From NCBI RefSeq assembly GCF_000702445.1, contig NZ_JNIF01000004.1, positions 496,001 to 560,000 on the forward strand: a stretch of DNA of 64,000 bases, given 5' to 3'. Numbering within the stretch: the stretch's first letter is position 1; every line of letters starts with the position of its first letter. The DNA is from Bryobacter aggregatus MPL3 (lineage in GTDB: Bacteria; Acidobacteriota; Terriglobia; Bryobacterales; Bryobacteraceae). Made by a program: the position numbers and the translations under genes. Below are positions 1 through 64,000 of the stretch, piece by piece. A model generated the notes under the pieces. The model did no database searches. It was not told where the DNA came from and saw only the letters and a list, made by a program, of their open reading frames with translations.

Positions 1-18
1 AGTGTATCGCGGCTTAGT

Positions 19-1128
19 CTAGAACAGACTGGCCTGGCTGGCCTGCATCAATTGGACTTTCCGCTCGCCTCCGGCGCGCAGCCAGTACAACTCGTTCTCG
101 CAGTCTGCGACACACTGCGCATGGCCGCGGGCACTGGCTTCCGCCAGCAACAATTCGTAGAGCCAGATCGCTTCCGCAACACGATGATTCACCCGGAAGA
201 AAGAACCGGCCTTGCGTGCGACTCGTTCTCCGAGGGACCAATGCACCTGAAACAATTCCGGAAGAGAACGTTCAAACTCGAAAGTGCAGAACGGGAGCGT
301 CTCCCCTTCGTGCGAGGGCGTTGCGCGCAGCATGGCATAAGGATCGAGCGGCGCGGTCTCTTCGATCTCGAGATCCGGCAGTCCAACAGCGCCGTGGGTA
401 CGGAGGCTGAGAATCGAGGACTGCGCGGGGGGCAGGATGGGGTCGCCGTCGTAGCCGTTCACAATCCAAAGGGCACGGCCACCGGGCACGATTGCTTTGA
501 GAGCGCCGTCCCGCAAGGCGGCAACCTGATGTGGCGCTTCCACCCAGTGCACTGCTTCAAAGTGCGGGCGCGCCAGAGTTGCAAAGTGCTGGCCAAACTG
601 GGTTCGCACGGCAGGGCTGGGATGAGAAACCGCGAAGTTTTCCGTATTGTCGATGAGCCTTGCAAAGAGGGCTTCGAGCAGACCCGCATCCACCTCAACG
701 GGCACTTGCGGACGAGCGATTTCCGGCTCTGGTAAGCGCGGCCGCCAGGCGATTGACCAGGCTTCAATCTGACGGAGCGCGGCGACCGGTGAGGTGGCCC
801 AGTCAGCCCGTTTCGACTTGGCGAGCAGCGGTGGCAGTGGCAGCGAATTCAGCGTCACGATTGCTGTGGGCGCGTGAGATTCGATTCGCTCGAGCAAAGG
901 CGCGTAGACTTCGCGCGGCGAGCCGCCCTCGGGCAAGATGTCTTGCGAGAGCAGAACAATTAAGGCATCGCCGGAGCTGCAGGCATCGGCGAGATCTTCC
1001 AGAAAGGATTCCCGGGTCACTCCGATGTGAGCCACTTGGAGGTCAGTGAGCCGATTGAGGCGGGTACGGATTGCCAACGCGGCAGCGTCCTGCGCCGCTG
1101 AGTAGAACAGCGAAATACCGGCGGACAT
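19..1128 (-). CDS. Hypothetical protein with possible TIR-like N-terminal domain
   Basis: The 369-residue protein has no signal peptide or membrane segment. Residues 1-110 alternate beta and helix in a way that resembles a TIR fold: a first strand ending in FYSA, a helix, a central GDALIVLLSQDIL strand (about 53-65), a helix, then an AIVTLN strand. The remaining 250 residues are unrecognised and rich in Trp, Glu and Ala. The ATG lies 3 bp after the stop of glucarate dehydratase, so the two are probably co-transcribed. The TIR reading is a by-eye resemblance; I cannot confirm the catalytic Glu expected of NADase TIRs. It could equally be an unrelated Rossmann-like domain. Confidence 0.6.
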   Translation of the reverse strand: MSAGISLFYSAAQDAAALAIRTRLNRLTDLQVAHIGVTRESFLEDLADACSSGDALIVLLSQDILPEGGSPREVYAPLLERIESHAPTAIVTLNSLPLPPLLAKSKRADWATSPVAALRQIEAWSIAWRPRLPEPEIARPQVPVEVDAGLLEALFARLIDNTENFAVSHPSPAVRTQFGQHFATLARPHFEAVHWVEAPHQVAALRDGALKAIVPGGRALWIVNGYDGDPILPPAQSSILSLRTHGAVGLPDLEIEETAPLDPYAMLRATPSHEGETLPFCTFEFERSLPELFQVHWSLGERVARKAGSFFRVNHRVAEAIWLYELLLAEASARGHAQCVADCENELYWLRAGGERKVQLMQASQASLF

Positions 1129-1131
1129 GGC

Positions 1132-2448
1132 TTACCAGCGAGGAAGAATACGTTCCCAATTGGGATCGACATGCTTGCGCATCTCGGCGGTGTCGTCGCG
1201 CTTGCGGAAGGGCAGATTGTTGTAGCGTTCCACCCCACGGGCCAACTGATCGTAATCGAGAGTTACGCCGAGGCCCGGCTTGTCCGGAATGGGTACCGCG
1301 CCATCGACAAACTTCACGCGTCCTCCGACGATCACTTCGTCGATTTCGGTCTGCCACGGATAATGCGTATCGCAGGCATGGGTGAGGTGTGGGGACGCGC
1401 AAGCCGCATGGGCCATTGTCATCATGCTGACGCCCAGGTGGTTGTTCGAGTGCATTGAAAGTCCTAAGCCCAATACCTCGCAGAGTTCACTGAGTTGCTT
1501 CTGCTTCCGCAGGCCACCCCAGTAATGCGGGTCGCTGAGGATGATCTGCACGGCGTCAAGCTCTTTGGCTTGTGGCACATGCGCGAAGCAGGTGGTGGCA
1601 ACATTCGATGCAAAGAGAGTGTTGACGCCCTCAGCGAGAAGACGCTTGCGAACTTCGGCCATGCCTTCGAGACTCGCGCAAGGATCTTCGAGATAACCGC
1701 CGCCCGACAGTTCCTCGCGCAAGGCAATACCGATCTGGACGCTGGTATCGACACTCCAGGCGCAATTCGGATCGATGCGCAGAGGATAGGATGGACCAAA
1801 GGCGGCGCGGAGCGCACGGATGGTTTCGATTTCGACTTCCGGATCGAGAACGCCGCCCTTCAGCTTGATCTCGCGAAAGCTATATTCCTCAATGAAGCGG
1901 CGGCATTGCTCGACGATCGTTTCAGGAGAGAGGCACTCGCCGTACTTATCTTCGCGGGCATCGCTTCCCGTACCACCACCGCCGGCATGCTTATAGAACA
2001 AGTACGCGGAGAAGGGAGCTGCATCGCGGGCACGGCCACCGATCAGATCGCAGAGTGGTTCGTTTACTGCCTGCCCAATCGCATCGAGACAAGCAATCTC
2101 AATGGCGGCAAAAGTACGCGCTGCTTCGTCGAGCGGGTTCTCGCCCGGCACCAGCATGGTTTGCGAACGGGCGCCAGCCGGATCAATCGCCTTGTCTGTA
2201 TCGCCGTTCAGGTACTGCCAGAAGCGGGTGAGATCAAAGGGATTCATGCCGACCACGCGCGAGCGCGCAGCCTCTAGCGCGGCCAAGGGGCGATCGCCGC
2301 CATAGGTTTCGCTAATGCCAGTAATGCCGTCGGTGGTGACTACTTCGACGATGGTACGCAGAGCGTAGGGTGCATGGAGGCCATAGGAACTACGAAGAGG
2401 GCCATCCGCGATCGCCTGAGGATGGAGGCGAAGTTCCTTGATTTTCAT
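1132..2448 (-). CDS. gudD: Glucarate dehydratase (enolase superfamily)
   Basis: This cytoplasmic enzyme should dehydrate D-glucarate to 5-keto-4-deoxyglucarate. At 438 residues it has the expected length. The enolase-superfamily residues are visible in order: Lys195 and Lys197 in FREIKLKGG, metal ligands Asp226 (RIDPN), Glu254 (YLEDP) and Asn282 (ASNVATT), then Asp306 (LSDPH) and His333 (SMHSNN), matching the glucarate-dehydratase acid/base set. The N-terminal capping domain covers about residues 1-130. It lies between a 44-residue ORF upstream (10 bp gap) and the TIR-like gene downstream (3 bp gap). Other acid-sugar dehydratases of this superfamily are possible, but the His/Asn pair and the LSDPHYWGG segment favour glucarate. 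No transporter or aldolase partner is adjacent. Confidence 0.88.
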   Translation of the reverse strand: MKIKELRLHPQAIADGPLRSSYGLHAPYALRTIVEVVTTDGITGISETYGGDRPLAALEAARSRVVGMNPFDLTRFWQYLNGDTDKAIDPAGARSQTMLVPGENPLDEAARTFAAIEIACLDAIGQAVNEPLCDLIGGRARDAAPFSAYLFYKHAGGGGTGSDAREDKYGECLSPETIVEQCRRFIEEYSFREIKLKGGVLDPEVEIETIRALRAAFGPSYPLRIDPNCAWSVDTSVQIGIALREELSGGGYLEDPCASLEGMAEVRKRLLAEGVNTLFASNVATTCFAHVPQAKELDAVQIILSDPHYWGGLRKQKQLSELCEVLGLGLSMHSNNHLGVSMMTMAHAACASPHLTHACDTHYPWQTEIDEVIVGGRVKFVDGAVPIPDKPGLGVTLDYDQLARGVERYNNLPFRKRDDTAEMRKHVDPNWERILPRW

Positions 2449-2458
2449 CGGACTCGAA

Positions 2459-2593
2459 CTACTTGCGAGCGCCGCGTTGGGGGGACTTCTTGCGGCTCTG
2501 GGTAAGCTTCTTCTTCTTGCGAGCCGGCTTGGAAATGATGAAGGTGCCGCTGCCGATGTATTCGGCGCTGTAGAGTTTCTCAGGAGATGCCAT
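2459..2593 (-). CDS. Basic 44-residue microprotein
   Basis: A short ORF from ATG at 2593 to TAG at 2459 encodes 44 residues. The first half, MASPEKLYSAEYIGSGTFI, is mixed and Tyr/Gly-containing; the second half is a cluster of Lys and Arg including KKKK and ends in RGARK. It sits 10 bp upstream of glucarate dehydratase on the same strand. An AGAAAG-like purine stretch about 5 bp before the ATG could serve as ribosome-binding site. The highly basic tail suggests nucleic-acid or ribosome binding, which is inference. It could be a chance ORF, though the AAG/CGC-biased codon use looks coding. Confidence 0.5.
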   Translation of the reverse strand: MASPEKLYSAEYIGSGTFIISKPARKKKKLTQSRKKSPQRGARK

Positions 2594-2700
2594 AACTTTC
2601 TAGTCTAGCCGATCTGGTGCGGTGAGCTCAATTTTGATGAAGATGCGATTAGAAAATTCCAACCCGGCGGCGAAATGATCTCAGCTAGTATCGAGAAGTA

Positions 2701-3726
2701 ATGCAGCGCCTGGAAATCCTCCAAGTCTTGCGCGCCGTGGCCGCGATCGCCGTTGTTTTCTATCACACCTTTTACGCGCTGGTGCTGCGCGGAGATGGCT
2801 GTTGGCTTTGCGAAAACGAAAGCTGGCGCAAGAGTATGATTTTCGGTGTTGACGTGTTTTTCGTCATCAGCGGCTTTATTGTTTCCACGGTTGCGGAACG
2901 GGAGACGAGCGCGGTGCGCTTTCTCCTCAAGCGAATCTGGAAGATCGTGCCGCTCTATTACGCCGTGACGGCGATCGAATACTGGTGGAAGCTTGAGGCC
3001 GGGATCACGTCCAGTTGGGAGCAGGTTTGGAAGAGTTTGTTGTTCTTCCGCCAACCGAATGGGCCGGTCCTGATCCATGGCTGGACGCTTGTCTACGAGA
3101 TGTGGTTCTACTGCATTCTTGCCGTGTTGCTCGCTTTGGGGGTGCGCAAGCTCGGCTGGTGGGGCGCTGCCGTCATGTTGCTGATGGGCTGCTATCGTTG
3201 GCCGTTGTTGATTCTCTTTGCGGGAGGTTGCCTCATCGGAGAGTTGGCCAAGCGCAAGGAAGCGCCACGCTGGCTTGGAGTGGTGCTCTTAGCAACAGGA
3301 ATCGGATGGTGGCTCGGATTGTCGTGGCAAGGCGCGTCCTATCCTGCTTCTTTCAATTGGGAGAAAGCTTTTGGCAATCACCTATGGCGCGTTGAACGCT
3401 TTGGCCTGCCTGCGATCCTGGTTGTTTCGGGAGTCGTGCTACCCGCTTGGCGGAAAGCGAAGATGCCGGATTGGCTGGTGTTTCTCGGGGATGCGTCTTA
3501 TCCGATCTACATCTGCCAGCAGATCGGTCTGGTTCTCGGCGGAGGTTATCTGGCCATGCTGGGGGGCTTGCCTTACGCATTTGCGGTGACCGCTCTCTGC
3601 GTGGGCATCGGAGTGGTGGTCCATCTCTATTGGGAAAGGCCCTATGGCCAGGCCTGGCGCGCGTTTTACTACGTGCGGCCGTTACCGACGCCAGGCTTGC
3701 GCGAAACTCCAGGCGCCAGTTCCTGA
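2701..3726 (+). CDS. Acyltransferase family 3 (OafA/ExoZ-like) membrane protein
   Basis: An integral membrane O-acyltransferase of 341 residues with roughly ten hydrophobic segments. Family hallmarks are the N-terminal LRAVAAIAVVFYHTFY segment with its conserved His, and DVFFVISGFI near residue 55, the acyltransferase-3 signature. Such enzymes acetylate or succinylate surface polysaccharides or lipids; the substrate here cannot be told. The ATG follows a GAGAAG ribosome-binding site. Its 3' end overlaps the convergent CorA-like gene by 58 bp. No polysaccharide genes lie beside it, so it looks like a stand-alone modifier. Confidence 0.85.
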   Translation: MQRLEILQVLRAVAAIAVVFYHTFYALVLRGDGCWLCENESWRKSMIFGVDVFFVISGFIVSTVAERETSAVRFLLKRIWKIVPLYYAVTAIEYWWKLEAGITSSWEQVWKSLLFFRQPNGPVLIHGWTLVYEMWFYCILAVLLALGVRKLGWWGAAVMLLMGCYRWPLLILFAGGCLIGELAKRKEAPRWLGVVLLATGIGWWLGLSWQGASYPASFNWEKAFGNHLWRVERFGLPAILVVSGVVLPAWRKAKMPDWLVFLGDASYPIYICQQIGLVLGGGYLAMLGGLPYAFAVTALCVGIGVVVHLYWERPYGQAWRAFYYVRPLPTPGLRETPGASS

Positions 3727-5351
3727 CCCGGCCGCAGCACGTTGCGGTAATCGGCCCAGTTGCGGGTGAACAGATAGGCGGTAATGCCCAGTGCAAAGAG
3801 GCAGAATGCGACCACGGCCAGAATGGCGGCCCAGTGGATCCAGAGCGTGTCTGCCGTCGGATGGAAGAAGGTTTTCTCAAACAGGTAGGAGAAGTTCATC
3901 CCGAAGAATCCCGTGACCACCGCGCCTGCACCAAGAATGGTCGAGACAAAGGCCAAACGGTTCACCGCCTGGGTGTTGCGAGCCGTGTAGTACTCGGTCA
4001 GACTCGAATTCAACTTGTCGATTTCGCGCTCGACTTCCATCTTCATGTTGTGGATGTCGTAGACGCCGCTCAACATGCGGAAATGCTCGGACTCCTCATC
4101 CTTATTGGCGAGTTCATCGAAATGCCAGTAGTTGGAAAACACAAGGAACTCATAGCGAAGCTGGTTGGTGCGCTCGATGTTGCCATCGGACAGACGCCCA
4201 TCCTGAAAGTCGACGTAGAGACGCCGGGAAACGAGCGCGACGCGTTCGGCGAAGTCGAGCAGGGTGGCGCGATAGAACAACGCGATGATCGCCATCAGAT
4301 AGTAGCGGGAGTCGAACATCCGGTGGATGAGGAAGCCCTCGCTGAGCTGGTGATCGTCGCAATCGAAAGTGCCAAAGCACATCGTGACGTTTGAGTAAGA
4401 AGTGAAGCCGTACAGCGTACCCTGATGCGCCCAGCGCCGGTACACCTGCTGCTCCATCAAGCGCTTGGTAAAGCCACGGGCGTAGCGGTAGTCCTTGCCG
4501 TCGTGATCGACGTAGAGCGCACGAGAAAAGAGGATGTCATATTCCTCGCTCTTATGGAAATTCTCCGGAACGCTGTGCGGGTCGACGGCGAGATAGGAAT
4601 AGACGATGGTCCGCTCGTCGAGCACTGGTTCGTATTCGCCGCGCTGGTAATCGGCAAAGTAGAGCAGGGAAGTGATCAGATTCGAGACGGGTGGCAGAAA
4701 GCCGCGCATCGCACTGTCTTCGAAGCTTGCCTGCAACACCTGAGTCCGGCCGTAGGGGGTCTCGACTGAAAAGGAAACCTTGGACGGGGTGCGGCCTTCG
4801 CGTAATTGTCTTCCAGAGCTAGGATAGATTTTACGCGCCATCTCATTGATCCAGAGGGCTTTGTCGACTGGAAGGTCGAAGGCTTCCACTCCGATTCCCA
4901 GCATCCCGATGCCGTTGGCGAACAGAAAGAGGCGGAGGTCAGTGACCTCCATTTCTGCTTCCCGTTCGCGGTTATCTTCGGCAGTAAAGAAGAGCTTGTT
5001 TTCAGGGGAAAGGGGAATCGAATAGCAACGCAGCAGCGCTTCCACTTCGTTATCGGAAGATCCAACGCCTGCCGTATCGAAAAAAATACGACGGACGAAG
5101 GGGTGGAAGAAGATCATGTCCTGATAGGCAGGCGATTCCAGATCGAACTGCGTATAGGAGGCGCGCTGCCACCGGCCGATGTTGGCAACTACCGGCGAAT
5201 CATGGACCGGATGCGCGTTGATCCAATCGTCGAGGCCGTCAATCCAATAGCGTCCGTGCCAGACTTGCCCGTGATTCTTCAGCACTTCGCTGCGATCGAC
5301 GGCGAAGGGGAAGAGAAAATACGTATGTAGGTGCTGGATTACGGCTTCCAC
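3669..5351 (-). CDS. CorA-like divalent-cation transporter family protein
   Basis: This 560-residue protein starts at GTG. It has a very long soluble N-terminal part followed by two C-terminal transmembrane helices (about 475-500 and 515-540). The first helix ends in GFFGMNFSY, which contains the GMN signature of CorA channels, and the preceding sequence NRLAFVSTILGAGAVVTG matches the CorA pore-helix style. The cytoplasmic domain is about twice the usual CorA length and its first 250 residues are unfamiliar. The acidic MPEL-type loop expected after GMN is not obvious. It could carry Mg, Co or Zn, or be a non-transporting relative. It is divergent from the DUF1080 gene (29 bp between starts). 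Confidence 0.65.
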   Translation of the reverse strand: MEAVIQHLHTYFLFPFAVDRSEVLKNHGQVWHGRYWIDGLDDWINAHPVHDSPVVANIGRWQRASYTQFDLESPAYQDMIFFHPFVRRIFFDTAGVGSSDNEVEALLRCYSIPLSPENKLFFTAEDNREREAEMEVTDLRLFLFANGIGMLGIGVEAFDLPVDKALWINEMARKIYPSSGRQLREGRTPSKVSFSVETPYGRTQVLQASFEDSAMRGFLPPVSNLITSLLYFADYQRGEYEPVLDERTIVYSYLAVDPHSVPENFHKSEEYDILFSRALYVDHDGKDYRYARGFTKRLMEQQVYRRWAHQGTLYGFTSYSNVTMCFGTFDCDDHQLSEGFLIHRMFDSRYYLMAIIALFYRATLLDFAERVALVSRRLYVDFQDGRLSDGNIERTNQLRYEFLVFSNYWHFDELANKDEESEHFRMLSGVYDIHNMKMEVEREIDKLNSSLTEYYTARNTQAVNRLAFVSTILGAGAVVTGFFGMNFSYLFEKTFFHPTADTLWIHWAAILAVVAFCLFALGITAYLFTRNWADYRNVLRPGQELAPGVSRKPGVGNGRT

Positions 5352-5380
5352 GAGATGCGGGTTTTATAGAATCACTAGTC

Positions 5381-6517
5381 ATGGGATCGACAGTCAGATC
5401 GGGAGAGTTGACACGCCGTCAACTCATTGTACTGGGTGGTGCATTAGCCGCTCCAGTCTACGGACAAGAAACAGGGCTTTTTGACGGCAAAAGCCTGAAA
5501 GGATGGAAGATCGAGAATGGTCCGGAAACTGCCTTCTATGCGCAGGACGGAGAAATCGTGGTGCATCCGGGCTCGAATTATCCGTCCTGGCTGCGCAGCG
5601 ACGCTGAGTACGAAAACTTCGATTGGTCTGGTGAGGTCTTTATCCAGAACTGGGCGAACGGCGGCCTCTATTTTGCCGCGCCGAAGCACGGTCCCCCCAC
5701 CTATTGCGGCTTCAAGCTGAACATCTTCCAGAAGGAAGACAATCCGCCTTTGCGCGAGAGCGTCGGCTCCATCTTTCCAGTGGTGGCGCCTTCGAAAGTG
5801 ACGGTGCGCAACAAGGGCGAGTGGAATCAGTTCCGCATCCGGATGGACTGGCCGAGCCTCAAGGTCTGGTGGAATGGCGTTCTCGTGCAGGACATCGACG
5901 TCGAAAAGAACGACGAGTTGAAGTTCCGCCTGCGCCGTGGCCATCTGGGGATTGAGAGCCTTAGCTATCCGCTGCGCTACCGCAACTTCAAAATCACTCG
6001 TTTGCCGGGTAAGGAGAAGTGGGAAGTTCTCTACAACAAGCCGGAAGATCTCTCGAAGTGGAACGCGACGGAGAAAGCGAGCTGGGAAGCGATTGGCAAC
6101 GTCCTGCGTGCCGACGGATTGGGCTACCTGGTGAGCAAGGAGCGCTACCAGGACTTCCGGTTCGAATGTTACATCCGGGCCAGCAAGAACTCGAATGGAG
6201 GCGTACTGTTCCGTGGCGGTGAGGACGGGAAGGCGGATCGCTATGAGATCCAGGTGCATGACGTTGAGGGCGCCGTTTATCCTACTGGTTCGTTGTACCA
6301 CTACGAACGCGCCTCACGCTATCCCCGGATTCAGCCCGAAGAGTGGTACCTGTTCCAACTGGTGGCCAAAGGCAAACGCTGTGTCGTCCGCATTCAAGGG
6401 GAGACGCTGGTGGATTGCGAAAAGCTGGAACGCACTGTTCCCGGAACGATTCTGATCCAGGCCCACCAGAAAGGGAGTTGGATCGAATACAAGGATCTCC
6501 GCATCCAGCGGATCTAA
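5381..6517 (+). CDS. Secreted DUF1080 tandem-domain protein (3-keto-disaccharide hydrolase family)
   Basis: This 378-residue protein has a Tat-like leader (TRRQLIVLGGALAAPVYG) at about residues 12-30. Two concanavalin-like DUF1080 domains follow, roughly 32-208 and 213-378, each opening with a phrase such as LFDGKSLKGW or LYNKPEDLSKW and containing NGG(L/V)(Y/L)F strands. Members of this family hydrolyse 3-keto-glycosides or bind glycans in the periplasm. Its role would complement the GMC-type sugar dehydrogenases encoded nearby. Its TAA shares bases with the TAG of the convergent cytochrome gene, so the two overlap by 4 bp. Tandem DUF1080 domains in one chain are less common than the single form. 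Confidence 0.85.
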   Translation: MGSTVRSGELTRRQLIVLGGALAAPVYGQETGLFDGKSLKGWKIENGPETAFYAQDGEIVVHPGSNYPSWLRSDAEYENFDWSGEVFIQNWANGGLYFAAPKHGPPTYCGFKLNIFQKEDNPPLRESVGSIFPVVAPSKVTVRNKGEWNQFRIRMDWPSLKVWWNGVLVQDIDVEKNDELKFRLRRGHLGIESLSYPLRYRNFKITRLPGKEKWEVLYNKPEDLSKWNATEKASWEAIGNVLRADGLGYLVSKERYQDFRFECYIRASKNSNGGVLFRGGEDGKADRYEIQVHDVEGAVYPTGSLYHYERASRYPRIQPEEWYLFQLVAKGKRCVVRIQGETLVDCEKLERTVPGTILIQAHQKGSWIEYKDLRIQRI

Positions 6518-9333
6518 CGGCCAAAGGCCATGCGCGCGCCGGAGCCGGGAGGAGTGGCTGTAAAGGTAATTTCCTGGCCCGGCTTTGCTGCCAGGCTGCG
6601 GAATTCCGCATCGTTTTTTGCTGGCGAAGCGTCGCCTGGGCGGAAACTGGCCGTCGCAGGATCGTAAAGATAGCTCATTCGCTGGTCGCCGATCACCAGA
6701 TTTGCGACCACGTCGCATTCCGTCGCCGCTCCCGGCAACGCCTTGGACCGGAAGGGTGCTGCCGCGCGAGCCAACAGCAGATCGATCCGCGGGCCTGCCG
6801 TGGCGCGATTGCGGGCGTCGAGCGTGATCTGCTGGCCGACGATTGGTGCGAGGTCGCTGTCAAAGGCGAGCATAAACCGTTCCATGTCGCGGCGTGCCCC
6901 ATCCGGATCTTTCTGCGGAAAGCCGGAGTTGCTGGTGGGCGCAAAGACTGAGGCGGTGAAGAAGCGAAATAGCGTATCTGTGCCTCCATCGCCGGTGAAT
7001 CCAAAGCCGCGAATCTGATCGCCCATCGGACCGCTATCGGTTGCGTCGTAGAAGGACACTGAGGGGGTGCCAAACATGCCGACTTTGGCATAGAGGTTTC
7101 GCAGATGCGGGATCTTTACCACTTGCGTAAGATTCTCAAAACTCTGTTTGCCGCCGGTGCCAAAGAATCCCTGCCCGGCATCGAGGGTATGGCAGCCGTT
7201 ACAACTGAAGGAAGTCTGTCCAATGGCCTGGGTGATCAATGCGGGCAGGACGATTCCATCGGAAGGCCTGGCCCCCAGATAGAAATCGCGGCCTCGCTTC
7301 TCTGCTTCTGTCAGCGAATTGTCGAGGCGGCGAATCGGATTCGGCGGTGGGAGCACCTGGAGCTGGAAATCGGCGAAAGCCTCCATTTCCTCGGGCGAGG
7401 GCATCTCTGCGCTTCCGAGCAGTCCTTGGAAGGCGACGATGAAATTCTTGAAAGAGAGTTTTGCGTCGAAGGCATCGGTCCCCATCGGGCCGGTGGATCG
7501 ATCGCCGCGCCAATGCATCGCGCCTGAGTGCCGCAGTCCGCGCAAGGTCTGCGTCGCAAAGGGACCCTTCATCGGGTGAAAGTCCTCCACGCGATTGCTG
7601 CCATTCAACGCGGATGGAATCAGGGGCGCACCCAGCGCCAGCGTCAAGTTCACAAAGCCGCCCAGATTCACCGGAATCGGACTTTTGCTGACCGTGTCAT
7701 CCGGATTGCCCAGATCCCAGGCCAGGTCGTCCATGTCTCCGAAAGCATGGCAACTGGCGCAAGCTGCTTCGCCGTTTCCGGAAAAGCGGGTTGCGTCATA
7801 GAGCATGGGCCGGCCCTTGACGATCGAGGGGGCTTCGGGATTCGCCATCGCGACCGCGGCCACTTCCTTCCGGGTGGCAAGATCGATCACTTTCAGCGAA
7901 TCATCGAATCGCGTCATCACATAGAGCTGGCCGCGTGCCTCATCGAGGACTACCCCTGCCGGTCCGCCGCCGCTGAGTGAAATATAGTTCGCACTGGCAA
8001 TCTGCGGATCAAAGCTATTGTCTTCGAGTGACGCTGTATCAAAGACGCCGATCTTGCTGGAACCATAGGCCGCGAGATAGAGCGTCTTGCCGTCGGAACT
8101 GACGGCCATGTCGAGAGGTGTCGAAAGACTAGCCTCCTTCGCCTTGGGATCGAAGTCCGGCGAGCCAGCCAGTTTGCTGTAGTCGATGTGCTTGTTGAGA
8201 TGGCGAGACTCGACGGTGTCGTTTGTGAGGATGCTGATGCGGGTTTCGGCAAGATGACCCTGTACGGTCTGGCCTGCAAAGAGGCCCGGACCTTCAAAGC
8301 GCCGGTGGTTCATCGATTCCGTATTGGAGACATAGACCTTGCCGCTCGCCGGATTCACCGCCATGTTGTACAGTGTGGTCCCCACATGGGCAAAGGCCAG
8401 GGTCTGGGTGAGCGTATTGGCATCCATTGCAAAAGCGTCCGTGTCGGGTAGTGTGAAGCGTACGGAATCGTCCCAATTCCGTTGCAGTTCGTCCTCCCAG
8501 TGTCCGCTCTCACGGTTGTACTTGACGATCAGGCTGACCTCGGGGGCGGGCTCGCCCTTTGCGTTGGTTGCTGGTCCAGGATTGCCGCCGGGGCTTACCG
8601 TACCATCCTTCAGCGTGCAGGGCTCATTTGGCTGGAAGCCCTGGCAGATGCGGCCTTGCAGCACTGTTGTCGTTTGATTCCCGGTCCTGAAGCCAGCGAC
8701 ATAAACGGTGTTCCGATCCGGACTCACGGCCAGGGCGCGTGGGGTATCAGTAAAGAAGCTTAGAATCTGCAGAGGCTTCTCGCTGGCATCTCCGGCGTCG
8801 AAGACCCAGACATCGGCGCGCGGCACGCCGGGAGTTGTCAGTTGTGAATCGCCTGCGCCGGGCACCTCGGCCAGTGCCGGGTCTTCCCGATGCTGCCCGC
8901 GATGCGCGGTGCTGATAAAGGCGCGCAGTGGCGTTCCGGCGAATACGATATCGCGCGGTTCATCACCCACTTGGAGGGTGCGCACCACATGTGGGATTCC
9001 TTCGAGGCTGACCACGCTGACGCTATCGGAGAGGTGATTCACCACCCAGACTTCTGTACTGCCGCGCAAGGCCAGGGCAACGGGTTCCAGTCCTACTGGT
9101 ACGGATCCAGTGCGTGACGGGGTCCCGGTGCTGAGGTCAAAAATCTCAAGGGTGGCGTTCGGGATGTTGACGGAGAAGAGCGTGTTGCCATCGGCGGACA
9201 TGGCTAGGGGACGAACCGGACCACTCTCGAAGGCGACAAAGGCCGGTCCTGGAGAGGCCGCAGAGACAGCTTTACGCCAGCTCAAGATGGCAAGAGAGAG
9301 AGAAACCGCGAGCAGTATGAGTCGAAGCACCAC
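6514..9333 (-). CDS. Exported beta-propeller protein with two c-type haem sites
   Basis: A 939-residue exported protein starting at GTG with a signal peptide (hydrophobic core about residues 4-18). Residues about 40-500 hold YVTN/NHL-style propeller blades, recognisable by repeated phrases such as LAMSADGNTLF, LAVSPDRNTVYVAG and VSSDGKTLYLAA. The C-terminal part resembles the MauG/cytochrome-c-peroxidase family, with CASCH at about residue 524 and CNGCH at about 708. The architecture suggests a periplasmic redox enzyme or electron-transfer protein carried on a large propeller; the substrate is unknown. It has no co-directional neighbours: it converges on the DUF1080 gene and diverges from the CurA-like reductase. 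Confidence 0.8.
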   Translation of the reverse strand: MVLRLILLAVSLSLAILSWRKAVSAASPGPAFVAFESGPVRPLAMSADGNTLFSVNIPNATLEIFDLSTGTPSRTGSVPVGLEPVALALRGSTEVWVVNHLSDSVSVVSLEGIPHVVRTLQVGDEPRDIVFAGTPLRAFISTAHRGQHREDPALAEVPGAGDSQLTTPGVPRADVWVFDAGDASEKPLQILSFFTDTPRALAVSPDRNTVYVAGFRTGNQTTTVLQGRICQGFQPNEPCTLKDGTVSPGGNPGPATNAKGEPAPEVSLIVKYNRESGHWEDELQRNWDDSVRFTLPDTDAFAMDANTLTQTLAFAHVGTTLYNMAVNPASGKVYVSNTESMNHRRFEGPGLFAGQTVQGHLAETRISILTNDTVESRHLNKHIDYSKLAGSPDFDPKAKEASLSTPLDMAVSSDGKTLYLAAYGSSKIGVFDTASLEDNSFDPQIASANYISLSGGGPAGVVLDEARGQLYVMTRFDDSLKVIDLATRKEVAAVAMANPEAPSIVKGRPMLYDATRFSGNGEAACASCHAFGDMDDLAWDLGNPDDTVSKSPIPVNLGGFVNLTLALGAPLIPSALNGSNRVEDFHPMKGPFATQTLRGLRHSGAMHWRGDRSTGPMGTDAFDAKLSFKNFIVAFQGLLGSAEMPSPEEMEAFADFQLQVLPPPNPIRRLDNSLTEAEKRGRDFYLGARPSDGIVLPALITQAIGQTSFSCNGCHTLDAGQGFFGTGGKQSFENLTQVVKIPHLRNLYAKVGMFGTPSVSFYDATDSGPMGDQIRGFGFTGDGGTDTLFRFFTASVFAPTSNSGFPQKDPDGARRDMERFMLAFDSDLAPIVGQQITLDARNRATAGPRIDLLLARAAAPFRSKALPGAATECDVVANLVIGDQRMSYLYDPATASFRPGDASPAKNDAEFRSLAAKPGQEITFTATPPGSGARMAFGR

Positions 9334-9375
9334 TCAGAGTGTAGCGTTGCGTGCGAGCGAAATGTCTAAGTGGTG

Positions 9376-10416
9376 ATGACCCTTCAGAATAAGCAAATCC
9401 TGCTCGCAGCGCGTCCGACCGGCTTTCCGAAGGGCAGCGACTTCCGCCTTGTCACAACGCCGGTGCGGCCCTTGGAAGAGGGAGAGGTGCTTGTGAAGGC
9501 GATCTATCTTTCCGTCGATCCCTACATGCGAGGGCGGATGAGTGAGGAGGAATCGTATGCCGCACCCGTCGCCCTCGGCGCCGTGATGACTGGCGCAGCG
9601 GTGGGTGTGGTCTTAGATTCCAAAGACATAAACTATCCCTGCGGCACTTATCTTGCCGGTGAGTTTGGTTGGCAGGAGTACTTCATCGGAAAAGCAGCTT
9701 CGCTGCGCCTCGTGGATCCCGATCTGGCGCCGCTTTCGACTGCGCTGGGTGTTCTGGGGATGACGGGTCTCACCGCGTACTTCGGCCTGCTTGAAATTGG
9801 TGAGCTCAAACACGGTGAGAGTGTTGTGATCTCGGGGGCCGCCGGCGCTGTCGGTTCGATCGCCGGACAGATCGCGAAACTGTACCACTGCAGCGTAGTC
9901 GGCATTGCCGGCACAGAAGACAAGCTTGCCTATATCACGGAAGAACTCGGCTTTGATGCTGCTTTCAACTACAAGACCACGCGGGATTACAGCGCGAAGC
10001 TCAAAGAACTTTGTCCCAAAGGTATCGACGTCTATTTCGATAACGTGGGCGGCGCGATTACCGATGCGGCGATTCCCCTGTTGAACCTGCACGGCCGCGT
10101 GCCGGTTTGCGGACAGATCTCACAATACAATCTTGAGGAACCTGAACTTGGTCCTCGCTGGTTGCACCACCTGATTATCAAGCGTGCGAAGGTGCAAGGC
10201 TTTCTGGTGCGCGATTTTGCTGCGAAGTTTCCCAAGGCGCTCCAGCAACTGGGCCAGTGGTATGGGGAAGGGAAGTTGAAGTTCCCTGAACAGATTGCTG
10301 AAGGGGGAATTGAAGCGGCGCCGGCCGCCTTCATCGGCATGCTCCACGGGGAGAATCTGGGCAAGCAACTGGTGCGCATTGCCCCGGAGTTGCCTTCACC
10401 CGCCTTGATGCAATAG
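9376..10416 (+). CDS. NADPH-dependent MDR-family reductase (CurA/leukotriene B4 dehydrogenase-like)
   Basis: A zinc-free medium-chain reductase that reduces alpha,beta-unsaturated ketones or aldehydes with NADPH. The N-terminal GroES-like domain contains YLSVDPYMRGRM, a signature of the CurA/YncB group. The Rossmann domain starts around VVISGAAGAVGSIAGQIAK, and VYFDNVGGAITDAAI is also family-typical. Length (346) is normal. I use ATG at 9376; two in-frame GTG codons at 9370 and 9373 are alternatives, none with a strong ribosome-binding site. The next gene begins 6 bp downstream, so the pair is likely co-transcribed. Confidence 0.88.
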   Translation: MTLQNKQILLAARPTGFPKGSDFRLVTTPVRPLEEGEVLVKAIYLSVDPYMRGRMSEEESYAAPVALGAVMTGAAVGVVLDSKDINYPCGTYLAGEFGWQEYFIGKAASLRLVDPDLAPLSTALGVLGMTGLTAYFGLLEIGELKHGESVVISGAAGAVGSIAGQIAKLYHCSVVGIAGTEDKLAYITEELGFDAAFNYKTTRDYSAKLKELCPKGIDVYFDNVGGAITDAAIPLLNLHGRVPVCGQISQYNLEEPELGPRWLHHLIIKRAKVQGFLVRDFAAKFPKALQQLGQWYGEGKLKFPEQIAEGGIEAAPAAFIGMLHGENLGKQLVRIAPELPSPALMQ

Positions 10417-10422
10417 CGTTGA

Positions 10423-11229
10423 GTGGTGATTTCCAGCATTCTCCTCCTGATGGCGCTCGCCCAAGAGCCCGTTGCCCTCTACCCAGCGACAGGTGTTTTC
10501 ACCAACGATCTCGATCATCCCAGCTTTACGCCTTATCTGGCGGAGAAGGGCAAGGCTAGCGGCGCTGCCGTGATCGTCTGCCCTGGGGGCGGTTACCAGA
10601 ATCTCGCGATGGATCACGAAGGGGTTCAGATTGCCCGCTGGTTGAACTCGCTCGGTGTGCATGCCTTCGTGCTGAAATACCGTCTCGGGCCGCGCCACCA
10701 CCATCCGGCCATGCTCAACGATGTGAGCGAAGCCTTCAAAATCGTGCGCAGCCGTTCGACGGAATGGGGTGTCGATCCGAAGCGGGTTGGAGTTTGGGGC
10801 TTCAGTGCCGGTGGCCATCTTGCCTCGACCATCTCCACACACTTCACCCCCGAAACACGCCCGGATTTCGCAATCCTCAGTTATCCGGTGATCACCTGCA
10901 CCGAATCCTGGAAGCACAAGGGCAGCTGCAAGAACTTACTTGGCAGTGACACGCCCGACCCCAAACTTGCCGAACTGATGAGTAACGAGAAGCAGGTGAC
11001 CAAGGACACTCCGCCCACCTTCCTCTTCCACACCACCGACGACCAGGCCGTGCCCGTTGAAAATGCTCTCGCCTATTACAGCTCGCTCCGCAAGAACGGA
11101 GTTGAGGTCGAGATGCACATCTTCGAGCATGGCCGTCATGGCGTTGGGCTGGCGCCCGGCGATTGGGTGCTCAGTTCCTGGGCCGATTTGCTGGCGAAGT
11201 GGCTTGTTCGCCACGGCGTTACAAAGTAG
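10423..11229 (+). CDS. Secreted alpha/beta-hydrolase (acetylxylan-esterase/BD-FAE-like)
   Basis: A 268-residue esterase with a short hydrophobic leader (VISSILLLMALAQ). Hydrolase features are the oxyanion region CPGGGYQNLA, the nucleophile elbow GVWGFSAGGHLAS, an Asp in TTDDQAVPVENA and the catalytic His in FEHGRHGVGL. This pattern fits carbohydrate-ester-cleaving hydrolases. GTG at 10423 is the only start close to the leader. It lies 6 bp after the reductase, and its last 11 bp overlap the 3' end of the convergent FG-GAP gene. Substrate (acetylated xylan, feruloyl or other ester) is not determined. Confidence 0.82.
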   Translation: MVISSILLLMALAQEPVALYPATGVFTNDLDHPSFTPYLAEKGKASGAAVIVCPGGGYQNLAMDHEGVQIARWLNSLGVHAFVLKYRLGPRHHHPAMLNDVSEAFKIVRSRSTEWGVDPKRVGVWGFSAGGHLASTISTHFTPETRPDFAILSYPVITCTESWKHKGSCKNLLGSDTPDPKLAELMSNEKQVTKDTPPTFLFHTTDDQAVPVENALAYYSSLRKNGVEVEMHIFEHGRHGVGLAPGDWVLSSWADLLAKWLVRHGVTK

Positions 11230-12349
11230 GACGCTGGCCGAGGAAGAGATGCAGTCCGGATTTGCCCGGCGCTGCAAAGTCGAGTAGTCCGTCGCCATTC
11301 AAGTCGCCAACGGGCATCTGCATGCCGGTGCCCGTGCGACTGGAATAGTCGATCACGTGCTTGGTCCACTGCACCTTACCGCTGGGTTCGCGGACAAACT
11401 CATACCAATAGATGCCGAGAGGCTCGCGTTCGCCCGGGTCCCGGCCATTGTGGGCCATGAAGCGCTTGCCGGTGAGGAAGTCGGGCTGGCCGTCTTTGTT
11501 CAAATCGACTTTCACCACGGTATGCGCTTGCGACCAGGAATCGTCAATCATCCGCATCTCAAAGGTGCCGCCTGTGTTCTGTTCCAGCCAGAAGAAGCCG
11601 TAGTCGTGTGCGTTGCCTGCGACAATATCCATCCGGCCATCGCCATTGATGTCCTCGACATGGATCAAGCTCAGCGACTTGAGCGGAGGAAAGTCGCGGT
11701 GGAGCCGCCAATTCTCTTCCTTTGGATTGGCCGGCGCTTCGAGCCAACCCTCGGGCGTGATAATGTCCGTCCGCCCATCTTTGTTGAGGTCCCCGGCTCC
11801 GATGCCATGACCCAGATTCATCGGGCTGGCGACATGCTTTACCCACTTGCCGTTCTCGAGTCCGTACCAGGCTGTCGGCACTTTCCCACCGAACTGCGGC
11901 AGGATCTCTCGAGCCTTCCCATCGTTGTCAAGATCCACCAGGAAGAAAAACTCGACCGAGCCGCCAATGTCGATCACTGTCTCTTCCCACTTGCCGCCGC
12001 TCTTTCCTGGGTTACGATACCAACTCAGTTTCTTTGAGAAGTAGGTGCCGGTAATGATGTCGATGTTTCCGTCGCCATCGACATCCAGCGGCAAGTCGGT
12101 AAAGGCGTCGATATAGAAGTTGTCGTATTCGAGCGAGCGGAATTGCGTCTTCTTCCAGGTCGGATTCGCATACCAGTATTCGCCACAGACAATGTCGAGT
12201 TTGCCGTCGCCATTGATATCGGCGAAGGTGGCGGTCTCCGCCGATCCCCCATCCAAAAAAGTCTTTGTAAACGGCATTTCCGCCGGACGGCGTCCCGCCA
12301 TCAGCAATGTCATCCCAGCCAGGGCTGCGACACAGAATTTAATGTTCAT
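11219..12349 (-). CDS. Secreted FG-GAP/VCBS-repeat protein
   Basis: A 376-residue secreted protein with signal peptide MNIKFCVAALAGMTLLMAG. At least seven calcium-binding blades are visible as DxNxDGxxD motifs: DINGDGKLD, DVDGDGNID, DLDNDGKA, DLNKDGRTD, DINGDGRMD, DLNKDGQPD and DLNGDGLLD. This predicts an integrin-like seven-bladed propeller. A longer frame upstream is rejected because the signal peptide begins at the 12349 ATG, which overlaps the end of the dehydrogenase small-subunit gene by 11 bp. It is the last gene of the GMC operon, so it may act at the cell surface on or near the same carbohydrate. No catalytic residues were recognised. Confidence 0.85.
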   Translation of the reverse strand: MNIKFCVAALAGMTLLMAGRRPAEMPFTKTFLDGGSAETATFADINGDGKLDIVCGEYWYANPTWKKTQFRSLEYDNFYIDAFTDLPLDVDGDGNIDIITGTYFSKKLSWYRNPGKSGGKWEETVIDIGGSVEFFFLVDLDNDGKAREILPQFGGKVPTAWYGLENGKWVKHVASPMNLGHGIGAGDLNKDGRTDIITPEGWLEAPANPKEENWRLHRDFPPLKSLSLIHVEDINGDGRMDIVAGNAHDYGFFWLEQNTGGTFEMRMIDDSWSQAHTVVKVDLNKDGQPDFLTGKRFMAHNGRDPGEREPLGIYWYEFVREPSGKVQWTKHVIDYSSRTGTGMQMPVGDLNGDGLLDFAAPGKSGLHLFLGQRPTL

Positions 12350-12884
12350 CGATCTTGCACTCCGGATATTCCGCCAATACCTGGTTTCCCAGATATCCCA
12401 ACTCTTCCACCAACCCAGCCTTGGACGTGTAATAGCCATCGGCGGTCATATTCTTTGCGACGCGGAAGAACCGCTGTTCCATCGTCTTCACTTCGCCGCG
12501 GTCCACCTGCGCGCAAAGCGGCTCAAGGATCGCCAGTTGCTGCTTCTCCCCGAGCTTCAGGAAGTCTTTCCCGGCAAGCCAGGCCAAGCCATCGGTGTAG
12601 AGTTTCTGATGCTCCGCATTGTTGCGCACCACCAGATCAATATAGTTTGGCACCCGGGCTGCGGTTGCTCCCGGAACGATCAGTTCCGCCACACGGCTGA
12701 GAACCTGAAACTGTTCGGGCCGAAAGAATTGCGGCGGCCCGGCATCGGCCGTATTGGCCGGCGCCGGATGCTGGTGTTGTCCGTATAGCTCATCCCCGGC
12801 AAACGGAAACGCGCATTGCAATCCGATGGTTCCGATGATCTTGATTGTCTCGCGACGGCCGTCCCCATAGGCATTCTCGGGCAT
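12339..12884 (-). CDS. Gluconate 2-dehydrogenase subunit 3 family protein
   Basis: A 181-residue helical protein of the small-subunit (hitchhiker) family that pairs with GMC-type FAD dehydrogenases. Typical features are FFRPEQFQVLSRVAELIVP at about 53-71, the VPNYIDLVV helix, and a long helical C-terminus. An N-terminal segment RRETIKIIGTIGLQCAF suggests a Tat-type export signal that would carry the folded FAD subunit out with it. Its ATG overlaps the stop of the GMC gene by one base (TAATG), implying translational coupling and one-to-one production. Confidence 0.82.
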   Translation of the reverse strand: MPENAYGDGRRETIKIIGTIGLQCAFPFAGDELYGQHQHPAPANTADAGPPQFFRPEQFQVLSRVAELIVPGATAARVPNYIDLVVRNNAEHQKLYTDGLAWLAGKDFLKLGEKQQLAILEPLCAQVDRGEVKTMEQRFFRVAKNMTADGYYTSKAGLVEELGYLGNQVLAEYPECKIDEH

Positions 12885-14458
12885 TAGACTTCTCTCCTTT
12901 TGAAACGGTCGATCAGATGTTCGGCGGTCCGTGCGGACAAGGCCATGAAGGTGTGGGTGGGATTCTTCTCCGAAGAGGAAGGCAGAATGTTGCCGCCCAG
13001 GGTATAGAGATTCGCGACATCATGGGTGCGCCCATAGCTATCGGTCACGCTCTTACGCGGGTCCTTGCCCATGATGGTTCCCCCATGTTCATGATTGGGC
13101 CGCGGCTCCTGGTACACCTGATGGATCTCCGCGCCGGCGGCCTCGAGAATCGCAACCGATTGCCGCTGCATATCGCGAAACAGCTTCATGTCATTCTCAT
13201 TCCAATAGAGGTAACGCCGTACCTCCGGTAGCCCGAACTTGTCCTTCTTCGCCGGATCGAGATCAACATAGCTCTTCTCGTCCGGGGTCTTCTCACCATA
13301 GGGAGAAAAGACAAAATAAGACGGATAGCGTTCCTTGACAGCGGCTTTGAGCGATTGACCCATCCCCGGCAAATTGCGCGCCCAGCCCACGCTGCGCCGG
13401 TTCTGATAGTTGAACTGCGCGCCCCAACTGCGGGCATAATCGCGCTTGCGAGTGTGCATGAAGCTAGGCAGATAGGCATGATCGAGAAAGCCCTCATCGT
13501 TGACGACCGGTTTCCCCTTCATTGCAGTCAGGAAGGCTTCGACGCCGCCCGTGAAGTGCGGCATGAAGTCGCGTCCCAGACGTCCTGAGGAGTTTGCCAG
13601 TCCAGTTGGATAGCGCGACGATTTCGATTGCAACAGCAGCGACACATTCTGGACGCAGGCGGCGGCTAGCACGACAATCTTGCCGTGCACCTCGCCGGGC
13701 TGCAGTGTCGTGCGATTCAGGAACTTGACGCCAGTGACGCGGTTCTCGCTGTTTACCGGAATGTCATAGACGACGCTATCCATCTGCAGCGTGATCTTGC
13801 CGGTCTTCATCAGCGGACGCATGTGGCCGTCCCAGGAGTTGTACTTGGCCGCGACATCGCAGCCGGCCATGCAGTTGCCGCAATAGTGGCAAGCCGGGCG
13901 TCCAAACTTCGGGCGGGTGAGCGTACTCTTGCGGACATGGATCACCTTCATGCCCAGCTTGGCCGCGCCGCGTTGGATGTAGAGGTCGGAGCACTTCATT
14001 GGCGCGGGGGGCAGAAAGATGCCATCGGGCAAATCCTCAAGACCGTCAAGGTTCCCGCAGACGCCCACTTCGCGCTCGATGCGCTCATAATAGGGCGCCA
14101 GATCCTGGTACTTGATCGGCCAGTCATAGCCGACACCCTCGCGCGTGTAGCCTTCAAAGTCGCGTGGACCAAAGCGCCAAGCCACTGCATTCCACAGCAT
14201 CGATTTGCCGCCGAGCCCGCGCGAGCGCTCGGTATCGAAGCCGGGTTTGTTGTTCCGCATTTTGGGGATGGCGCGATTCGGAAACTCGAAGGGCATCGCA
14301 TGGGTGTTGAAATCCGTGCGCGTCTCCACTTTCGGGCCGCCTTCCACCACGCAGACATTCACGCCTGCTCTGGCCAGGTGAGCTGCGGCGGTACCCCCGC
14401 AAGCCCCCGAGCCGACAATCACCACATCATAGACTTCTTTCGCCATTTGGGTCTTCAT
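12884..14458 (-). CDS. GMC-family FAD-dependent oxidoreductase (sugar dehydrogenase large subunit)
   Basis: A 524-residue flavoprotein. The N-terminal FAD-binding loop is YDVVIVGSGACGGTAAAHL, and the C-terminal GMC segment contains GGTIMGKDPRKSV followed by the NLYTLGGNILPSSSEKNPT signature. It lacks its own signal peptide, in keeping with export together with the downstream small subunit. It contains a Cys cluster (CHYCGNCMAGCD, about 250 residues in) that may be structural. ATG at 14458 is chosen over a longer frame because the preceding 52 residues are Arg-rich and unlike the family. Likely substrates are glucosides, polyols or aldoses. It is first in a three-gene operon. Confidence 0.88.
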   Translation of the reverse strand: MKTQMAKEVYDVVIVGSGACGGTAAAHLARAGVNVCVVEGGPKVETRTDFNTHAMPFEFPNRAIPKMRNNKPGFDTERSRGLGGKSMLWNAVAWRFGPRDFEGYTREGVGYDWPIKYQDLAPYYERIEREVGVCGNLDGLEDLPDGIFLPPAPMKCSDLYIQRGAAKLGMKVIHVRKSTLTRPKFGRPACHYCGNCMAGCDVAAKYNSWDGHMRPLMKTGKITLQMDSVVYDIPVNSENRVTGVKFLNRTTLQPGEVHGKIVVLAAACVQNVSLLLQSKSSRYPTGLANSSGRLGRDFMPHFTGGVEAFLTAMKGKPVVNDEGFLDHAYLPSFMHTRKRDYARSWGAQFNYQNRRSVGWARNLPGMGQSLKAAVKERYPSYFVFSPYGEKTPDEKSYVDLDPAKKDKFGLPEVRRYLYWNENDMKLFRDMQRQSVAILEAAGAEIHQVYQEPRPNHEHGGTIMGKDPRKSVTDSYGRTHDVANLYTLGGNILPSSSEKNPTHTFMALSARTAEHLIDRFKRREV

Positions 14459-14540
14459 CCTATCGCAATCTTTAGGACGATGAGCTCTTTTGGCTCTCCG
14501 TGGCGCTTGTTGAAAGAAGGGCTTACACTGCAGAGCAAAC

Positions 14541-16607
14541 ATGTCTAGATTTCTTCCGATCCTCCTTCTCCTCGTCACCGCTCTGGGCGCGCAACGGAGA
14601 GACGGTATCGTCAAGCGCGACCTGATCCTGGCGCCGAACGAAGTGGACTATCAGAGTTCCGTCCGCGTCCCTCGTGGCTATGCGGTGATCGTGGGCGTGA
14701 GCCGCTATGCGAACCTACCGGCTGAAGCGCAACTGCGCTTCTCCGAAAGTGACGCACGAAATGTTTACCAGACCGTCATTTCACGCGAAGGCGGCCAGAT
14801 CGAACCGGAGAACGTCAAAACGCTCTTCGGCGCAGATGCGACGAAGGCAAATATCACCAAGGCGATCGAGGAGTGGCTACCCAGCGTTGCCCAGGAGGAC
14901 GATCGTGTCATTGTCTTCTTTGCCGGCCACGGCTTTGTCTACCAAGGCAAAGGCTATCTGGCTCCCTACGACTTCTCCTTTGAACACACCGCCGACACCG
15001 GTTATGACATGGCGCGCCTGGGCGATGTCCTGGCAAATAAAGTCAAAGCTCGCAACAAGATCTTGCTGACCGATGCCTGCCATTCCGCAAAGATTCTGCC
15101 CGGCCTCAGTTCCAAGCAGATCAACGATCAGTTCAAGATGCTTCCCGGCAATTTCTTTACGCTCGCCTCAAGCCGCGAGGCGGAATCGAGCTACGAGGAT
15201 CCTGATCTCGCCAATGGTTCCGGTGTCTTCGCCTACTTCCTGGTGCAAGGTTGGAAGGGGCAAGCCGATGTCGATCCGGAAGATGGCATTGTCACTGCCG
15301 ATGAGCTGGTGCAGTATGTGCGCAGCCAGGTGCGTCAATACGTCAAGGCGCGTGGCAACTCGCAGAATCCTCAGGAAAGCGGCAACTTTCCGGCGGACAT
15401 GACGCTCGGCTTTTTGCCGCAACGCCGCGAAAAGGTTAAAAACAACGCGGCTCCGGCCAAGGACGGCACCATCATCGTTACCACCAACCTCGAAGATGTC
15501 GAGGTCTATGTGGATGGGAACCGGATCGGGAAAGTGGGCGCTTCGAAGAAGCTGGTGATCCCGGGCCTGTCGAATGGGGAGCATGAGGTGCGCGGAGAGC
15601 GCCAAGGCTATGATCCGGCGTTGCGGATGGTGACGGTCCGCCCCGGTCAGGAGATTACCGTCGATCTCCGTATCCAGTTCCAACGGCGGATCGGCGAGGC
15701 GGCCAAGCAGGAGTTTCAAAAAGGGCAGGCCATCTATGCACGCCGGAAGAGCAGTGCGGAACTCCAGTCGGCAGCTGAAGATTTTAAGAAGGCCCTGAAG
15801 CTCGAACCGAAGTACAGCGAGGCCGCCGAGTACCTCTGTCTCACCGAGCAAGTGCTCGGACACACAATGGAAGCGGTGAAGGCGTGTAAAAAAGCCGTGG
15901 AACTCACGCCTGACGGCACTGAATTCCGTACCTATTACGCCTCGGTGCTCACCGAGATGGGCGATTCGAGTGAAGCCATCCGCCAACTCACCAGCGTGCT
16001 CGAACGGGATCCGAAGCGAGCGGAGGCCTATGTCATGCTCGGCGACGCCTATCTGTTTGCACAGGACTTCCAGAAGAGTGAAGCCGCAGCGACAAAGGCT
16101 CTGGAACTGAATCCCAAGGACGCCCGCGCTTACCTGTTTCGGGGCGACGCCCGGCGCTTTCAGGAGCGCTACCCCGAGGCGATGGGCGACTATCTCAGCT
16201 ACCTGCGCATCAATGATTTTCGCGCCCCAGTTAACGAAGTTCTGGGATATTACCTGATTGGAAGTGGCTTGAGCAAGCGGAATGTCGGGCAAAAGAAGGT
16301 CCACGAGATCCAACAATGGAGCGCCTGGTTCGGGGTCTGCGATGCGGCTCGTGGCATGGATGAGTATGCCAAGGCCATTTCTGCCTGTGACCGCGCCTTG
16401 AAGCTGGATGCCAAGGACGCCGGCACCTATTATTTACTCGGCAAAACCTACACCGAGTGGTTCGACCAGAAGAACACGCGCCAGAATCTGCTGAAGGCCG
16501 AAGAGAACATCGCCATGGCGCTTCGTTTGAACCCCGACTTTGAATTCGCCAAGGAAGCCAAGCGGCAACTGGTCGCCATTCGCGAATTAAAAGGCGTCGT
16601 GAAATGA
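14541..16607 (+). CDS. Exported caspase-like (C14) protein with PEGA and TPR domains
   Basis: A 688-residue protein with signal peptide MSRFLPILLLLVTALGA. Residues about 46-285 are a caspase-fold peptidase: GYAVIVGVSRY starts the fold, the catalytic His is His130 in FFAGHGF and the Cys is Cys180 in LLTDACHS. A PEGA domain follows at about 310-377 (VEVYVDGNRIG, then GEHEVRGERQGY), then five or more TPR repeats to about residue 680. Both dyad residues are present, so it may be an active cysteine peptidase (metacaspase/orthocaspase-like) in the periplasm. It is followed by genes for Ig-type surface proteins. Its substrate is unknown; the PEGA and TPR parts suggest anchoring and protein-protein contacts. 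Confidence 0.88.
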   Translation: MSRFLPILLLLVTALGAQRRDGIVKRDLILAPNEVDYQSSVRVPRGYAVIVGVSRYANLPAEAQLRFSESDARNVYQTVISREGGQIEPENVKTLFGADATKANITKAIEEWLPSVAQEDDRVIVFFAGHGFVYQGKGYLAPYDFSFEHTADTGYDMARLGDVLANKVKARNKILLTDACHSAKILPGLSSKQINDQFKMLPGNFFTLASSREAESSYEDPDLANGSGVFAYFLVQGWKGQADVDPEDGIVTADELVQYVRSQVRQYVKARGNSQNPQESGNFPADMTLGFLPQRREKVKNNAAPAKDGTIIVTTNLEDVEVYVDGNRIGKVGASKKLVIPGLSNGEHEVRGERQGYDPALRMVTVRPGQEITVDLRIQFQRRIGEAAKQEFQKGQAIYARRKSSAELQSAAEDFKKALKLEPKYSEAAEYLCLTEQVLGHTMEAVKACKKAVELTPDGTEFRTYYASVLTEMGDSSEAIRQLTSVLERDPKRAEAYVMLGDAYLFAQDFQKSEAAATKALELNPKDARAYLFRGDARRFQERYPEAMGDYLSYLRINDFRAPVNEVLGYYLIGSGLSKRNVGQKKVHEIQQWSAWFGVCDAARGMDEYAKAISACDRALKLDAKDAGTYYLLGKTYTEWFDQKNTRQNLLKAEENIAMALRLNPDFEFAKEAKRQLVAIRELKGVVK

Positions 16608-16710
16608 TCGGCGTCACGATCTGCAGTTTGCCAGCGACAACCAGGGTGCTGAGAAACATTGACACGCTTTGGCTGCCGTTTACGCGTTATCAAGAGATGG
16701 ACAATTCCCT

Positions 16711-16714
16711 GGAG
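16711..16714 (+). promoter_or_regulatory. Ribosome-binding site deciding the GTG start at 16722
   Basis: GGAG lies 7 bp before GTG at 16722, the codon that begins a credible signal peptide. This favours 16722 over any upstream start in the same frame. A TTGACA hexamer at 16659-16664 could be a -35 box, but no convincing -10 follows. Confidence 0.5.
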
Positions 16715-16721
16715 ATTTGTT

Positions 16722-17408
16722 GTGAACAGAACTTATAGAATGCTTTGCGCATCTGGCCTGAGTGCGGCCTTGCTGCTGGGCTCGCCGGGAGCGGATCTTC
16801 GAAATATCCCCTTCAGTACCGACCATTTGGAAGAATTTATGAACCAAGGGCCCAGTCCGGAGCCTGCCCCCACGGGCTACCGGATTAACATCGCCAAGAG
16901 CACGGCGCAGAACAATCTGCGCAAGGGGCGCGCGACGAAAGCTGTTGTTGAAGTGCGGGATCGGAACAACAAACCCGTTGCCGGCATTGCTGTTGTCTTC
17001 CTGCTGCCGGGTTCCGGCCCAAGCGGTACTTTTGCGGGAGGCGGCACCAGCCTCACCGTGACGACCAACGCTGCTGGCCAGGCGGTGGCTAGCTACACCC
17101 CGAATCAGGTTGCTGGCATGTTCAATCTGACTGTGAACGCGAATCTCAACGGAGTGACCGTTGCGACGGCAAATGTTGCGCAGGCAAATCTCGCGGCAGC
17201 AGCCGCTGCGGGTGCTGGGATGAGTGGCACCACCATCGGAATCATCGCCGGAGTCGCTGCCGCAGCGGCTGTCGGCATCGGTGTCGGGATCGCCAATAGC
17301 GGGTCTTCTGGATCCCCGGCAACCCCTGTCCCCACCAGCGTTCGCATCATCGGGGGAGGCAATCCTGTCTTTGGACCCACCGCCATCTCCGCCGGAAGGG
17401 GGCGCTAA
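16722..17408 (+). CDS. Secreted Ig-like (Big_1-type) domain protein with C-terminal glycine-rich membrane segment
   Basis: A 228-residue protein with a leader (YRMLCASGLSAALLLGSPG). Residues about 50-150 look like a bacterial Ig-like domain group 1: ATKAVVEVRDRNNKPVAGIAVVF followed by LTVTTNAAGQAVASYTPNQVAG. A glycine/alanine-rich hydrophobic stretch (TIGIIAGVAAAAAVGIGVGIA) near residues 168-190 resembles a glycine-zipper membrane anchor. GTG start supported by GGAG 7 bp upstream. It stands between the caspase-like gene and a small secreted-protein gene (4 bp gap), so these plus-strand genes probably form one unit. Function beyond a surface or adhesive role is unknown. Confidence 0.72.
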   Translation: MNRTYRMLCASGLSAALLLGSPGADLRNIPFSTDHLEEFMNQGPSPEPAPTGYRINIAKSTAQNNLRKGRATKAVVEVRDRNNKPVAGIAVVFLLPGSGPSGTFAGGGTSLTVTTNAAGQAVASYTPNQVAGMFNLTVNANLNGVTVATANVAQANLAAAAAAGAGMSGTTIGIIAGVAAAAAVGIGVGIANSGSSGSPATPVPTSVRIIGGGNPVFGPTAISAGRGR

Positions 17409-17412
17409 CACC

Positions 17413-18267
17413 ATGCGTCGCGTATCTCTTTTGCTCGTAGCAACTGCCGCCTTTGCGGCGAATCAGATGGACGGTCCCTCCTTAGGTTGGATGTGGGACA
17501 AGGACTCGAAGAGCCTGCGCCGCCTGGGTGGATTGCCCGGTAGCCTGCGCAATGAGGACGCCCCCGATCTCGGCAGCGGCGTGCAGAATCTGTGGCTCGC
17601 ACCCGGTCAGGATCAGGCGGTCCTTGCCCGGGAAGGCGGCCAACTGGAAAAGCGAAATCTGCTCACCGGCACGGCCGTTACGCTGGAGTCGGAAGCTCCC
17701 GACCGCGTTGTCTTCTCGGCTGATGGAACGCAGGTGGGCCTGTGGTGGAAGGCCGCGGGCCGCTTTGCGCTCTGGGGGCAGACTCCAGTCGATCTCGACG
17801 CGAAATCAATTTTGCTTCGTAATGACGGAGAGGCCCTCGTTGTCGATGCCGAAGGTACACTCCGGACGCTGAAAGGCGCCTGGCTCGGCAACTTTGGAGC
17901 GGAGTCGGCCATTGCGATGGACGAAGCCCGGCTCTTTGTCGCAGGCCACGGTGCACTCACGATTTTCGATCGCGGTGCGAGTGGATGGGAATTGCGCTCC
18001 CGCCGCGAAGACGCGCAGGTCGACACCTGGCGTCAAATTGAAATTGAAACAGACGGCCTCCTGGTGGTTACCGCTGCGGGCGAACTGCAGCGCTGCACTT
18101 TCGACGGCATGCCGTCGGAGACCCTGGCAAGGTCTGGCGTCCGTGCTCTTTCCCGCCTCCGGCAAACAGGCTTCTATCTCGCTGAAGGCGAGACGCTGCA
18201 GCTCCTCTTTGCACGGAGCGCCAGCCAGAAGCTCTATCTTCTTCCCGCTACCGAGGTGCGCCAGTGA
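17413..18267 (+). CDS. Hypothetical secreted protein
   Basis: A 284-residue protein with signal peptide MRRVSLLLVATAAFA. I do not recognise the family. The mature part is rich in short strands with phrases such as LVVDAEGTLRTLKGAWLG and ARLFVAGHGALTIFDRG, which look like irregular beta-propeller blades. The longer frame beginning at 17224 is rejected because its first 63 residues lie over the end of the previous gene and are Pro/Ser-rich. It starts 4 bp after that gene, and its TGA overlaps the GTG of the next gene (GTGA), so it is translationally coupled to the large Ig/IPT protein. Confidence 0.7.
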   Translation: MRRVSLLLVATAAFAANQMDGPSLGWMWDKDSKSLRRLGGLPGSLRNEDAPDLGSGVQNLWLAPGQDQAVLAREGGQLEKRNLLTGTAVTLESEAPDRVVFSADGTQVGLWWKAAGRFALWGQTPVDLDAKSILLRNDGEALVVDAEGTLRTLKGAWLGNFGAESAIAMDEARLFVAGHGALTIFDRGASGWELRSRREDAQVDTWRQIEIETDGLLVVTAAGELQRCTFDGMPSETLARSGVRALSRLRQTGFYLAEGETLQLLFARSASQKLYLLPATEVRQ

Positions 18268-21098
18268 AAAAAACATTAGTAGGCCTGATTGTTCTGGCCG
18301 GAATCCTTCAGGCGCAGGCCATCCGTGGCAACAGCGGCTTTTCAACCTCCAAACTCAAGAACGACGACGACAACTTTGAGTCGACTTCGATTGGCTTCCC
18401 GATCAACTTCTTTGGGCAGCGCTACACCAGCACTTACGTCACCAATAACGGCAACATCACCCTCGGATCGATCAACACGGTGGGCGGTCGCGCAGAGTGG
18501 GTGCCCACGTCGATTCGCAATATCTCGACGCCGATTATCGCGCCCTTCTACGCCGATGTGGATACAACAAACTCCAGTGCGGTCAGCTTTGGCAACGACA
18601 CTGTAAACGGACATAAGGCTTTCGCTGTTAACTATGTCGGTGTTGGTTATTTCAATGCCAAAGCAGACAAGCTGAATTCATTCCAATTGGTGCTCATTGA
18701 ACGCTCCGACACCGGAGCAGGGAACTTCGACATCGAGTTCAACTACGGATCGATCCAGTGGGATATCGGTGAGAACACGACGAGTGGCCGCGCTTATGCC
18801 TCGGTCGGCTACACCAATGCGTTGGGTGGCGCGCAGAATGCCTCCTTCGAGTTGCCTGGATCTCTCACTGCCGGTGCCTTTCTCGATAATGGCCCTTACG
18901 CTTTGATTCGCCAGTCTCGCAATAGCAATGGCGTGCCTGGACGTCTCGTCTTTGAGGTTCGCAATGGCGATGTCGGCAATACGACGCTCATCCTGCAGCC
19001 CGACAAGACGATTCTGAATTGCCCGGATGCCACCTTGATTGCCCGTGGCAGCGGCTTTGGCGGGACTAATATCTTTACGGTTCCAGCTTTCCATTACAAT
19101 CTGAAAGAGAACGGCGTGGCGCGTGAGATTACAGAAGCCTTTGCAACCAAGGTTTCGGATGCTCCTCCGGGTACTTATGACTTCACCGTGAAGTACCGCA
19201 CGATTACTCCGGTCGATTCCACTGGTGCACAGACTTCCAATAAGATCGATCTTACGATCACCCTCCCGGCTGCGGCCAGTGACCCTGCCTATACTGCGAC
19301 CGATTCGAAATCCATTCGCAATTGTGGTGTGGCTGCTGATTGCGGTACGCTGCCCAAGACTGGCCGCATTGGCTTCTCTCTGAGCGGGCGAGCCAGCGCT
19401 TCCGGCGGACTTCCACCCTATGTCTATACGGCTCCCAATGGTGTGCCTCCGGGCTTGACCTTTGCGCGCGACGGCGCTCTCAGCGGAGCCCCGAGTTCGG
19501 CAGGCAACTTCAGCTATGTCGTGCGAGTGGATGACAATTCACAGACACCGCAGTTCAGCCTGGTTACTTGTGCGCTGGCCATCAGTGGCACCAACGCGCC
19601 GCTCGCCGGTTCCTGCAACACGCCCGGTGGTGTTCCTGGCGCCTCTTACAGCGGCTCCATTGTGGGGAGTGGGGGCGCTGGCGGTTACACTTACAGGCTC
19701 ACCAATGGTAGTCTGGCTCCCGGACTCTCGCTGAACTCAAGCACCGGCGCTATCACGGGCATCATTACTGCTACCGCTTCGGGCAACTATGCCTTCACGG
19801 TGACCGTCACGGACAGCGCCGGTGGGACTGTTGCCGTGCCTTGTTCCGTGCAGGTGACTCCGGTTGTCATCCCGATTCCGTCAATCACTTCCTTTGCTCC
19901 TCCAGCGGTTGTGGTTGGAAGCGATACCTTCTCCCTGACAGTGACCGGTACCAACTTCAACAGTGGCTCAGTGGTGGTCTGGGATGGCTTTGCACTCCCG
20001 ACGCACTTCACCAATGCAACCACTCTTGTAGCCAGCATCGCGACGAATCTCACCAGTTGGGCGCATGCCGTCAAGCTCCACGTGAAGAACGGATCAACGG
20101 TAGGACCCGATCAGGATTACGAGGTTGTGAATCCGCTCTCCGTTACCTCCACGATTCCGAGAGCCTTGACCACCTCCACTGCGCCGATCGTAATCAGCAT
20201 CACGGGCGATGGCTTCTACCCGAACATTGCGCTTTCGATCAATGGTGTCTCTGCGCCTGTCACGCGCCTCAGTGCCCAGCAACTGCAAACCCAGATCCCG
20301 GCCAGCCTTCTTGCTCAGCCCGGCACGATTACGCTCCGCCTCGACAACCCGAACGGTCTCGGTGTCAGCGTTCCGCTCCAGGTGGTTTCGAGCGTAACGG
20401 TCACTCCGTCCGTTTCGATCGACAAGCCGGCGGTGATCACGGATCAATCCATCGCCATTGTCAAATTAACCCAGGCCCCCGGCCAGATGCTCAATGGGAC
20501 GCTAACCATCAGCTTCTCACCCGGAGCGGACAACAACCCGAACAATGGTCCGACGGACTTCCCACGCTTCACCACAGCCAGCACGCGCCAGATTGCCTTT
20601 ACGATTGCTGCAACGGGCACCGAGTTCCGTGCCCCGATCGATCAGGGCAGTGTCGCCGGAGTTGCGACGGTCAAGCTGAGCAGCCTCACTGCAAACGGTG
20701 TGGATCTACTCAATGGCGCCAGCATCACGCAGACGCTCAATATCGATCCCGCAGTGCCCTTCATCCTTCCGGCCAGTGTCGGGATGGTGCGCACGGCAAA
20801 TGGCTTCAATGTGGAAGTGTCGGCCATCTCCACTCTCCGCAGTCTGACCGGCGCCACCCTCAGCTTTACGCTGGCGAGCGGCGTTGCGAACAACGGCGCA
20901 GCTTCCTTCCCGGTGGATAATCTGGCGAATCTGGCAAACACCTGGTTCCAATCGGATGCTGGAAAAACAGCGGGCGGTTCCTTTAAGCTCACGATCCCCT
21001 TCACCTTTGAAGGGGACTTCTCGAACATTACGGGCGTCCAGGTGATCCTTTCCAATTCTCGTGGTGCGAGTGCTGCTGTGAGTGGCGGTCGTCGTTAG
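18264..21098 (+). CDS. Large secreted protein with nidogen-like, putative-Ig and IPT domains
   Basis: A 944-residue secreted protein with leader KKTLVGLIVLAGILQAQA and a GTG start overlapping the upstream stop. Residues about 25-230 resemble a nidogen-like (NIDO) domain: FFGQRYTSTYVTNNGNITLG, IIAPFYADVDT and a long strand-rich stretch with the NFDIEFNYGSIQWD phrase. Two He_PIG-type putative Ig repeats follow at about 355-530 (phrases like GLPPYVYTAPNGVPPGLTF and GYTYRLTNGSLAPGLSL), then IPT/TIG-like repeats from about 535 (ITSFAPPAVVVGSDTFSLTVTG). The C-terminal 250 residues are strand-rich and unassigned. Predicted to be surface exposed and adhesive or scaffold-forming. No catalytic residues or cell-wall sorting signal were seen. 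Confidence 0.82.
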   Translation: MKKTLVGLIVLAGILQAQAIRGNSGFSTSKLKNDDDNFESTSIGFPINFFGQRYTSTYVTNNGNITLGSINTVGGRAEWVPTSIRNISTPIIAPFYADVDTTNSSAVSFGNDTVNGHKAFAVNYVGVGYFNAKADKLNSFQLVLIERSDTGAGNFDIEFNYGSIQWDIGENTTSGRAYASVGYTNALGGAQNASFELPGSLTAGAFLDNGPYALIRQSRNSNGVPGRLVFEVRNGDVGNTTLILQPDKTILNCPDATLIARGSGFGGTNIFTVPAFHYNLKENGVAREITEAFATKVSDAPPGTYDFTVKYRTITPVDSTGAQTSNKIDLTITLPAAASDPAYTATDSKSIRNCGVAADCGTLPKTGRIGFSLSGRASASGGLPPYVYTAPNGVPPGLTFARDGALSGAPSSAGNFSYVVRVDDNSQTPQFSLVTCALAISGTNAPLAGSCNTPGGVPGASYSGSIVGSGGAGGYTYRLTNGSLAPGLSLNSSTGAITGIITATASGNYAFTVTVTDSAGGTVAVPCSVQVTPVVIPIPSITSFAPPAVVVGSDTFSLTVTGTNFNSGSVVVWDGFALPTHFTNATTLVASIATNLTSWAHAVKLHVKNGSTVGPDQDYEVVNPLSVTSTIPRALTTSTAPIVISITGDGFYPNIALSINGVSAPVTRLSAQQLQTQIPASLLAQPGTITLRLDNPNGLGVSVPLQVVSSVTVTPSVSIDKPAVITDQSIAIVKLTQAPGQMLNGTLTISFSPGADNNPNNGPTDFPRFTTASTRQIAFTIAATGTEFRAPIDQGSVAGVATVKLSSLTANGVDLLNGASITQTLNIDPAVPFILPASVGMVRTANGFNVEVSAISTLRSLTGATLSFTLASGVANNGAASFPVDNLANLANTWFQSDAGKTAGGSFKLTIPFTFEGDFSNITGVQVILSNSRGASAAVSGGRR

Positions 21099-21637
21099 CG
21101 GCAGCTTGACAGCAATTGTTCTCGAATGCCCGGCCAATGCAGCAAAAGAAATTGCGCTGTATAGCCGGGCAAAACAAATTCAATCTGCACGGCTTCTTTG
21201 AGAAGCGGTGTGAGATCCCGGGCCAGCTTCCAGCGGGTGGTGTCACCTGGTTGGAGCGCAAGCATCGGGAATGAGGGAAACGCCTTCCCGTTCAACGTCA
21301 CCATCACACTTCCCTCCTGTGCGATGGGCCGGCGCATATCGAGGAACGCGTTGAGTGGCCGCGCCGATCCAGCCTGGCAATAGAGCACCAGGTACGGCGC
21401 GGCTTTTTTCCTGTTTTCCAGGTTTACCAGCGTGGAGGCGGGTAAAGCCGCAATCTGCAGTGGTTCTTTCTCTCCTGTTACCGATATCGTCGAGAAAATC
21501 CAATTTCCGGCCTTCTTAGGGGCCTGTTTGACCGGAGTTGCGGATTCTTGTGCGACGAAGATGCTCCCAGCGACGAGAACATGAAAGAATACAGAGTGCA
21601 AATATGCACCGTAGAACGTTTCCGGCCTCGATTGCAA
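21095..21637 (-). CDS. Hypothetical secreted protein
   Basis: A protein of up to 180 residues, unrecognised. The N-terminal region contains a hydrophobic leader (HSVFFHVLVAGSIFVAQ). The mature part has phrases such as APYLVLYCQAGSARPL, GSVMVTLNGKAFPSFPMLAL and LKEAVQIEFVLPGY, suggesting a compact beta-rich domain. Only TTG starts (21637 or 21601) are available, with no clear ribosome-binding site, so the exact start is open. It converges on the large Ig/IPT gene (4 bp overlap) and diverges from the AI-2E permease gene. Confidence 0.55.
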   Translation of the reverse strand: MQSRPETFYGAYLHSVFFHVLVAGSIFVAQESATPVKQAPKKAGNWIFSTISVTGEKEPLQIAALPASTLVNLENRKKAAPYLVLYCQAGSARPLNAFLDMRRPIAQEGSVMVTLNGKAFPSFPMLALQPGDTTRWKLARDLTPLLKEAVQIEFVLPGYTAQFLLLHWPGIREQLLSSCR

Positions 21638-21677
21638 GTGGCAATGCGCCGGTCCTCCAGGAGCGAGTCGACCTCTG

Positions 21678-22745
21678 ATGTTTCGTGGGCGCAGCCTGAC
21701 ATGGATTGTGCTGGTCGTGCTGAGTGCACTACTAGCCTATGGCTGTTTTCTCGTTTTGCGGCCTTTTTTTGCTGAAATTTTTCTGGCGACAGTGCTCGCG
21801 ATCGTCTTTTTCCCAATCCACTCCTGGCTGGTCCGGAAGACGAAAAGCGACAACCTCGCCGCCTGGATCAGTACACTTGGCGCAGGGCTCCTCTTTCTGT
21901 TTCCCCTCACCATGCTCGGAATCGTTCTCAGTCGCGAGGCCCGCCATGCGGTGGATGCCATGAGCGCCGCCATCGGACCCTCCGGAAGCTTGGAATGGTT
22001 TGACCGCGCCGTAAATTTTCTCAGTGACCAACTGGGCTGGGACCCCGCGCAGACCCAGGATTTCCTCAAGAGCAAACTTTCCGGCATCGGAAGCAGCCTG
22101 CTGTCGAATGCCGTCAAAAGCCTGCAGGGCCTTGGTTCCTGGCTCTTTTCGAGCATTACGACGCTCGTGACGATGTTCTTTCTCTTCCGCGGCGGATCAA
22201 AATTTCTGGAGGAGAGCAAGTCCTGGGTGCCACTGCCTCCTGACATGATGGACATCCTGTTTGCGGAAACACGCCTGCAGATTTTCGCTAATGTCTACGG
22301 GGTAATTTCTGTTGCCGTTGCACAGGGCACGCTCACCGCAATTGGTTTTGCTCTGTGTGGCCTGCCGTCTGCGATCCTCTGGGGGGCAATGGCGGCACTT
22401 TTCTCAGTGGTGCCCGTTGTGGGCGCTGCCTTGGTTTGGGTTCCGGGCGTCCTTTATCTGGCCGCTTCGGGTACTCTGGGCAAAGCGGGACTGCTTCTCA
22501 TCTGGGGAACTCTGCTGATCAGCATGGCCGACAATGTCATCCGCCCGATTGTGCTGAGCGAAAAGGCGCAAATGAATACGGCGGTGATGTTTTTCGCACT
22601 CCTTGGCGGCATCGACGCCTTTGGTTTGGTCGGACTCTTTGCGGGCCCCATCGTGTTTTCGCTGGCTTTGGCAGTCATCAAATTACTTCGGGAACACAGT
22701 TCGGCTCTTGGTATGAATGTGGAAGTGGAAGGAATTGGAATATGA
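21678..22745 (+). CDS. AI-2E/PerM family membrane permease
   Basis: A 355-residue polytopic membrane protein of the AI-2E transporter family. It has the usual pattern: N-terminal pairs of helices (about 7-45 and 60-80), a soluble loop (about 90-150), and a C-terminal half with the conserved GLPSAILWGAMAALFSVVPVVG region and the DNVIRPIVLS motif. Family members export quorum signals or exchange ions; the cargo here is unknown. Its TGA overlaps the ATG of the lactonase gene (ATGA), so it is coupled to the sugar-oxidation operon downstream, which could point to sugar-acid or ion transport, though this is inference. Confidence 0.87.
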   Translation: MFRGRSLTWIVLVVLSALLAYGCFLVLRPFFAEIFLATVLAIVFFPIHSWLVRKTKSDNLAAWISTLGAGLLFLFPLTMLGIVLSREARHAVDAMSAAIGPSGSLEWFDRAVNFLSDQLGWDPAQTQDFLKSKLSGIGSSLLSNAVKSLQGLGSWLFSSITTLVTMFFLFRGGSKFLEESKSWVPLPPDMMDILFAETRLQIFANVYGVISVAVAQGTLTAIGFALCGLPSAILWGAMAALFSVVPVVGAALVWVPGVLYLAASGTLGKAGLLLIWGTLLISMADNVIRPIVLSEKAQMNTAVMFFALLGGIDAFGLVGLFAGPIVFSLALAVIKLLREHSSALGMNVEVEGIGI

Positions 22746-23824
22746 AAAAAGAAATTGGATTGATCGGTGTGATGGCGATGACTCTGCTTGCTGCCGACCG
22801 CACTGCGTATATCGGAACCTACACCAAGCCGCAAGGCAGCAAGGGCATCTACATGGTGCGCTTCGACGAGGCCACCGGCAAACTCTCCACTCCTGAGCTG
22901 GCAGGGGAGAGCGAGAGTCCGTCTTTCCTCACCCTGAGCAAGAATGGCAAGTTCCTTTACGCTGTCAACGAGATCAACAATGGAGACGTCAGTGCCTTTG
23001 CCATCGAGGCGAATGGCAAGCTCCGTTTCCTGAATAAGGCGAAGTCGAAAGGCGATGCTCCCTGCCATCTCAATCTGGATGCAACCGGCAAATGGATTGC
23101 TGTCGCCAACTACACCAGCGGCACGGCGTCCATCCTTCCTGTCGGCGCCGATGGCAAAGTTGGCGAAGCTGTCGCCACGGTGCAGCACACGGGGAAGGGA
23201 AGCAATCCCCGGCGTCAGTCCAGCCCGCATGCCCACTCGGTAAACTTCTCCAAGGACAACACACTTCTCTACATCGCCGATCTTGGTCTCGATCAGGTGA
23301 AAGTCTATTCCTTCGACGCGAAAACCGGCAAGATCGCGGAGACGGCCCAGCTCGTCACGCCCAGCGGCGCCGGCCCCCGTCACCTCGCCCTCTCCTCCAC
23401 CGGGAAGGCCTATGTCATCAACGAAATGGCAAGCAGCGTCAGTGTCTTCAACACGGCCACCCATCAGCTCATTGAAACCGTCTCGGCGCTGCCCGCCGAC
23501 TACAAAGGCGACACCAGCGGCGCTGAAATCGTTCTACATCCCAAAGGCACCTTGCTCTTCAGTTCCAATCGCGGGCACGATAGCATCTCGATCTATCGCG
23601 TCAATCCCTCGAACGGCACGATCAAGCTGCTCGGCCAGCAGCCCGTCGGCGGCAAAGTGCCGCGCGGCTTTGTCCTGACGCCCGACGGCAACTTCCTGAT
23701 TGCTGGCGCGCAGAACTCAGACAAAGTCTTCGCCTTTAAAGTCGATCTGGCGGCTGGCAAACTCATTCCCAGCGGGGACGCGGTTTCCGTCGGAATGCCC
23801 GTCTGCATCCGCTTTGTAAAGTAA
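22742..23824 (+). CDS. Exported lactonase (6-phosphogluconolactonase/YbhE family beta-propeller)
   Basis: A 360-residue seven-bladed propeller lactonase. Hallmarks are AYIGTYTKPQGSKGIY at the start, the blade phrases SPSFLTLSKNGKFLYAVNE and PCHLNLDATGKWIAVANY, and HAHSVNFSKDNTLLYIADLG. Unlike the cytoplasmic enzyme it begins with a plausible signal peptide (MKKEIGLIGVMAMTLLAA), so the substrate is probably an unphosphorylated lactone made outside the cytoplasm. Start at the ATGA overlap with the permease; the longer frame upstream only covers permease sequence. A dehydrogenase small subunit and a GMC dehydrogenase follow, which fits hydrolysis of the lactone made by that enzyme. Confidence 0.87.
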   Translation: MKKEIGLIGVMAMTLLAADRTAYIGTYTKPQGSKGIYMVRFDEATGKLSTPELAGESESPSFLTLSKNGKFLYAVNEINNGDVSAFAIEANGKLRFLNKAKSKGDAPCHLNLDATGKWIAVANYTSGTASILPVGADGKVGEAVATVQHTGKGSNPRRQSSPHAHSVNFSKDNTLLYIADLGLDQVKVYSFDAKTGKIAETAQLVTPSGAGPRHLALSSTGKAYVINEMASSVSVFNTATHQLIETVSALPADYKGDTSGAEIVLHPKGTLLFSSNRGHDSISIYRVNPSNGTIKLLGQQPVGGKVPRGFVLTPDGNFLIAGAQNSDKVFAFKVDLAAGKLIPSGDAVSVGMPVCIRFVK

Positions 23825-23836
23825 AAGGATTCCCCA

Positions 23837-24349
23837 ATGAAACGACGTTCCGTTCTCTATTCCCTCCTGGGCGTGGCGCCTGCCGCCCTCGCCTGGCAGG
23901 ATACTGTTCCCAATATTCCAACTTCTGCGGCCGATGGCGTCGCCATGGGGCTCCCGCGCTTCTTTTCTCCGGCCGATCTCAAATCATTCCAGGAACTGGG
24001 CGAGACGCTCATTCCTGCTTTCGATGGCCGTCCCGGTGCGCGTGAAGCAGAAGCGGCTGAGTTCCTCGATTTCCTGCTCGCACAAAGTCCAGCCGATCTT
24101 CAGACTCTCTATCGCAGCGGAGTGGCTACCTGGAATCTACGCCGGAAAGCGGGTAATGCTGCTGCGCTCAAGGAACTTTCCGAGCCCTGGACCTACAAAG
24201 GCTCCTCGACGAGCTATGGCAAGTTTCTGCATGCCGCCAAGCTTGCTTTCCACCAGGCGACTGTCAATTCCCGGCAATGGGCTGAAGCAATGTCGACAAG
24301 AAGCCGTTCTGCCGCTGGCATCGGCGCCTTTTGGCTCCCCACAGAATAG
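23837..24349 (+). CDS. Gluconate 2-dehydrogenase subunit 3 family protein
   Basis: A 170-residue small subunit. The N-terminus, KRRSVLYSLLGVAPAALAW, is a Tat-like twin-basic leader. The FFSPADLKSFQELGETLIPAFDG segment (about 41-63) is the family signature, followed by helices such as AEAAEFLDFLLAQSPADLQTL. It would form a complex with the GMC subunit encoded 9 bp downstream and provide its export signal. It is a distant paralogue of the small subunit at 12339-12884. Subunit order here is small then large, opposite to that operon. Confidence 0.82.
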   Translation: MKRRSVLYSLLGVAPAALAWQDTVPNIPTSAADGVAMGLPRFFSPADLKSFQELGETLIPAFDGRPGAREAEAAEFLDFLLAQSPADLQTLYRSGVATWNLRRKAGNAAALKELSEPWTYKGSSTSYGKFLHAAKLAFHQATVNSRQWAEAMSTRSRSAAGIGAFWLPTE

Positions 24350-24358
24350 GATCTCCGA

Positions 24359-25921
24359 ATGAAGCAACAAACTGACGTACTGATCATCGGTAGCGGCGCA
24401 AGTGGCGGTATGGCCGCGCACACTCTCACCAAGCTGGGAGCCAAATGCGTCATGCTCGACGCCGGTCCGCTGATCGATCCTGAAAAGCAAAAAGTCCTGC
24501 GTCCTGTCTCTGACCTCCCCTATCGCGGTTTTGGCAAGCCGGGCCGCTTCCCTCATGTCACCCAGGCGAATGAATTCTCGGCCAACATGTGGGCCGACGA
24601 AAAGCTGAATCCCTACACTTACGATCCGGCCGATCCTTATTACTGGGTGCGAATCCGCCTCATCGGGGGCAAGACTCTCGCCTGGGGCCGTGCCTCCTGG
24701 CGTCTCAGCGATTACGAGTTCAAGTGCAAAGATCATGATGGCTTTGGGGACAACTGGCCCATCGCCTACAAGGATCTCGCTCCCTTCTACGACCGCGTGG
24801 AGCCGATCTTCCGCGTGAGCGGCCGCAAAGAAGGCTTCGATCAGATTCCCGATGGCAACTTCCTTCTGGACGAATCAAAGGACAGCGAATGCGTGAAGCG
24901 TTTCCTCGAGAGCTGCCGGAAGTCCAATGTTCCTACGACAAAGCAGCGCCGCAGCACCGGTACCCTGGCCAGCAGTCTCAATCTGCTGATTCCCGCTGCG
25001 ATGGAAACCGGCAACCTCACGCTCGTTCCCAACGCAGTGGTGCGTGAGCTGAGCTATGACCGCAAGACTGGCCGCGTGACCGGTGCCCATTTTGTCGATC
25101 GCATCTCGAAGCGTGAGTACCACATCACGGCAAAGGCCGTCATTGTCGGCGCGTCAACGCTTGAGTCCACCCGCATCCTGCTCAACAGCAACATTGCAAA
25201 CTCCAGCGGCACGCTTGGCCACTATCTCTTCGATCAGTTCTATGTCAAGAACGTCGTCCAGGCCGTTGTTCCGGAAGCCCGCGGCGGCAAGGCCAGCCGG
25301 TCTCTGATGGGCGGTGGCGGATACATTCCGCGTTTCCGCAACCTCAAGTCCAAAGAGAAGAACTTCATCCGCGGCTACGCCTACGATTTCGGCAGCGGTG
25401 GCAGCCTGGGGCCGCAGTACTTCTCCAGCTACGGCGAAGATCTCTGGAAGAAAATGGCAGACACCCAGGGTAGTGGTTTCAACCTCACCGCGATGGGCGA
25501 AGTGCTGCCGCGCAAGGAGAATGCGGTTCGCATCAACAAGCTGAAGACTGATGCCTGGGGCATTCCTGTGCTGCATATCCAGCACAAGTACACCGACAAT
25601 GAGTTCAACATGGCCAAGGACGCGATGAACACTGCCGATGAGCTGTGCCGCGCCTCCGGCTTTGAAGTCATCGCGAAGCACTGGGAGATGGTGCCGCCTG
25701 GGGAGAGCATCCACGAGTTGGGCACCTGCCGCATGGGCTCTGATCCCAAAACCAGCGTCCTCAACCAATGGAACCAGTCCCACGACGTGAAGAACCTCTT
25801 TGTCGTCGACGGCAGTTCCTTTGTCAGCGGTGGCTCGCAGAATCCAACCCTGACGATTCTTGCGCTGTCCATGCGCGCCAGCGAATATCTTCACGATCAG
25901 ATGAAGCAGGGAGCCTTATGA
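24359..25921 (+). CDS. GMC-family FAD-dependent sugar dehydrogenase, large subunit
   Basis: A 520-residue flavoprotein. The FAD loop is [19 protein letters not shown] at the N-terminus, [19 protein letters not shown] is the second GMC signature, and the C-terminus carries [12 protein letters not shown] and [19 protein letters not shown]. It has no signal peptide, consistent with piggy-back export by the small subunit. It would oxidise an aldose or glycoside to a lactone or 3-keto sugar. Its TGA overlaps the ATG of a pentahaem cytochrome gene, the probable electron acceptor. Confidence 0.9.
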
Positions 25922-26391
25922 GGTTGTTCCTGCTTCTGGTGATCGCGCTCGGGGTTCAGGCGGCTGATCCGCCCAAGCAGCCCATTGCCTTCAGCCACAA
26001 GCAGCACGCAGGGGAGCTAAAACTCCCCTGCGCCACCTGTCACGTCAATCCTGCGCCAGGGGAGATGATGACTTTCCCGGTGGAATCAAAATGTATGACT
26101 TGCCACCAGGCGATCAAGACAGATTCCCCTGAAATTCAGAAGCTCGCAAAGTTTGCAGCCGACAAAAAACGCGTCCCTTGGACACGTGTTTATCAGGTGC
26201 CCACGTTTGTCTTCTGGAGCCACAAGGCGCATCTCGATGCCGGTGCGAAATGCAGCGACTGCCATGGGGAGGTGGCTACCCTCACCTTGATGTCCAAGGA
26301 GAAGGAAACCAGCATGGGCGCTTGCATGGAATGCCATCGTCAGAAGAAAGTCTCTAACGACTGTAGCTTCTGCCACGAGAAGCTGAACTAG
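25918..26391 (+). CDS. Periplasmic pentahaem cytochrome c
   Basis: A 157-residue protein with signal peptide [15 protein letters not shown]. Five CxxCH sites: CATCH (38-42), CMTCH (59-63), CSDCH (112-116), CMECH (136-140) and CSFCH (149-153). Several additional His residues (His27, His30, His102, His105) could be distal ligands, as in class III/cytochrome-c7-like proteins. Start at the ATGA overlap with the GMC gene; the longer reading inside that gene is rejected. It most likely takes electrons from the FAD dehydrogenase. Its stop overlaps the convergent truA gene by 4 bp. Confidence 0.87.
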
Positions 26392-27164
26392 CGGTAGCGC
26401 ACCTGTTCGAGAAACAAGCCGGAGGAGGGCGCGGTCCAGGACGCAACGTCCACCCGCCCATCCACTTTCCCCTTGAGCAGTTGCGCAAACTGCACCGGTG
26501 TGATTTCATGCTTCCCAAGTTTCACGAGGGTCCCCACCAGCCGCCGCACCATGCGCCACACAAAATGGGACGCCTCAATCTGAAACAGAATGCGGTCTTC
26601 CTGTTTTACGATTGCGGCGCTTTCCACTACGACAATCGACGATTCGTTCGGCCTTGACGGATCCAGTGCCTGAAAGTTTTTGAAATCGTGGCGGCCCACC
26701 AGACTCGTTGCTGCTGCCTGCATCGCCTCGATGTCCAGCTCCTCTTTCACCCACCACACATAGCGCTTCTCAAATGCCGTTTTGCGCGTGGCGATTTGGT
26801 AGACATACTTCCGCGCTACTGCATCGTGCCGGGCATGGAAGGTGACCGGTGCCTTTTCGATCTTCTTGATACAAATCTCCGCCGGCAGCTTCTGATTCAT
26901 CTGCGCCAGCAGTTGTGCTTCGGACACAATCTGGTTCGACCGGAACTTCACATGAGCCACCTGGCCGCGCGCATGGACGCCCGCATCGGTTCGTCCCGCA
27001 CCCACCAGTTCAATCTCCGCATGCAGCGCGTCTTCGGCAGCCAGGCGCAACTCGCCCATCACCGTCCGTGCATTCCGTTGTTCTGCCCACCCGCTGTATT
27101 TGCCGCCGTCGTACTCAATCGTGAGCCGAAGGCATTGATAAGGATTCGTTTTCTCGCGCGCCAC
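26388..27164 (-). CDS. truA: tRNA pseudouridine synthase A
   Basis: A 258-residue enzyme that converts U38-U40 of tRNA anticodon stems to pseudouridine. The catalytic Asp is Asp60 in GAGRTDAGVHARGQ. RLTIEYDGGKYSGWAEQ opens the fold, and FHARHDAVARKYVYQI and HFVWRMVRRLVGTL are further family signatures. GTG start at 27164 lies directly after the TAA of the response-regulator gene with no spacer, so truA is probably the last gene of the two-component operon. Confidence 0.93.
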   Translation of the reverse strand: MAREKTNPYQCLRLTIEYDGGKYSGWAEQRNARTVMGELRLAAEDALHAEIELVGAGRTDAGVHARGQVAHVKFRSNQIVSEAQLLAQMNQKLPAEICIKKIEKAPVTFHARHDAVARKYVYQIATRKTAFEKRYVWWVKEELDIEAMQAAATSLVGRHDFKNFQALDPSRPNESSIVVVESAAIVKQEDRILFQIEASHFVWRMVRRLVGTLVKLGKHEITPVQFAQLLKGKVDGRVDVASWTAPSSGLFLEQVRYR

Positions 27165-27803
27165 TTAATCGATCAGACCATGCCGCAGGGCAAATCGCAC
27201 GAGTTCGCTCCCAGAATGTAGATTTAGCTTCTCCATGATGCGTCCCCGATGGGCCTCCACCGTGTAGACGCTCAGGTTCAGCGTATTCGCAATTTCTTTG
27301 TTTGTCTTGCCTTCGGCGATCATCTGCAGCACTTCCCGTTCGCGGCTGCTCAGCAGGTCGATTGGATCCTTCACATGCTTGCGGTAATCCACCAACACCG
27401 CATCGGCGACAGCTGGACTGAGATAACCCTCCCCGCGTGCGACGGCGCGTACCGCATTCAGGAAATCATTCTCCACCGCGTCCTTCAGCAGATAGCCAAC
27501 GGCCCCCGCGCGTAGAATCTCGCGCACGTACACCGAATCGCGATGCATGCTCAAGGCGAGAATCCGGATCCGCTCATTCATCTCGAGGATTCTTCTTGTC
27601 GCCTCGATCCCGTTTAACTCCGGCATCGAGACATCAATCACCACGACATCGGGCTTGGTCTTCTCTGCCATCTCGATCGCCTCGCGGCCATTTGCAGCTT
27701 CCGCCACCACTTCGAAATCCGGTTGTGCGGACAGGATCATGCGAAAGCCCTGTCTCACGACGGAGTGGTCATCAGCCAGCAAGATGCGCATTTTGCGGTT
27801 CAT
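27165..27803 (-). CDS. NarL/FixJ-family response regulator
   Basis: A 212-residue regulator. The receiver domain (about 5-120) has the acidic pair Asp11-Asp12, phosphoacceptor Asp57 in VVVIDVSMPELNG, the Ser in ALSMH and Lys in YLLKDA. The LuxR-type HTH (about 150-210) reads LSSREREVLQMIAEGKTNKEIA. It is encoded just after its sensor kinase, overlapping it by 32 bp, and is its probable partner. Target genes are unknown; the efflux genes starting at 29237 diverge from this operon and are plausible candidates. Confidence 0.92.
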   Translation of the reverse strand: MNRKMRILLADDHSVVRQGFRMILSAQPDFEVVAEAANGREAIEMAEKTKPDVVVIDVSMPELNGIEATRRILEMNERIRILALSMHRDSVYVREILRAGAVGYLLKDAVENDFLNAVRAVARGEGYLSPAVADAVLVDYRKHVKDPIDLLSSREREVLQMIAEGKTNKEIANTLNLSVYTVEAHRGRIMEKLNLHSGSELVRFALRHGLID

Positions 27804-29112
27804 GTGCTTGTTCTTCCTCTGTGAGTGCCGGCTTCAACGGCACGGTCACCTCAATGGTCAATCCACCAGATGGACTCTGCTTCACCGCGAGATCGCCGCC
27901 AGCCTGGCGCGCTCTGGCACGCATTCCGATCATACCGATGGACGGAGCCTTCCGGCCCTGAAACTCTTTCAACCCCTTGCCGTTATCCCGGATCTTGAGC
28001 CTGACTTCGTCATCGTCGCTGAGCAGCGAGACATCGGCCCCATCCGCACCCGAATGGCGCGCGATGTTGGTCAGCGCCTCCTGCGTAATCCGGAACAGAT
28101 GCGTTTCCGTCTCGTCCACCAGTCTCACGTCCAGGTTGGAATGGAACTTCACTGGAATTCTGGTGCGCTCGGTGAAGCGTTCGCACAACCATTGCAGGCC
28201 CGCCGGCAGTCCAAAGTCATCAAGAATGACTGGCCGCAGGAGCTGCGACAATTCGCGAACATTTCCGATCGATTCGTCGAGCAGATGAATGCATTCCTGC
28301 CGTCTGGAATCGAACTGGTCCGTCCTCATCCCCAATAACATTGCCTTCAATCCGGTCAGCGATTGTCCCAGCTCATCGTGCATCTCATGGGAGAAACGCC
28401 GGGCGGATTCCTCCTGGCCCTGCAGCATCTGCCACGAGACTTTGTTGATTTCGGCAGACTGCCAGGCGAGCCGGTCCAGAAAGCGAATGGTCAGCCAGAT
28501 GGTCAGCATCGCGCAAGCCAGCGCAACCGCTAAAGATCCGCCCAGTAGCAACATAAAACCGCGCGAAAGCTCTTCGCTCTGAGTATCGATGTGACTTTCA
28601 ATGGCAGCCGACTGGTCGGCATCGTTCTTCAGAATGCTCGTTGCCAGTTGCACGAGTTGCAGGTTAATATCTACTAACTTTGCGAGCTCTTCTTCCTTCA
28701 CCTTCGGCTGTGCGGCGACCCGGTGAATTTCCTGCGCGAAGACCTTCGACAAACGCAATAACTCCCCAGAGGAGTCTCGTAGTTCCTGGGTGCTCGAAGT
28801 CTGCTCGATTTCGCGCATCCGCACCTCGGAATCATGGATTTCCGCCAGAATCTGGTCGGCATTCCCAGGGCTGATGCCTTTGCGCTGGTAGATCAGCAAC
28901 AACAGACTTCCCAATCTTTGTTGTTCCAATTCGACACGATCGAGCAAGGATTCATGCGCGATATGCTCGGTCACCAGTTCGCCAATGCTTTCGTGGATCC
29001 GTTGGCTACGGGTGATTCCCAGATAAGCCACAATGGCCAGCAGTCCGATGACGAGAACAAAGCCTACACCTAGGACCGAGAGAACTCCCCGACGCTGTTC
29101 AAACAAAGACAT
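27772..29112 (-). CDS. Membrane sensor histidine kinase (NarX/DegS-like, HisKA_3)
   Basis: A 446-residue kinase with two membrane helices (about 12-32 and 185-208) enclosing a roughly 150-residue helical periplasmic sensor of four-helix-bundle type. The phosphoacceptor is probably His245 in RRFSHEMHDELGQSLTGLK, the HisKA_3 pattern. The HATPase domain (about 345-440) has TNIARHSGADGADV and LKIRDNGKGLKEF. ATG at 29112 preferred; a TTG at 29148 would add 12 residues without a better ribosome-binding site. The ligand is unknown, but the adjacent divergent metal-efflux genes suggest envelope or metal stress. Confidence 0.9.
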   Translation of the reverse strand: MSLFEQRRGVLSVLGVGFVLVIGLLAIVAYLGITRSQRIHESIGELVTEHIAHESLLDRVELEQQRLGSLLLLIYQRKGISPGNADQILAEIHDSEVRMREIEQTSSTQELRDSSGELLRLSKVFAQEIHRVAAQPKVKEEELAKLVDINLQLVQLATSILKNDADQSAAIESHIDTQSEELSRGFMLLLGGSLAVALACAMLTIWLTIRFLDRLAWQSAEINKVSWQMLQGQEESARRFSHEMHDELGQSLTGLKAMLLGMRTDQFDSRRQECIHLLDESIGNVRELSQLLRPVILDDFGLPAGLQWLCERFTERTRIPVKFHSNLDVRLVDETETHLFRITQEALTNIARHSGADGADVSLLSDDDEVRLKIRDNGKGLKEFQGRKAPSIGMIGMRARARQAGGDLAVKQSPSGGLTIEVTVPLKPALTEEEQAHEPQNAHLAG

Positions 29113-29236
29113 GGCGCTCAAGTACCAGTTTGCTTTGCTTTCTTGCAAATAGCTATCCCAGTGATTTGGGCGATCTCATACCCTCTTGAAGCGAGTGCCA
29201 ATCCCGCTCATTTGGGTCAACCTGATAGACGAATTA

Positions 29237-30505
29237 ATGCGTTTCCTCACTCTCATTGCGATGGTGCTGGCTCTCAGCCGATCCACTCTTCTCGCACAGC
29301 CGTTCACGCTGGAGGCTCTGATTGACGAGTCGATTCGAAACAATCTGTCACTGAAGGCAGAACGTTCGAATTTAACCATTGCGGAGGCGCGTCAGATAAC
29401 CGCCGCACTGCGCCCCAACCCGATTCTTTCTCTCGGCGTCCAATACTTGGACATCCTCGGCACACACTTTGGCCCGACGAACAACGCCGGTCCTGCAGAG
29501 TATGATCTCCGTACCGACTTTATCCTTGAAGGCGGCAAGAAGCGCACTCGCCGTATCGAGCTTGCTGCGGAGGATCGCCGTCTGGCGGAGTTGAACTTTC
29601 GCGAGAGTCTGCGCGGCCTGATCGTTGATGTCCAGTCCGCTTTTGTCGATGTGCTTTTCCGCATGGATGGCTTGGCGCTTGCTGAGGAGAACCGCAAGAA
29701 CTTCCAATCGCTGGTCAGCATCAATGAAACCCGGGTGAAGAACGGCGATCTGGCGCAGGTGGAACTCGAGCGTTCGAGGATTGCCGCCCTCCAGTTCGAC
29801 AACGCGATCCTCCAGGCGCAGTCGGATCTGCTGCAGGCAAAGTATAAGCTGCAGCAGTTACTGGGGCGCCAGGAGGCGTCCGATCATTTTGAAATTACTG
29901 GCGAACTGCGCCGCGACAAGTTGCAAGCGACGCGTGAGGAGATCTACCAGCGCGCCCTGCTGCAGCGGCCAGACTACCTGGCCATGCAGCAGTTGCTGAT
30001 TCGCAATCAGGCCGACCTGCGCCTTCAGGTTGCGAATGGAAAGATCGACTATACCGTCGGCGCCGAGGCCAGACGGCAGGATGGTTATGCCGGCCGGGGC
30101 AACTCGATGGCTGTCTTCCTGACAATGCCTCTGCCCGTCTTCAATCGCAATCAGGGTGAGATTGCCCGAGCTTCACGTGAAGGAGACCAAACCAAGTTCC
30201 GCGTGGATGCCATGGCCAATCGCATCCAGTCTGAAGTTCGGATGGCGTGGCAACAATATGAGTCGGCCACGGCTCTCCTCAATCGAATAGAAGGCGATAT
30301 GCTGAAGCGCGCTGAAGAAGTGCGAAAGACCACAGATTACAGCTATCGTCGCGGGGAGGCGAGTCTGGTGGAATTGCTCGATGCCCAGCGTGCTTTTAAC
30401 GACACGCGGCAGAGCTACAACGAGATGCGTGGTGCTTATGCGCGAGCGTTGTACCAGTTGGAATCGATTGAAGCAAAGAATGTAGCGGAAGGTGTGAAGA
30501 AATGA
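29237..30505 (+). CDS. CzcC/TolC-family outer-membrane efflux protein
   Basis: A 422-residue outer-membrane channel component with signal peptide MRFLTLIAMVLALSRSTLLA. The OEP repeat is visible twice: FTLEALIDESIRNN with IAEARQITAALRPNPILSLG near the start, and IQSEVRMAWQQYESATALL with YRRGEASLVELLDAQRAFNDT near the end. It is closely similar in phrasing to the minus-strand CzcC at 36945-38192. ATG at 29237 begins the leader. Its stop overlaps the ATG of the adaptor (ATGA). No pump gene follows this pair; the nearest is the convergent CzcA. Confidence 0.87.
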   Translation: MRFLTLIAMVLALSRSTLLAQPFTLEALIDESIRNNLSLKAERSNLTIAEARQITAALRPNPILSLGVQYLDILGTHFGPTNNAGPAEYDLRTDFILEGGKKRTRRIELAAEDRRLAELNFRESLRGLIVDVQSAFVDVLFRMDGLALAEENRKNFQSLVSINETRVKNGDLAQVELERSRIAALQFDNAILQAQSDLLQAKYKLQQLLGRQEASDHFEITGELRRDKLQATREEIYQRALLQRPDYLAMQQLLIRNQADLRLQVANGKIDYTVGAEARRQDGYAGRGNSMAVFLTMPLPVFNRNQGEIARASREGDQTKFRVDAMANRIQSEVRMAWQQYESATALLNRIEGDMLKRAEEVRKTTDYSYRRGEASLVELLDAQRAFNDTRQSYNEMRGAYARALYQLESIEAKNVAEGVKK

Positions 30506-31671
30506 AGAAGGCCTGTTTAATCGCAGCCGTGCTCTCCGGGCTCAGTGGCTGCTCGAAACAGACAACTGAGGCCCATACAGCCCCGCCCAGTGCGGCGGCT
30601 TCGATCGAAAGATCGACACCAGGGATCGTCAGGATCGATCCCAACTCGCCGAAGTTCAAACTCATCCAGTTGGAAACGGTCGGCGAAGCAGAAGTTCCTC
30701 TCAATGAAGTGGTTTCTCCGGGAAAGGTGGAAGCCGATCAGAATCGCGTCTCTCAAGTCGTATTGCCCGTTGCCGGCCGCATCGTTACTGTAGAGGCGCG
30801 CATTGGCGACTATGTGCGCCAAGGGCAGCCCTTGTTCTCGGTGGAGAGTCCGGATGTGGAGTCGGCTGTCGCCAACTACCTCCAGGCGCAGGCGAGTGTC
30901 GCACAATCCCGGGCTGCGCTCAGCAAAGCGCAGGCGGACTATGACCGCTCCAAAGACCTCTTCGAGCACAACGCGATTGCAAAGAAAGAAGTCTTGTCTG
31001 CGGAGAGTCAGTTCAAGCAGACAGAAGCGCAATTGGATCAAACGCTGGCCATTGTCCAGCAGTCCAAGCGGCGTCTTGAGTTGCTCGGTGTCAAGCCGGG
31101 AGAGTTCAACCAGAAGGTAATCGTGCGCGCCTCCATTTCCGGCAAGGTGATGGAAATGAGTGTCGTGCCCGGTGAGTTCCGCAACGACCTTTCTGTCCCC
31201 TTGATGAAGATCGCCGATCTATCGACGGTCTGGGTGACGGCGGACGTTCCGGAAACTCAGATTCGCATGATCGACAAAGGGGAACTGGTAGACCTGGAAC
31301 TGGCTGCCTATCCGGGCGAGCGCTTCCGCGGCCGCGTCAAGCAGATCGCCGACACGGTCGATCCCCAGAGCCGTACGGTGAAGGTGCGGGCAGAGATGCC
31401 GAATCCGAATGGGAAGTTGAAGCCGGAGATGTTCGGCCAGATCCGTGAAGTCCAGTCGCTACACAAGTCTGTTGTCATCCCCTCTTCCTCTGCCGTCCTC
31501 GACGATGCCAATAGCTATGTTTGGAAGCAACTGGAGCCAGGCGTTTTCCAGCGCACCTCCGTTGAACTCACTCCCGTCGATGGCAAGCTCTATGCGGTGA
31601 AGAAGGGGCTGCTCCCTGGTGACCGGATTGTCACGGACGGTGCGATGTTGCTAAAGGGGATGGAGCGCTAG
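30502..31671 (+). CDS. CzcB/CusB-family periplasmic adaptor lipoprotein
   Basis: A 389-residue membrane-fusion protein with a lipobox (LSGC, Cys17). The barrel-sandwich half-motifs are QVVLPVAGRIVTVEARIGDYVRQGQPLFSVESP and VIVRASISGKVMEMSVVPGE (read in parts), with an alpha-hairpin from about 105 to 195 (SVAQSRAALSKAQADYDRSK) between them. Beta-barrel and C-terminal domains follow (DLSTVWVTADVPETQI). It couples the outer-membrane channel to an RND pump. It lacks the N-terminal YSCPMHP heavy-metal-binding domain of CusB. A 143 bp region without recognised signals separates it from the convergent metallopeptidase gene. Confidence 0.88.
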   Translation: MKKACLIAAVLSGLSGCSKQTTEAHTAPPSAAASIERSTPGIVRIDPNSPKFKLIQLETVGEAEVPLNEVVSPGKVEADQNRVSQVVLPVAGRIVTVEARIGDYVRQGQPLFSVESPDVESAVANYLQAQASVAQSRAALSKAQADYDRSKDLFEHNAIAKKEVLSAESQFKQTEAQLDQTLAIVQQSKRRLELLGVKPGEFNQKVIVRASISGKVMEMSVVPGEFRNDLSVPLMKIADLSTVWVTADVPETQIRMIDKGELVDLELAAYPGERFRGRVKQIADTVDPQSRTVKVRAEMPNPNGKLKPEMFGQIREVQSLHKSVVIPSSSAVLDDANSYVWKQLEPGVFQRTSVELTPVDGKLYAVKKGLLPGDRIVTDGAMLLKGMER

Positions 31672-31814
31672 TACAAGTTGGATTGGTGCAGCTAGCAGGC
31701 AATAGCCCGGAATCCTCGGTGGAGTCTTGGCAAGACTGAATGTAGGCGATTCTCTCAAGGCTGAATGAATTTTCCCTTGATGCCGGGAGTCCGGCAAGCA
31801 GATGGCGAGTCCAG

Positions 31815-32690
31815 CTAGTTCGTCGCGAAGGTATTGCAGGCGGTCACTTTGCCGGTCTCGTAACCAGTCTTGAACCATTGCTGCCGTTGTGCGGAAGTCC
31901 CATGGGTAAAGCTTTCCGGACGCACTCTGCTGCCGCTCATCTGTTGGATATGATCGTCGCCAACTGCGGACGCCGCGCCGAGTGCTTCATTGATATCCCC
32001 GGCCTCAAGCAGATTCCGCTGGCCGGTTGAGTTCGCCCAGATGCCGGCGAAACAGTCAGCTTGCAACTCCATCAGAACGCTCAACTGCTTCTGGGCACGT
32101 GGATTCTGTTGCTGTGCAATCCGCAACTTTCTCTCAATGCCAAGAATGTTCTGCACGTGATGTCCGATTTCGTGAGCGATCACATAGGCCTCTGCAAAGT
32201 CGCCTGGCGCACCAAACTTACGCTTCAATTCGTCGAAGAAGTTCAGATCGAGATAGACCTTCTCGTCAGCGGGACAGTAAAACGGGCCCATTGCTGCTTC
32301 GGCATCGCCACAACCGCTCCGCACCGCGTCGCGAAATAACACCATCTTCGCCCGGCGATAGGAAACGCCCTGTTGCTCCGGAAGAATCTTCGTCCACGTA
32401 TTCTGTGCATCGTCCAGCACAAAGCTGGAGAACGATTTTAAGGATTCTTCCGCCGCCGTACTTGGACGAGGCGCCCGGCTGCTGGTAACCGGCGCCAGAT
32501 TGCCTCCACCGAGGAAGGGGCTGAGCAGATCAGTCTTAAACACCAGACTCAAAATACCCAGCACCAGAAGCCCGCCAAAACCAACGCGCATTCCTCCGCC
32601 ACCGCCGAATCCCAGTGGCGAACCGCCGCCACCCGTTTCGCCCCTCAGATCTTCGACATCGTCACTTTCGTGACCCTGGTCCCAACGCAT
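31815..32690 (-). CDS. Neutral zinc metallopeptidase (YpfJ family)
   Basis: A 291-residue predicted zinc peptidase. The N-terminal region MRWDQGHESDDVEDLRG is the family opening; a Gly-rich linker and one membrane helix (about 46-68) follow. The zinc site is HEIGHH in AYVIAHEIGHHVQNILG, with ELQADCFAGIWAN as the downstream motif holding the third ligand. The chosen ATG at 32690 removes 26 unlikely residues and lies 19 bp after the CzcA gene, so it is probably the last gene of the CzcCBA operon. Target unknown; an envelope quality-control role is possible. Confidence 0.88.
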   Translation of the reverse strand: MRWDQGHESDDVEDLRGETGGGGSPLGFGGGGGMRVGFGGLLVLGILSLVFKTDLLSPFLGGGNLAPVTSSRAPRPSTAAEESLKSFSSFVLDDAQNTWTKILPEQQGVSYRRAKMVLFRDAVRSGCGDAEAAMGPFYCPADEKVYLDLNFFDELKRKFGAPGDFAEAYVIAHEIGHHVQNILGIERKLRIAQQQNPRAQKQLSVLMELQADCFAGIWANSTGQRNLLEAGDINEALGAASAVGDDHIQQMSGSRVRPESFTHGTSAQRQQWFKTGYETGKVTACNTFATN

Positions 32691-32709
32691 GTTTTCAGCA
32701 CCTCCGACC

Positions 32710-35700
32710 TTAAATCGTAGCGGATTTCTTCCGCCGCGCCACCACATAGTAGAGCGAGGGGAGGGCAAGAAGTGTCAGGAAGAATGTGGAAAGCAAGCCT
32801 CCGACGACTACGGTTGCCAACGGCCGCTGCACGTCCGATCCGATGCCAGTTGCGCGAGCTGCCGGCACCATTCCAAGCAGCGCTACTAGGATCATGAGCA
32901 GCACGGGCCGCATTTGTTTCAAGGCCCCGTTGACCACCGCCTCTTCCAGAGAATCATCGACATTCGGCCAACGCCGGTTGATCTCCGAAACCACCAGGAC
33001 GCCGCTCATCACCGCAACTCCGAATAGACTGATAAAGCCCACCGCCGCGGAGACACTCAGATTGATCCCCCGGATCCATAAGAAGAGAATGCCTCCCACA
33101 AGTGAGAACGGCACATTCAGCATCACCAGCCCGGCGTCGCGGCTCGAGCCAAAGGCGAAGAACAAGAGAACGAAGATGATCGCAATCGTGAGTGGCAACA
33201 CAATCGAGAGCCGTTTGCGTGCCCGCTCCATATTCTCGAACTGGCCGCCCCATTCCACCCGATAACCTTCCGGCAGGCGAATCTTCTGCGCAAAGACTTT
33301 CTGTGCATCTGCGGCAAAGCCACCCTGATCGCGGCCGCGGATATTGGTGCGCACGGCAATCTGCCGCTGGTTCTCACGCCGTGCAATGATGCTCTGGCCA
33401 TTGCGAACTTCGATCTCCGCGAGTTGCGATAGTGGCACTCGTGCCCCATTGCGGGCTGGCACCAGCATGCCGGCGATCGCAGTGGCGTCCACTCTCGCTT
33501 CCGGAGCAAAGCGAACGCTCAAATCAAAACGCCGTTCGCCTTCAAAGATCGCTGAGACAGTACGGCCGCCGATGGCAAGTTCAATCTGATCTTGCACGTC
33601 CCGCACCCGGATGCCGTAGCGCGCCATATTCTCGCGCTGCAATCGAATCATCAATTGCGGCTGTTCGCCTTCCTGTTCAACCCCCGTGTCGGCGGAACCG
33701 CTGACCGTGCGAATCGCGGCCAGGGTTTGGTTGGCCAGGTCCCGGAGGATCTTCAGATCAGGCCCGGTGATAATGACGGCCAGATCGGCGGCTGAACCGG
33801 TGACGGCCTCGGTCACGTTATCGATAATCGGCTGCGTAATGCTGAAGTTTGCGCCGGGAACGTTATCCTGCAGCAGCGTGGCGATATCATTCACCAGCAG
33901 CGCCTTTGTACGCCCTTCCGGCCACGTTTTATAGGGCTTCAGCGTCACCAGATACTCGGTGCGGTTGGGGCCATAGGGATCGGTTCCCGCATCGTTGCGT
34001 CCAGCCTGGGACCCGACGACATTGACCTCAGGGAATTGCTCTAACAAGAGCCGGATCCGGGCCGCCACCTGATCGGACTTCTCAAGAGAAGTGCCGGGTG
34101 GCAGATTGGTGCGCACCCAGATCGTGCCTTCATCGAGCGAGGGCAGAAACTCGCTGCCCAGTGTCGTCGAGATGGCAAAGGCCGCGGCCACAATGACAAA
34201 GGAGACACCTACCGCGATCCAGGGCGCCTTCAAGCTACGCATCAGAATCTTCTCGTAGGCGCTGCTCATCCAGCCGAGCAGCGGGTTGTGCCAGGCGTGC
34301 GCGCCTTTGCGGAACAGGAAGGTCGCCAGCACCGGAATCAGCGTGAGCGCAAGGATCATCGCCCCGAGCAGTGCAAAGCAAACCGTAAACGCCATCGGGG
34401 TAAACAAGCGGCGTTCCACGCGTTCCAGGGTGAACAAGGGAATGTAGGCCGCGATGATAATCAGCAGCGAGAAAAACAACGGATTCGCTACTTCCAGCGC
34501 CGCATTCTTGATCGACGCAAACACTTCTTCCTGATGGTCCTGATGGCCTTCCTCCAGCTTGTGCAGGATGTTCTCCACCATGATCAGAGATCCATCGACA
34601 ATGATGCCGAAGTCCAGTGCTCCCAGGCTCAACAGATTCGCCGGAATTCCTGTCAGGTTCATACAGACGAAGGCGAACAGTAGCGACAGTGGAATCGTCA
34701 ACGCTGTCAGCAGTGCTGCCTTAAAGCTGCCCAGGAAGAGCAAGAGCACCATCACGACAACAACAAGACCTTCGAGCAAGGTCTTCGATACTGTTTCGAG
34801 CGTGTTGTTGACCAGGTCCGTCCGGTCATAGATCGGTTTCATCTCAACGCCACGTGGAAGCCGGGTGCTATTCAACTCGTTGACTGCTTCATGCACCCGC
34901 TTGAGGACATCGGTCGGATTCTCCCCACGCCGCATTAGGACAATGCCTTCGACGCCACCGGAATTCTTGCTCAGGCCAAACGCTCCGGTGGGTGGGGCGG
35001 AGCCGATGCCGACATGCCCAAGATCCTTCACAAAAATAGGCACGCCGCCGTTCTCGGCAACGACGCTGTTCTCGATGTCGGAAGTTGTTTTCAGCATTCC
35101 CACGCCACGCACGGCGAGCGATTGCTGCTTGTTGTCGAGCAAGGCGCCTCCGGCATTCTGATTGCTTTGCGAGACCGCATCGGCCAGGTCACGCAAACTG
35201 ATCTTGTACTTTTCGAGGCCGAGTGGGCTGATCTGGATCTGGTATTGCTTCACCAATCCGCCAAAGGGAACCACGTCGGCGATGCCCGGCGATTGCAGCA
35301 ACCGGGGGGCGATCACCCAATCCTGCAACTCACGTAGTTGCTGCGGGTTCAGTCCGCCGCCTTCGAGGGAATAGCGGTAGAGTTCGCCAATCGGGGTTGC
35401 TAAGGGGCCTAGCGTCGGCGTAACGCCATCGGGAAGCTCCGCATCGCGCAGCTTTTCCAGTACTACCTGCCTCGCAAAGTAGTCGTTGGTGCCGTACTCA
35501 AACGTGAGGTCCACCACTGACAACCCAAAGATGGTGCGGGAGCGTCGTGAGATCAAGCCGGGGGTACTATTGAGCGCCCGTTCAATCGGAACGGTGATCT
35601 GCTGCTCCACTTCTTCGGTCGCCCGGCCCGGCACTACGGTGATGATCTGCACGGCCGTATCCGAAATATCCGGATACGCTTCAATCTTGAGTTGAAACGC

Positions 35701-35790
35701 TGCAGCAAGCCCCACCACAATCAATGCGATTCCAGCAATGATCGTAAAAAAGCGCTGGTCGAGAGCGCTTCGGATCAGCTTTTCAATCAT
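32710..35790 (-). CDS. czcA: Heavy-metal efflux RND pump (CzcA/CusA family)
   Basis: A 1026-residue inner-membrane proton-driven pump. RND features are an N-terminal helix (RFFTIIAGIALIVVGLAAA), EAYPDISDTAVQIITVVPGR, and the charged TM4 motif DFGIIVDGSLIMVEN, whose Asp/Asp/Glu spacing is the heavy-metal (HME) signature. TM10-12 contain GVAVMSGVLVVSEIN and MRPVLLMILVALLGM. It exports divalent or monovalent metal from the periplasm or cytoplasm through the adaptor and channel encoded upstream. The ion (Zn/Co/Cd/Ni or Cu/Ag) is not settled by motifs I can read. It is the only RND pump in the window although two channel-adaptor pairs exist. Confidence 0.92.
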   Translation of the reverse strand: MIEKLIRSALDQRFFTIIAGIALIVVGLAAAFQLKIEAYPDISDTAVQIITVVPGRATEEVEQQITVPIERALNSTPGLISRRSRTIFGLSVVDLTFEYGTNDYFARQVVLEKLRDAELPDGVTPTLGPLATPIGELYRYSLEGGGLNPQQLRELQDWVIAPRLLQSPGIADVVPFGGLVKQYQIQISPLGLEKYKISLRDLADAVSQSNQNAGGALLDNKQQSLAVRGVGMLKTTSDIENSVVAENGGVPIFVKDLGHVGIGSAPPTGAFGLSKNSGGVEGIVLMRRGENPTDVLKRVHEAVNELNSTRLPRGVEMKPIYDRTDLVNNTLETVSKTLLEGLVVVVMVLLLFLGSFKAALLTALTIPLSLLFAFVCMNLTGIPANLLSLGALDFGIIVDGSLIMVENILHKLEEGHQDHQEEVFASIKNAALEVANPLFFSLLIIIAAYIPLFTLERVERRLFTPMAFTVCFALLGAMILALTLIPVLATFLFRKGAHAWHNPLLGWMSSAYEKILMRSLKAPWIAVGVSFVIVAAAFAISTTLGSEFLPSLDEGTIWVRTNLPPGTSLEKSDQVAARIRLLLEQFPEVNVVGSQAGRNDAGTDPYGPNRTEYLVTLKPYKTWPEGRTKALLVNDIATLLQDNVPGANFSITQPIIDNVTEAVTGSAADLAVIITGPDLKILRDLANQTLAAIRTVSGSADTGVEQEGEQPQLMIRLQRENMARYGIRVRDVQDQIELAIGGRTVSAIFEGERRFDLSVRFAPEARVDATAIAGMLVPARNGARVPLSQLAEIEVRNGQSIIARRENQRQIAVRTNIRGRDQGGFAADAQKVFAQKIRLPEGYRVEWGGQFENMERARKRLSIVLPLTIAIIFVLLFFAFGSSRDAGLVMLNVPFSLVGGILFLWIRGINLSVSAAVGFISLFGVAVMSGVLVVSEINRRWPNVDDSLEEAVVNGALKQMRPVLLMILVALLGMVPAARATGIGSDVQRPLATVVVGGLLSTFFLTLLALPSLYYVVARRKKSATI

Positions 35791-35793
35791 TCT

Positions 35794-36948
35794 TTACATG
35801 CCCCTTAACAGCATTGCCCCATCAGTGACAACGCGCTGGCCTGCATTCAGGCCCTTGCGGATCGAGATCAGGTCGCCATTGCGGCTGCCGGTGATCACGT
35901 CGGTGAGTTGATAGCGGCCTCGCTGCAGTTCCCGGAAGACAGCCGTGCGGCCTTCCATCTGGATCATTGCACTTGCAGGAATCACTGGTACGGTCTCAAG
36001 GGATTCGACGTGTCGAATCTGCCCGAACATTGCCGGTTTCAACTTGTTCTGCGGATTGCTCAACTCAGCCCATACCTCAATCGTTCTCGAATTTGGATCC
36101 ACCTTATCGGAGATCCTGGCCACCCGCGACCGGAAGACTTCGCCCGGATATGCGACCAGCGTCAAGTCAAAGCGCTCATTTGGCTTCACCAGCCGGATTG
36201 CCGTCTCAGGGACATCGGAGGCCACCCAGACCGTGCTCAAATCGGCAATCGTCATCAGCGGGGCAGAGAGGTCGTTGCGGAACTCTCCGGCCACGACGGT
36301 GAACTCCGTCACTTTGCCTGCCAACGGCGCGCGCAGCGTAATCCTTTGCCTGAAATTGCCAGGTTTCAATCCCAGCATCTCCAGCCGGCTCATGCTCTGT
36401 TCCCGGGCGACCTTCGATTGTTCCAGGGCGGTCTTGGCCTGCAACAGCGCATTCTCTGCGGTCAGCACTTCTTTCTTCGCCACCGCGTCTGCCTTGAACA
36501 AGTCGTTTGCCCGATCGTAATCTGCCTGTGCTTTATTCAGGTTCGCTTGCGCCTGTGTAACGGAGGCATCGGCCTGCAACTGGTTGCTGGCGGCCGCATC
36601 GGCCTCCGGACTTTCGACAGTCAACAACGGATCATTCTTTTGGACAGAATCGCCGAACTTCACAAACACCTCGGCGATCCGCCCCGCCACGGGCAGAAGC
36701 ACCCGGGAAACACGGTTCGGATTCACTTCAATTTTCCCAGGAGCGGTGAATTCTTCGGTTGGCATCTCGGCAATCACAACTGCACTTACCTTGATCTGTT
36801 CCAGCTTAGGAGAGTTAGCTGCAATTTCGATATAGCCTGTTGGCGCTGTTGCTGCCTCCTTTGCGATGGGATTGACGGCTTGGGGCGGTGCTTTCTCGCC
36901 ACAGCTCCATAAGGAGAGCGCGGCAATGAATGTGATCTGTGCTCTCAC
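35794..36948 (-). CDS. CzcB-family periplasmic adaptor (probable lipoprotein)
   Basis: A 384-residue membrane-fusion protein with GTG start overlapping the CzcC stop (GTGA). The leader RAQITFIAALSLWSC ends in a Cys (Cys16) that is probably lipidated. The order is a first lipoyl half-motif (VLLPVAGRIAEVFVKFGDSV), an alpha-hairpin (SVTQAQANLNKAQADYDRAN), a second lipoyl half-motif (ITLRAPLAGKVTEFTVVAGE), then DLSTVWVASDVPETAI. It is clearly paralogous to the plus-strand adaptor at 30502-31671. CzcA starts 3 bp downstream. Confidence 0.88.
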   Translation of the reverse strand: MRAQITFIAALSLWSCGEKAPPQAVNPIAKEAATAPTGYIEIAANSPKLEQIKVSAVVIAEMPTEEFTAPGKIEVNPNRVSRVLLPVAGRIAEVFVKFGDSVQKNDPLLTVESPEADAAASNQLQADASVTQAQANLNKAQADYDRANDLFKADAVAKKEVLTAENALLQAKTALEQSKVAREQSMSRLEMLGLKPGNFRQRITLRAPLAGKVTEFTVVAGEFRNDLSAPLMTIADLSTVWVASDVPETAIRLVKPNERFDLTLVAYPGEVFRSRVARISDKVDPNSRTIEVWAELSNPQNKLKPAMFGQIRHVESLETVPVIPASAMIQMEGRTAVFRELQRGRYQLTDVITGSRNGDLISIRKGLNAGQRVVTDGAMLLRGM

Positions 36949-38192
36949 GGCCGCACTCCTTTGGCCTGGATCGCGTCCATGTAGTAGCGAATCCGGGCAT
37001 ATTCCGCCTTCGCCTCGTTATAACTTTGCATCGTCTCGTTGAATGTCCTTTGTGCGTCCAGAAGCTCGACAAACGTCGCTTCGCCACGTCGATAAGAGAA
37101 ATCGATGGTTTCGCGCACCCGGCGTGCGCGGTCCAGCATCTCCGTCTCAATCCGTTCCAACAGTGCCCGTGCGGCCTGGTATTGCTCCCAGGCGGCTTGC
37201 ACTTCCGTGCGAACTTCATTTTCGATCGCCCGCAACTCGAGCGCCGTCTGGTCATAATCTTTGCGGGCTCTTTCGATCTCGCCCTGGTTCCGGTGAAACA
37301 GCGGTAACGGCGCCTCGAGCGTGACGCCCAGGGTGCTGGCATAAGCATAGCCATACTGACGGTTGAAAACCGTCGTGATGTTGAGGTCGGGCCGCCGCAG
37401 CGCCAACTGGTACTTGAGGTCTGCACTCGAGCGTTGCAGGTCGCGTCTCGAATGCTCCACTTCCGGCCGTTCCCGCAGCGCCACCTCCAGAATCTCGTCA
37501 AGCGTCTGCGGAATCACCTTGGTCTCCAGCTCACCGACCACTTCAAAATTGGGGTCAAAACTGGTTCGTCCCATCAAGCTCTGCAAGCGGATACGGGCTT
37601 GCCTGCGCCGGGATTCAGCTTGCCGCACCTGGTTCGCAAATTGCAACGCCGCCACTTCGCTCCGGATATATTCGACGCGGGCCAGGTCTCCGGTTTCAAA
37701 GCGAGTCTTGTTGATCGAAACAATGCGGTCGAAAGACCTTTGGCTCTCAACCGAGAGATCATAAGCCAATTTCGAGAGCAGCAGGTCCACGAATGCGCTT
37801 TGGGTGTTGAAGCGAAGGTTGCGAACAGTCGATAGAAAGTCCGCTTCCACCACCGCGCGCGTCTTCTCTGCCACTTCAATGCGTCCGGCACGCTTGCCCT
37901 TCCATTCCCAGGGATAGACAATGCCTCCGTTGAACTCGCTGGGGCCGCCGTTATTGGTGTTGGGGTTGAGCTTGATGTTGAAGACATCCAAATAGTTCAA
38001 GCCAAGGACAAGGGAAGGGTTGGGGCGCAAGCGAGCCTGGATGATCCGGGCTTCCGCGATGGGTATGTTGTAGTGTTCGGCAAGGAGGCGGATGTTATTT
38101 TTCTGCGCCTCCTCCATCACCTGCTCAAGAGTAAGCGGCTCTGCCGCGAGACAGCCAAGGGTGGCGATGAGGAGTAAAACTGGAATCTTCAA
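36945..38192 (-). CDS. CzcC/TolC-family outer-membrane efflux protein
   Basis: A 415-residue outer-membrane channel protein. I start it at TTG 38192, which opens the signal peptide (KIPVLLLIATLGCLAAEP) and has an AGG about 5 bp upstream; a further TTG at 38231 is possible. The two OEP repeats read LTLEQVMEEAQKNN with IAEARIIQARLRPNPSLVLG, and VRTEVQAAWEQYQAARALL with YRRGEATFVELLDAQRTFNET. First gene of the CzcC-CzcB-CzcA-peptidase operon. It is divergent from the sugar-isomerase-like gene with about 60 bp for both promoters. Confidence 0.86.
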   Translation of the reverse strand: MKIPVLLLIATLGCLAAEPLTLEQVMEEAQKNNIRLLAEHYNIPIAEARIIQARLRPNPSLVLGLNYLDVFNIKLNPNTNNGGPSEFNGGIVYPWEWKGKRAGRIEVAEKTRAVVEADFLSTVRNLRFNTQSAFVDLLLSKLAYDLSVESQRSFDRIVSINKTRFETGDLARVEYIRSEVAALQFANQVRQAESRRRQARIRLQSLMGRTSFDPNFEVVGELETKVIPQTLDEILEVALRERPEVEHSRRDLQRSSADLKYQLALRRPDLNITTVFNRQYGYAYASTLGVTLEAPLPLFHRNQGEIERARKDYDQTALELRAIENEVRTEVQAAWEQYQAARALLERIETEMLDRARRVRETIDFSYRRGEATFVELLDAQRTFNETMQSYNEAKAEYARIRYYMDAIQAKGVRP

Positions 38193-38255
38193 TCGACCTA
38201 TTGTAGAGTGCACCGAGACAAGGCATTTCAATGCGATTGATATGCTGTGTAGGCG

Positions 38256-39299
38256 ATGTCGAATTCCTTCCCGAAACTACATAACGCCATGTGGCCCGGT
38301 CTGGTTGGTAAGGGGCCAGATTCCGAGCCTCCGATCGACCTTGATACGATGCTCGACCTGACCGCAAATGCGCAAGTGGACGGCGTCCGCTTCGATGGTG
38401 TGGATCTCTTTCTATTCGACCCCCACGTCAGCATCGATGCCACGAACGACGAGATCAAGGCGCTCGCCGATAAGATTGCGGCCAAGGGTTTTGTGGTCGG
38501 CAGCGTGGTGGCCCCGGTTTGGCCCCCCACAGGCGGTGGCTCTGCGATGGGTACGGCCGAGGAACGCGGCAAGTTCTTACTGAGTGTCCAGAAGGCCTGC
38601 CGCATTGCTGCGCAACTGCGCAAGCTTGGCATTCGTCCTTACGGCGTCATCCGCATCGACTCGGCAGCCTCGCCGCACGAGTGGGCGCAAGACCCGGCGG
38701 GCAACCAGAACAAGATCGCCGGTACCTTCAAGGAAGCGGCGAAGATCGCTCGCGATCATGGCGAACGCCTTGCCGCCGAAGGCGAGATCTGCTGGGGCGG
38801 CATGCACAGTTGGAAGAATATGGTCGACCTGCTCGAACTCACAGATGAGCCGCAAACCGTCGGCTTCCAGGCCGACATGGCGCACACCTTGCTCTATACA
38901 ATGGGTCATAACGCGCCCGAACATTGCCTGCTGCCGGCGGGTTACGATTGGCGGGACCGCGCGCCTCTTGAGGCCGCGCTCAAGACGATGACCGATGCGC
39001 TGCGGCCCTGGACCTTCGACTTCCACGTCGCGCAGAATGACGCTACCGTAAAGGGTTCCGGCTCTCACGACAAGACCGGCCGCCACTGTCTCCCCAACGA
39101 TCCCAATGGCAAGCTCCGCGTCGCGCACGACGCCGGCTATTGGCTGCGCGATGCAAACGGCAATCTCACCAAGGCCTTCCAACACATCTGCTGGGACGGC
39201 TGCATGTTTACCAACGAGACGCTGATGAAGCCGGATACCTGGAACAGCATCCTCGCCACAATGATTTCCGTGCGTGAGGCGCACGGCTGGACGGAATAA
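38256..39299 (+). CDS. Xylose-isomerase-like TIM-barrel protein (sugar isomerase/epimerase family)
   Basis: A 347-residue protein of the AP-endonuclease-2/sugar phosphate isomerase barrel type. Clues are [16 protein letters not shown] near the start, [19 protein letters not shown], the metal-site strand [27 protein letters not shown] and the late [22 protein letters not shown] stretch with its His/Asp residues. It has no signal peptide, so it acts in the cytoplasm. The oxidoreductase 6 bp downstream is the usual partner in keto-sugar or inositol catabolism. The exact substrate is unknown. Confidence 0.8.
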
Positions 39300-39305
39300 C
39301 GCACC

Positions 39306-40451
39306 ATGGCAAAGAAAAAACTGAATATCGGAATGGTCGGCTACGGCTTCATGGGCCGGGCTCACTCAAACGCTTTCCGCAAGGCCGGAAACTTCTTCCC
39401 CCTCGACTACGACATTGTTCTCAAGGCCGCCTGCGCGCGCAGCGCGGAGAAAGCCCAGAGCTTCGCTGGCAACTGGGGCTACGAGTCGATCGAGACCGAC
39501 TGGCGTAAGCTGATCGAGCGCAAGGACATCGATGTTATCGACATCGCCAGCCCCAACGACACGCACCGCGAGATCGCGCTCGCTGCCGCCGCCGCAGGCA
39601 AGATGATCCTGTGCGAGAAGCCGCTTGGCCGCAATTCCAAAGAGAGCGAAGAGATGACGCTCGCTGTGGAGAAGGCCGGTGTCGCGAACATGGTCTGGTA
39701 CAACTACCGCCGCGTTCCCGCCGTCACCATGGCAAAGCAGCTGATCGAGGAAGGCCGCCTCGGCCGCATCTTCCATTACCGCGCCAAGTTCCTGCAGGAC
39801 TGGACGATCAATGCCGATCTGCCGCAGGGCGGGGCAGCGCTCTGGCGTCTCGACAAGGACGTGGCTGGCAGTGGTGTGACGGGCGACCTGCTCGCGCACT
39901 GCATCGACACGGCAATGTGGCTCAATGGTCCGATCACCGAAGTCTCCGCCATGACCGAGACCTTCGTCAAAGAGCGCATGCACAACCTGACGGGCAAGGT
40001 GGAAAGCGTCGGCATTGACGATGCCAGCCTCTTCCTGGCGCGCTTCGCCAATGGCTCCCTCGCCACCTTTGAAGCCACCCGCTACGCGCGCGGCCACAAG
40101 GCGCTCTATACGCTCGAGATGAATGGCGAGAATGCCTCGCTGTTCTGGGATCTCCACGATCTGCACCGCCTGCAGTACTTCGATCACGGCGACGAAGGCA
40201 AGCTGCGCGGGTGGAAGAGCATCCACATCAGTGATGGCGACCAACCCTATATGAAGAACTGGTGGGTGCCCGGTTTGCAAATTGGCTACGAGCACAGCTT
40301 CGTGCACCAGGCGGCTGACTTTGTGATGGGCCTCGGCGCCGGCAATGTCCCAGGGCCCAGCTTCCGTGACGCCCTGCAAACGGATTACGTCACGGAAGCA
40401 GTTCTTGCGAGCGCGGCCGAGAAAGCTTGGAAGCCCGTTAAGGCTTCGTAG
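39306..40451 (+). CDS. Gfo/Idh/MocA-family NAD(P)-dependent oxidoreductase
   Basis: A 381-residue enzyme. The Rossmann opening is [19 protein letters not shown], and [31 protein letters not shown] carries the conserved EKP lysine of the family. [13 protein letters not shown] contains the catalytic His region. It likely interconverts a keto sugar and a sugar or cyclitol. It is coupled to the TIM-barrel gene upstream (6 bp gap), and its 3' end overlaps the convergent S9 peptidase gene by 14 bp. Family assignment is firm, substrate open. Confidence 0.9.
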
Positions 40452-42456
40452 GCGTAAACTCAGTCACCCAATCGATAAAGCTCTTGTACCAGAGCAGACT
40501 GTTCTGCGGCTTCAGAATCCAGTGCCCCTCGTCGGGGAAGAGAATCATCTTCGAGGGCACCTTCTGAAGCTGCAGGGCAGTAAAGAGCTGCAAGCCCTGG
40601 CCGACAGGTACGCGATAGTCGATCTCGCCGTGCAACACCAGCGTTGGCGTCTTGAAGTCGCGGGCAAAGTAGCTCGGGCTCCACTTCGCGTAGGTCTCGG
40701 GATTGTCCCAAGGCATGCCCTTGAATTCCCAATTCACAAACCACAACTCTTCGGTCTCACCTGCCATCGACCGCAGGTCATAGACTCCGGCATGGCTCAC
40801 AAAAGCCTTGAAGCGATTCGTGTGGCCGAGCATCCAGTTCACCATGTAGCCGCCGTAGCTGCCGCCTGCTGCGGCAAAGCGTTCCTTATCGGCCCAGGCT
40901 TCTGATTCCACCTTATCGACGACGGCCATCAAGTCGTCATAGACCTTGCCGCCCCAGTCATCGCTGATCTCATCGGTGAACTTCTGGCCATAGCCTGTCG
41001 AGCCGCGCGGGTTGGGCATGACGACAACGAAACCGGCGTTGGCAAACACCTGCGGATTCCAGCGATAGCTCCAGGCCTGTCCCCAGGCTCCTTGTGGGCC
41101 GCCATGGATCAGAAACAGCACCGGATACTTCTTCTTCGGATCAAAGCCGGCCGGCTTCAAGAGGAAGCTGTGGACCTTCGCCTTCTCCGCGCCATCCACC
41201 ACAAACTCCTCAAATACTGGAATCGTGTAATCGGCAAGATAGGCATCGTTCAACTTCGTCAGTGCAACCGGTGTCGAGCGGGAAGCAGTCTTATAGATCT
41301 CCATCGGCTTTGAGCCCGAGTGCTCCGTATAGATCATCGTCTTGCCGTCGGGGGTGAACTGCACGTCGTCAATGTGCGAGGCTCCGGAAACAACGGTCTG
41401 CGAAGCGCCTCCAGTGACGGAGGTGAGTTGCAGCGTCACCCGGCCACGGTCTTCGATCGTATAGAAGAGGCGCTTCGAATCGGAGGCCCAGGTGAGTGAC
41501 TGCACCGGGCGGTCCAGGCTTTCGGTCAGGATCGTCGCCACTCCGGTGGCCCGCTCCATCACCACCATCTGCCACTTGTCGCTCTCAAAGCCAGCGCGGG
41601 ATTGCGCCCGGTAGGCGAGATACTTGCCATCGGGCGAGTACGCGGGAGAGTTGTCGGCGGCCGGGTTCAGTGTGATCTTCTTGACCTCACCGCCCGCCAT
41701 CGGGACCGCGAACAGATCGCTGTTGGTGGAGGTGGCCAGATTGTCGTCCTGATTCATCACAAAGCAAAGCTCCGCGCCGTCCGGGGAGATCGCGTAATCA
41801 TCCGGGCCGCCGAGCGAGAAGGGCGGCACATCGCGATTGCCAGGCGTCAGATCCTTCGCGACGCCACCAGCGATCGGCGCGACAAAGAGATGGTTGCGGC
41901 GTCTGCCCTGGTATTCGGTCCAATGCCGGTAGAGAAGGCTGGTATAGATCTTCGCCTTTACCTTTGACTCCGCTTCTTCCGTCATCTTCTTCTTGTTGCA
42001 GGCATCGTCGGCGCAGTCCGGATAGACGCTCGATTGGAAGACAATATTCTTGCCGTCGGGGCTGATCAGCAGGCCCGAGGCCTCGGTGGTGAGGGTGGTC
42101 ACTTGCTTGGCTTCGCTGCCGTCGGGATTCATGATCCAGATCTGTGAGGAACCGCCGCGATTGGAGACCCAGGCAATATGCTTCGAATCGGGAGTCCACT
42201 TGGCGCGCTCGTTGACGCTGCCTTCTGTGGTGAGTTGCTTCGGTTCGCCGCCCTCGAGCGGCACGACATAGATGTGCCGGGTGGAGTTGTTCTTCTCGAT
42301 GTCGTAGTTGCGGACGGTAAAGGCCACGAGCTTGCCGTCGGGCGAGAGAGCGGGTTCACCGATGCGGCTGATCTTCCAGATCGCTTCGGCGTCGAGCATC
42401 TTCTTCTGCGCGGACAAAGTCGCGACGAGGACAAACAGTAGGGAAAGATGTCGCAT
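40438..42456 (-). CDS. Secreted S9-family prolyl-oligopeptidase/acylaminoacyl-peptidase-like protein
   Basis: A 672-residue secreted serine peptidase with signal peptide [16 protein letters not shown]. Residues about 20-420 form a WD40-like propeller with TolB-type phrases ([30 protein letters not shown]). The C-terminal alpha/beta-hydrolase has the nucleophile in [13 protein letters not shown] (about Ser532), Asp in [13 protein letters not shown] (about 612) and His in PDEGHWI (about 643). ATG at 42456 is chosen for the signal peptide; a longer reading overlaps the divergent carbonic anhydrase gene. Likely cleaves short peptides in the periplasm. Confidence 0.9.
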
Positions 42457-42477
42457 GCTAATCTGAAGCATTACACA

Positions 42478-42993
42478 ATGATACGGGCTTATCGCGGCAT
42501 TGTGCCGAAGATTGCCTCGTCCTGCTACATCGACCCCAGCGCACAAGTGATCGGAGACGTCGTGATCGGCGAACGCTCAAGCGTGTGGCCACTGGTTACG
42601 ATTCGGGGCGACGTGCATCATATCCGCATTGGCGAAGAAACGAATGTCCAGGACAATAGTGTCCTGCACGTCGACGGTCCCCTCTATCCTTTGCACATTG
42701 GCAACCGGGTGACGGTGGGCCACCAGGTGTGTCTCCATGGCTGTACGGTGGAGGATGACGCGTTGATCGGAATCGGCGCGATTGTGCTGAACGGCGCACG
42801 CATCGGCAAGGGCTCGATCGTCGCTGCCGGGTCTCTGGTGCCGGAAGGCAAAGAGATTCCCGACGGCATGATGGCGATGGGTGTCCCGGCCAAGGTTGTC
42901 CGCGCGGTCACTCCAGAAGAGGCCGAACGCTTCCGCGCCAACTGCCAGCACTATGTCGCAGGCCGCGCTATCTATCGCGAGGAACCCTCATGA
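42478..42993 (+). CDS. Gamma-class carbonic anhydrase family protein
   Basis: A 171-residue left-handed beta-helix protein with hexapeptide repeats. Metal-binding His residues are visible in VLHVDGP and VGHQVCLHGC, and the opening IRAYRGIVPKIASSCYIDPSAQVIGDVVIG and RGDVHHIRIGEETNVQD are typical of the YrdA/gamma-CA group. Not all members hydrate CO2. ATG at 42478 gives the usual family N-terminus; an ATG at 42448 would add 10 residues but overlap the divergent S9 peptidase start. hisS begins at its ATGA stop overlap. Confidence 0.88.
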   Translation: MIRAYRGIVPKIASSCYIDPSAQVIGDVVIGERSSVWPLVTIRGDVHHIRIGEETNVQDNSVLHVDGPLYPLHIGNRVTVGHQVCLHGCTVEDDALIGIGAIVLNGARIGKGSIVAAGSLVPEGKEIPDGMMAMGVPAKVVRAVTPEEAERFRANCQHYVAGRAIYREEPS

Positions 42994-44249
42994 GCATCAA
43001 AGCGGTAAAAGGCACGCGCGATCTGCTGCCCCCCGCCATCAGCGTCTGGAACCATGTCGAGGCCGTTTCCCGCCGCCTCTTCCAGAGCTACAACTACCAG
43101 GAAATCCGCACCCCGATCTTTGAAGAGACCGCTCTCTTTGCCCGTGGTGTCGGTGCTGAAACGGACATTGTCACGAAGGAAATGTATACCTTCGAAGACC
43201 GTGATGGCTCGAGCCTGACCCTGCGTCCTGAGAATACGGCCAGCGTGATCCGCGCCTATATCGAGCATCGCCTCGATCAGATTCCGGGCTTGCAGAAGCT
43301 GTTCTATATCGGACCAATGTTCCGCCGCGAGCGTCCGCAGAAGGGCCGCTACCGGCAGTTCTCGCAGATTGGCGCAGAGGTGATCGGTAGCGATTCGCCC
43401 GTGGTCGATGCGGAAGTGATTGAGATGGTCTGCGCCTTGCTCGACGCCTGTGGCGTCAGCGGCTATAAGCTCATGATCAATAGCGTCGGCACCAAGGAGT
43501 CGCGGCCTGCTTTCGTCAATGCGATCCGCGAGCAACTGCTGCCGGTGGTGGACAAGCTGAGCGCCGATTCGCAGCGCCGTCTCGAGACCAACCCCTTGCG
43601 CATCCTCGATTCGAAGGCGCCCGAAGATCAGCCTTACATTGAAGCGCTGCCTTCGATCCATGAGTATCTCGATGAGGATTCGCGGGTTCACTTTGCGCGG
43701 CTTCGCGAGTACCTCGAAGACCGCAGCATCGCTTATACAGTGACGCCGCGCATGGTGCGCGGGCTCGACTACTATATGCGCACCACCTTTGAGATCATCC
43801 ATGAAGGGGCGCTTGGTTCGCAGAACTCGGTACTCGGCGGCGGCCGCTACGACGGCTTGGCCGAGAGTCTCGGTGGACGCGTTCCTGCTCCGGGCATTGG
43901 CTTCTCCATCGGAGAAGACCGCCTGGTGATGACGGTGGATGAGGCGCAGCCGGGCCAGTTTGGCCATACCCTCGACTGCTTCATTGCGCCGCTCGATGAG
44001 TCGAGTTTCCGGCATGTCAGCCTGATCGCGCGCGAACTGCGCCGCGACGGCATTGTGGTGGAGCTTGCCGCGGCGGGCAAGGTGAAGCGGGCGATGGAGC
44101 TTGCCAACAAGTTGAGCGCTCGATTTGCGCTTTTGGTCGGTGAGCAGGAAGTGGCCAACGGCCAGTACAGCTTGAAGAATATGAAGACCGGAGAACAGAT
44201 CTCCGTGCCACGGGAAGACTTGAAGAAACATATATGTCAGACGGTTTGA
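42990..44249 (+). CDS. hisS: Histidine--tRNA ligase
   Basis: A 419-residue class II synthetase that charges tRNA-His. It begins KAVKGTRDLLPP (family opening), motif 2 is FYIGPMFRRERPQKGRYRQFSQIGAEVIG (read in parts), and the histidine signatures RGLDYYMRTTFEI and LGGGRYDGL are present. An anticodon-binding domain occupies the last 95 residues. ATGA overlap with the carbonic anhydrase gene upstream and a 16 bp overlap with aspS downstream show tight coupling. Confidence 0.96.
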   Translation: MSIKAVKGTRDLLPPAISVWNHVEAVSRRLFQSYNYQEIRTPIFEETALFARGVGAETDIVTKEMYTFEDRDGSSLTLRPENTASVIRAYIEHRLDQIPGLQKLFYIGPMFRRERPQKGRYRQFSQIGAEVIGSDSPVVDAEVIEMVCALLDACGVSGYKLMINSVGTKESRPAFVNAIREQLLPVVDKLSADSQRRLETNPLRILDSKAPEDQPYIEALPSIHEYLDEDSRVHFARLREYLEDRSIAYTVTPRMVRGLDYYMRTTFEIIHEGALGSQNSVLGGGRYDGLAESLGGRVPAPGIGFSIGEDRLVMTVDEAQPGQFGHTLDCFIAPLDESSFRHVSLIARELRRDGIVVELAAAGKVKRAMELANKLSARFALLVGEQEVANGQYSLKNMKTGEQISVPREDLKKHICQTV

Positions 44250-46024
44250 AGCTCGACTTTTTAGGGGACCTGAAGCGGACGCATGACTGCGGGTCCTTGC
44301 GCCTCAGCGACGAAGGCCAGCGCGTATTGATCATGGGTTGGGTGCATCGCCGCCGCGACCTGGGTGGACTGATCTTCCTGCATGTGCGCGATCGCGCCGG
44401 TGTGACGCAGGCCGTCTTCCGCCTGGAGGCCGACTCGGCCGTCCATGCTCGCGCCGAAGAGATTCGCCCGGAGTATGTGGTCGGCATTGAAGGCATCGTC
44501 GAGAAGCGCAGCGCCGACACGATCAATCCGGCCATCCCCACGGGTGAGGTGGAGATCGTCGTCGACAAGCTGTGGATCTTCAACGAATCGAAGCCCGCGC
44601 CCTTCCCGATGGAAGACGATGTGAACGTCAGCGAAGAAGCACGGCTGAAGTATCGCTTTGTCGACCTGCGCCGCCCGCGCATGCAGCACAACGTGATCCT
44701 GCGCTCGCAGATCGCGCTGGCCGCCCGCCAGGCCATGTACGCCAATGGCTTCCTCGAGATCGAGACGCCGTTCATGACGAAGTCGACGCCTGAAGGCTCG
44801 CGCGACTTCCTGGTTCCTTCGCGCATGAGCCTCGGCAGCTTCTATGCGCTGCCGCAGAGCCCGCAGATCTTCAAGCAGTTGCTGATGGTCTCCGGCTTTG
44901 ACAAGTACTTCCAAATCGTCCGTTGCTTCCGCGATGAGGACTTGCGTGCCGACCGCCAGCCGGAGTTCACGCAGATCGATATCGAGATGAGCTTCCCGCA
45001 GCAGGAGACGATCTTTGCGACCGTCGAGTCGCTGGTGATCGCGATCTTTGCTGCCGCCGGTGTGACGATTGAGGCTCCCTTCATTCGCATGACGCATCAG
45101 CAGGCGATTGAGAGTTACGGCATCGATAAGCCGGACATGCGCATTCCGCCGCTGGTGCAGGTGGGCGATCTGTTTGAAGGCCAGGGCCTGGGCGCCGAGG
45201 GCATGCCGATGGTGGCGATCACGATCCCCAAGACCGGCGCGCTGTCGCGGAAGGAACGCGATGAGGTGAAGGCCTTTGGTGTCGAGAAGGGCCTGCGCGT
45301 GCTGGACGATCTGAAGCGTCTGGACCGCGACATGCCGGAAGCGATGGCGAAGGTTCGCGAGCGCACTGGCGCGACCGAAGACGACACGCTCATGATTGCG
45401 GCCTGGCCGGGCGAGCCCAAGGGCCAGCGTCCGACGGAGACCTTCTATCTGGCTGCCGGCCAGTTGCGTCTCCATATCGCGAACAAGTTCAACGACCGTC
45501 ACAAGCTGCTCGATCCGAAGGATCTGCGCCTGTTGTGGGTGACCGACTTCCCGATGTTCGAGTGGAACGAAGAGGAAGAGCGCTGGGTGGCCACGCACCA
45601 TCCCTTCACTTCGCCCTTTGACGAAGATCTGCCGATCCTCGAGAGCGACCCGGCGAAGGTTCGCTCGAAGGCCTACGACCTTGTCATCAGCGGTGTCGAG
45701 ATTGCATCGGGTTCGATCCGAATCCATCGTCGCGACCTGCAGAGCAAGATCTTTGCTGCGCTCGGTTTCTCGATGGAAGAAGCGAAGCTGCGCTTCGGCT
45801 TCCTGATGGATGCGCTCGAGTACGGCGCGCCGCCACACGGCGGCATCGCGCTCGGTTTCGATCGCCTGGTGATGATGCTGGCCGGCGAAACCAGTATTCG
45901 CGACGTGATCCCGTTCCCCAAGACCTCGAAGGGAACCGATCTGATGTGCGAAGCACCGAGTCCTGTACCGGACAAGAACCTACGCGAGTTGGGCATCCAG
46001 TTGCGCGTGAAGCCCAAAGAGTAA
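44234..46024 (+). CDS. aspS: Aspartate--tRNA ligase
   Basis: A 596-residue bacterial-type class II synthetase. The OB-fold anticodon domain contains GWVHRRRDLGGLIFLHVRDR, motif 2 is IVRCFRDEDLRADRQPEFTQID, the bacterial GAD insertion covers about 290-410, and motif 3 is GIALGFDRLVMMLAG. Whether it is strict for Asp or also makes Asp-tRNA-Asn cannot be told from what I can see. The ATG lies inside hisS (16 bp overlap). A strong hairpin terminator follows 20 bp after the stop. Confidence 0.96.
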   Translation: MSDGLKLDFLGDLKRTHDCGSLRLSDEGQRVLIMGWVHRRRDLGGLIFLHVRDRAGVTQAVFRLEADSAVHARAEEIRPEYVVGIEGIVEKRSADTINPAIPTGEVEIVVDKLWIFNESKPAPFPMEDDVNVSEEARLKYRFVDLRRPRMQHNVILRSQIALAARQAMYANGFLEIETPFMTKSTPEGSRDFLVPSRMSLGSFYALPQSPQIFKQLLMVSGFDKYFQIVRCFRDEDLRADRQPEFTQIDIEMSFPQQETIFATVESLVIAIFAAAGVTIEAPFIRMTHQQAIESYGIDKPDMRIPPLVQVGDLFEGQGLGAEGMPMVAITIPKTGALSRKERDEVKAFGVEKGLRVLDDLKRLDRDMPEAMAKVRERTGATEDDTLMIAAWPGEPKGQRPTETFYLAAGQLRLHIANKFNDRHKLLDPKDLRLLWVTDFPMFEWNEEEERWVATHHPFTSPFDEDLPILESDPAKVRSKAYDLVISGVEIASGSIRIHRRDLQSKIFAALGFSMEEAKLRFGFLMDALEYGAPPHGGIALGFDRLVMMLAGETSIRDVIPFPKTSKGTDLMCEAPSPVPDKNLRELGIQLRVKPKE

Positions 46025-46044
46025 GTACAACGCGGTATCGAATG

Positions 46045-46080
46045 AAAGAGCGCATCGGGTTCCGGTGCGCTCTTTCTATT
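46045..46080 (+). terminator. Rho-independent terminator after aspS
   Basis: A 14 bp inverted repeat (46045-46058 and 46062-46075, one G-T wobble) with a 3-base loop is followed by TTTCTATT. Because the arms begin with AAA and end with TTT, it can also terminate the convergent small membrane-protein gene. Confidence 0.85.
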
Positions 46081-46104
46081 GGGCCTTCTGGAACGATGTA
46101 GCGA

Positions 46105-46539
46105 CTACGCTTCCGCTGCCGTTGAGTGTGAACCGAACCCGCTTCGGTCTGCATTGAGCCGCTTGATCCCATGGCCGGCGATCAAAATCTTCCCACTCGG
46201 CAACTCCGCGAAATTGAGAATATGTCCTTTCCCTTGTTCGAAGGCGAGGTACTGGACTCGTTCCCTTTCGGCCTTGATTTTTTGCGCTTTCCAATCCCTA
46301 ATTCTGAACGGAGCTGAGGACAGGATGATTGTCGCAGCAAAGAGGAGAAGACAGAAGGCTCTTCCATTTTTCCGTACTACTACCGTAATGAGGCCACCAA
46401 TCAGGAAAATAGCGACCGCGCCGTAGAGTTGTAATGCGGTGTCACTCAGCAGGTGCTTGTCAGAGGAGAAGGCTTCTCTGAGGCTGCCGACGAAGAGCAG
46501 GCAGGAGAGGACGATGGCGACAGCTCGTTGTCGATCCAT
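46105..46539 (-). CDS. Hypothetical small membrane protein
   Basis: A 144-residue unrecognised protein. Three hydrophobic segments are predicted: about 7-22 (VAIVLSCLLFVGSL), 37-56 (LQLYGAVAIFLIGGLITVVV) and 62-76 (FCLLLFAATIILSSA). A basic, soluble C-terminal tail follows (WKAQKIKAERERVQYL) and ends in a possible small strand-rich segment. ATG start at 46539. It stands alone between the aspS terminator and the msrP-like operon. Codon use is less GC-rich than its neighbours, so it may be acquired or fast-evolving. Confidence 0.6.
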   Translation of the reverse strand: MDRQRAVAIVLSCLLFVGSLREAFSSDKHLLSDTALQLYGAVAIFLIGGLITVVVRKNGRAFCLLLFAATIILSSAPFRIRDWKAQKIKAERERVQYLAFEQGKGHILNFAELPSGKILIAGHGIKRLNADRSGFGSHSTAAEA

Positions 46540-46545
46540 TTATGG

Positions 46546-47205
46546 CTAGAGTGCAGAATACCAGTCGTAGCCGCGCTCGGCCCAGTAGTCCGCGGGGCGT
46601 TGCGTGAGGAAGGCAATCGTGCCGATGCGCTTGATGTTCTTGATTCCGTATTTGACCGGGATCACTAAGCGCAAAGGCGCTCCGTGTTCCGGTGTGAGGG
46701 GCTGGCCGTTCATCTCCCAGACCAGCAGAGTTTGCGGGTGGAGCGCGCTTTCGAGATCGAGCCCGACATAGTAAGTCTTGTCGGGTGTGGCGAGGCTTAG
46801 GTAGTCGGGCGCATTGGTTGGGATGATGTGGCTGAGTGAGGTGCCTCCCCAATTCACAATCTCACTCCAGCCTTCAATGCACATCAACTCGGTGGTCATC
46901 TCGACCTTGGGGAAAGCTTTGATCTCGTCGAGCGTCATCGTCCGGTTCGGTTGGCCGGGTGTTTCCAGTTGCAGCCGCCAAGTGGTGGGATCGATCTCTT
47001 CGTCGAGCCCGATCATTCCGTTTTCTTTGGGTTCCGCCGCTCGTTCGCGCGGGAAGACCGGCGCAAGCTGCCGGGCTCCGAAGAGCTTGCGGGTGATGGC
47101 TTCGTTGAAGTGGTGCGGCGAGACCTTGAGCAGTTGGTTGAAACCGGCGAGGGCGGCGGCGCTGAGGATGCCGAATTTGAGGAAGGCTCTTTTGTCGCTA
47201 TTCAT
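46546..47205 (-). CDS. MsrP/YedY-like molybdopterin-dependent oxidoreductase
   Basis: A 219-residue sulfite-oxidase-fold protein. The leader SDKRAFLKFGILSAAALAG is a Tat-type signal with Lys-Arg in place of Arg-Arg. The molybdenum-ligand Cys lies in TELMCIEGWSEIVNWGG, and the HGAPLRLVIPVKYGIKNIKRI segment is typical of the family. MsrP reduces methionine sulfoxide in periplasmic proteins. The start overlaps the cytochrome b gene by 8 bp, so the b-type cytochrome probably supplies its electrons in place of MsrQ. A different substrate is possible. Confidence 0.85.
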   Translation of the reverse strand: MNSDKRAFLKFGILSAAALAGFNQLLKVSPHHFNEAITRKLFGARQLAPVFPRERAAEPKENGMIGLDEEIDPTTWRLQLETPGQPNRTMTLDEIKAFPKVEMTTELMCIEGWSEIVNWGGTSLSHIIPTNAPDYLSLATPDKTYYVGLDLESALHPQTLLVWEMNGQPLTPEHGAPLRLVIPVKYGIKNIKRIGTIAFLTQRPADYWAERGYDWYSAL

Positions 47206-47800
47206 TGCCGGTCACCATGGCTTTGAAATTGGGCCAGCCCGCGCGGATGACTTGCGCGACGTGGACGAAGAAGAACAGCACATAGCCTGCGGTCAGCAGG
47301 AAGTGGAGGAAGCGGACAGCGGAATAGCCGCCCAGCGCTTGGGTCAGGACGTGCAATTGGATGGGGCGATAGATCACCAGGCCCGTGATAAGGGAACCGA
47401 TGCCCATCAGTAGGATGCCGGTGTAGGCGATCTGTTGCGCGGCGTTGTACTTGGCGGGCGGGAGCGGCTCCTTGCGAATGTGCAGGTCGTAGAGGATCAC
47501 CTGGTAAGCCTGCCCAAGTGCCCCGCGCCCGGGGACTAAGTGGCGCCATTCACCGCTCCAGAGCGTGTAGATGACGTAGGCGATTCCGTTAAGCGCGAAG
47601 AACCACATGAACAGAAAGTGGTAGCTCATGCCGTCAGCGAGCCGGTAACTCAGATTTGCCTTCTCATAGAACCAGTCCGGGAAGGCGATGTAGACATCGT
47701 TGGCCCAATAGATGAGCAACCCGCTCCAGATCATGATGGCCAGGAGCGGAAAGTTCAGCCAGTGGAACCAACGGATCGCAAGTGGGTGCTTGGCTTTCAT
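47198..47800 (-). CDS. Cytochrome b561-type membrane subunit
   Basis: A 200-residue integral membrane cytochrome with about four helices. Candidate haem ligands are His residues in IRWFHWLNFPLLAIMIWSG, MSYHFLFMWFFALNG, AVRFLHFLLTAGYVLFFFVH and LHVLTQ. The pattern resembles the b-type subunits of hydrogenases and thiosulfate reductases (PF01292-like). It lies between an FAD oxidoreductase (ATGA overlap upstream) and the MsrP-like gene (8 bp overlap downstream), so it likely links quinol to one of these enzymes. Confidence 0.82.
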   Translation of the reverse strand: MKAKHPLAIRWFHWLNFPLLAIMIWSGLLIYWANDVYIAFPDWFYEKANLSYRLADGMSYHFLFMWFFALNGIAYVIYTLWSGEWRHLVPGRGALGQAYQVILYDLHIRKEPLPPAKYNAAQQIAYTGILLMGIGSLITGLVIYRPIQLHVLTQALGGYSAVRFLHFLLTAGYVLFFFVHVAQVIRAGWPNFKAMVTGNE

Positions 47801-49716
47801 TGCGGGTAGAGAAGTTGGGCGAAGGCCGCGCGGGTGAGCGGTTGCAACCCCGTCACCTTTAGATTACGGATATCGGAGGACAGCGTGGGCAAGTCGCCGT
47901 GGAACCAGTTGCGGTGGTCGACCGCCATCCACCCGCTGTCGACGGCGAAACGGGCGGCGGCTTCTTTCGGAAGTTGCAACTGGGCCAGGTGCGCGGCGAG
48001 CGCTTGTGCGACCTCAAAGCGGGTGATCGGCGCTTCGGGACTGGCGTGCAGATCGATGGGGCTCAGCGGGTATGCGCCGTGGATGGCGGCGAGTTGGATG
48101 GAGGCGAAGGCCGGGTGCGTGGTGCGCAGATCGTCGAACCAGACAATCGGGACGCCGCGTTTGACGAGGGCCTGTTGGAGCTGTGCTTCCTGATTGCGGA
48201 GGCGGAGACTGGCGAGGGTGGCCGCTGCTTCGCCGACATTCCATTCGATGGGGTGCAGGCGGAAGGCGCCGTTGGTGATGTGGGTGACGCCGAGAGTTTT
48301 GCCGGCGGCGAAGAGGTTGTCCACTCCTTCGGGCAGCAGCAGTTCCACCGGAACCTGGAAGGGTTTGGGCATCATCATCCGGCCACGCTCATTCGAGCCG
48401 CAGGGGTGGATGTCGACCATATAGAAGCCGGTGCCGATGGAGCTGGGGTATTGGCGGGCGCGGGAATTCGGTTGGTAGTCTGAGACGACGTCCTGCTCCC
48501 GGACGGTGAGGCTAGTTTTGAGGCGGCGGGATTCCCGGATGTAAGGATATTGGGCGAGGCCGTCGGTGGAGCCCATGGCGTCTTTCACGATCTGGAGTTC
48601 GGGGTGGGCGAGGTCGGCTTGCAGCCAGTACAGAAAGGAGAAGGCGACTCGCTTGGCGGCCTGGATGATGCGGACGGTGTCGAGCGCGTTGCGGTCGAGA
48701 ATCGATTCGTCGTGGTAGTCCTGACGCGGCCAGTTCATGAGCGCGCGCTCGGGTTGACCTTCAATGTGGAGGACGCGACGCCAGGAGTAAAGGGGCTTCG
48801 GCGACATGTTGTTCGGGATAGGAGCTTCTTCCCCGAAGACGTGATAGGTGAAGCTGCCGCGCCAGCCGAGGTCGGTGGGATAGTTCATCGTCAGGCTGAA
48901 GGGTTGGTGGTCGCGAATCTTCTCGTAGGCTTCGGGTTTACTGGTGAGCGGGCCGGGGGCGAGCTGGCGCTCGAGGATGAAGGGATAGGTGAAGCTCTGG
49001 ACGCAAGCCGGATTGGCTTCGTTTGGTGCGTGCGGCTCGCCGGTCTCGGCGCGGGATTCGGAGCCGAGGGTATAGGGGACTTTGGCGAGCGGGAGCAGGT
49101 CGCCCATTTCGGTTGCGTCGAGGTAGGCCTTGGCCCGGATGCGGGTGAGCTGGCGGGTTTCGTAGTTGTAGGCGAGCGCCGAGACGATCTGGCGCCCCTT
49201 ACGCTCGAGCTCGACAATGTCGGTGCGTGGCATCCAGGTGATGCGGGACTTGCGCGGGGCGAGCATTTCTTCGAGAACGGCGACGCCGACTTTGGGTTCG
49301 AAGCAGAGGCTGGAGACGTAGCAGTCGCCTGGGTTCGTTTTGCCGTTGTACTTGGCGCGGATGCGGTCGCGCATTTCGCGGTAAGTGCGGGAGGCGCCGG
49401 AGATCTCAATGAACTTGTTTTCATCAAGAGCAGAGACGCCTCCGGAGGTCATCTGGCCGCCGAGCCAATGTGTGGGGTCGGTGAGGCAGACGGTGTGGCC
49501 CTGGTCGGTGGCGGCGATGGCTGCGGCGACGCCGCCCATGCCCGCTCCGGCAACGAGCATGTCGCAGGATTGTTCGCGAGCCGGGGCGCTGAGATTGACC
49601 TTGTGGATCCATTGGGCTGGCGCGCCGTCGGTGCGGACGCTGACGATGTCGGCGATTTCGATGCTTTGCGCGAGGACGGCGAGGGGGAGGACGAGTATGG
49701 GAAGGAGGCGGCGCAT
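47797..49716 (-). CDS. Secreted FAD-dependent oxidoreductase with possible C-terminal SLH-like segment
   Basis: A 639-residue flavoprotein with signal peptide MRRLLPILVLPLAVLAQ. The FAD loop is SCDMLVAGAGMGGVAAAIAA (about 53-72), followed by CLTDPTHWLGGQMTSGGVSA, the signature of the FAD_oxidored (PF12831-like) group. YLDATEMGDLLPLA is a second conserved stretch. The last 110 residues (AFASIQLAAIHGAYPL, ITRFEVAQALAAHL, LTRAAFAQLLYP) recall S-layer homology repeats, which would be an unusual fusion; this is low confidence. It is the first gene of the cytochrome b/MsrP-like operon. The substrate is unknown. Confidence 0.85.
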   Translation of the reverse strand: MRRLLPILVLPLAVLAQSIEIADIVSVRTDGAPAQWIHKVNLSAPAREQSCDMLVAGAGMGGVAAAIAATDQGHTVCLTDPTHWLGGQMTSGGVSALDENKFIEISGASRTYREMRDRIRAKYNGKTNPGDCYVSSLCFEPKVGVAVLEEMLAPRKSRITWMPRTDIVELERKGRQIVSALAYNYETRQLTRIRAKAYLDATEMGDLLPLAKVPYTLGSESRAETGEPHAPNEANPACVQSFTYPFILERQLAPGPLTSKPEAYEKIRDHQPFSLTMNYPTDLGWRGSFTYHVFGEEAPIPNNMSPKPLYSWRRVLHIEGQPERALMNWPRQDYHDESILDRNALDTVRIIQAAKRVAFSFLYWLQADLAHPELQIVKDAMGSTDGLAQYPYIRESRRLKTSLTVREQDVVSDYQPNSRARQYPSSIGTGFYMVDIHPCGSNERGRMMMPKPFQVPVELLLPEGVDNLFAAGKTLGVTHITNGAFRLHPIEWNVGEAAATLASLRLRNQEAQLQQALVKRGVPIVWFDDLRTTHPAFASIQLAAIHGAYPLSPIDLHASPEAPITRFEVAQALAAHLAQLQLPKEAAARFAVDSGWMAVDHRNWFHGDLPTLSSDIRNLKVTGLQPLTRAAFAQLLYPQ

Positions 49717-49740
49717 GGAAGAACCCCCTCCATCTTATGC

Positions 49741-50148
49741 TTATGCGGCTGGCGCGAGTTCGTGTTCGAAGTCGGAGGAATTGGCTTCGTTCTGCTCGCC
49801 GGATCGTACCTTGCGGAGAGCGCGGCGCAGTCCCGACAGGTATTTCTTCTGGCGGTCGACTTCGAGTTGGAAGCGCTGGATCGAGTCTGTGATGATGGCG
49901 ATCCGAGGGGAATTGGGTTCGTTCTGGAGCAGTTGCCGCCGGGAGTCGTAGAGGTTGCTGCGTACTTTCTCATAGCGTTTGCGGAGCCAACTCGAGATGA
50001 TCATCTGCTCAAAAATATCGAATTCCGAAGGATCCTGGGGATCGTACTCTTCCCGCAGTTCGGCAACAAGGGCAAGGAAGGCGTCACGATTCTCTGTGGG
50101 ATAGAGAATATATTCCGGAAGCGGATTCAGGGTCATAGTGGTGTTCAT
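49741..50148 (-). CDS. Hypothetical helical protein
   Basis: A 135-residue protein from ATG 50148 (an upstream frame to 50202 is possible but would overlap the preceding gene). I do not recognise it. It reads NPLPEYILYPTENRDAFLALVAELREEYDP, then long charged helices (SSWLRKRYEKVRSNLYDSRR; IQRFQLEVDRQKKYLSGLRR) that may form a coiled coil. No signal peptide. It follows another small helical protein gene by 23 bp on the same strand, so the two are likely co-expressed. Confidence 0.65.
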   Translation of the reverse strand: MNTTMTLNPLPEYILYPTENRDAFLALVAELREEYDPQDPSEFDIFEQMIISSWLRKRYEKVRSNLYDSRRQLLQNEPNSPRIAIITDSIQRFQLEVDRQKKYLSGLRRALRKVRSGEQNEANSSDFEHELAPAA

Positions 50149-50171
50149 TTCTGGAAATTGGGTTTGTTTGG

Positions 50172-50492
50172 CTAGGAGATGGATGGGTTGTTGAGCTGCC
50201 ATTGCCGGGAGCTGAGTGCTGTCGAATAGGCGAGCGCCGAGCGGCGCAGACGCTTCAACCGATTCTGGACGCGATTGATACGGGTCTGATATGCCAGCCG
50301 ATCCTCAGGCGCAAGAGCGTTCAGCTTTTGGGGCGCAATGGCCATGGCGAGATTGATGAAATGCTCTAACTGTCTTTCTTGGTATAAAGATTCGGAAAGT
50401 TTTTCAGCAAGTGCTTTCGCTAGAGGGTTCGAAGGGTGGAACTGAGAGTTCACCTCCTTCTGGATTGCCAGGAGTTGAGGATCAGGGGGCAT
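50172..50492 (-). CDS. Hypothetical small helical protein
   Basis: A 106-residue unrecognised protein starting at ATG 50492 (MPPDPQLLAIQKEVNSQF). It consists mostly of charged helices, for example AKALAEKLSESLYQERQLEHF and QTRINRVQNRLKRLRRSALA. It shares a charge pattern with the next gene but no obvious identity. Upstream lies an AT-rich stretch (about 50570-50660) that stands out in this GC-rich window and probably contains promoters for this pair and for the copper cluster. Confidence 0.6.
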   Translation of the reverse strand: MPPDPQLLAIQKEVNSQFHPSNPLAKALAEKLSESLYQERQLEHFINLAMAIAPQKLNALAPEDRLAYQTRINRVQNRLKRLRRSALAYSTALSSRQWQLNNPSIS

Positions 50493-50569
50493 GGCAGAAC
50501 TTCCTTTGACAACAAGATGAGGTGGCGAGCGATCAAGCTCACCTGCCACCCGCTCTAGAGTATGCATAG

Positions 50570-50660
50570 GGAATTCTGTGGATTGATTTTGTATGTGGTG
50601 ATTACGTTGAGAATAAAGAAGAAATATTGTTGAAAATGTTGTGACTGGCTTGTTGCCAGA
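50570..50660. promoter_or_regulatory. AT-rich divergent intergenic region
   Basis: A conspicuously AT-rich stretch with runs such as GAATAAAGAAGAAATATTG lies between the helical-protein pair (minus) and the copper cluster (plus). It is the likeliest promoter/operator zone for both, but I cannot place a specific -10/-35 pair or operator. Confidence 0.35.
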
Positions 50661-50724
50661 TCTGCAGCTTTGCTTTTTCAGGTCTTAGGCGCCAGAGATT
50701 GGAAATGCGTTAGGATCAGAACAG

Positions 50725-51108
50725 GTGCTCCGGTTCTTTCCCACGCTCGCGCTACTTCTCATCACTACGGTGCTGAGCGGAACGCAGTGCCTGAAACTCT
50801 GTTCGCTCTTGCCGGTGGCCGCACCCGTGCAGAAGGCTGCTCCGAGTGGGCATGAGATGCCTTGCCACCAGAAGAAAACGCCGGAGCCGTCCCAGATGCC
50901 GGATGAATCGGCTTGCTCCCATCGCGAACTGGTGGCAGAAAGTCAGCCTGGAGCTCTGAGCCTGGATGGTTTTCCGGGTGCTCTGTTTTTGCCGCTGCAT
51001 CAGGTGGCGGAGCTTGCATTAGCTTCCGCCGGTTTGCTGATTCCGGCAAGTTCCGGCGACTCGCCTCCTGGCACCCCTTCCCGTTTCCTTTCCGTCCTGC
51101 GAATCTAA
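50725..51108 (+). CDS. Small secreted Cys/His-containing protein of the copper cluster
   Basis: A 127-residue protein starting at GTG with leader RFFPTLALLLITTVLSGTQ. The short mature part contains HEMPCHQKK and ESACSHRELV, giving Cys/His/Met pairs that could bind copper, then a hydrophobic C-terminal stretch. I do not recognise the family; similar small proteins are found beside copper-resistance genes. The multicopper oxidase gene starts 79 bp downstream. A metal-sensing or chaperone role is inference from context. Confidence 0.55.
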   Translation: MLRFFPTLALLLITTVLSGTQCLKLCSLLPVAAPVQKAAPSGHEMPCHQKKTPEPSQMPDESACSHRELVAESQPGALSLDGFPGALFLPLHQVAELALASAGLLIPASSGDSPPGTPSRFLSVLRI

Positions 51109-51187
51109 TCTCACCTTCTCCAGACCAGTAGACCCATGGCCTCGCGCGGCTTGCCGTGCGCGGAGATCTGTCACGAGGAGTATTGAG

Positions 51188-52714
51188 ATGAATGCACGAA
51201 GGACTTTATTTGCCCGCCTTGCTTCGGTTGGCGCGGCCCTTTGGGCGGGGAGCAAGAGCTTAGAGGGCCAGCAGAACCCCCACAAAGGACATGTGATGCC
51301 ATCGTCGAAGGGGAAGACCGTACCCGCCGACCCTGGTTCCCACGGAATGGCCGGTCATGCGATGCCGATGAAGGCAGCGGGCCAGGCGGCGATGAATCTT
51401 CCGGTGGATATGCCGGACTTGAAGACGCTCGAGTACAAGATGGTGGATGGCGTGAAGGAATTCCATCTGATTGCTCAGGTGGTGGAGACCCAATTGATGC
51501 CGGGGAGGCCACTGACGGCCTGGGGTTTCAACGGGTGTGTGCCTGGGCCGACGATCGAGGTGAATCAAGGCGACCGGGTGCGAGTGATTGTCGAAAATCA
51601 ATTGCCGGAGATGACGGCGATGCACTGGCACGGATTTGAAGTGCCGATGGAGATGGACGGGAGCGTTGGATTGGGCCAGGACCCGATTCCGCCTGGTGGG
51701 AAGTTTGTCTACGAGTGGGAGCTCCACCAGCACGGCACTTTCTTCTACCATTCGCACTTTCCGATGCAGGAAATGATGGGCATGATTGGCATGTTCATCA
51801 TGCACCCGAAGCAGCCGTATGAACCACGTGTCGATCGCGACTTTGGTTTGGTGCTGCAGGAGTGGGCGCTGCTTCCCAATAACAATGTGCCGAATACGCT
51901 TTCGATGGAGTACAACTGGCTGAGCTTCAATGGCAAGGCGGGGCCGGACTGCCGCCCGATGATCGTCAAGCAGGGCGAACGGGTGCGCATCCGGATGATC
52001 AACATCGGAATGGATCACCATCCGATCCACATGCATGGGGCGCAGTTTGTGATGACCGGGACCGAAGGAGGGCGCATTCCAGCGCATCTTTGGTATGACA
52101 TGAACACGATTCTGGTGGGTGTCGCACAGGCGCGGAACATCGAGTTTGAGGCGAAGTATGTTGGCGACTGGATGCTGCATTGCCACCTGCCGCACCACAT
52201 GATGAACCAGATGGCTTCGATGGTGGGGCCGATGTCGCATGGCGGCCATGGAATGCACAGTGGGGGCGGGATGCAGGAAGGGATGGGAATGCTGCGGAAG
52301 GGAGATGCGCTCTCGGAGGAATTCGGGCCGGTGCTGGGCCGTGGTCTGGGGGTTGCTTCCGATCGGGATCGGGCCACCTCACATCTGGTGGCTGCCGGGG
52401 CCGGACAGCATGAAGGGCACTCGATGGCGTCCATGAAGCCGGGAGACCCGATGGAAGCCTATCCGAAGGATGACCCCGAGAAGAAGAAGGTGCCTGGCTA
52501 TCCGCAGGACATGTGGATGGTGATGGATGACATGATTCCGGAGAAGCCGGAGAACTACGGACTGCGGAAGGGTTGGACCGCCGGAATGATGGGGATGATG
52601 ACGCTGGTGCGTGTGGTGACGCCGGAAGTCTACGACAAGATCATGGAGTTGAAGAAGAATGCGAAGCCTGCCGCTGCTCCGCACCAGCACCAACATGGTC
52701 AGGGAGGGGAATAG
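51188..52714 (+). CDS. Two-domain multicopper oxidase with His/Met-rich tail
   Basis: A 508-residue exported oxidase (leader RRTLFARLASVGAALWAG, Tat-like). All copper motifs are visible: HWHG (146-149), HSH (188-190), HPIHMHG (278-284) and HCHLPHHM (331-338). Only about 90 residues separate the second and third motifs, so it has two rather than three cupredoxin domains. Residues about 345-440 are His/Met/Gly-rich (HGGHGMHSGGGMQEGMGM), like copper-binding tails in CopA/CueO relatives, and a further 70 residues follow. It likely oxidises Cu(I) in the periplasm. Part of the copper cluster with the fused efflux protein downstream. Confidence 0.9.
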   Translation: MNARRTLFARLASVGAALWAGSKSLEGQQNPHKGHVMPSSKGKTVPADPGSHGMAGHAMPMKAAGQAAMNLPVDMPDLKTLEYKMVDGVKEFHLIAQVVETQLMPGRPLTAWGFNGCVPGPTIEVNQGDRVRVIVENQLPEMTAMHWHGFEVPMEMDGSVGLGQDPIPPGGKFVYEWELHQHGTFFYHSHFPMQEMMGMIGMFIMHPKQPYEPRVDRDFGLVLQEWALLPNNNVPNTLSMEYNWLSFNGKAGPDCRPMIVKQGERVRIRMINIGMDHHPIHMHGAQFVMTGTEGGRIPAHLWYDMNTILVGVAQARNIEFEAKYVGDWMLHCHLPHHMMNQMASMVGPMSHGGHGMHSGGGMQEGMGMLRKGDALSEEFGPVLGRGLGVASDRDRATSHLVAAGAGQHEGHSMASMKPGDPMEAYPKDDPEKKKVPGYPQDMWMVMDDMIPEKPENYGLRKGWTAGMMGMMTLVRVVTPEVYDKIMELKKNAKPAAAPHQHQHGQGGE

Positions 52715-52716
52715 TC

Positions 52717-54108
52717 ATGATCCGGAGAATCCTATTTCTATTCTTGATCTGTGTCCCGAGCTATTCGCAGGAACATGTTCATTCTAGTGAAGTTGTAAAA
52801 GAAGAAGTCGTTTATAGTTGTCCGATGCATCCTGAGGTCCGTTCGAAGGCGCCGGGCAAATGTCCGAAGTGCGGCATGGTGCTGGTGGCGGCAAAGACCG
52901 TTGCTGGGTCGAAGCTGAGCTTGGCGCATCTGGAGGCCATGGCGTTGAGCCGCAACCCGACGTTGGGACAAGCGAAGGCTGCTGTGGAAGCGGCTGGTGG
53001 CCGAGCGCAGCAGGCAGGCTTGTGGCCGAATCCGACTTTCGGTGCGAACGGGGAGCATGTCTCGAAGGTGACTGGCGGTGGCGCACTGGGTGGCTTTGTC
53101 GAGCAGCGTTTTGTCACGGGTGGGAAGCTTGGCCTGAGCCGCAAGGTGGCGCTGCAGGAACAGGCGATGTCGGTGGAGCAGCAGAATGCCCAGAAACAAC
53201 GCGTTCTGAATTCTGTGAAGCATCTGTATTATCAGGCGCTTGGCGATCAAATGTTAATTGAAGTGCGAGGGAATCTGGCGCAGTTGGCGACGCGGGCTGT
53301 GGCGGTGTCTCGGGAACTGGCCAATGTGGGGCAGGCGGATCGTCCCGACCTGCTGGCCGCCGAGACGGAGGCGGAACGGATTCAATTGGAACTGGTTAAT
53401 GCGGAGAATGCGCGGGAGCGGACCTGGCGTCAGTTGGCTGCGGTAGTGAACAACCCGGGCTTGCGGCCGACGGCGTTGGAGGGGAGTCTCGATGAGGTGC
53501 CGAAGTTGGATGCGGACCAGGCGCTCGAGCAGATCTATCGCGAGAGTCCGGAATTGGCTGCGGCCCAGGTGGGCGTGCAGCGCTCGGAGCTTTCGGTCCG
53601 GCGTGCGGAGCGAGAAAAAATTCCGGACATCTTGATTCGAGGCGGTTTACGGAATAACCGTGAGTTCGGTGAAGTGGGTCCGTTGGGGCCGACACAGCGG
53701 CGTGGTTTGGAGGGAATTTTTGATGTTGGAGTACAAATTCCCATTTTTGATCGGAACCAGGGTGGGGTGAAAGCAGCGAAGGCTGAGGCGGAGCATGCGC
53801 GGCTGGAGGTAGAGCGGACGAGGCTGTCGTTGCAGTCGAGATTGGCGGCAGTCTATAAGGACTACCGGGATTCGGCAACGGCCGTCGAGCGCTACAGGAC
53901 GCGGATTCTTCCGAAGGCACAGGAGGCTTACGATCTTTATCTGGCGAACTTCCGGCAGATGGCAGCGGCTTATCCGCAGGCGCTGATTGCGCAGCGGAAT
54001 CTGTTTCAGTTGCAGGAGAGCTATGTGGCGGCGCTGGTGAGTACCTGGCAGCGCGCCGTCGAGATTCAGGGATTGCTGCTAATGAGCAGCGAAGGATCAG
54101 GAGAATGA
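52717..54108 (+). CDS. Outer-membrane efflux protein with N-terminal heavy-metal-binding domain (HMBD-TolC fusion)
   Basis: A 463-residue secreted protein with leader MIRRILFLFLICVPSYS. Residues 32-58 form a heavy-metal-binding domain: VVYSCPMHPEVRSKAPGKCP then KCGM. The rest is a TolC/OEP fold: LSLAHLEAMALSRNPTLGQAK opens it, and LIAQRNLFQLQESYVAALVS closes it. The HMBD is normally found on CusB-type adaptors or P-type ATPases, so its fusion to the channel protein is unusual. ATG at 52717 follows the oxidase stop by 2 bp. No adaptor or pump follows in this cluster. Confidence 0.85.
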   Translation: MIRRILFLFLICVPSYSQEHVHSSEVVKEEVVYSCPMHPEVRSKAPGKCPKCGMVLVAAKTVAGSKLSLAHLEAMALSRNPTLGQAKAAVEAAGGRAQQAGLWPNPTFGANGEHVSKVTGGGALGGFVEQRFVTGGKLGLSRKVALQEQAMSVEQQNAQKQRVLNSVKHLYYQALGDQMLIEVRGNLAQLATRAVAVSRELANVGQADRPDLLAAETEAERIQLELVNAENARERTWRQLAAVVNNPGLRPTALEGSLDEVPKLDADQALEQIYRESPELAAAQVGVQRSELSVRRAEREKIPDILIRGGLRNNREFGEVGPLGPTQRRGLEGIFDVGVQIPIFDRNQGGVKAAKAEAEHARLEVERTRLSLQSRLAAVYKDYRDSATAVERYRTRILPKAQEAYDLYLANFRQMAAAYPQALIAQRNLFQLQESYVAALVSTWQRAVEIQGLLLMSSEGSGE

Positions 54109-54470
54109 ACGCAATGAAGAAGATGATGATTCTGGCGGCGAGTCTCGCCTATGGCCAGCACGGCCATGACAGCCATGGGAAAGAAATGACGATGACCGGC
54201 CTGGTGGTGGACACGGGTTGCTATCTGTCCCACGACACGAAGGGGGAGAAGCATGTGGCCTGTGCGACGGCCTGCGCCAAGGCGGGCGTGCCGCTGGCGC
54301 TGCTGGATGAAGCGAGCGGGACGCTCTACATTCCGGTGGCCGCCGACCACAAGAATCAGAATGAGAGGCTGATGCCCTTTATCGAGAAGAAGGTGAAGGT
54401 GAGCGGGACGTTGGTGGAGAAAGGCGGCGTGAAGGGATTCGTGATCAAGAGCGTGGAGGCGGCGAAGTAA
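54105..54470 (+). CDS. Hypothetical secreted protein of the copper cluster
   Basis: A 121-residue exported protein (leader KKMMILAASLAYG). The mature part begins with a His-rich stretch (QHGHDSHGKEM), followed by a beta-rich domain with GLVVDTGCYLSHDTKG, CATACAKAGVPLALLD and KKVKVSGTLVEKGGVKGFVI, resembling an OB-type fold. Three Cys residues lie close together. The start overlaps the HMBD-TolC stop (ATGA), so it belongs to the copper operon. Metal or copper-chaperone function is inferred from context only. Confidence 0.68.
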   Translation: MNAMKKMMILAASLAYGQHGHDSHGKEMTMTGLVVDTGCYLSHDTKGEKHVACATACAKAGVPLALLDEASGTLYIPVAADHKNQNERLMPFIEKKVKVSGTLVEKGGVKGFVIKSVEAAK

Positions 54471-54476
54471 AGTCGC

Positions 54477-54860
54477 CTACCAGACCGCGCGGTCGTAGTG
54501 GGCGCGGATGGTCTCATCGGCAGTAATCAGACGGGAGCCTGGATTGGTGATGGACTGCGCCACGATGATGCGGTCGAAGGGGTCGCTGGTCCAGGTGAAC
54601 TCGGTTGCGGCTGCGGCTACGGCGGCGAAGGGCCGGGTGCAGAGAGTGACGGCAAAACTGGTGTTGAGGTTCGCGTAGATGGTGGAGGCGGGGAAGCGGA
54701 TTCGGTTGCGTTTGTGGAGGGAATCGAATTCGAGATAGGCCATGGGTGAGAGGAGGAGAGGGCTTTCCTCGATTGCAGCTATGGCCGCTTGGGTAAGCTT
54801 GGTGAGCAGGCCGTCGTGCATCCAAATGGCGACGTGGGTGTCGAGATAGACCGTACTCAA
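54477..54860 (-). CDS. PIN-domain toxin (VapC-like)
   Basis: A 127-residue PIN-domain nuclease. The acidic site residues are seen in VYLDTHVAIW (Asp7), YLEFDSLH (Glu) and TSDPFDRIIVAQ (Asp). A TTG start overlaps the antitoxin stop (TTGA). Such toxins cleave tRNA or rRNA. It is convergent with the copper operon (6 bp apart). Confidence in the class is good; the RNA target is unknown. Confidence 0.87.
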   Translation of the reverse strand: MSTVYLDTHVAIWMHDGLLTKLTQAAIAAIEESPLLLSPMAYLEFDSLHKRNRIRFPASTIYANLNTSFAVTLCTRPFAAVAAAATEFTWTSDPFDRIIVAQSITNPGSRLITADETIRAHYDRAVW

Positions 54861-55102
54861 AGCTTCTTGTCCTCAAAAAGCCATTTGGATTCAAGAGCAT
54901 CCATGAGATTTTTGTCGGAGTGGATCAAAGCGTCGGGGTCGCCGATGATCGCATTCCGTTGGATGGCTCCTGCCAGCTTGGAGCCGCCCGTAATTGCTTC
55001 CAGCCGCAGAGTAACACCTTTGTATTCAATCAGAAGTGGCTCACCTTTCACTGCTTTGTCGAGGTTTTGGAAGAGATTCTTCCTGAGTTCGGTGGCGAGC
55101 AT
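54857..55102 (-). CDS. Phd/YefM-type antitoxin
   Basis: An 81-residue protein upstream of and overlapping the PIN toxin gene. The opening ATELRKNLFQNLDKAVKGEPLLIEYKGV is typical of Phd/YefM antitoxins, which bind DNA by their N-terminus and neutralise the toxin with the C-terminal helix (here ALIHSDKNLMDALESKWLFE). It probably represses its own promoter, located between 55103 and 55120, adjacent to the end of the pdxA-like gene. Confidence 0.8.
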   Translation of the reverse strand: MLATELRKNLFQNLDKAVKGEPLLIEYKGVTLRLEAITGGSKLAGAIQRNAIIGDPDALIHSDKNLMDALESKWLFEDKKL

Positions 55103-55120
55103 ATCCTGGATGTACTTGAT

Positions 55121-56116
55121 TTAGTGTACGTTGTCAATGTCTTTCTGTACGCTTGCCATGCGGACGGCGAATTCCAGCGCTTTGATGAAGCTGCCGGATT
55201 GGGCGATGCCTTGGCCGGCAATGTCGAAGGCGGTTCCGTGGTCGACAGAGGTGCGGATGATCGGCAGGCCGAGCGCGATGTTGACGCCGCCTTCAAAATC
55301 GAGGAGCTTCAGCGGCACGTGTCCCTGGTCGTGGTACATGCAGACAATCGCATCGAAGCGCTTGCGGCGGACGGCCAGATAGAAGAGTGTGTCGGGTGGG
55401 AAGGGACCTTCGACTGGCATGCCTTGCTGCTTGGCCCAGGCGATGGCGGGTTCGATCTCGTCGATCTCCTCGCGGCCGAAGAGGCCGTGTTCTCCGGCGT
55501 GGGGGTTGAGACCGGCGACGGCGATGCGGGGATTGGGAATCAGTTTCGAGACGGCGTCGCTGGTGAGCTGGAGGATGGTCTGGATGCGGGGCCGCTTGGT
55601 ACGGGCGATCGCCTCGAGCAGAGAGCAGTGTGTGGTGACGTGGGTGACGATCAACTGGTCTGAGGCGAGCATGATGGTGACGTCGTCGACGCCGCAGACG
55701 GCGCCGATCAGTTCCGTGTGGCCGACAAAGTGCGGGTCGGTCTTTTGGGTGGCCTCCTTATTCATGGGCAGGGTGACCATAGCGGCGATCTCTCCGGCAA
55801 GGGCGGCCTTGGCTGCGGCGATGACGTACTCGCGGGCGGCGTGTCCGGACTTTGCATTGAGCTGGCCGGGAGTAATGTCGCTCCGTTCGAGGAGAGAGGG
55901 CGAGATCACGTTGAGTGGACCGGGCGTGTAATCGGCAGGAGTGGTGATGGGGTGGAGCGGGACTTGCTGCTTGTTGTAGAAGGCAAGCGCTGCGAGGTCA
56001 CCGTAGACCACGATGGGATGTTGGATTTCCTGACTGTGGAAGGCTTGGAGCAGGATTTCAGGGCCTACGCCGCTGGAGTCGCCGAGGGTGACGCCGAAGG
56101 GGAGAGTCAGGTGCAT
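55121..56116 (-). CDS. PdxA/PdxA2-family 4-phospho-acid dehydrogenase
   Basis: A 331-residue NAD-dependent, metal-dependent dehydrogenase. It opens with LPFGVTLGDSSGVGPEILLQAF; metal His regions are in FVGHTELIGA, NPHAGEHG and MYHDQGHVPLK. Canonical PdxA makes the vitamin-B6 precursor from 4-phosphohydroxythreonine, but pairing with a four-carbon acid-sugar kinase upstream (10 bp overlap) is the known arrangement of PdxA2, which oxidises phospho-threonate or erythronate in tetronate catabolism. I favour PdxA2. ATG at 56116 is chosen; the longer frame upstream lies over the kinase gene. Confidence 0.87.
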   Translation of the reverse strand: MHLTLPFGVTLGDSSGVGPEILLQAFHSQEIQHPIVVYGDLAALAFYNKQQVPLHPITTPADYTPGPLNVISPSLLERSDITPGQLNAKSGHAAREYVIAAAKAALAGEIAAMVTLPMNKEATQKTDPHFVGHTELIGAVCGVDDVTIMLASDQLIVTHVTTHCSLLEAIARTKRPRIQTILQLTSDAVSKLIPNPRIAVAGLNPHAGEHGLFGREEIDEIEPAIAWAKQQGMPVEGPFPPDTLFYLAVRRKRFDAIVCMYHDQGHVPLKLLDFEGGVNIALGLPIIRTSVDHGTAFDIAGQGIAQSGSFIKALEFAVRMASVQKDIDNVH

Positions 56117-57105
56117 CTCTCTCGAATATCGCAAAGAAAATCCGGGTTTCCGAAGCCACCGGCTTTGGTGATCCAATTCAGGCTTCCGGAGCGGGAGAAC
56201 ACCGCGCCCGGGAGAATTTCTCCGAGGGGATGGAAGCGAGGATTTCCGAGCGCGTGGTGGATGGCGTAGGCCGTATCTCCCCCGAAGACGATGAGGGTGT
56301 CGAAACGCTCCTGCCGCAGCCGTTCTTTGGCAGCGAGGGCAGTGAGCTTCGCGTGTTCGAGCCCCTTCTGGGAGGTATGGATTTGCAGCAGTTCCCAATT
56401 GGGAGCTTTGGGGGCGTTGGCGATCTGGGCGATCGAGGTCTCGTGCAAACTGCCATTGACGATCAGGCAACGGCGGATCTTGGGCCACTCCCGGGGTGGC
56501 TGGTGGGTGGGATGGAGTTCGCTGGCCAGCGCTTCGGCCAGCGCGGCGGATCCGGCGGCGATGGTGCCGGGTCCACTGGCGAGAACCATCCGGGCGGCTT
56601 CGATCAGATCCTGATCGGTTTCGCCGTCGAGGATGGTTGCCGGGAGGGCGCCGAGGAGCGTGCGAATGTCGCTGGATTGGATGGGATTCAAGGGATCTTT
56701 GGCGAAGCTGCTGAGATGGACGGGGACGCCGTCAACCAGCAGTTGGCCATTGCGAACGGTACGGCCCAGGGCCGGGTAGGCGGGCGCGTAGATGAGTGGG
56801 GTGCCGGCCAGGGCTTCGAGCTCGGCGGCGATGTTGCCGCGTAAGGTGGAGTCTGTCTTCTTGAAGAAGAGGCGCGGACTGGTGCGACCTTTGAGCGCGG
56901 CGCGGACACGGGCCGCGGCGTCAGTGGGAGACAGATGGCGGGATTCGGTGTCGATGACGAGCAGGTCACGGGAGCGCTTGGCGCGCGGGTCGGTAGAGAC
57001 TTCGGCGGAGATGCCGCGAGCGGCAAACTTTGCGCCGGTTTCGAGTGCACCGGTGAGATCATCTGCAATCGCGAGGATCGAGGCGATCTCGAAACGTCCG
57101 CTCAC
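56107..57105 (-). CDS. Four-carbon acid-sugar kinase (DUF1537 family, DtnK-like)
   Basis: A 332-residue kinase for four-carbon acid sugars (D-threonate, D-/L-erythronate type). Residues about 7-160 match the N-terminal DUF1537 domain (ILAIADDLTGALETGAKFA, FFKKTDSTLRGNIAAELEAL), and the C-terminal nucleotide-binding domain has CLIVNGSLHETSIAQI and TLIVFGGDTAYAIHHALG. GTG start. It is somewhat shorter than typical (about 420 residues), mainly in the middle, so it may be a compact version. It precedes the PdxA2-like dehydrogenase, giving a two-step module of phosphorylation then oxidation. Confidence 0.83.
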   Translation of the reverse strand: MSGRFEIASILAIADDLTGALETGAKFAARGISAEVSTDPRAKRSRDLLVIDTESRHLSPTDAAARVRAALKGRTSPRLFFKKTDSTLRGNIAAELEALAGTPLIYAPAYPALGRTVRNGQLLVDGVPVHLSSFAKDPLNPIQSSDIRTLLGALPATILDGETDQDLIEAARMVLASGPGTIAAGSAALAEALASELHPTHQPPREWPKIRRCLIVNGSLHETSIAQIANAPKAPNWELLQIHTSQKGLEHAKLTALAAKERLRQERFDTLIVFGGDTAYAIHHALGNPRFHPLGEILPGAVFSRSGSLNWITKAGGFGNPDFLCDIRERCT

Positions 57106-57205
57106 TTGGACCGCGCGTTTCTTCGATGCGGCATGTTGTAGGCAGTTTCTCGCACCATAGGTGTGTCTGCAAGGCTAGCACTGCTGATGAGGCAATCAGA
57201 AACTT

Positions 57206-58452
57206 ATGTCGCAGTTATGGATCTTATGCGTCAGTCTACTCGGTGCCGGTACGCTCTTTGCGGATTCCTTGAGCGAGGGACGGGCCTTATTTTACCGGCA
57301 TGAGTATTCTGCGGCGGCCGAGAAGCTGAAGCTGGCGGTGCAGGCGTCCAGAAGGATTCCTGGTATTTGGCGGCAAAGGCTTTACTGCACCTTCGTCAGG
57401 CAGATTTTGTTCCAGCGGAGCGGAGCCTGAAGGAGGCCTTGGCGCTGGGTGCAAAGAATCCTGACTTTATTCTGGCTGCTGCGAGTTTTGAGAAGGATCC
57501 GGAAAGGGATATCGCTCTGACCGAGAAGGCGCTGTCTTTGCTGGACTCTGGGTCGCAGATGGCCAAGTCGATACGGGCTAGCTTGCAATTGACGAAGTCG
57601 ATGAAGTCGCGCGATCGCTCGAAGCTGAGTTCGCCTTATACGGCGTATTCGATTGAAGCTTCTTTGATCCGGGAGCCGAATTCGCAGCAGACCGGGCAAT
57701 TGGTGCGGGTTCGGATCAATCGAAGCAAGACGCTGAGTTTGTTACTCGACACGGGAGCGAGCGGATTTTTGATTCGCAAGAAGTCTGCGCTCAAGGCGGG
57801 TCTCGAACAGGAGGGATAAGTGAGCAAAGGCATCGGTACGGATCCGGCGGCGGAGAGTCATGAGCTTCTTGCGGAGCATTTGGCGATTGGCAAGTTGGAG
57901 TATCAGAATGTGCGGATGCGGATTGTGGACCGGACGGTTCGTGTTGGCGCTGATGGGTTGATTGGCGCCGATGTCTTTCTGGAACCGCATCCGGGATTGG
58001 ATGCTCCTCCCGAATGCTTCTGTGACTATGATGCTCCGCTCAGTGCCCCAGCGGGATGGACCCGGGCAATTCGCAGCGGCAATCACCTCTTTACGATGGC
58101 GCGGGTGAACGACCAACATTCGGCGATGGTTCTCATTGATAGCGGCGCGACGCTGGACCTGCTGTCCAAGCGTTTCGTGAAGGGCGCGAAGATCGGGACC
58201 AGTGCTTCGAACATCGTCCTGCAAGGCGTGCAAGGGAAGGTGGCGGACACGGAACTGGCGCGGGAAGTGGCGCTGCTCTTTGCCGGGTTGAAGTATCCGG
58301 TGGGAGACATGGTGAGCTTTGACATGGATCGGCTGTGCAGTAGCATGGGCGTCGAAATCTCAGGAGTTCTGGGGATGCCGCTGCTCCTACAACTGACGCT
58401 CACCATCGACTACCGGAATGGTTTTATGCGCTTTGCGCACGAGAAGAATTAG
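57206..58452 (+). pseudogene. Disrupted secreted protein with TPR and two retropepsin-like domains
   Basis: The original product can be reconstructed: signal peptide (LWILCVSLLGAGTLFA), a TPR-like helical part (YSAAAEKLKLAVQ, then WYLAAKALLHLRQADF in another frame), and two aspartyl-protease-like modules with SLLLDTGASGFLI and MVLIDSGATLDLL. The reading is broken twice: a one-base loss near 57345-57353 shifts the frame, and an in-frame TAA at 57817-57819 interrupts the first protease module. The three pieces (57206-57430, 57367-57819, 57820-58452) line up in order. Sequencing error could explain one lesion, hardly both. The 3' end overlaps the convergent cupin gene by 4 bp. Confidence 0.75.
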
Positions 58453-58940
58453 CGGATGAACTGCTGGATGTAGTCTTCGCCAAGCCCGCAGGCAATGTAG
58501 TGCTTACGGCACATCTCGATTTTCGTGAAGACGTCCTCATAGGCAGTAACTTTGCCTTCCGCGTCGACATAGATCATGGCTCCCGTGATGTGAAACAGGG
58601 TGATCATCTGTGGGACATCGGCTGGAACGACGAGAGTGTGCGTTTCGCCGGGTGGCTCAAAGACATAGCTGCCCTGGGTGGCGACCCAGTCATGTTCGAG
58701 GTAGTGCCATTTGCCTTCGACCACATAGCCGTGGACGGGGGCAGGGTGGCGGTGGCGGCTGAGGATCCCGGACTTGCGGACCCGCAGCAGGTTGACCCAA
58801 TAGCCTTGCCGGGTGGACAGACAGAGAGGGCGGAACCAGACGTTTTCCGCTTGCGGCACCCAAACGCGTTCGTCTTCGGGAATGATGCTGGGGATGACGA
58901 TGTCTTTCGCCATTTCGAGTGGTGGGGTCATCGTGCTCAC
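58449..58940 (-). CDS. Cupin protein (2,4'-dihydroxyacetophenone dioxygenase-like)
   Basis: A 163-residue cupin. The motif with metal ligands is SRHRHPAPVHGYVVEGKWHYLEH, and a second ETHTLVVP contributes another His. Residues IPSIIPEDERVWVPQAENVWFRPL resemble 2,4'-dihydroxyacetophenone dioxygenase proteins, though many relatives have unknown substrates. GTG start at 58940 (ATG at 58931 is possible) overlaps the SDR stop (GTGA), so the two form an operon of unknown pathway. Confidence 0.75.
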   Translation of the reverse strand: MSTMTPPLEMAKDIVIPSIIPEDERVWVPQAENVWFRPLCLSTRQGYWVNLLRVRKSGILSRHRHPAPVHGYVVEGKWHYLEHDWVATQGSYVFEPPGETHTLVVPADVPQMITLFHITGAMIYVDAEGKVTAYEDVFTKIEMCRKHYIACGLGEDYIQQFIR

Positions 58941-59608
58941 GCTATCAGATAGCCGCCGTCTACGGGAAGGATTGCGCCGGTAATAAAAGCAGCGGCCGGG
59001 CTAGCGAGGAAGAGTGCCGGGCCTGCAACGTCTTCGGGCTTACCCCAACGGCCCATCGGGGTGCGCCGGGTGAGGGCGTCGCGCTTGGCGTCATCCTCGG
59101 TGAGGGGCTTGGTGAGTGGGGTTTCGATCCAGCCGGGGGCGAGCGCGTTGACGCGGATCTGGTCTGGAGCCCAGGCAATGGCGAGGCTTTTGGTGAGTTG
59201 CGCGACGCCGCCTTTGCTCGCCGAATAAGCAGGCGCTGGACCGCTGCCAAGGAAGCTCAGCATGCTGGCAATGTTGACCATCGATCCCTGTGAGGCTTTC
59301 AGCATCGCGTGGCAGGCGTGGGCCATGCGCATGGTGCCGTTGAGGTTGATGTCGATCACCTGGGCGAAGACCTCAGGCTGGTGTTCGTCGAGGCGGCGGA
59401 TGATGCCCGCTGCATTCACCAGTACATGCAACTCGTTCAAGGGTGCAAGAGCGGCTTCGATGCTGGCGGCGTTGCTGACGTCGAGGCCCGTTTCGAGGCC
59501 GAGCGCATGGACTTTGGCGCCAGCGTCCTCAAACGCTCTGGCGATGGCGGCGCCGATGCCGCTGGTGCCGCCGGTGACAACTACAGTTTGATTCGCGAAG
59601 GAAAACAC
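58937..59608 (-). CDS. Short-chain dehydrogenase/reductase
   Basis: A 223-residue classical SDR. The cofactor loop is VVVTGGTSGIGAAIARAF, LVNAAGIIRRL corresponds to the NNAG motif, and the catalytic site is NIASMLSFLG (Ser) with YSASKGG (Tyr/Lys). INPVDGGY-like residues close the protein (ILPVDGGYLIA). The acidic residue that would follow the second strand (ALGLETG) suggests NAD preference, but weakly. GTG start. Upstream of and overlapping the cupin gene. Confidence 0.9.
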   Translation of the reverse strand: MFSFANQTVVVTGGTSGIGAAIARAFEDAGAKVHALGLETGLDVSNAASIEAALAPLNELHVLVNAAGIIRRLDEHQPEVFAQVIDINLNGTMRMAHACHAMLKASQGSMVNIASMLSFLGSGPAPAYSASKGGVAQLTKSLAIAWAPDQIRVNALAPGWIETPLTKPLTEDDAKRDALTRRTPMGRWGKPEDVAGPALFLASPAAAFITGAILPVDGGYLIA

Positions 59609-59617
59609 ACAGCCAGT

Positions 59618-60421
59618 TTATCGGCTGTAGTCGCCGCTGAGCGTTTCGAGAAAGCGAATTACGGCATGCTTTTCGAGCTGATTCAAGAGGATGCCTCCCG
59701 CGTGGCGATCGAGAAGCTGGGTCAGGCTTGGGATGGAGCCGTCGTGCATGTACGGCGCGGTGTAGATGACTTCGCGCAGACCGGGAACTTTCCAGGACTT
59801 GCCGTTGCCGTCGGAGGACATTTCGCCGTTGGTGAAGTTGGGGCCGGAGTGGCAGTGCGAGCAACCTGCCTTACCGAAGAAGAGCTGTCGGCCAAATTCA
59901 TGCTCCGGTGTCCATTGTTGGCGACGGCCAATGCGCCATTCCTCGTAAAGCGAATGCGTGGATTTGAGTGTGCGTTCATAGGCGGCGATCGCGGTGACAA
60001 TCCGGTCGAGGGTAATCGTTGAGTCGCCAAAGGAGCGGTGGAAGCGGAGTTGGTATTCGGGGATGAGGGAAAGGCGCATTTCCAGATCCTTTTGCTCATT
60101 GCCCATTTCCAGTGCGTTCAGCAGCGGCCCCTTCGCCTGTTCCTCCAAGGAACTGGCGCGGCCATCCCAAAAGAAACGTGTGGCCTTTTGGAGGTTGAGG
60201 AGGGAAGGGGAGTTGAAGGCGCCTCTCGAGCCGCCCACGCCACGGGAGGTGGGATTGGGATCGGCAAAGGCAGTGTCGGGCCGGTGGCACATGGCGCAAC
60301 TGACGGACGAGTCGCTAGAGAGGCGCTTGTCGAAGAAAAGCTGCCGCCCGAGGCTTTCCAGTTCGCCAGCCAGGAGAAGCGAACTCATTCCACCCAGCAG
60401 CGCGAGAGAGAAGAAGCGCAT
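59618..60421 (-). CDS. Cytochrome-c peroxidase/MauG family dihaem protein
   Basis: A 267-residue exported protein with signal peptide MRFFSLALLGGMSSLLLAG. Two c-type haem sites: CAMCH (42-46) and CSHCH (187-191). The phrases ELESLGRQLFFDKRLSSD, SRGAFNSPSLLN, FFWDGRASSLEEQAKGPL and VPGLREVIYTAPYMHDGSI are strongly typical of di-haem peroxidases. It is shorter than most members by about 50-70 residues. It lies just upstream of the SDR gene (9 bp gap) on the same strand, so it may be co-transcribed with it. Confidence 0.9.
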   Translation of the reverse strand: MRFFSLALLGGMSSLLLAGELESLGRQLFFDKRLSSDSSVSCAMCHRPDTAFADPNPTSRGVGGSRGAFNSPSLLNLQKATRFFWDGRASSLEEQAKGPLLNALEMGNEQKDLEMRLSLIPEYQLRFHRSFGDSTITLDRIVTAIAAYERTLKSTHSLYEEWRIGRRQQWTPEHEFGRQLFFGKAGCSHCHSGPNFTNGEMSSDGNGKSWKVPGLREVIYTAPYMHDGSIPSLTQLLDRHAGGILLNQLEKHAVIRFLETLSGDYSR

Positions 60422-60550
60422 GTTGCTGGAGAGTAACGCGCGAGGAGGATCCGGTTTGGATCAATCTTGAAAATTAAGCTTTCGACGGACTCGGGAGCGG
60501 TATCTCTTCATACAAATGAAAATCCGGAACGAAAAACGCAGCAGATGCGC

Positions 60551-60556
60551 TATGAT
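60551..60556 (+). promoter_or_regulatory. Possible -10 box of the tRNA-Pro gene
   Basis: TATGAT lies 17 bp upstream of the tRNA 5' end, in the only AT-containing stretch nearby. No good -35 is visible at the right spacing, so this is tentative. Confidence 0.3.
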
Positions 60557-60572
60557 TGGAAGGTTGTTTGTT

Positions 60573-60649
<77 letters not shown>

Positions 60650-60674
60650 TTTAACACCAGTCGAAATTTTCTTA

Positions 60675-60711
60675 CGCTGTCAACCAAAGGTTGACGGCGT
60701 TTTTGCTTTTT
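60675..60711 (+). terminator. Rho-independent terminator of tRNA-Pro
   Basis: An 11 bp hairpin (60675-60685 with 60689-60699, one G-T wobble), loop AAA, followed directly by TTTTTGCTTTTT. It lies 25 bp after the tRNA CCA end. Confidence 0.92.
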
Positions 60712-60778
60712 GCGGGGAGACTCTGCCGACCTTTGTCGCTCTTGCCTCCTGGAAGGAGAGGAGTTCGCCAAACTCACC

Positions 60779-60994
60779 AACTGAAGGCTATCCTTGCCGC
60801 GATCAGAATCAACTGACGGTACGGGCGGCACATGACCCACGTGGATCTCCAGCAACGCGGAGCTGGGACGGTTCACTGTTCACCGGCTGATGTCAGTCCT
60901 GAACCGCCTTGGTTCTCGAATCGAGGTGAGCATCCGGCTGCGGCCATTAGAGGCGTGTATGTCTTTCGCTTTCAGGGTTGGGTTTGAACTGTGA
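60779..60994 (+). pseudogene. Decayed XRE/HigA-type HTH antitoxin remnant
   Basis: In the otherwise gene-free stretch after the tRNA terminator (60712-61122), pieces of an HTH antitoxin can be read in two frames: LKAILAAIRIN then a stop and MTHVDLQQRGAG in one frame, and LGRFTVHRLMSVLNRLGSR IEVSIRLRP (from 60863, ending at TGA 60992-60994) in another. The last part matches the C-terminal pattern of HigA2-like antitoxins. A stop and frame changes show it is non-functional. No toxin gene is adjacent. Identification is by eye and tentative. Confidence 0.4.
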
Positions 60995-61077
60995 GGTCGC
61001 AGTACCATTAGCACTTCCCTGAGCCGCTCTTTTGGATTCTTTGTCACGAATGATCTGATTTTCCTGACTTCACTGGT

Positions 61078-61097
61078 GCGCCGAACTGAATCGGCGC
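61078..61097 (+). promoter_or_regulatory. Hairpin in the 5' leader of the PEP-CTERM gene
   Basis: GCGCCGA (61078-61084) pairs perfectly with TCGGCGC (61091-61097) around the loop ACTGAA, ending 10 bp before the AGGAGG. It has no T-tract, so it is more likely an mRNA leader structure or protein-binding palindrome than a terminator. Confidence 0.4.
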
Positions 61098-61107
61098 GTG
61101 ATGGATG

Positions 61108-61113
61108 AGGAGG
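61108..61113 (+). promoter_or_regulatory. Strong ribosome-binding site deciding the start at 61123
   Basis: AGGAGG is the strongest Shine-Dalgarno sequence noticed in the window. It lies 9 bp before ATG 61123, ruling out the in-frame ATG at 61105, which it would overlap. Confidence 0.75.
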
Positions 61114-61122
61114 AAAATTTTT

Positions 61123-61800
61123 ATGTATCGGCTTTTAATCGTGACCCTGATGGCCATTGCGATGACTATGAGTCTTTCTGCCACGACGCTATCCGGTTTC
61201 ACCAGCTTTGGCACAGACTCAAATGGACAATGGACTGGTGGCATCACTGCGAGCGGGGGGTGTTGCCAGGTGCTGAATCTCGAAGTGGGCTCTTTGACTG
61301 GCAACGGCGCGAATTTCCAGGTGTTGCCTGATACCCTGTCTGACGGGACCTATACAATCTATCTCGAGACCACGGATTGGACTTCTAATTTTGGAGTGAT
61401 CTATGGCGGCGTCAATCTGTTCTTCGATGGGAGTACGGCACCGGGAATCTCGATTTTCACTCCCACAACCTTCGATCAGGCCGATCATCCCGGGTTCTTT
61501 GTCATTGGGGCTGGCGTGAACACGGCCAGTCTCAGCAACACTCTGGTGAATAGCGCCAATAGCTCTGTATACACGAGGGGTGGCACCACGGTGACGATCA
61601 ACGATATGCAGTGGGTGGGTGGCTCCGGGAACAATCCGCTGCTTTTCGGCGCGACTGTGGTGGCGCTCAATCTGACGGTGAGCAGCGATCCGGGGGACCC
61701 GCCGGCAGTGCCCGAACCGGCGAGCGTGTTCCTGTGTGCGACCGGGCTTGGCCTGGCGATTTTCAAACTGCGCCACCGCTCAGTGCGCCCTCCGAATTAA
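61123..61800 (+). CDS. Secreted PEP-CTERM sorting-signal protein
   Basis: A 225-residue exported protein: leader YRLLIVTLMAIAMTMSLSA, a Gly/Thr/Asn-rich beta-structured body, and the C-terminal tripartite sorting signal VPEPAS (about residue 197), a hydrophobic helix (VFLCATGLGLAIF) and a basic tail (KLRHRSVR). PEP-CTERM proteins are cleaved by exosortase and delivered to the surface or exopolysaccharide; no exosortase is in this window. Start set by the AGGAGG 9 bp upstream. It is monocistronic, with a leader hairpin upstream and a terminator downstream. Confidence 0.87.
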   Translation: MYRLLIVTLMAIAMTMSLSATTLSGFTSFGTDSNGQWTGGITASGGCCQVLNLEVGSLTGNGANFQVLPDTLSDGTYTIYLETTDWTSNFGVIYGGVNLFFDGSTAPGISIFTPTTFDQADHPGFFVIGAGVNTASLSNTLVNSANSSVYTRGGTTVTINDMQWVGGSGNNPLLFGATVVALNLTVSSDPGDPPAVPEPASVFLCATGLGLAIFKLRHRSVRPPN

Positions 61801-61801
61801 G

Positions 61802-61835
61802 ACAAAGGCCATGGGGGCGCAGTGGCCTTTGTTTT
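61802..61835 (+). terminator. Rho-independent terminator after the PEP-CTERM gene
   Basis: A 10 bp perfect stem (61802-61811 and 61823-61832) with an 11-base loop, followed by TTTT, begins one base after the stop codon. Confidence 0.85.
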
Positions 61836-61903
61836 GAGGAGATCTCTTTGCGCCCTCCCACCTTTGATCGAAACAAAAGAGCGCCTCACTCTGTCCTGAA
61901 GGT

Positions 61904-62905
61904 ATGCCTGTCCGGACTGCCGCGGCGAAAGCTCCTCTGAGCCGTTCTGCCTCCACTCGCGCGCCCAAGCTTTCCACTGCTCCCAAGAGACCGATTGTGA
62001 TTCCACGGAGCGGAGACGCCATCGTTACAGTGAACGGGAAGGCGGTTTCACTGACGAATCTGGCAAAGGTCTTCTGGCCTGCAGAGGGAATTCAGAAGGC
62101 CGATCTGCTGCAATACTACGCGGACATCTCCCCCTACTTGCTTCCCTATCTCGAGTCGCGCGCGATGGTGCTGAAGCGTTATCCGAATGGAGCCTTTGAT
62201 GATTTCTTCTTTCAAAAGCATGCACCGGCGTCACGGCCGGATTGGCTTCCAATTTGCAAGATCCAGCATGGCGCAACCAATCTGGTGGCCTTTCCGGTGA
62301 TCGATGATCTTGCCGGACTGCTCTGGGCGGTGAACCTGGGTTGTATCGATCTAAACCCCTGGTATGCCCAGTGCGATGACGTGGATCGTCCGGATTCTCT
62401 CCACTTTGATCTCGATCCTACTTCTGGGGCGGACTTTGCTCTGGTGCGGCAGGCGGCTCTCCTGCTGCGGGAAGAGCTGGACGCTCAAAAGATGAAGAGC
62501 TATCCCAAGACGACGGGGTCTCGCGGTATCCACATCTATGTTCCGATCGAGCGGGGACCTTTGCAGAAGCAGGTTTGGACGGTGGCCAAGGCCTTTGCGG
62601 TCCGTCTTGCTGCGAAGTATCCGGATATTCTTGAATCTGAATACCGCATCGCGAAACGGAAGGAAAAGCGGGTTCTGGTCGACTATAACCAGAATGCGTG
62701 GGGACGGACTCTTGCTTCGGTTTATTCGGTGCGTCCGAAGCCGCGCGCGACGGTTTCGGCGCCAGTGACTTGGGACGAGGTGGAGCAGGGAATCGAGATC
62801 GAGGACTTCCGGATCGACAATATGGTGGCCCGCGTGGCCAAGCTTGGCGATCTGTTTCGTCCGCTGTTGCTGCAGAAAAGCCGCGTCAAGCTGGGGGTGG
62901 ACTGA
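61904..62905 (+). CDS. LigD-type DNA repair polymerase (PrimPol domain), stand-alone
   Basis: A 333-residue protein equal to the polymerase/primase domain of bacterial LigD, which fills ends in nonhomologous end joining. The first 35 residues are basic and Ser/Ala-rich. LTNLAKVFWPAEGIQKADLLQYY opens the domain. Catalytic metal residues are Asp169 and Asp171 in LHFDLDPTSG, with VLVDYNQN probably providing the third Asp. It is followed by a ligase gene with TGATG overlap, so this is a split version of LigD lacking a nuclease (phosphoesterase) domain. No Ku gene is in the window. Confidence 0.9.
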   Translation: MPVRTAAAKAPLSRSASTRAPKLSTAPKRPIVIPRSGDAIVTVNGKAVSLTNLAKVFWPAEGIQKADLLQYYADISPYLLPYLESRAMVLKRYPNGAFDDFFFQKHAPASRPDWLPICKIQHGATNLVAFPVIDDLAGLLWAVNLGCIDLNPWYAQCDDVDRPDSLHFDLDPTSGADFALVRQAALLLREELDAQKMKSYPKTTGSRGIHIYVPIERGPLQKQVWTVAKAFAVRLAAKYPDILESEYRIAKRKEKRVLVDYNQNAWGRTLASVYSVRPKPRATVSAPVTWDEVEQGIEIEDFRIDNMVARVAKLGDLFRPLLLQKSRVKLGVD

Positions 62906-63942
62906 TGAATCTCAGCCATCTTCCAATCCAAGTGCCGTATCTTCCGATGGAAGCAAAGAGCGTTGCGCAGATTCCCAAGGGTGCGGAGTGGCAGTATGAG
63001 CCGAAGTGGGACGGGTTTCGCTGCCTGGCCTTTCGCGATGGCGACACGGTGGAGTTGCAGTCAAAGTCGGGCGAATCGCTGACGCGCTACTTTCCAGAAC
63101 TGGTGCAGGCGCTGACGGCTCTTCGGGCCAAGCGCTTTGTGCTGGACGGCGAGATTGTTCTCTTTATCGATGGACGTTTGTCTTTTGATGACTTGCTGCA
63201 ACGCATCCATCCGGCCGAAAGCCGGGTGCGGAAGCTGTCTGTCGAACATCCGGTGAAGCTGGTGCTGTTCGATCTCCTTGTCGATGACAAAGGGAAGCTG
63301 GTGGCCACTGATGTGTTTGCGAAGCGCCGCAAGGATCTGGAGCACTTCATCTCTAGATATGTAGACAGCGACGAGATTCTCTTTCTTTCTCCGGCGACCC
63401 GGGAACTGGAGAATGCGGAGACCTGGCTTGAAACGATGCGCGGGCAACTGGATGGCGTGGTGGCTAAGCGCCTGGACCTGCCCTATCAGTCCGGGGAAAG
63501 GGCGATGCTGAAGATCAAAGATCTGCGGACTGCCGATTGTGTCGTCGGAGGATTTCGCTATGGGGCTCGCGAGAAGCTGGTGGGTTCGTTGCTGCTGGGT
63601 CTCTATGATGAACAAGGACTGCTGCATCATGTCGGATTCACGTCGTCCATTGCTGCGGCGGAACGTCCTGCCTTGACGGAAAAGCTGGAGGCACTGATTG
63701 GAAAGCCGGGATTCACCGGCCGGTCTCCTGGAGGGCCGAGCCGCTGGTCAACGGCAAAGTCGGCAGATTGGCAGCCGTTGCGTCCGGAGTTGGTGGTAGA
63801 GGTTCGCTACGATCACTTCACCGGCCAGCGCTTCCGGCATGGTACGAAGCTGATGCGCTGGCGGCCCGATAAGTCGCCCCGCCAATGTCTGTTGTCCCAG
63901 TTGGAGGGCGAGTCGGCCTCGCCGTTAGGATTGATCGCTTGA
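62905..63942 (+). CDS. ATP-dependent DNA ligase (LigC/LigD ligase-domain type)
   Basis: A 345-residue ligase. The adenylated lysine is Lys34 in YEPKWDGFRCL (motif I); motif III is LVLFDLLVDDKG, motif IV includes LDGVVAKRLDLPY and motif V RAMLKIKDLRTADCVVGG. The OB-fold domain follows from about 245 (GSLLLGLYDEQGLLHHVGF). It seals nicks or breaks and would work with the polymerase encoded just upstream. ATG at 62905 overlaps the polymerase stop (TGATG); the longer frame is rejected. Confidence 0.92.
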   Translation: MNLSHLPIQVPYLPMEAKSVAQIPKGAEWQYEPKWDGFRCLAFRDGDTVELQSKSGESLTRYFPELVQALTALRAKRFVLDGEIVLFIDGRLSFDDLLQRIHPAESRVRKLSVEHPVKLVLFDLLVDDKGKLVATDVFAKRRKDLEHFISRYVDSDEILFLSPATRELENAETWLETMRGQLDGVVAKRLDLPYQSGERAMLKIKDLRTADCVVGGFRYGAREKLVGSLLLGLYDEQGLLHHVGFTSSIAAAERPALTEKLEALIGKPGFTGRSPGGPSRWSTAKSADWQPLRPELVVEVRYDHFTGQRFRHGTKLMRWRPDKSPRQCLLSQLEGESASPLGLIA

Positions 63943-64000
63943 GCTTCCCTCGTGTTTTTCTTCTTTCTCCGGCGAATCTGGGCGGACGGCGTGCCGAGAT
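63939..64000 (+). CDS. Start of a further gene in the LigD-like operon (truncated by window edge)
   Basis: A frame opens at TTG 63939 inside the ligase stop (TTGA overlap) and stays open to the window end, encoding SFPRVFLLSPANLGGRRAE. The tight overlap and coding-like composition suggest a third co-transcribed gene. The family cannot be named from 20 residues. Confidence 0.45.
   Translation, partial: MSFPRVFLLSPANLGGRRAE

Follow-up and report, generated by a model that had tools for sequence, protein, structure and literature searches.

The closest described relatives of the operon examined here are the fructose dehydrogenase (FDH) of Gluconobacter and the FAD-dependent glucose dehydrogenase of Burkholderia cepacia (BcGDH), solved enzymes that oxidise fructose at C5 or glucose at C1. 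Its cytochrome has a relative in ActA, a subunit of alternative complex III (ACIII) that has an N-terminal membrane anchor. Acidobacteria are abundant soil degraders, and little is known about their periplasmic respiration. According to one published account, the FAD-linking histidine of BcGDH is His105, and its 3Fe-4S cluster is bound by cysteines of the catalytic subunit in a C-x5-C-x3-C loop (PMC6719666).

The operon occupies positions 21678-26391 on the + strand of the window, by which we mean the whole 64,000-nucleotide stretch of Bryobacter aggregatus MPL3 DNA that was analysed, and runs from an AI-2E permease through a lactonase, a small subunit and a GMC flavoenzyme to a five-haem cytochrome (Table 1). 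The tight packing reported in an earlier note on this DNA is confirmed: the permease/lactonase and GMC/cytochrome junctions are 4-bp overlaps (ATGA), the second placing the cytochrome start on the GMC stop, and the gaps on either side of the small-subunit gene measure 12 bp (lactonase side) and 9 bp (GMC side). Its dehydrogenase module also stands, with a Tat-type small subunit whose PF13618 match is above the cut-off (28.9 bits against 23.4), as does its claim of a five-haem rather than three-haem partner. The 157-aa cytochrome carries exactly five CXXCH motifs, and no three-haem cytochrome is present at the locus. From sequence comparison and predicted models, we consider it probable that the small subunit and the GMC enzyme, together with the pentahaem cytochrome, constitute a periplasmic dehydrogenase with an ActA-derived electron acceptor, to which a lactonase was added in the Bryobacter lineage.

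Table 1. Features of the operon, in window coordinates.
Feature	Position	Strand	Basis
AI-2E family permease	21678..22745	+	Pfam AI-2E_transport E 2.6e-46
PF10282 lactonase, Sec-like leader	22742..23824	+	Pfam E 5.5e-111
Small subunit, PF13618 (Gluconate_2-dh3), Tat-like leader	23837..24349	+	Pfam E 1.6e-6
GMC FAD dehydrogenase catalytic subunit	24359..25921	+	GMC_oxred_C 6e-24, GMC_oxred_N 8.1e-8
Site of missing 3Fe-4S cysteine loop, ~residues 198-200 of GMC	24950..24958	+	alignment with fructose dehydrogenase
ActA-like pentahaem c-type cytochrome, short Sec-like leader	25918..26391	+	Cytochrome_C7 6.6e-12
Haem motif 1 (CATCH)	26029..26043	+	invariant in aligned relatives
Haem motif 2 (CMTCH)	26092..26106	+	invariant in aligned relatives
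Haem motif 3 (CSDCH)	26251..26265	+	invariant in aligned relatives
Haem motif 4 (CMECH)	26323..26337	+	invariant in aligned relatives
Haem motif 5 (CSFCH)	26362..26376	+	invariant in aligned relatives

The conserved unit is the run of small subunit, GMC and pentahaem genes. The small subunit lies upstream of GMC in 56 of the 58 loci with 700 bp on that side, and none was recognisable at loci L060 and L061. Where 700 bp are available downstream, a pentahaem gene follows GMC in 49 of 56 loci and is lacking in 7. A GMC paralogue in the same genome (64% identical) has a small subunit and no cytochrome. The small subunit gave no useful match in the PDB (best E 0.8). Its leader, MKRRSVLYSLLG, is Tat-like, and a Tat-like motif occurs in 36 of 41 small-subunit-like ORFs, a set itself chosen by a motif. 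The leaders of all four module proteins were judged by eye: GMC has none, the lactonase and cytochrome have Sec-like leaders, and that of the cytochrome is short and hydrophobic and ends in an AXA-like site. We infer a hitchhiker arrangement in which the small subunit, through its Tat leader, would take the folded, leaderless FAD enzyme with it across the inner membrane. The cytochrome would be exported on its own and then loaded with five haems.

By sequence and predicted fold, the GMC enzyme is nearest to fructose dehydrogenase. The FDH large subunit is the top match in a profile search of the PDB (7.2e-73), BcGDH is second by sequence (2.1e-64), and pyranose 2-oxidases and C-glycoside oxidases are among the matches that come after FDH. 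The predicted model (pLDDT 91.2) aligns with FDH at Z 46.2 and rmsd 3.1 over 480 residues, and with BcGDH at Z 38.3, the latter tied with pyranose 2-oxidases at ~37. His452 and Asn495, which align with the His/Asn pair of FDH, are invariant in 42 sequences, and the FAD-linking His of FDH and BcGDH aligns with Ala108, a position held by His in 1 of 42 rows. When aligned with fructose dehydrogenase, the operon enzyme and its family lack the C-x5-C-x3-C loop for a 3Fe-4S cluster. Among 77 distinct GMC homologues (82 when copies are counted), this motif occurs without a pentahaem neighbour in 16, the neighbour without the motif in 50, and the two together in 0. The remaining 11 have neither by this count, but one of them (L073) does have a pentahaem gene by tblastn and another (L076) stops at a contig end. 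This contrast may be the product of one single evolutionary event.

The pentahaem cytochrome, as judged from sequence and its predicted model, is a homologue of ActA. The ACIII chain 8k9e_A is matched at 1.1e-29 in a profile search of the PDB, and at a Foldseek E of 0.001 or below the model (pLDDT 90.5) recovers no PDB chains other than four from ACIII, with Z 11.6-13.8 and rmsd 4.8-5.1. Assignment as a Geobacter-type c7 cytochrome was rejected, since the c7 matches range only from 8e-6 (3ov0) to ~0.3, with PpcA chains at 0.04 to 0.3. The gene is flanked by GMC and a TruA-like gene, with no ActB at the locus, whereas two other homologues in the genome (L016/L047 and L017/L048) do have ActB-type neighbours. 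In a phylum-wide sample, such neighbours were present at 15 of the 19 loci inspected.

We did not anticipate that ActA-like pentahaem cytochromes would be paired with five unrelated dehydrogenase families. A dehydrogenase partner is encoded on the same strand within 300 bp at 88 of 106 loci, with 42 GMC, 28 PQQ, 11 FMN, 4 GSDH and 3 FAD-Rossmann enzymes. Of the other loci, 13 lack a recognised partner, while ActB accompanies the cytochrome at 4 and COX2 at 1. These 106 loci are a non-random set, consisting of the best 30 matches and 76 further rows taken down a longer list, itself truncated, from which some rows, mostly 32-38% identical and presumed to be ActA of ACIII, were left out. Furthermore, the partner families were defined from the very loci counted, by inspection of neighbours and Pfam searches of representatives. 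Adjacency by chance was rejected by a distance control on 59 loci of L124-L183, which gave 50 partner matches within 300 bp as opposed to 5 farther away within ~+/-6 kb. Among the literature matches listed, the titles and beginnings of abstracts contain no description of pentahaem-dehydrogenase pairing.

Partner types also cluster on the cytochrome tree, where 17 changes of partner label suffice, compared with a mean of 48.1 after shuffling and with 0 of 200 shuffles as low. The GMC and PQQ labels need seven changes each. This is a quick tree that leaves 26 of its 85 inner branches open and came with a warning about long branches. It took 88 of 121 distinct cytochromes, with about half of the GMC-linked rows thinned out and with L183 left out for an internal stop in its cytochrome. 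The pairing and clustering together argue against the idea that the pentahaem protein is an independent periplasmic electron carrier that merely shares the operon with a dehydrogenase. We regard that idea as improbable, even though it would accommodate the 13 partnerless loci and a single pentahaem-COX2-COX1 gene row (L126).

The lactonase and the permease were each considered as core parts and rejected. The lactonase adjoins GMC in 7 of 60 acidobacterial GMC loci, the 7 all being close relatives, and in 5 of the 51 whose upstream sequence extends for 2.5 kb or more. The 60 loci include some same-genome pairs, such as L069 and L095. The lactonase is an addition at the genus level, in the Bryobacter lineage, and thus lactone hydrolysis falls outside the conserved function. 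The permease, which occupies this position in 6 of the 60 loci and is not found in L055, is also a genus-level element and probably lies outside the redox function. The coupled upstream permease of the earlier note is real as an overlap with the lactonase, but holds only within the genus. Similarly, the note's periplasmic lactone hydrolysis retains an exported-looking lactonase and loses its generality, and the product is not necessarily a lactone, because the solved relatives act at C5 or C1 and pyranose 2-oxidases tie with BcGDH by fold.

Nevertheless, an aldose C1-dehydrogenase that forms a periplasmic aldonolactone for the lactonase to open deserves consideration. The lactonase matches a full-length 7-bladed beta-propeller profile (residues 21-358 on PF10282 positions 1-344, 371 bits), is by far the best PF10282 match of the genome, and counts PpgL, a named periplasmic gluconolactonase, among its solved relatives (3.2e-47). 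BcGDH, which acts at C1, is the second-closest solved enzyme to GMC by sequence. Given the better match to FDH and the few loci that have a lactonase, we consider this reading rather unlikely. A keto-sugar-forming dehydrogenase acting at C2, C3 or C5, with isomerase/epimerase-type and Gfo/Idh/MocA-type proteins downstream in the pathway and the lactonase an unrelated neighbour, is a realistic possibility that we would not yet favour outright. It agrees with the order of the GMC matches, in which pyranose 2-oxidases and C-glycoside oxidases come after FDH. In L067 the small subunit is preceded by a gene for a TIM barrel resembling xylose isomerase (PF01261), a type also encoded beside a remote GMC in L116, and PF01261 and Gfo/Idh/MocA genes lie shortly behind the operon in L058, L059 and L109, with relatives in the window at 38256-39299 and 39306-40451. 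However, these neighbours vary between loci, and sequence alone does not reveal the substrate or the carbon oxidised.

In the periplasmic dehydrogenase that we propose, GMC would oxidise a hydroxyl group on a sugar or on a compound derived from one, and pass electrons from FAD directly to the ActA-like pentahaem protein, without the 3Fe-4S relay of fructose and FAD-glucose dehydrogenases. The cytochrome would in turn feed the respiratory chain, most likely through cytochrome c or cytochrome c oxidase. Should the substrate be an aldose and C1 the carbon oxidised, the lactonase of the Bryobacter lineage, with its leader, would open the resulting lactone. The pentahaem family has probably left ACIII and been recruited beside at least five unrelated dehydrogenase families. 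More tentatively, ActA-type pentahaems might be general plug-in acceptors in the periplasm of acidobacteria, with every copy reserved for a single family out of at least five (FAD-GMC, PQQ propeller, soluble-type GSDH, FMN hydroxyacid and FAD-Rossmann), with electrons bypassing the quinone pool on their way to cytochrome c oxidase, and with the built-in iron-sulfur relay replaced in the GMC branch. If true, a respiratory-complex subunit would have been re-used as a separate carrier, and the repeated pairing of one cytochrome family with unrelated dehydrogenases would make electron-donating enzymes easy to locate in acidobacterial genomes by a simple rule. Compact wiring from flavin to haem, with no iron-sulfur cluster in between, would also be of use for direct-electron-transfer enzymes.

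The lactonase has the same full-length 7-bladed propeller as other PF10282 lactonases (6-phosphogluconolactonase YbhE, PpgL and Bacteroides 3scy), and differs by its location in a dehydrogenase operon. The cytochrome is homologous to QrcA, the multihaem subunit of menaquinone reductase (NCBIfam NF041781, 1.7e-21), but its 76.6 bits fall far below the curated cut-off of 180. With ActA of ACIII it has in common a five-haem fold, according to sequence and predicted structure, yet it adjoins a dehydrogenase rather than ActB, is 157 aa long and has a short, cleavable-looking leader. Like the FDH and BcGDH complexes, the operon combines a GMC catalytic subunit bearing the His/Asn pair, a PF13618-type small subunit with a Tat-like leader and a multihaem c-type partner. 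Unlike them, its GMC enzyme lacks the 3Fe-4S loop and the FAD-linking His position, and an ActA-type pentahaem cytochrome takes the place of the three-haem cytochrome.

The five genes of the operon encode an AI-2E permease, a lactonase, a small subunit, a GMC flavoenzyme and a cytochrome (Pfam PF01594, PF10282, PF13618, GMC_oxred N and C, and Cytochrome_C7, respectively), in a genome of 5.75 Mb on 4 contigs. The earlier note's description of tightly packed genes, with the permease coupled upstream and a five-haem protein beside the GMC enzyme, is borne out: all lie on one strand with junctions of -4, +12, +9 and -4 bp in gene order, the first joining permease and lactonase, and five CXXCH motifs are counted in the cytochrome. 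Its convergent neighbour is a TruA-type gene according to Pfam.

Features of the window and of one relative's locus (L126, in that locus's own positions)
Feature	Positions	Strand	Remarks
Five-gene operon: AI-2E permease, lactonase, small subunit, GMC enzyme, cytochrome	21678-26391	+	gene calls
PF01261 gene	38256-39299		relatives a little behind TruA-like gene in L058, L059, L109
Gene next after PF01261 gene	39306-40451		relatives a little behind TruA-like gene in L058, L059, L109
Second GMC-family gene	12887-14647	-	C-x5-C-x3-C kept; no same-strand CXXCH ORF within 1.5 kb
Pentahaem, COX2, COX1 gene row in L126	3047-6009	-	

To define the conserved core, we compared 60 acidobacterial loci with a GMC relative (L055-L114, out of 69 loci), taken from genome contigs. 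Where 700 bp are available on the relevant side, the small subunit lies upstream of GMC in 56 of 58 loci and the pentahaem downstream in 49 of 56; the pentahaem was not found in the other 7, nor at the paralogous locus L002. At L060 and L061, GMC-pentahaem pairs occur with no recognisable upstream small subunit. The earlier note had counted the lactonase as part of the module and placed the permease upstream of it, and both are present in the window's operon, but a lactonase accompanies only 7 of the 60 GMC loci (L055-L059, L107, L109), or 5 of the 51 whose upstream side spans 2.5 kb or more, and AI-2E is found at six of these seven, L055 being the exception. Both are therefore additions of one lineage to a more widespread module. 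The operon lactonase is by far the strongest PF10282 match in its own genome (371 bits; runner-up 37), and a leader is visible in the lactonases of the six relatives inspected.

In sequence searches with the cytochrome, chains of alternative complex III (ACIII) rank first (8k9e, 1.1e-29; 6f0k, 1.5e-24; 6btm, 1.9e-21; 6lod, 6.6e-17), and only these four are retrieved by Foldseek (E<=0.001) with its model (pLDDT 90.5), at Z 11.6-13.8 and rmsd 4.8-5.1. Exactly five motifs occur in 144 of 144 cytochromes read, copies included. Two further homologues in the window's genome (33-34% identity) have ActB-type neighbours.

Cytochrome matches at 1e-20 occur in 115 of 121 genomes of the window's family, several in many. 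Going down the ranked match list, we picked 106 loci and classed as partner a same-strand gene within 300 bp, with families defined from the same loci used for their counts. Among the matches listed, partners are GMC (42), PQQ propeller (28), FMN dehydrogenase (11), GSDH (4), FAD-Rossmann (3), ActB (4) and COX2 (1), with 13 lacking a recognised partner; Pfam assigns representatives to PF01011, PF01070, PF07995, PF13450, molybdopterin/Fe4S4 and COX2. At least two of the five enzyme types occur in 23 of 60 genomes and three in 3 of 60, among the matches listed; the window's own genome has the GMC type only. As a distance control, 59 loci of L124-L183 gave 50 partner matches within 300 bp, 2 at 300-1500, 1 at 1500-3000 and 2 further away. 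Many partner enzymes have Tat-like or hydrophobic leaders, and the starts of several, FMN above all, are mis-called. The FMN-dependent dehydrogenases lie directly downstream of an ActA-like pentahaem at L131, L133, L135, L136, L138, L141, L147, L148, L152, L157 and L174, some with a Tat-like leader. A response-regulator-like gene stands right behind the pentahaem, with or without GMC, at L124, L125, L127, L130, L145 and L159; Pfam was run on L130 (regulator) and L125 (kinase behind the regulator) only. Taxon labels look doubtful for L100 (VFZE01000069.1, Acidimicrobiia) and for L121 (CAMCBY010000007.1, Klebsiella pneumoniae), which carries a remote GMC relative.

For 88 cytochromes placed on a quick tree, partner labels change 17 times; shuffled labels average 48.1 changes, and 0 of 200 shuffles went as low. 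GSDH, FAD-Rossmann and ACIII rows form one group apiece, FMN changes three times, GMC and PQQ seven times each, and partnerless cytochromes are scattered. Because the tool gave a long-branch warning, the repeated changes are recruitment or loss more than once, or local tree error. Phylum-wide, matches at 1e-32 occur in 25 of 119 genomes, the window's own included; the 19 loci read around them have ActB-type matches within about 1.5 kb in 15 cases (some weak), PQQ in 3 (L185 weakly) and GMC in 1. This fits a putative origin in ActA-ActB operons with later expansion in the window's family.

We propose that the FAD enzyme would be taken out via the small subunit's Tat leader and the cytochrome exported separately, with electrons passing directly from FAD to a haem and from there through the other haems into the respiratory chain. 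The pentahaem-COX2-COX1 row of L126, a single case, suggests a haem-copper oxidase as acceptor. As for substrate, gene content leans slightly toward keto-sugar chemistry where relatives have PF01261 and Gfo/Idh/MocA neighbours, and the lactonase of the Bryobacter lineage leans toward C1 oxidation. In the window, the PF01261 gene and its follower lie about 11 kb from the TruA-like gene, across response regulator, histidine kinase, outer-membrane efflux and HlyD-type genes (27165-40451).

Among solved structures, a profile of 42 GMC relatives matches the fructose dehydrogenase (FDH) large subunit at 7.2e-73 and Burkholderia cepacia FAD glucose dehydrogenase (BcGDH) at 2.1e-64; the AlphaFold2 model (pLDDT 91.2) reaches Z 46.2 when superposed on FDH and Z 38.3 on BcGDH, the latter tied with pyranose 2-oxidases (about 37). 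His452 and Asn495 are invariant among relatives and align with the His/Asn pair, and the FAD-linking His position is Ala108 (His in 1 of 42 rows). According to PMC6719666, Cys212, Cys218 and Cys222 of BcGDH bind the 3Fe-4S cluster through which electrons of FAD reach the multihaem subunit. C-x5-C-x3-C is kept at this position in seven alignment rows, including Bacteroidetes relatives and the same-genome paralogue L051. Of the GMC homologues with 450 aa or more, 77 are distinct (82 counting copies): 16 have the motif only, 50 the pentahaem only, 11 neither on this tally and 0 both. The motif difference may be a single event. In the alignment with FDH, a stretch of FDH with a cysteine group lies opposite a gap in the window's GMC family.
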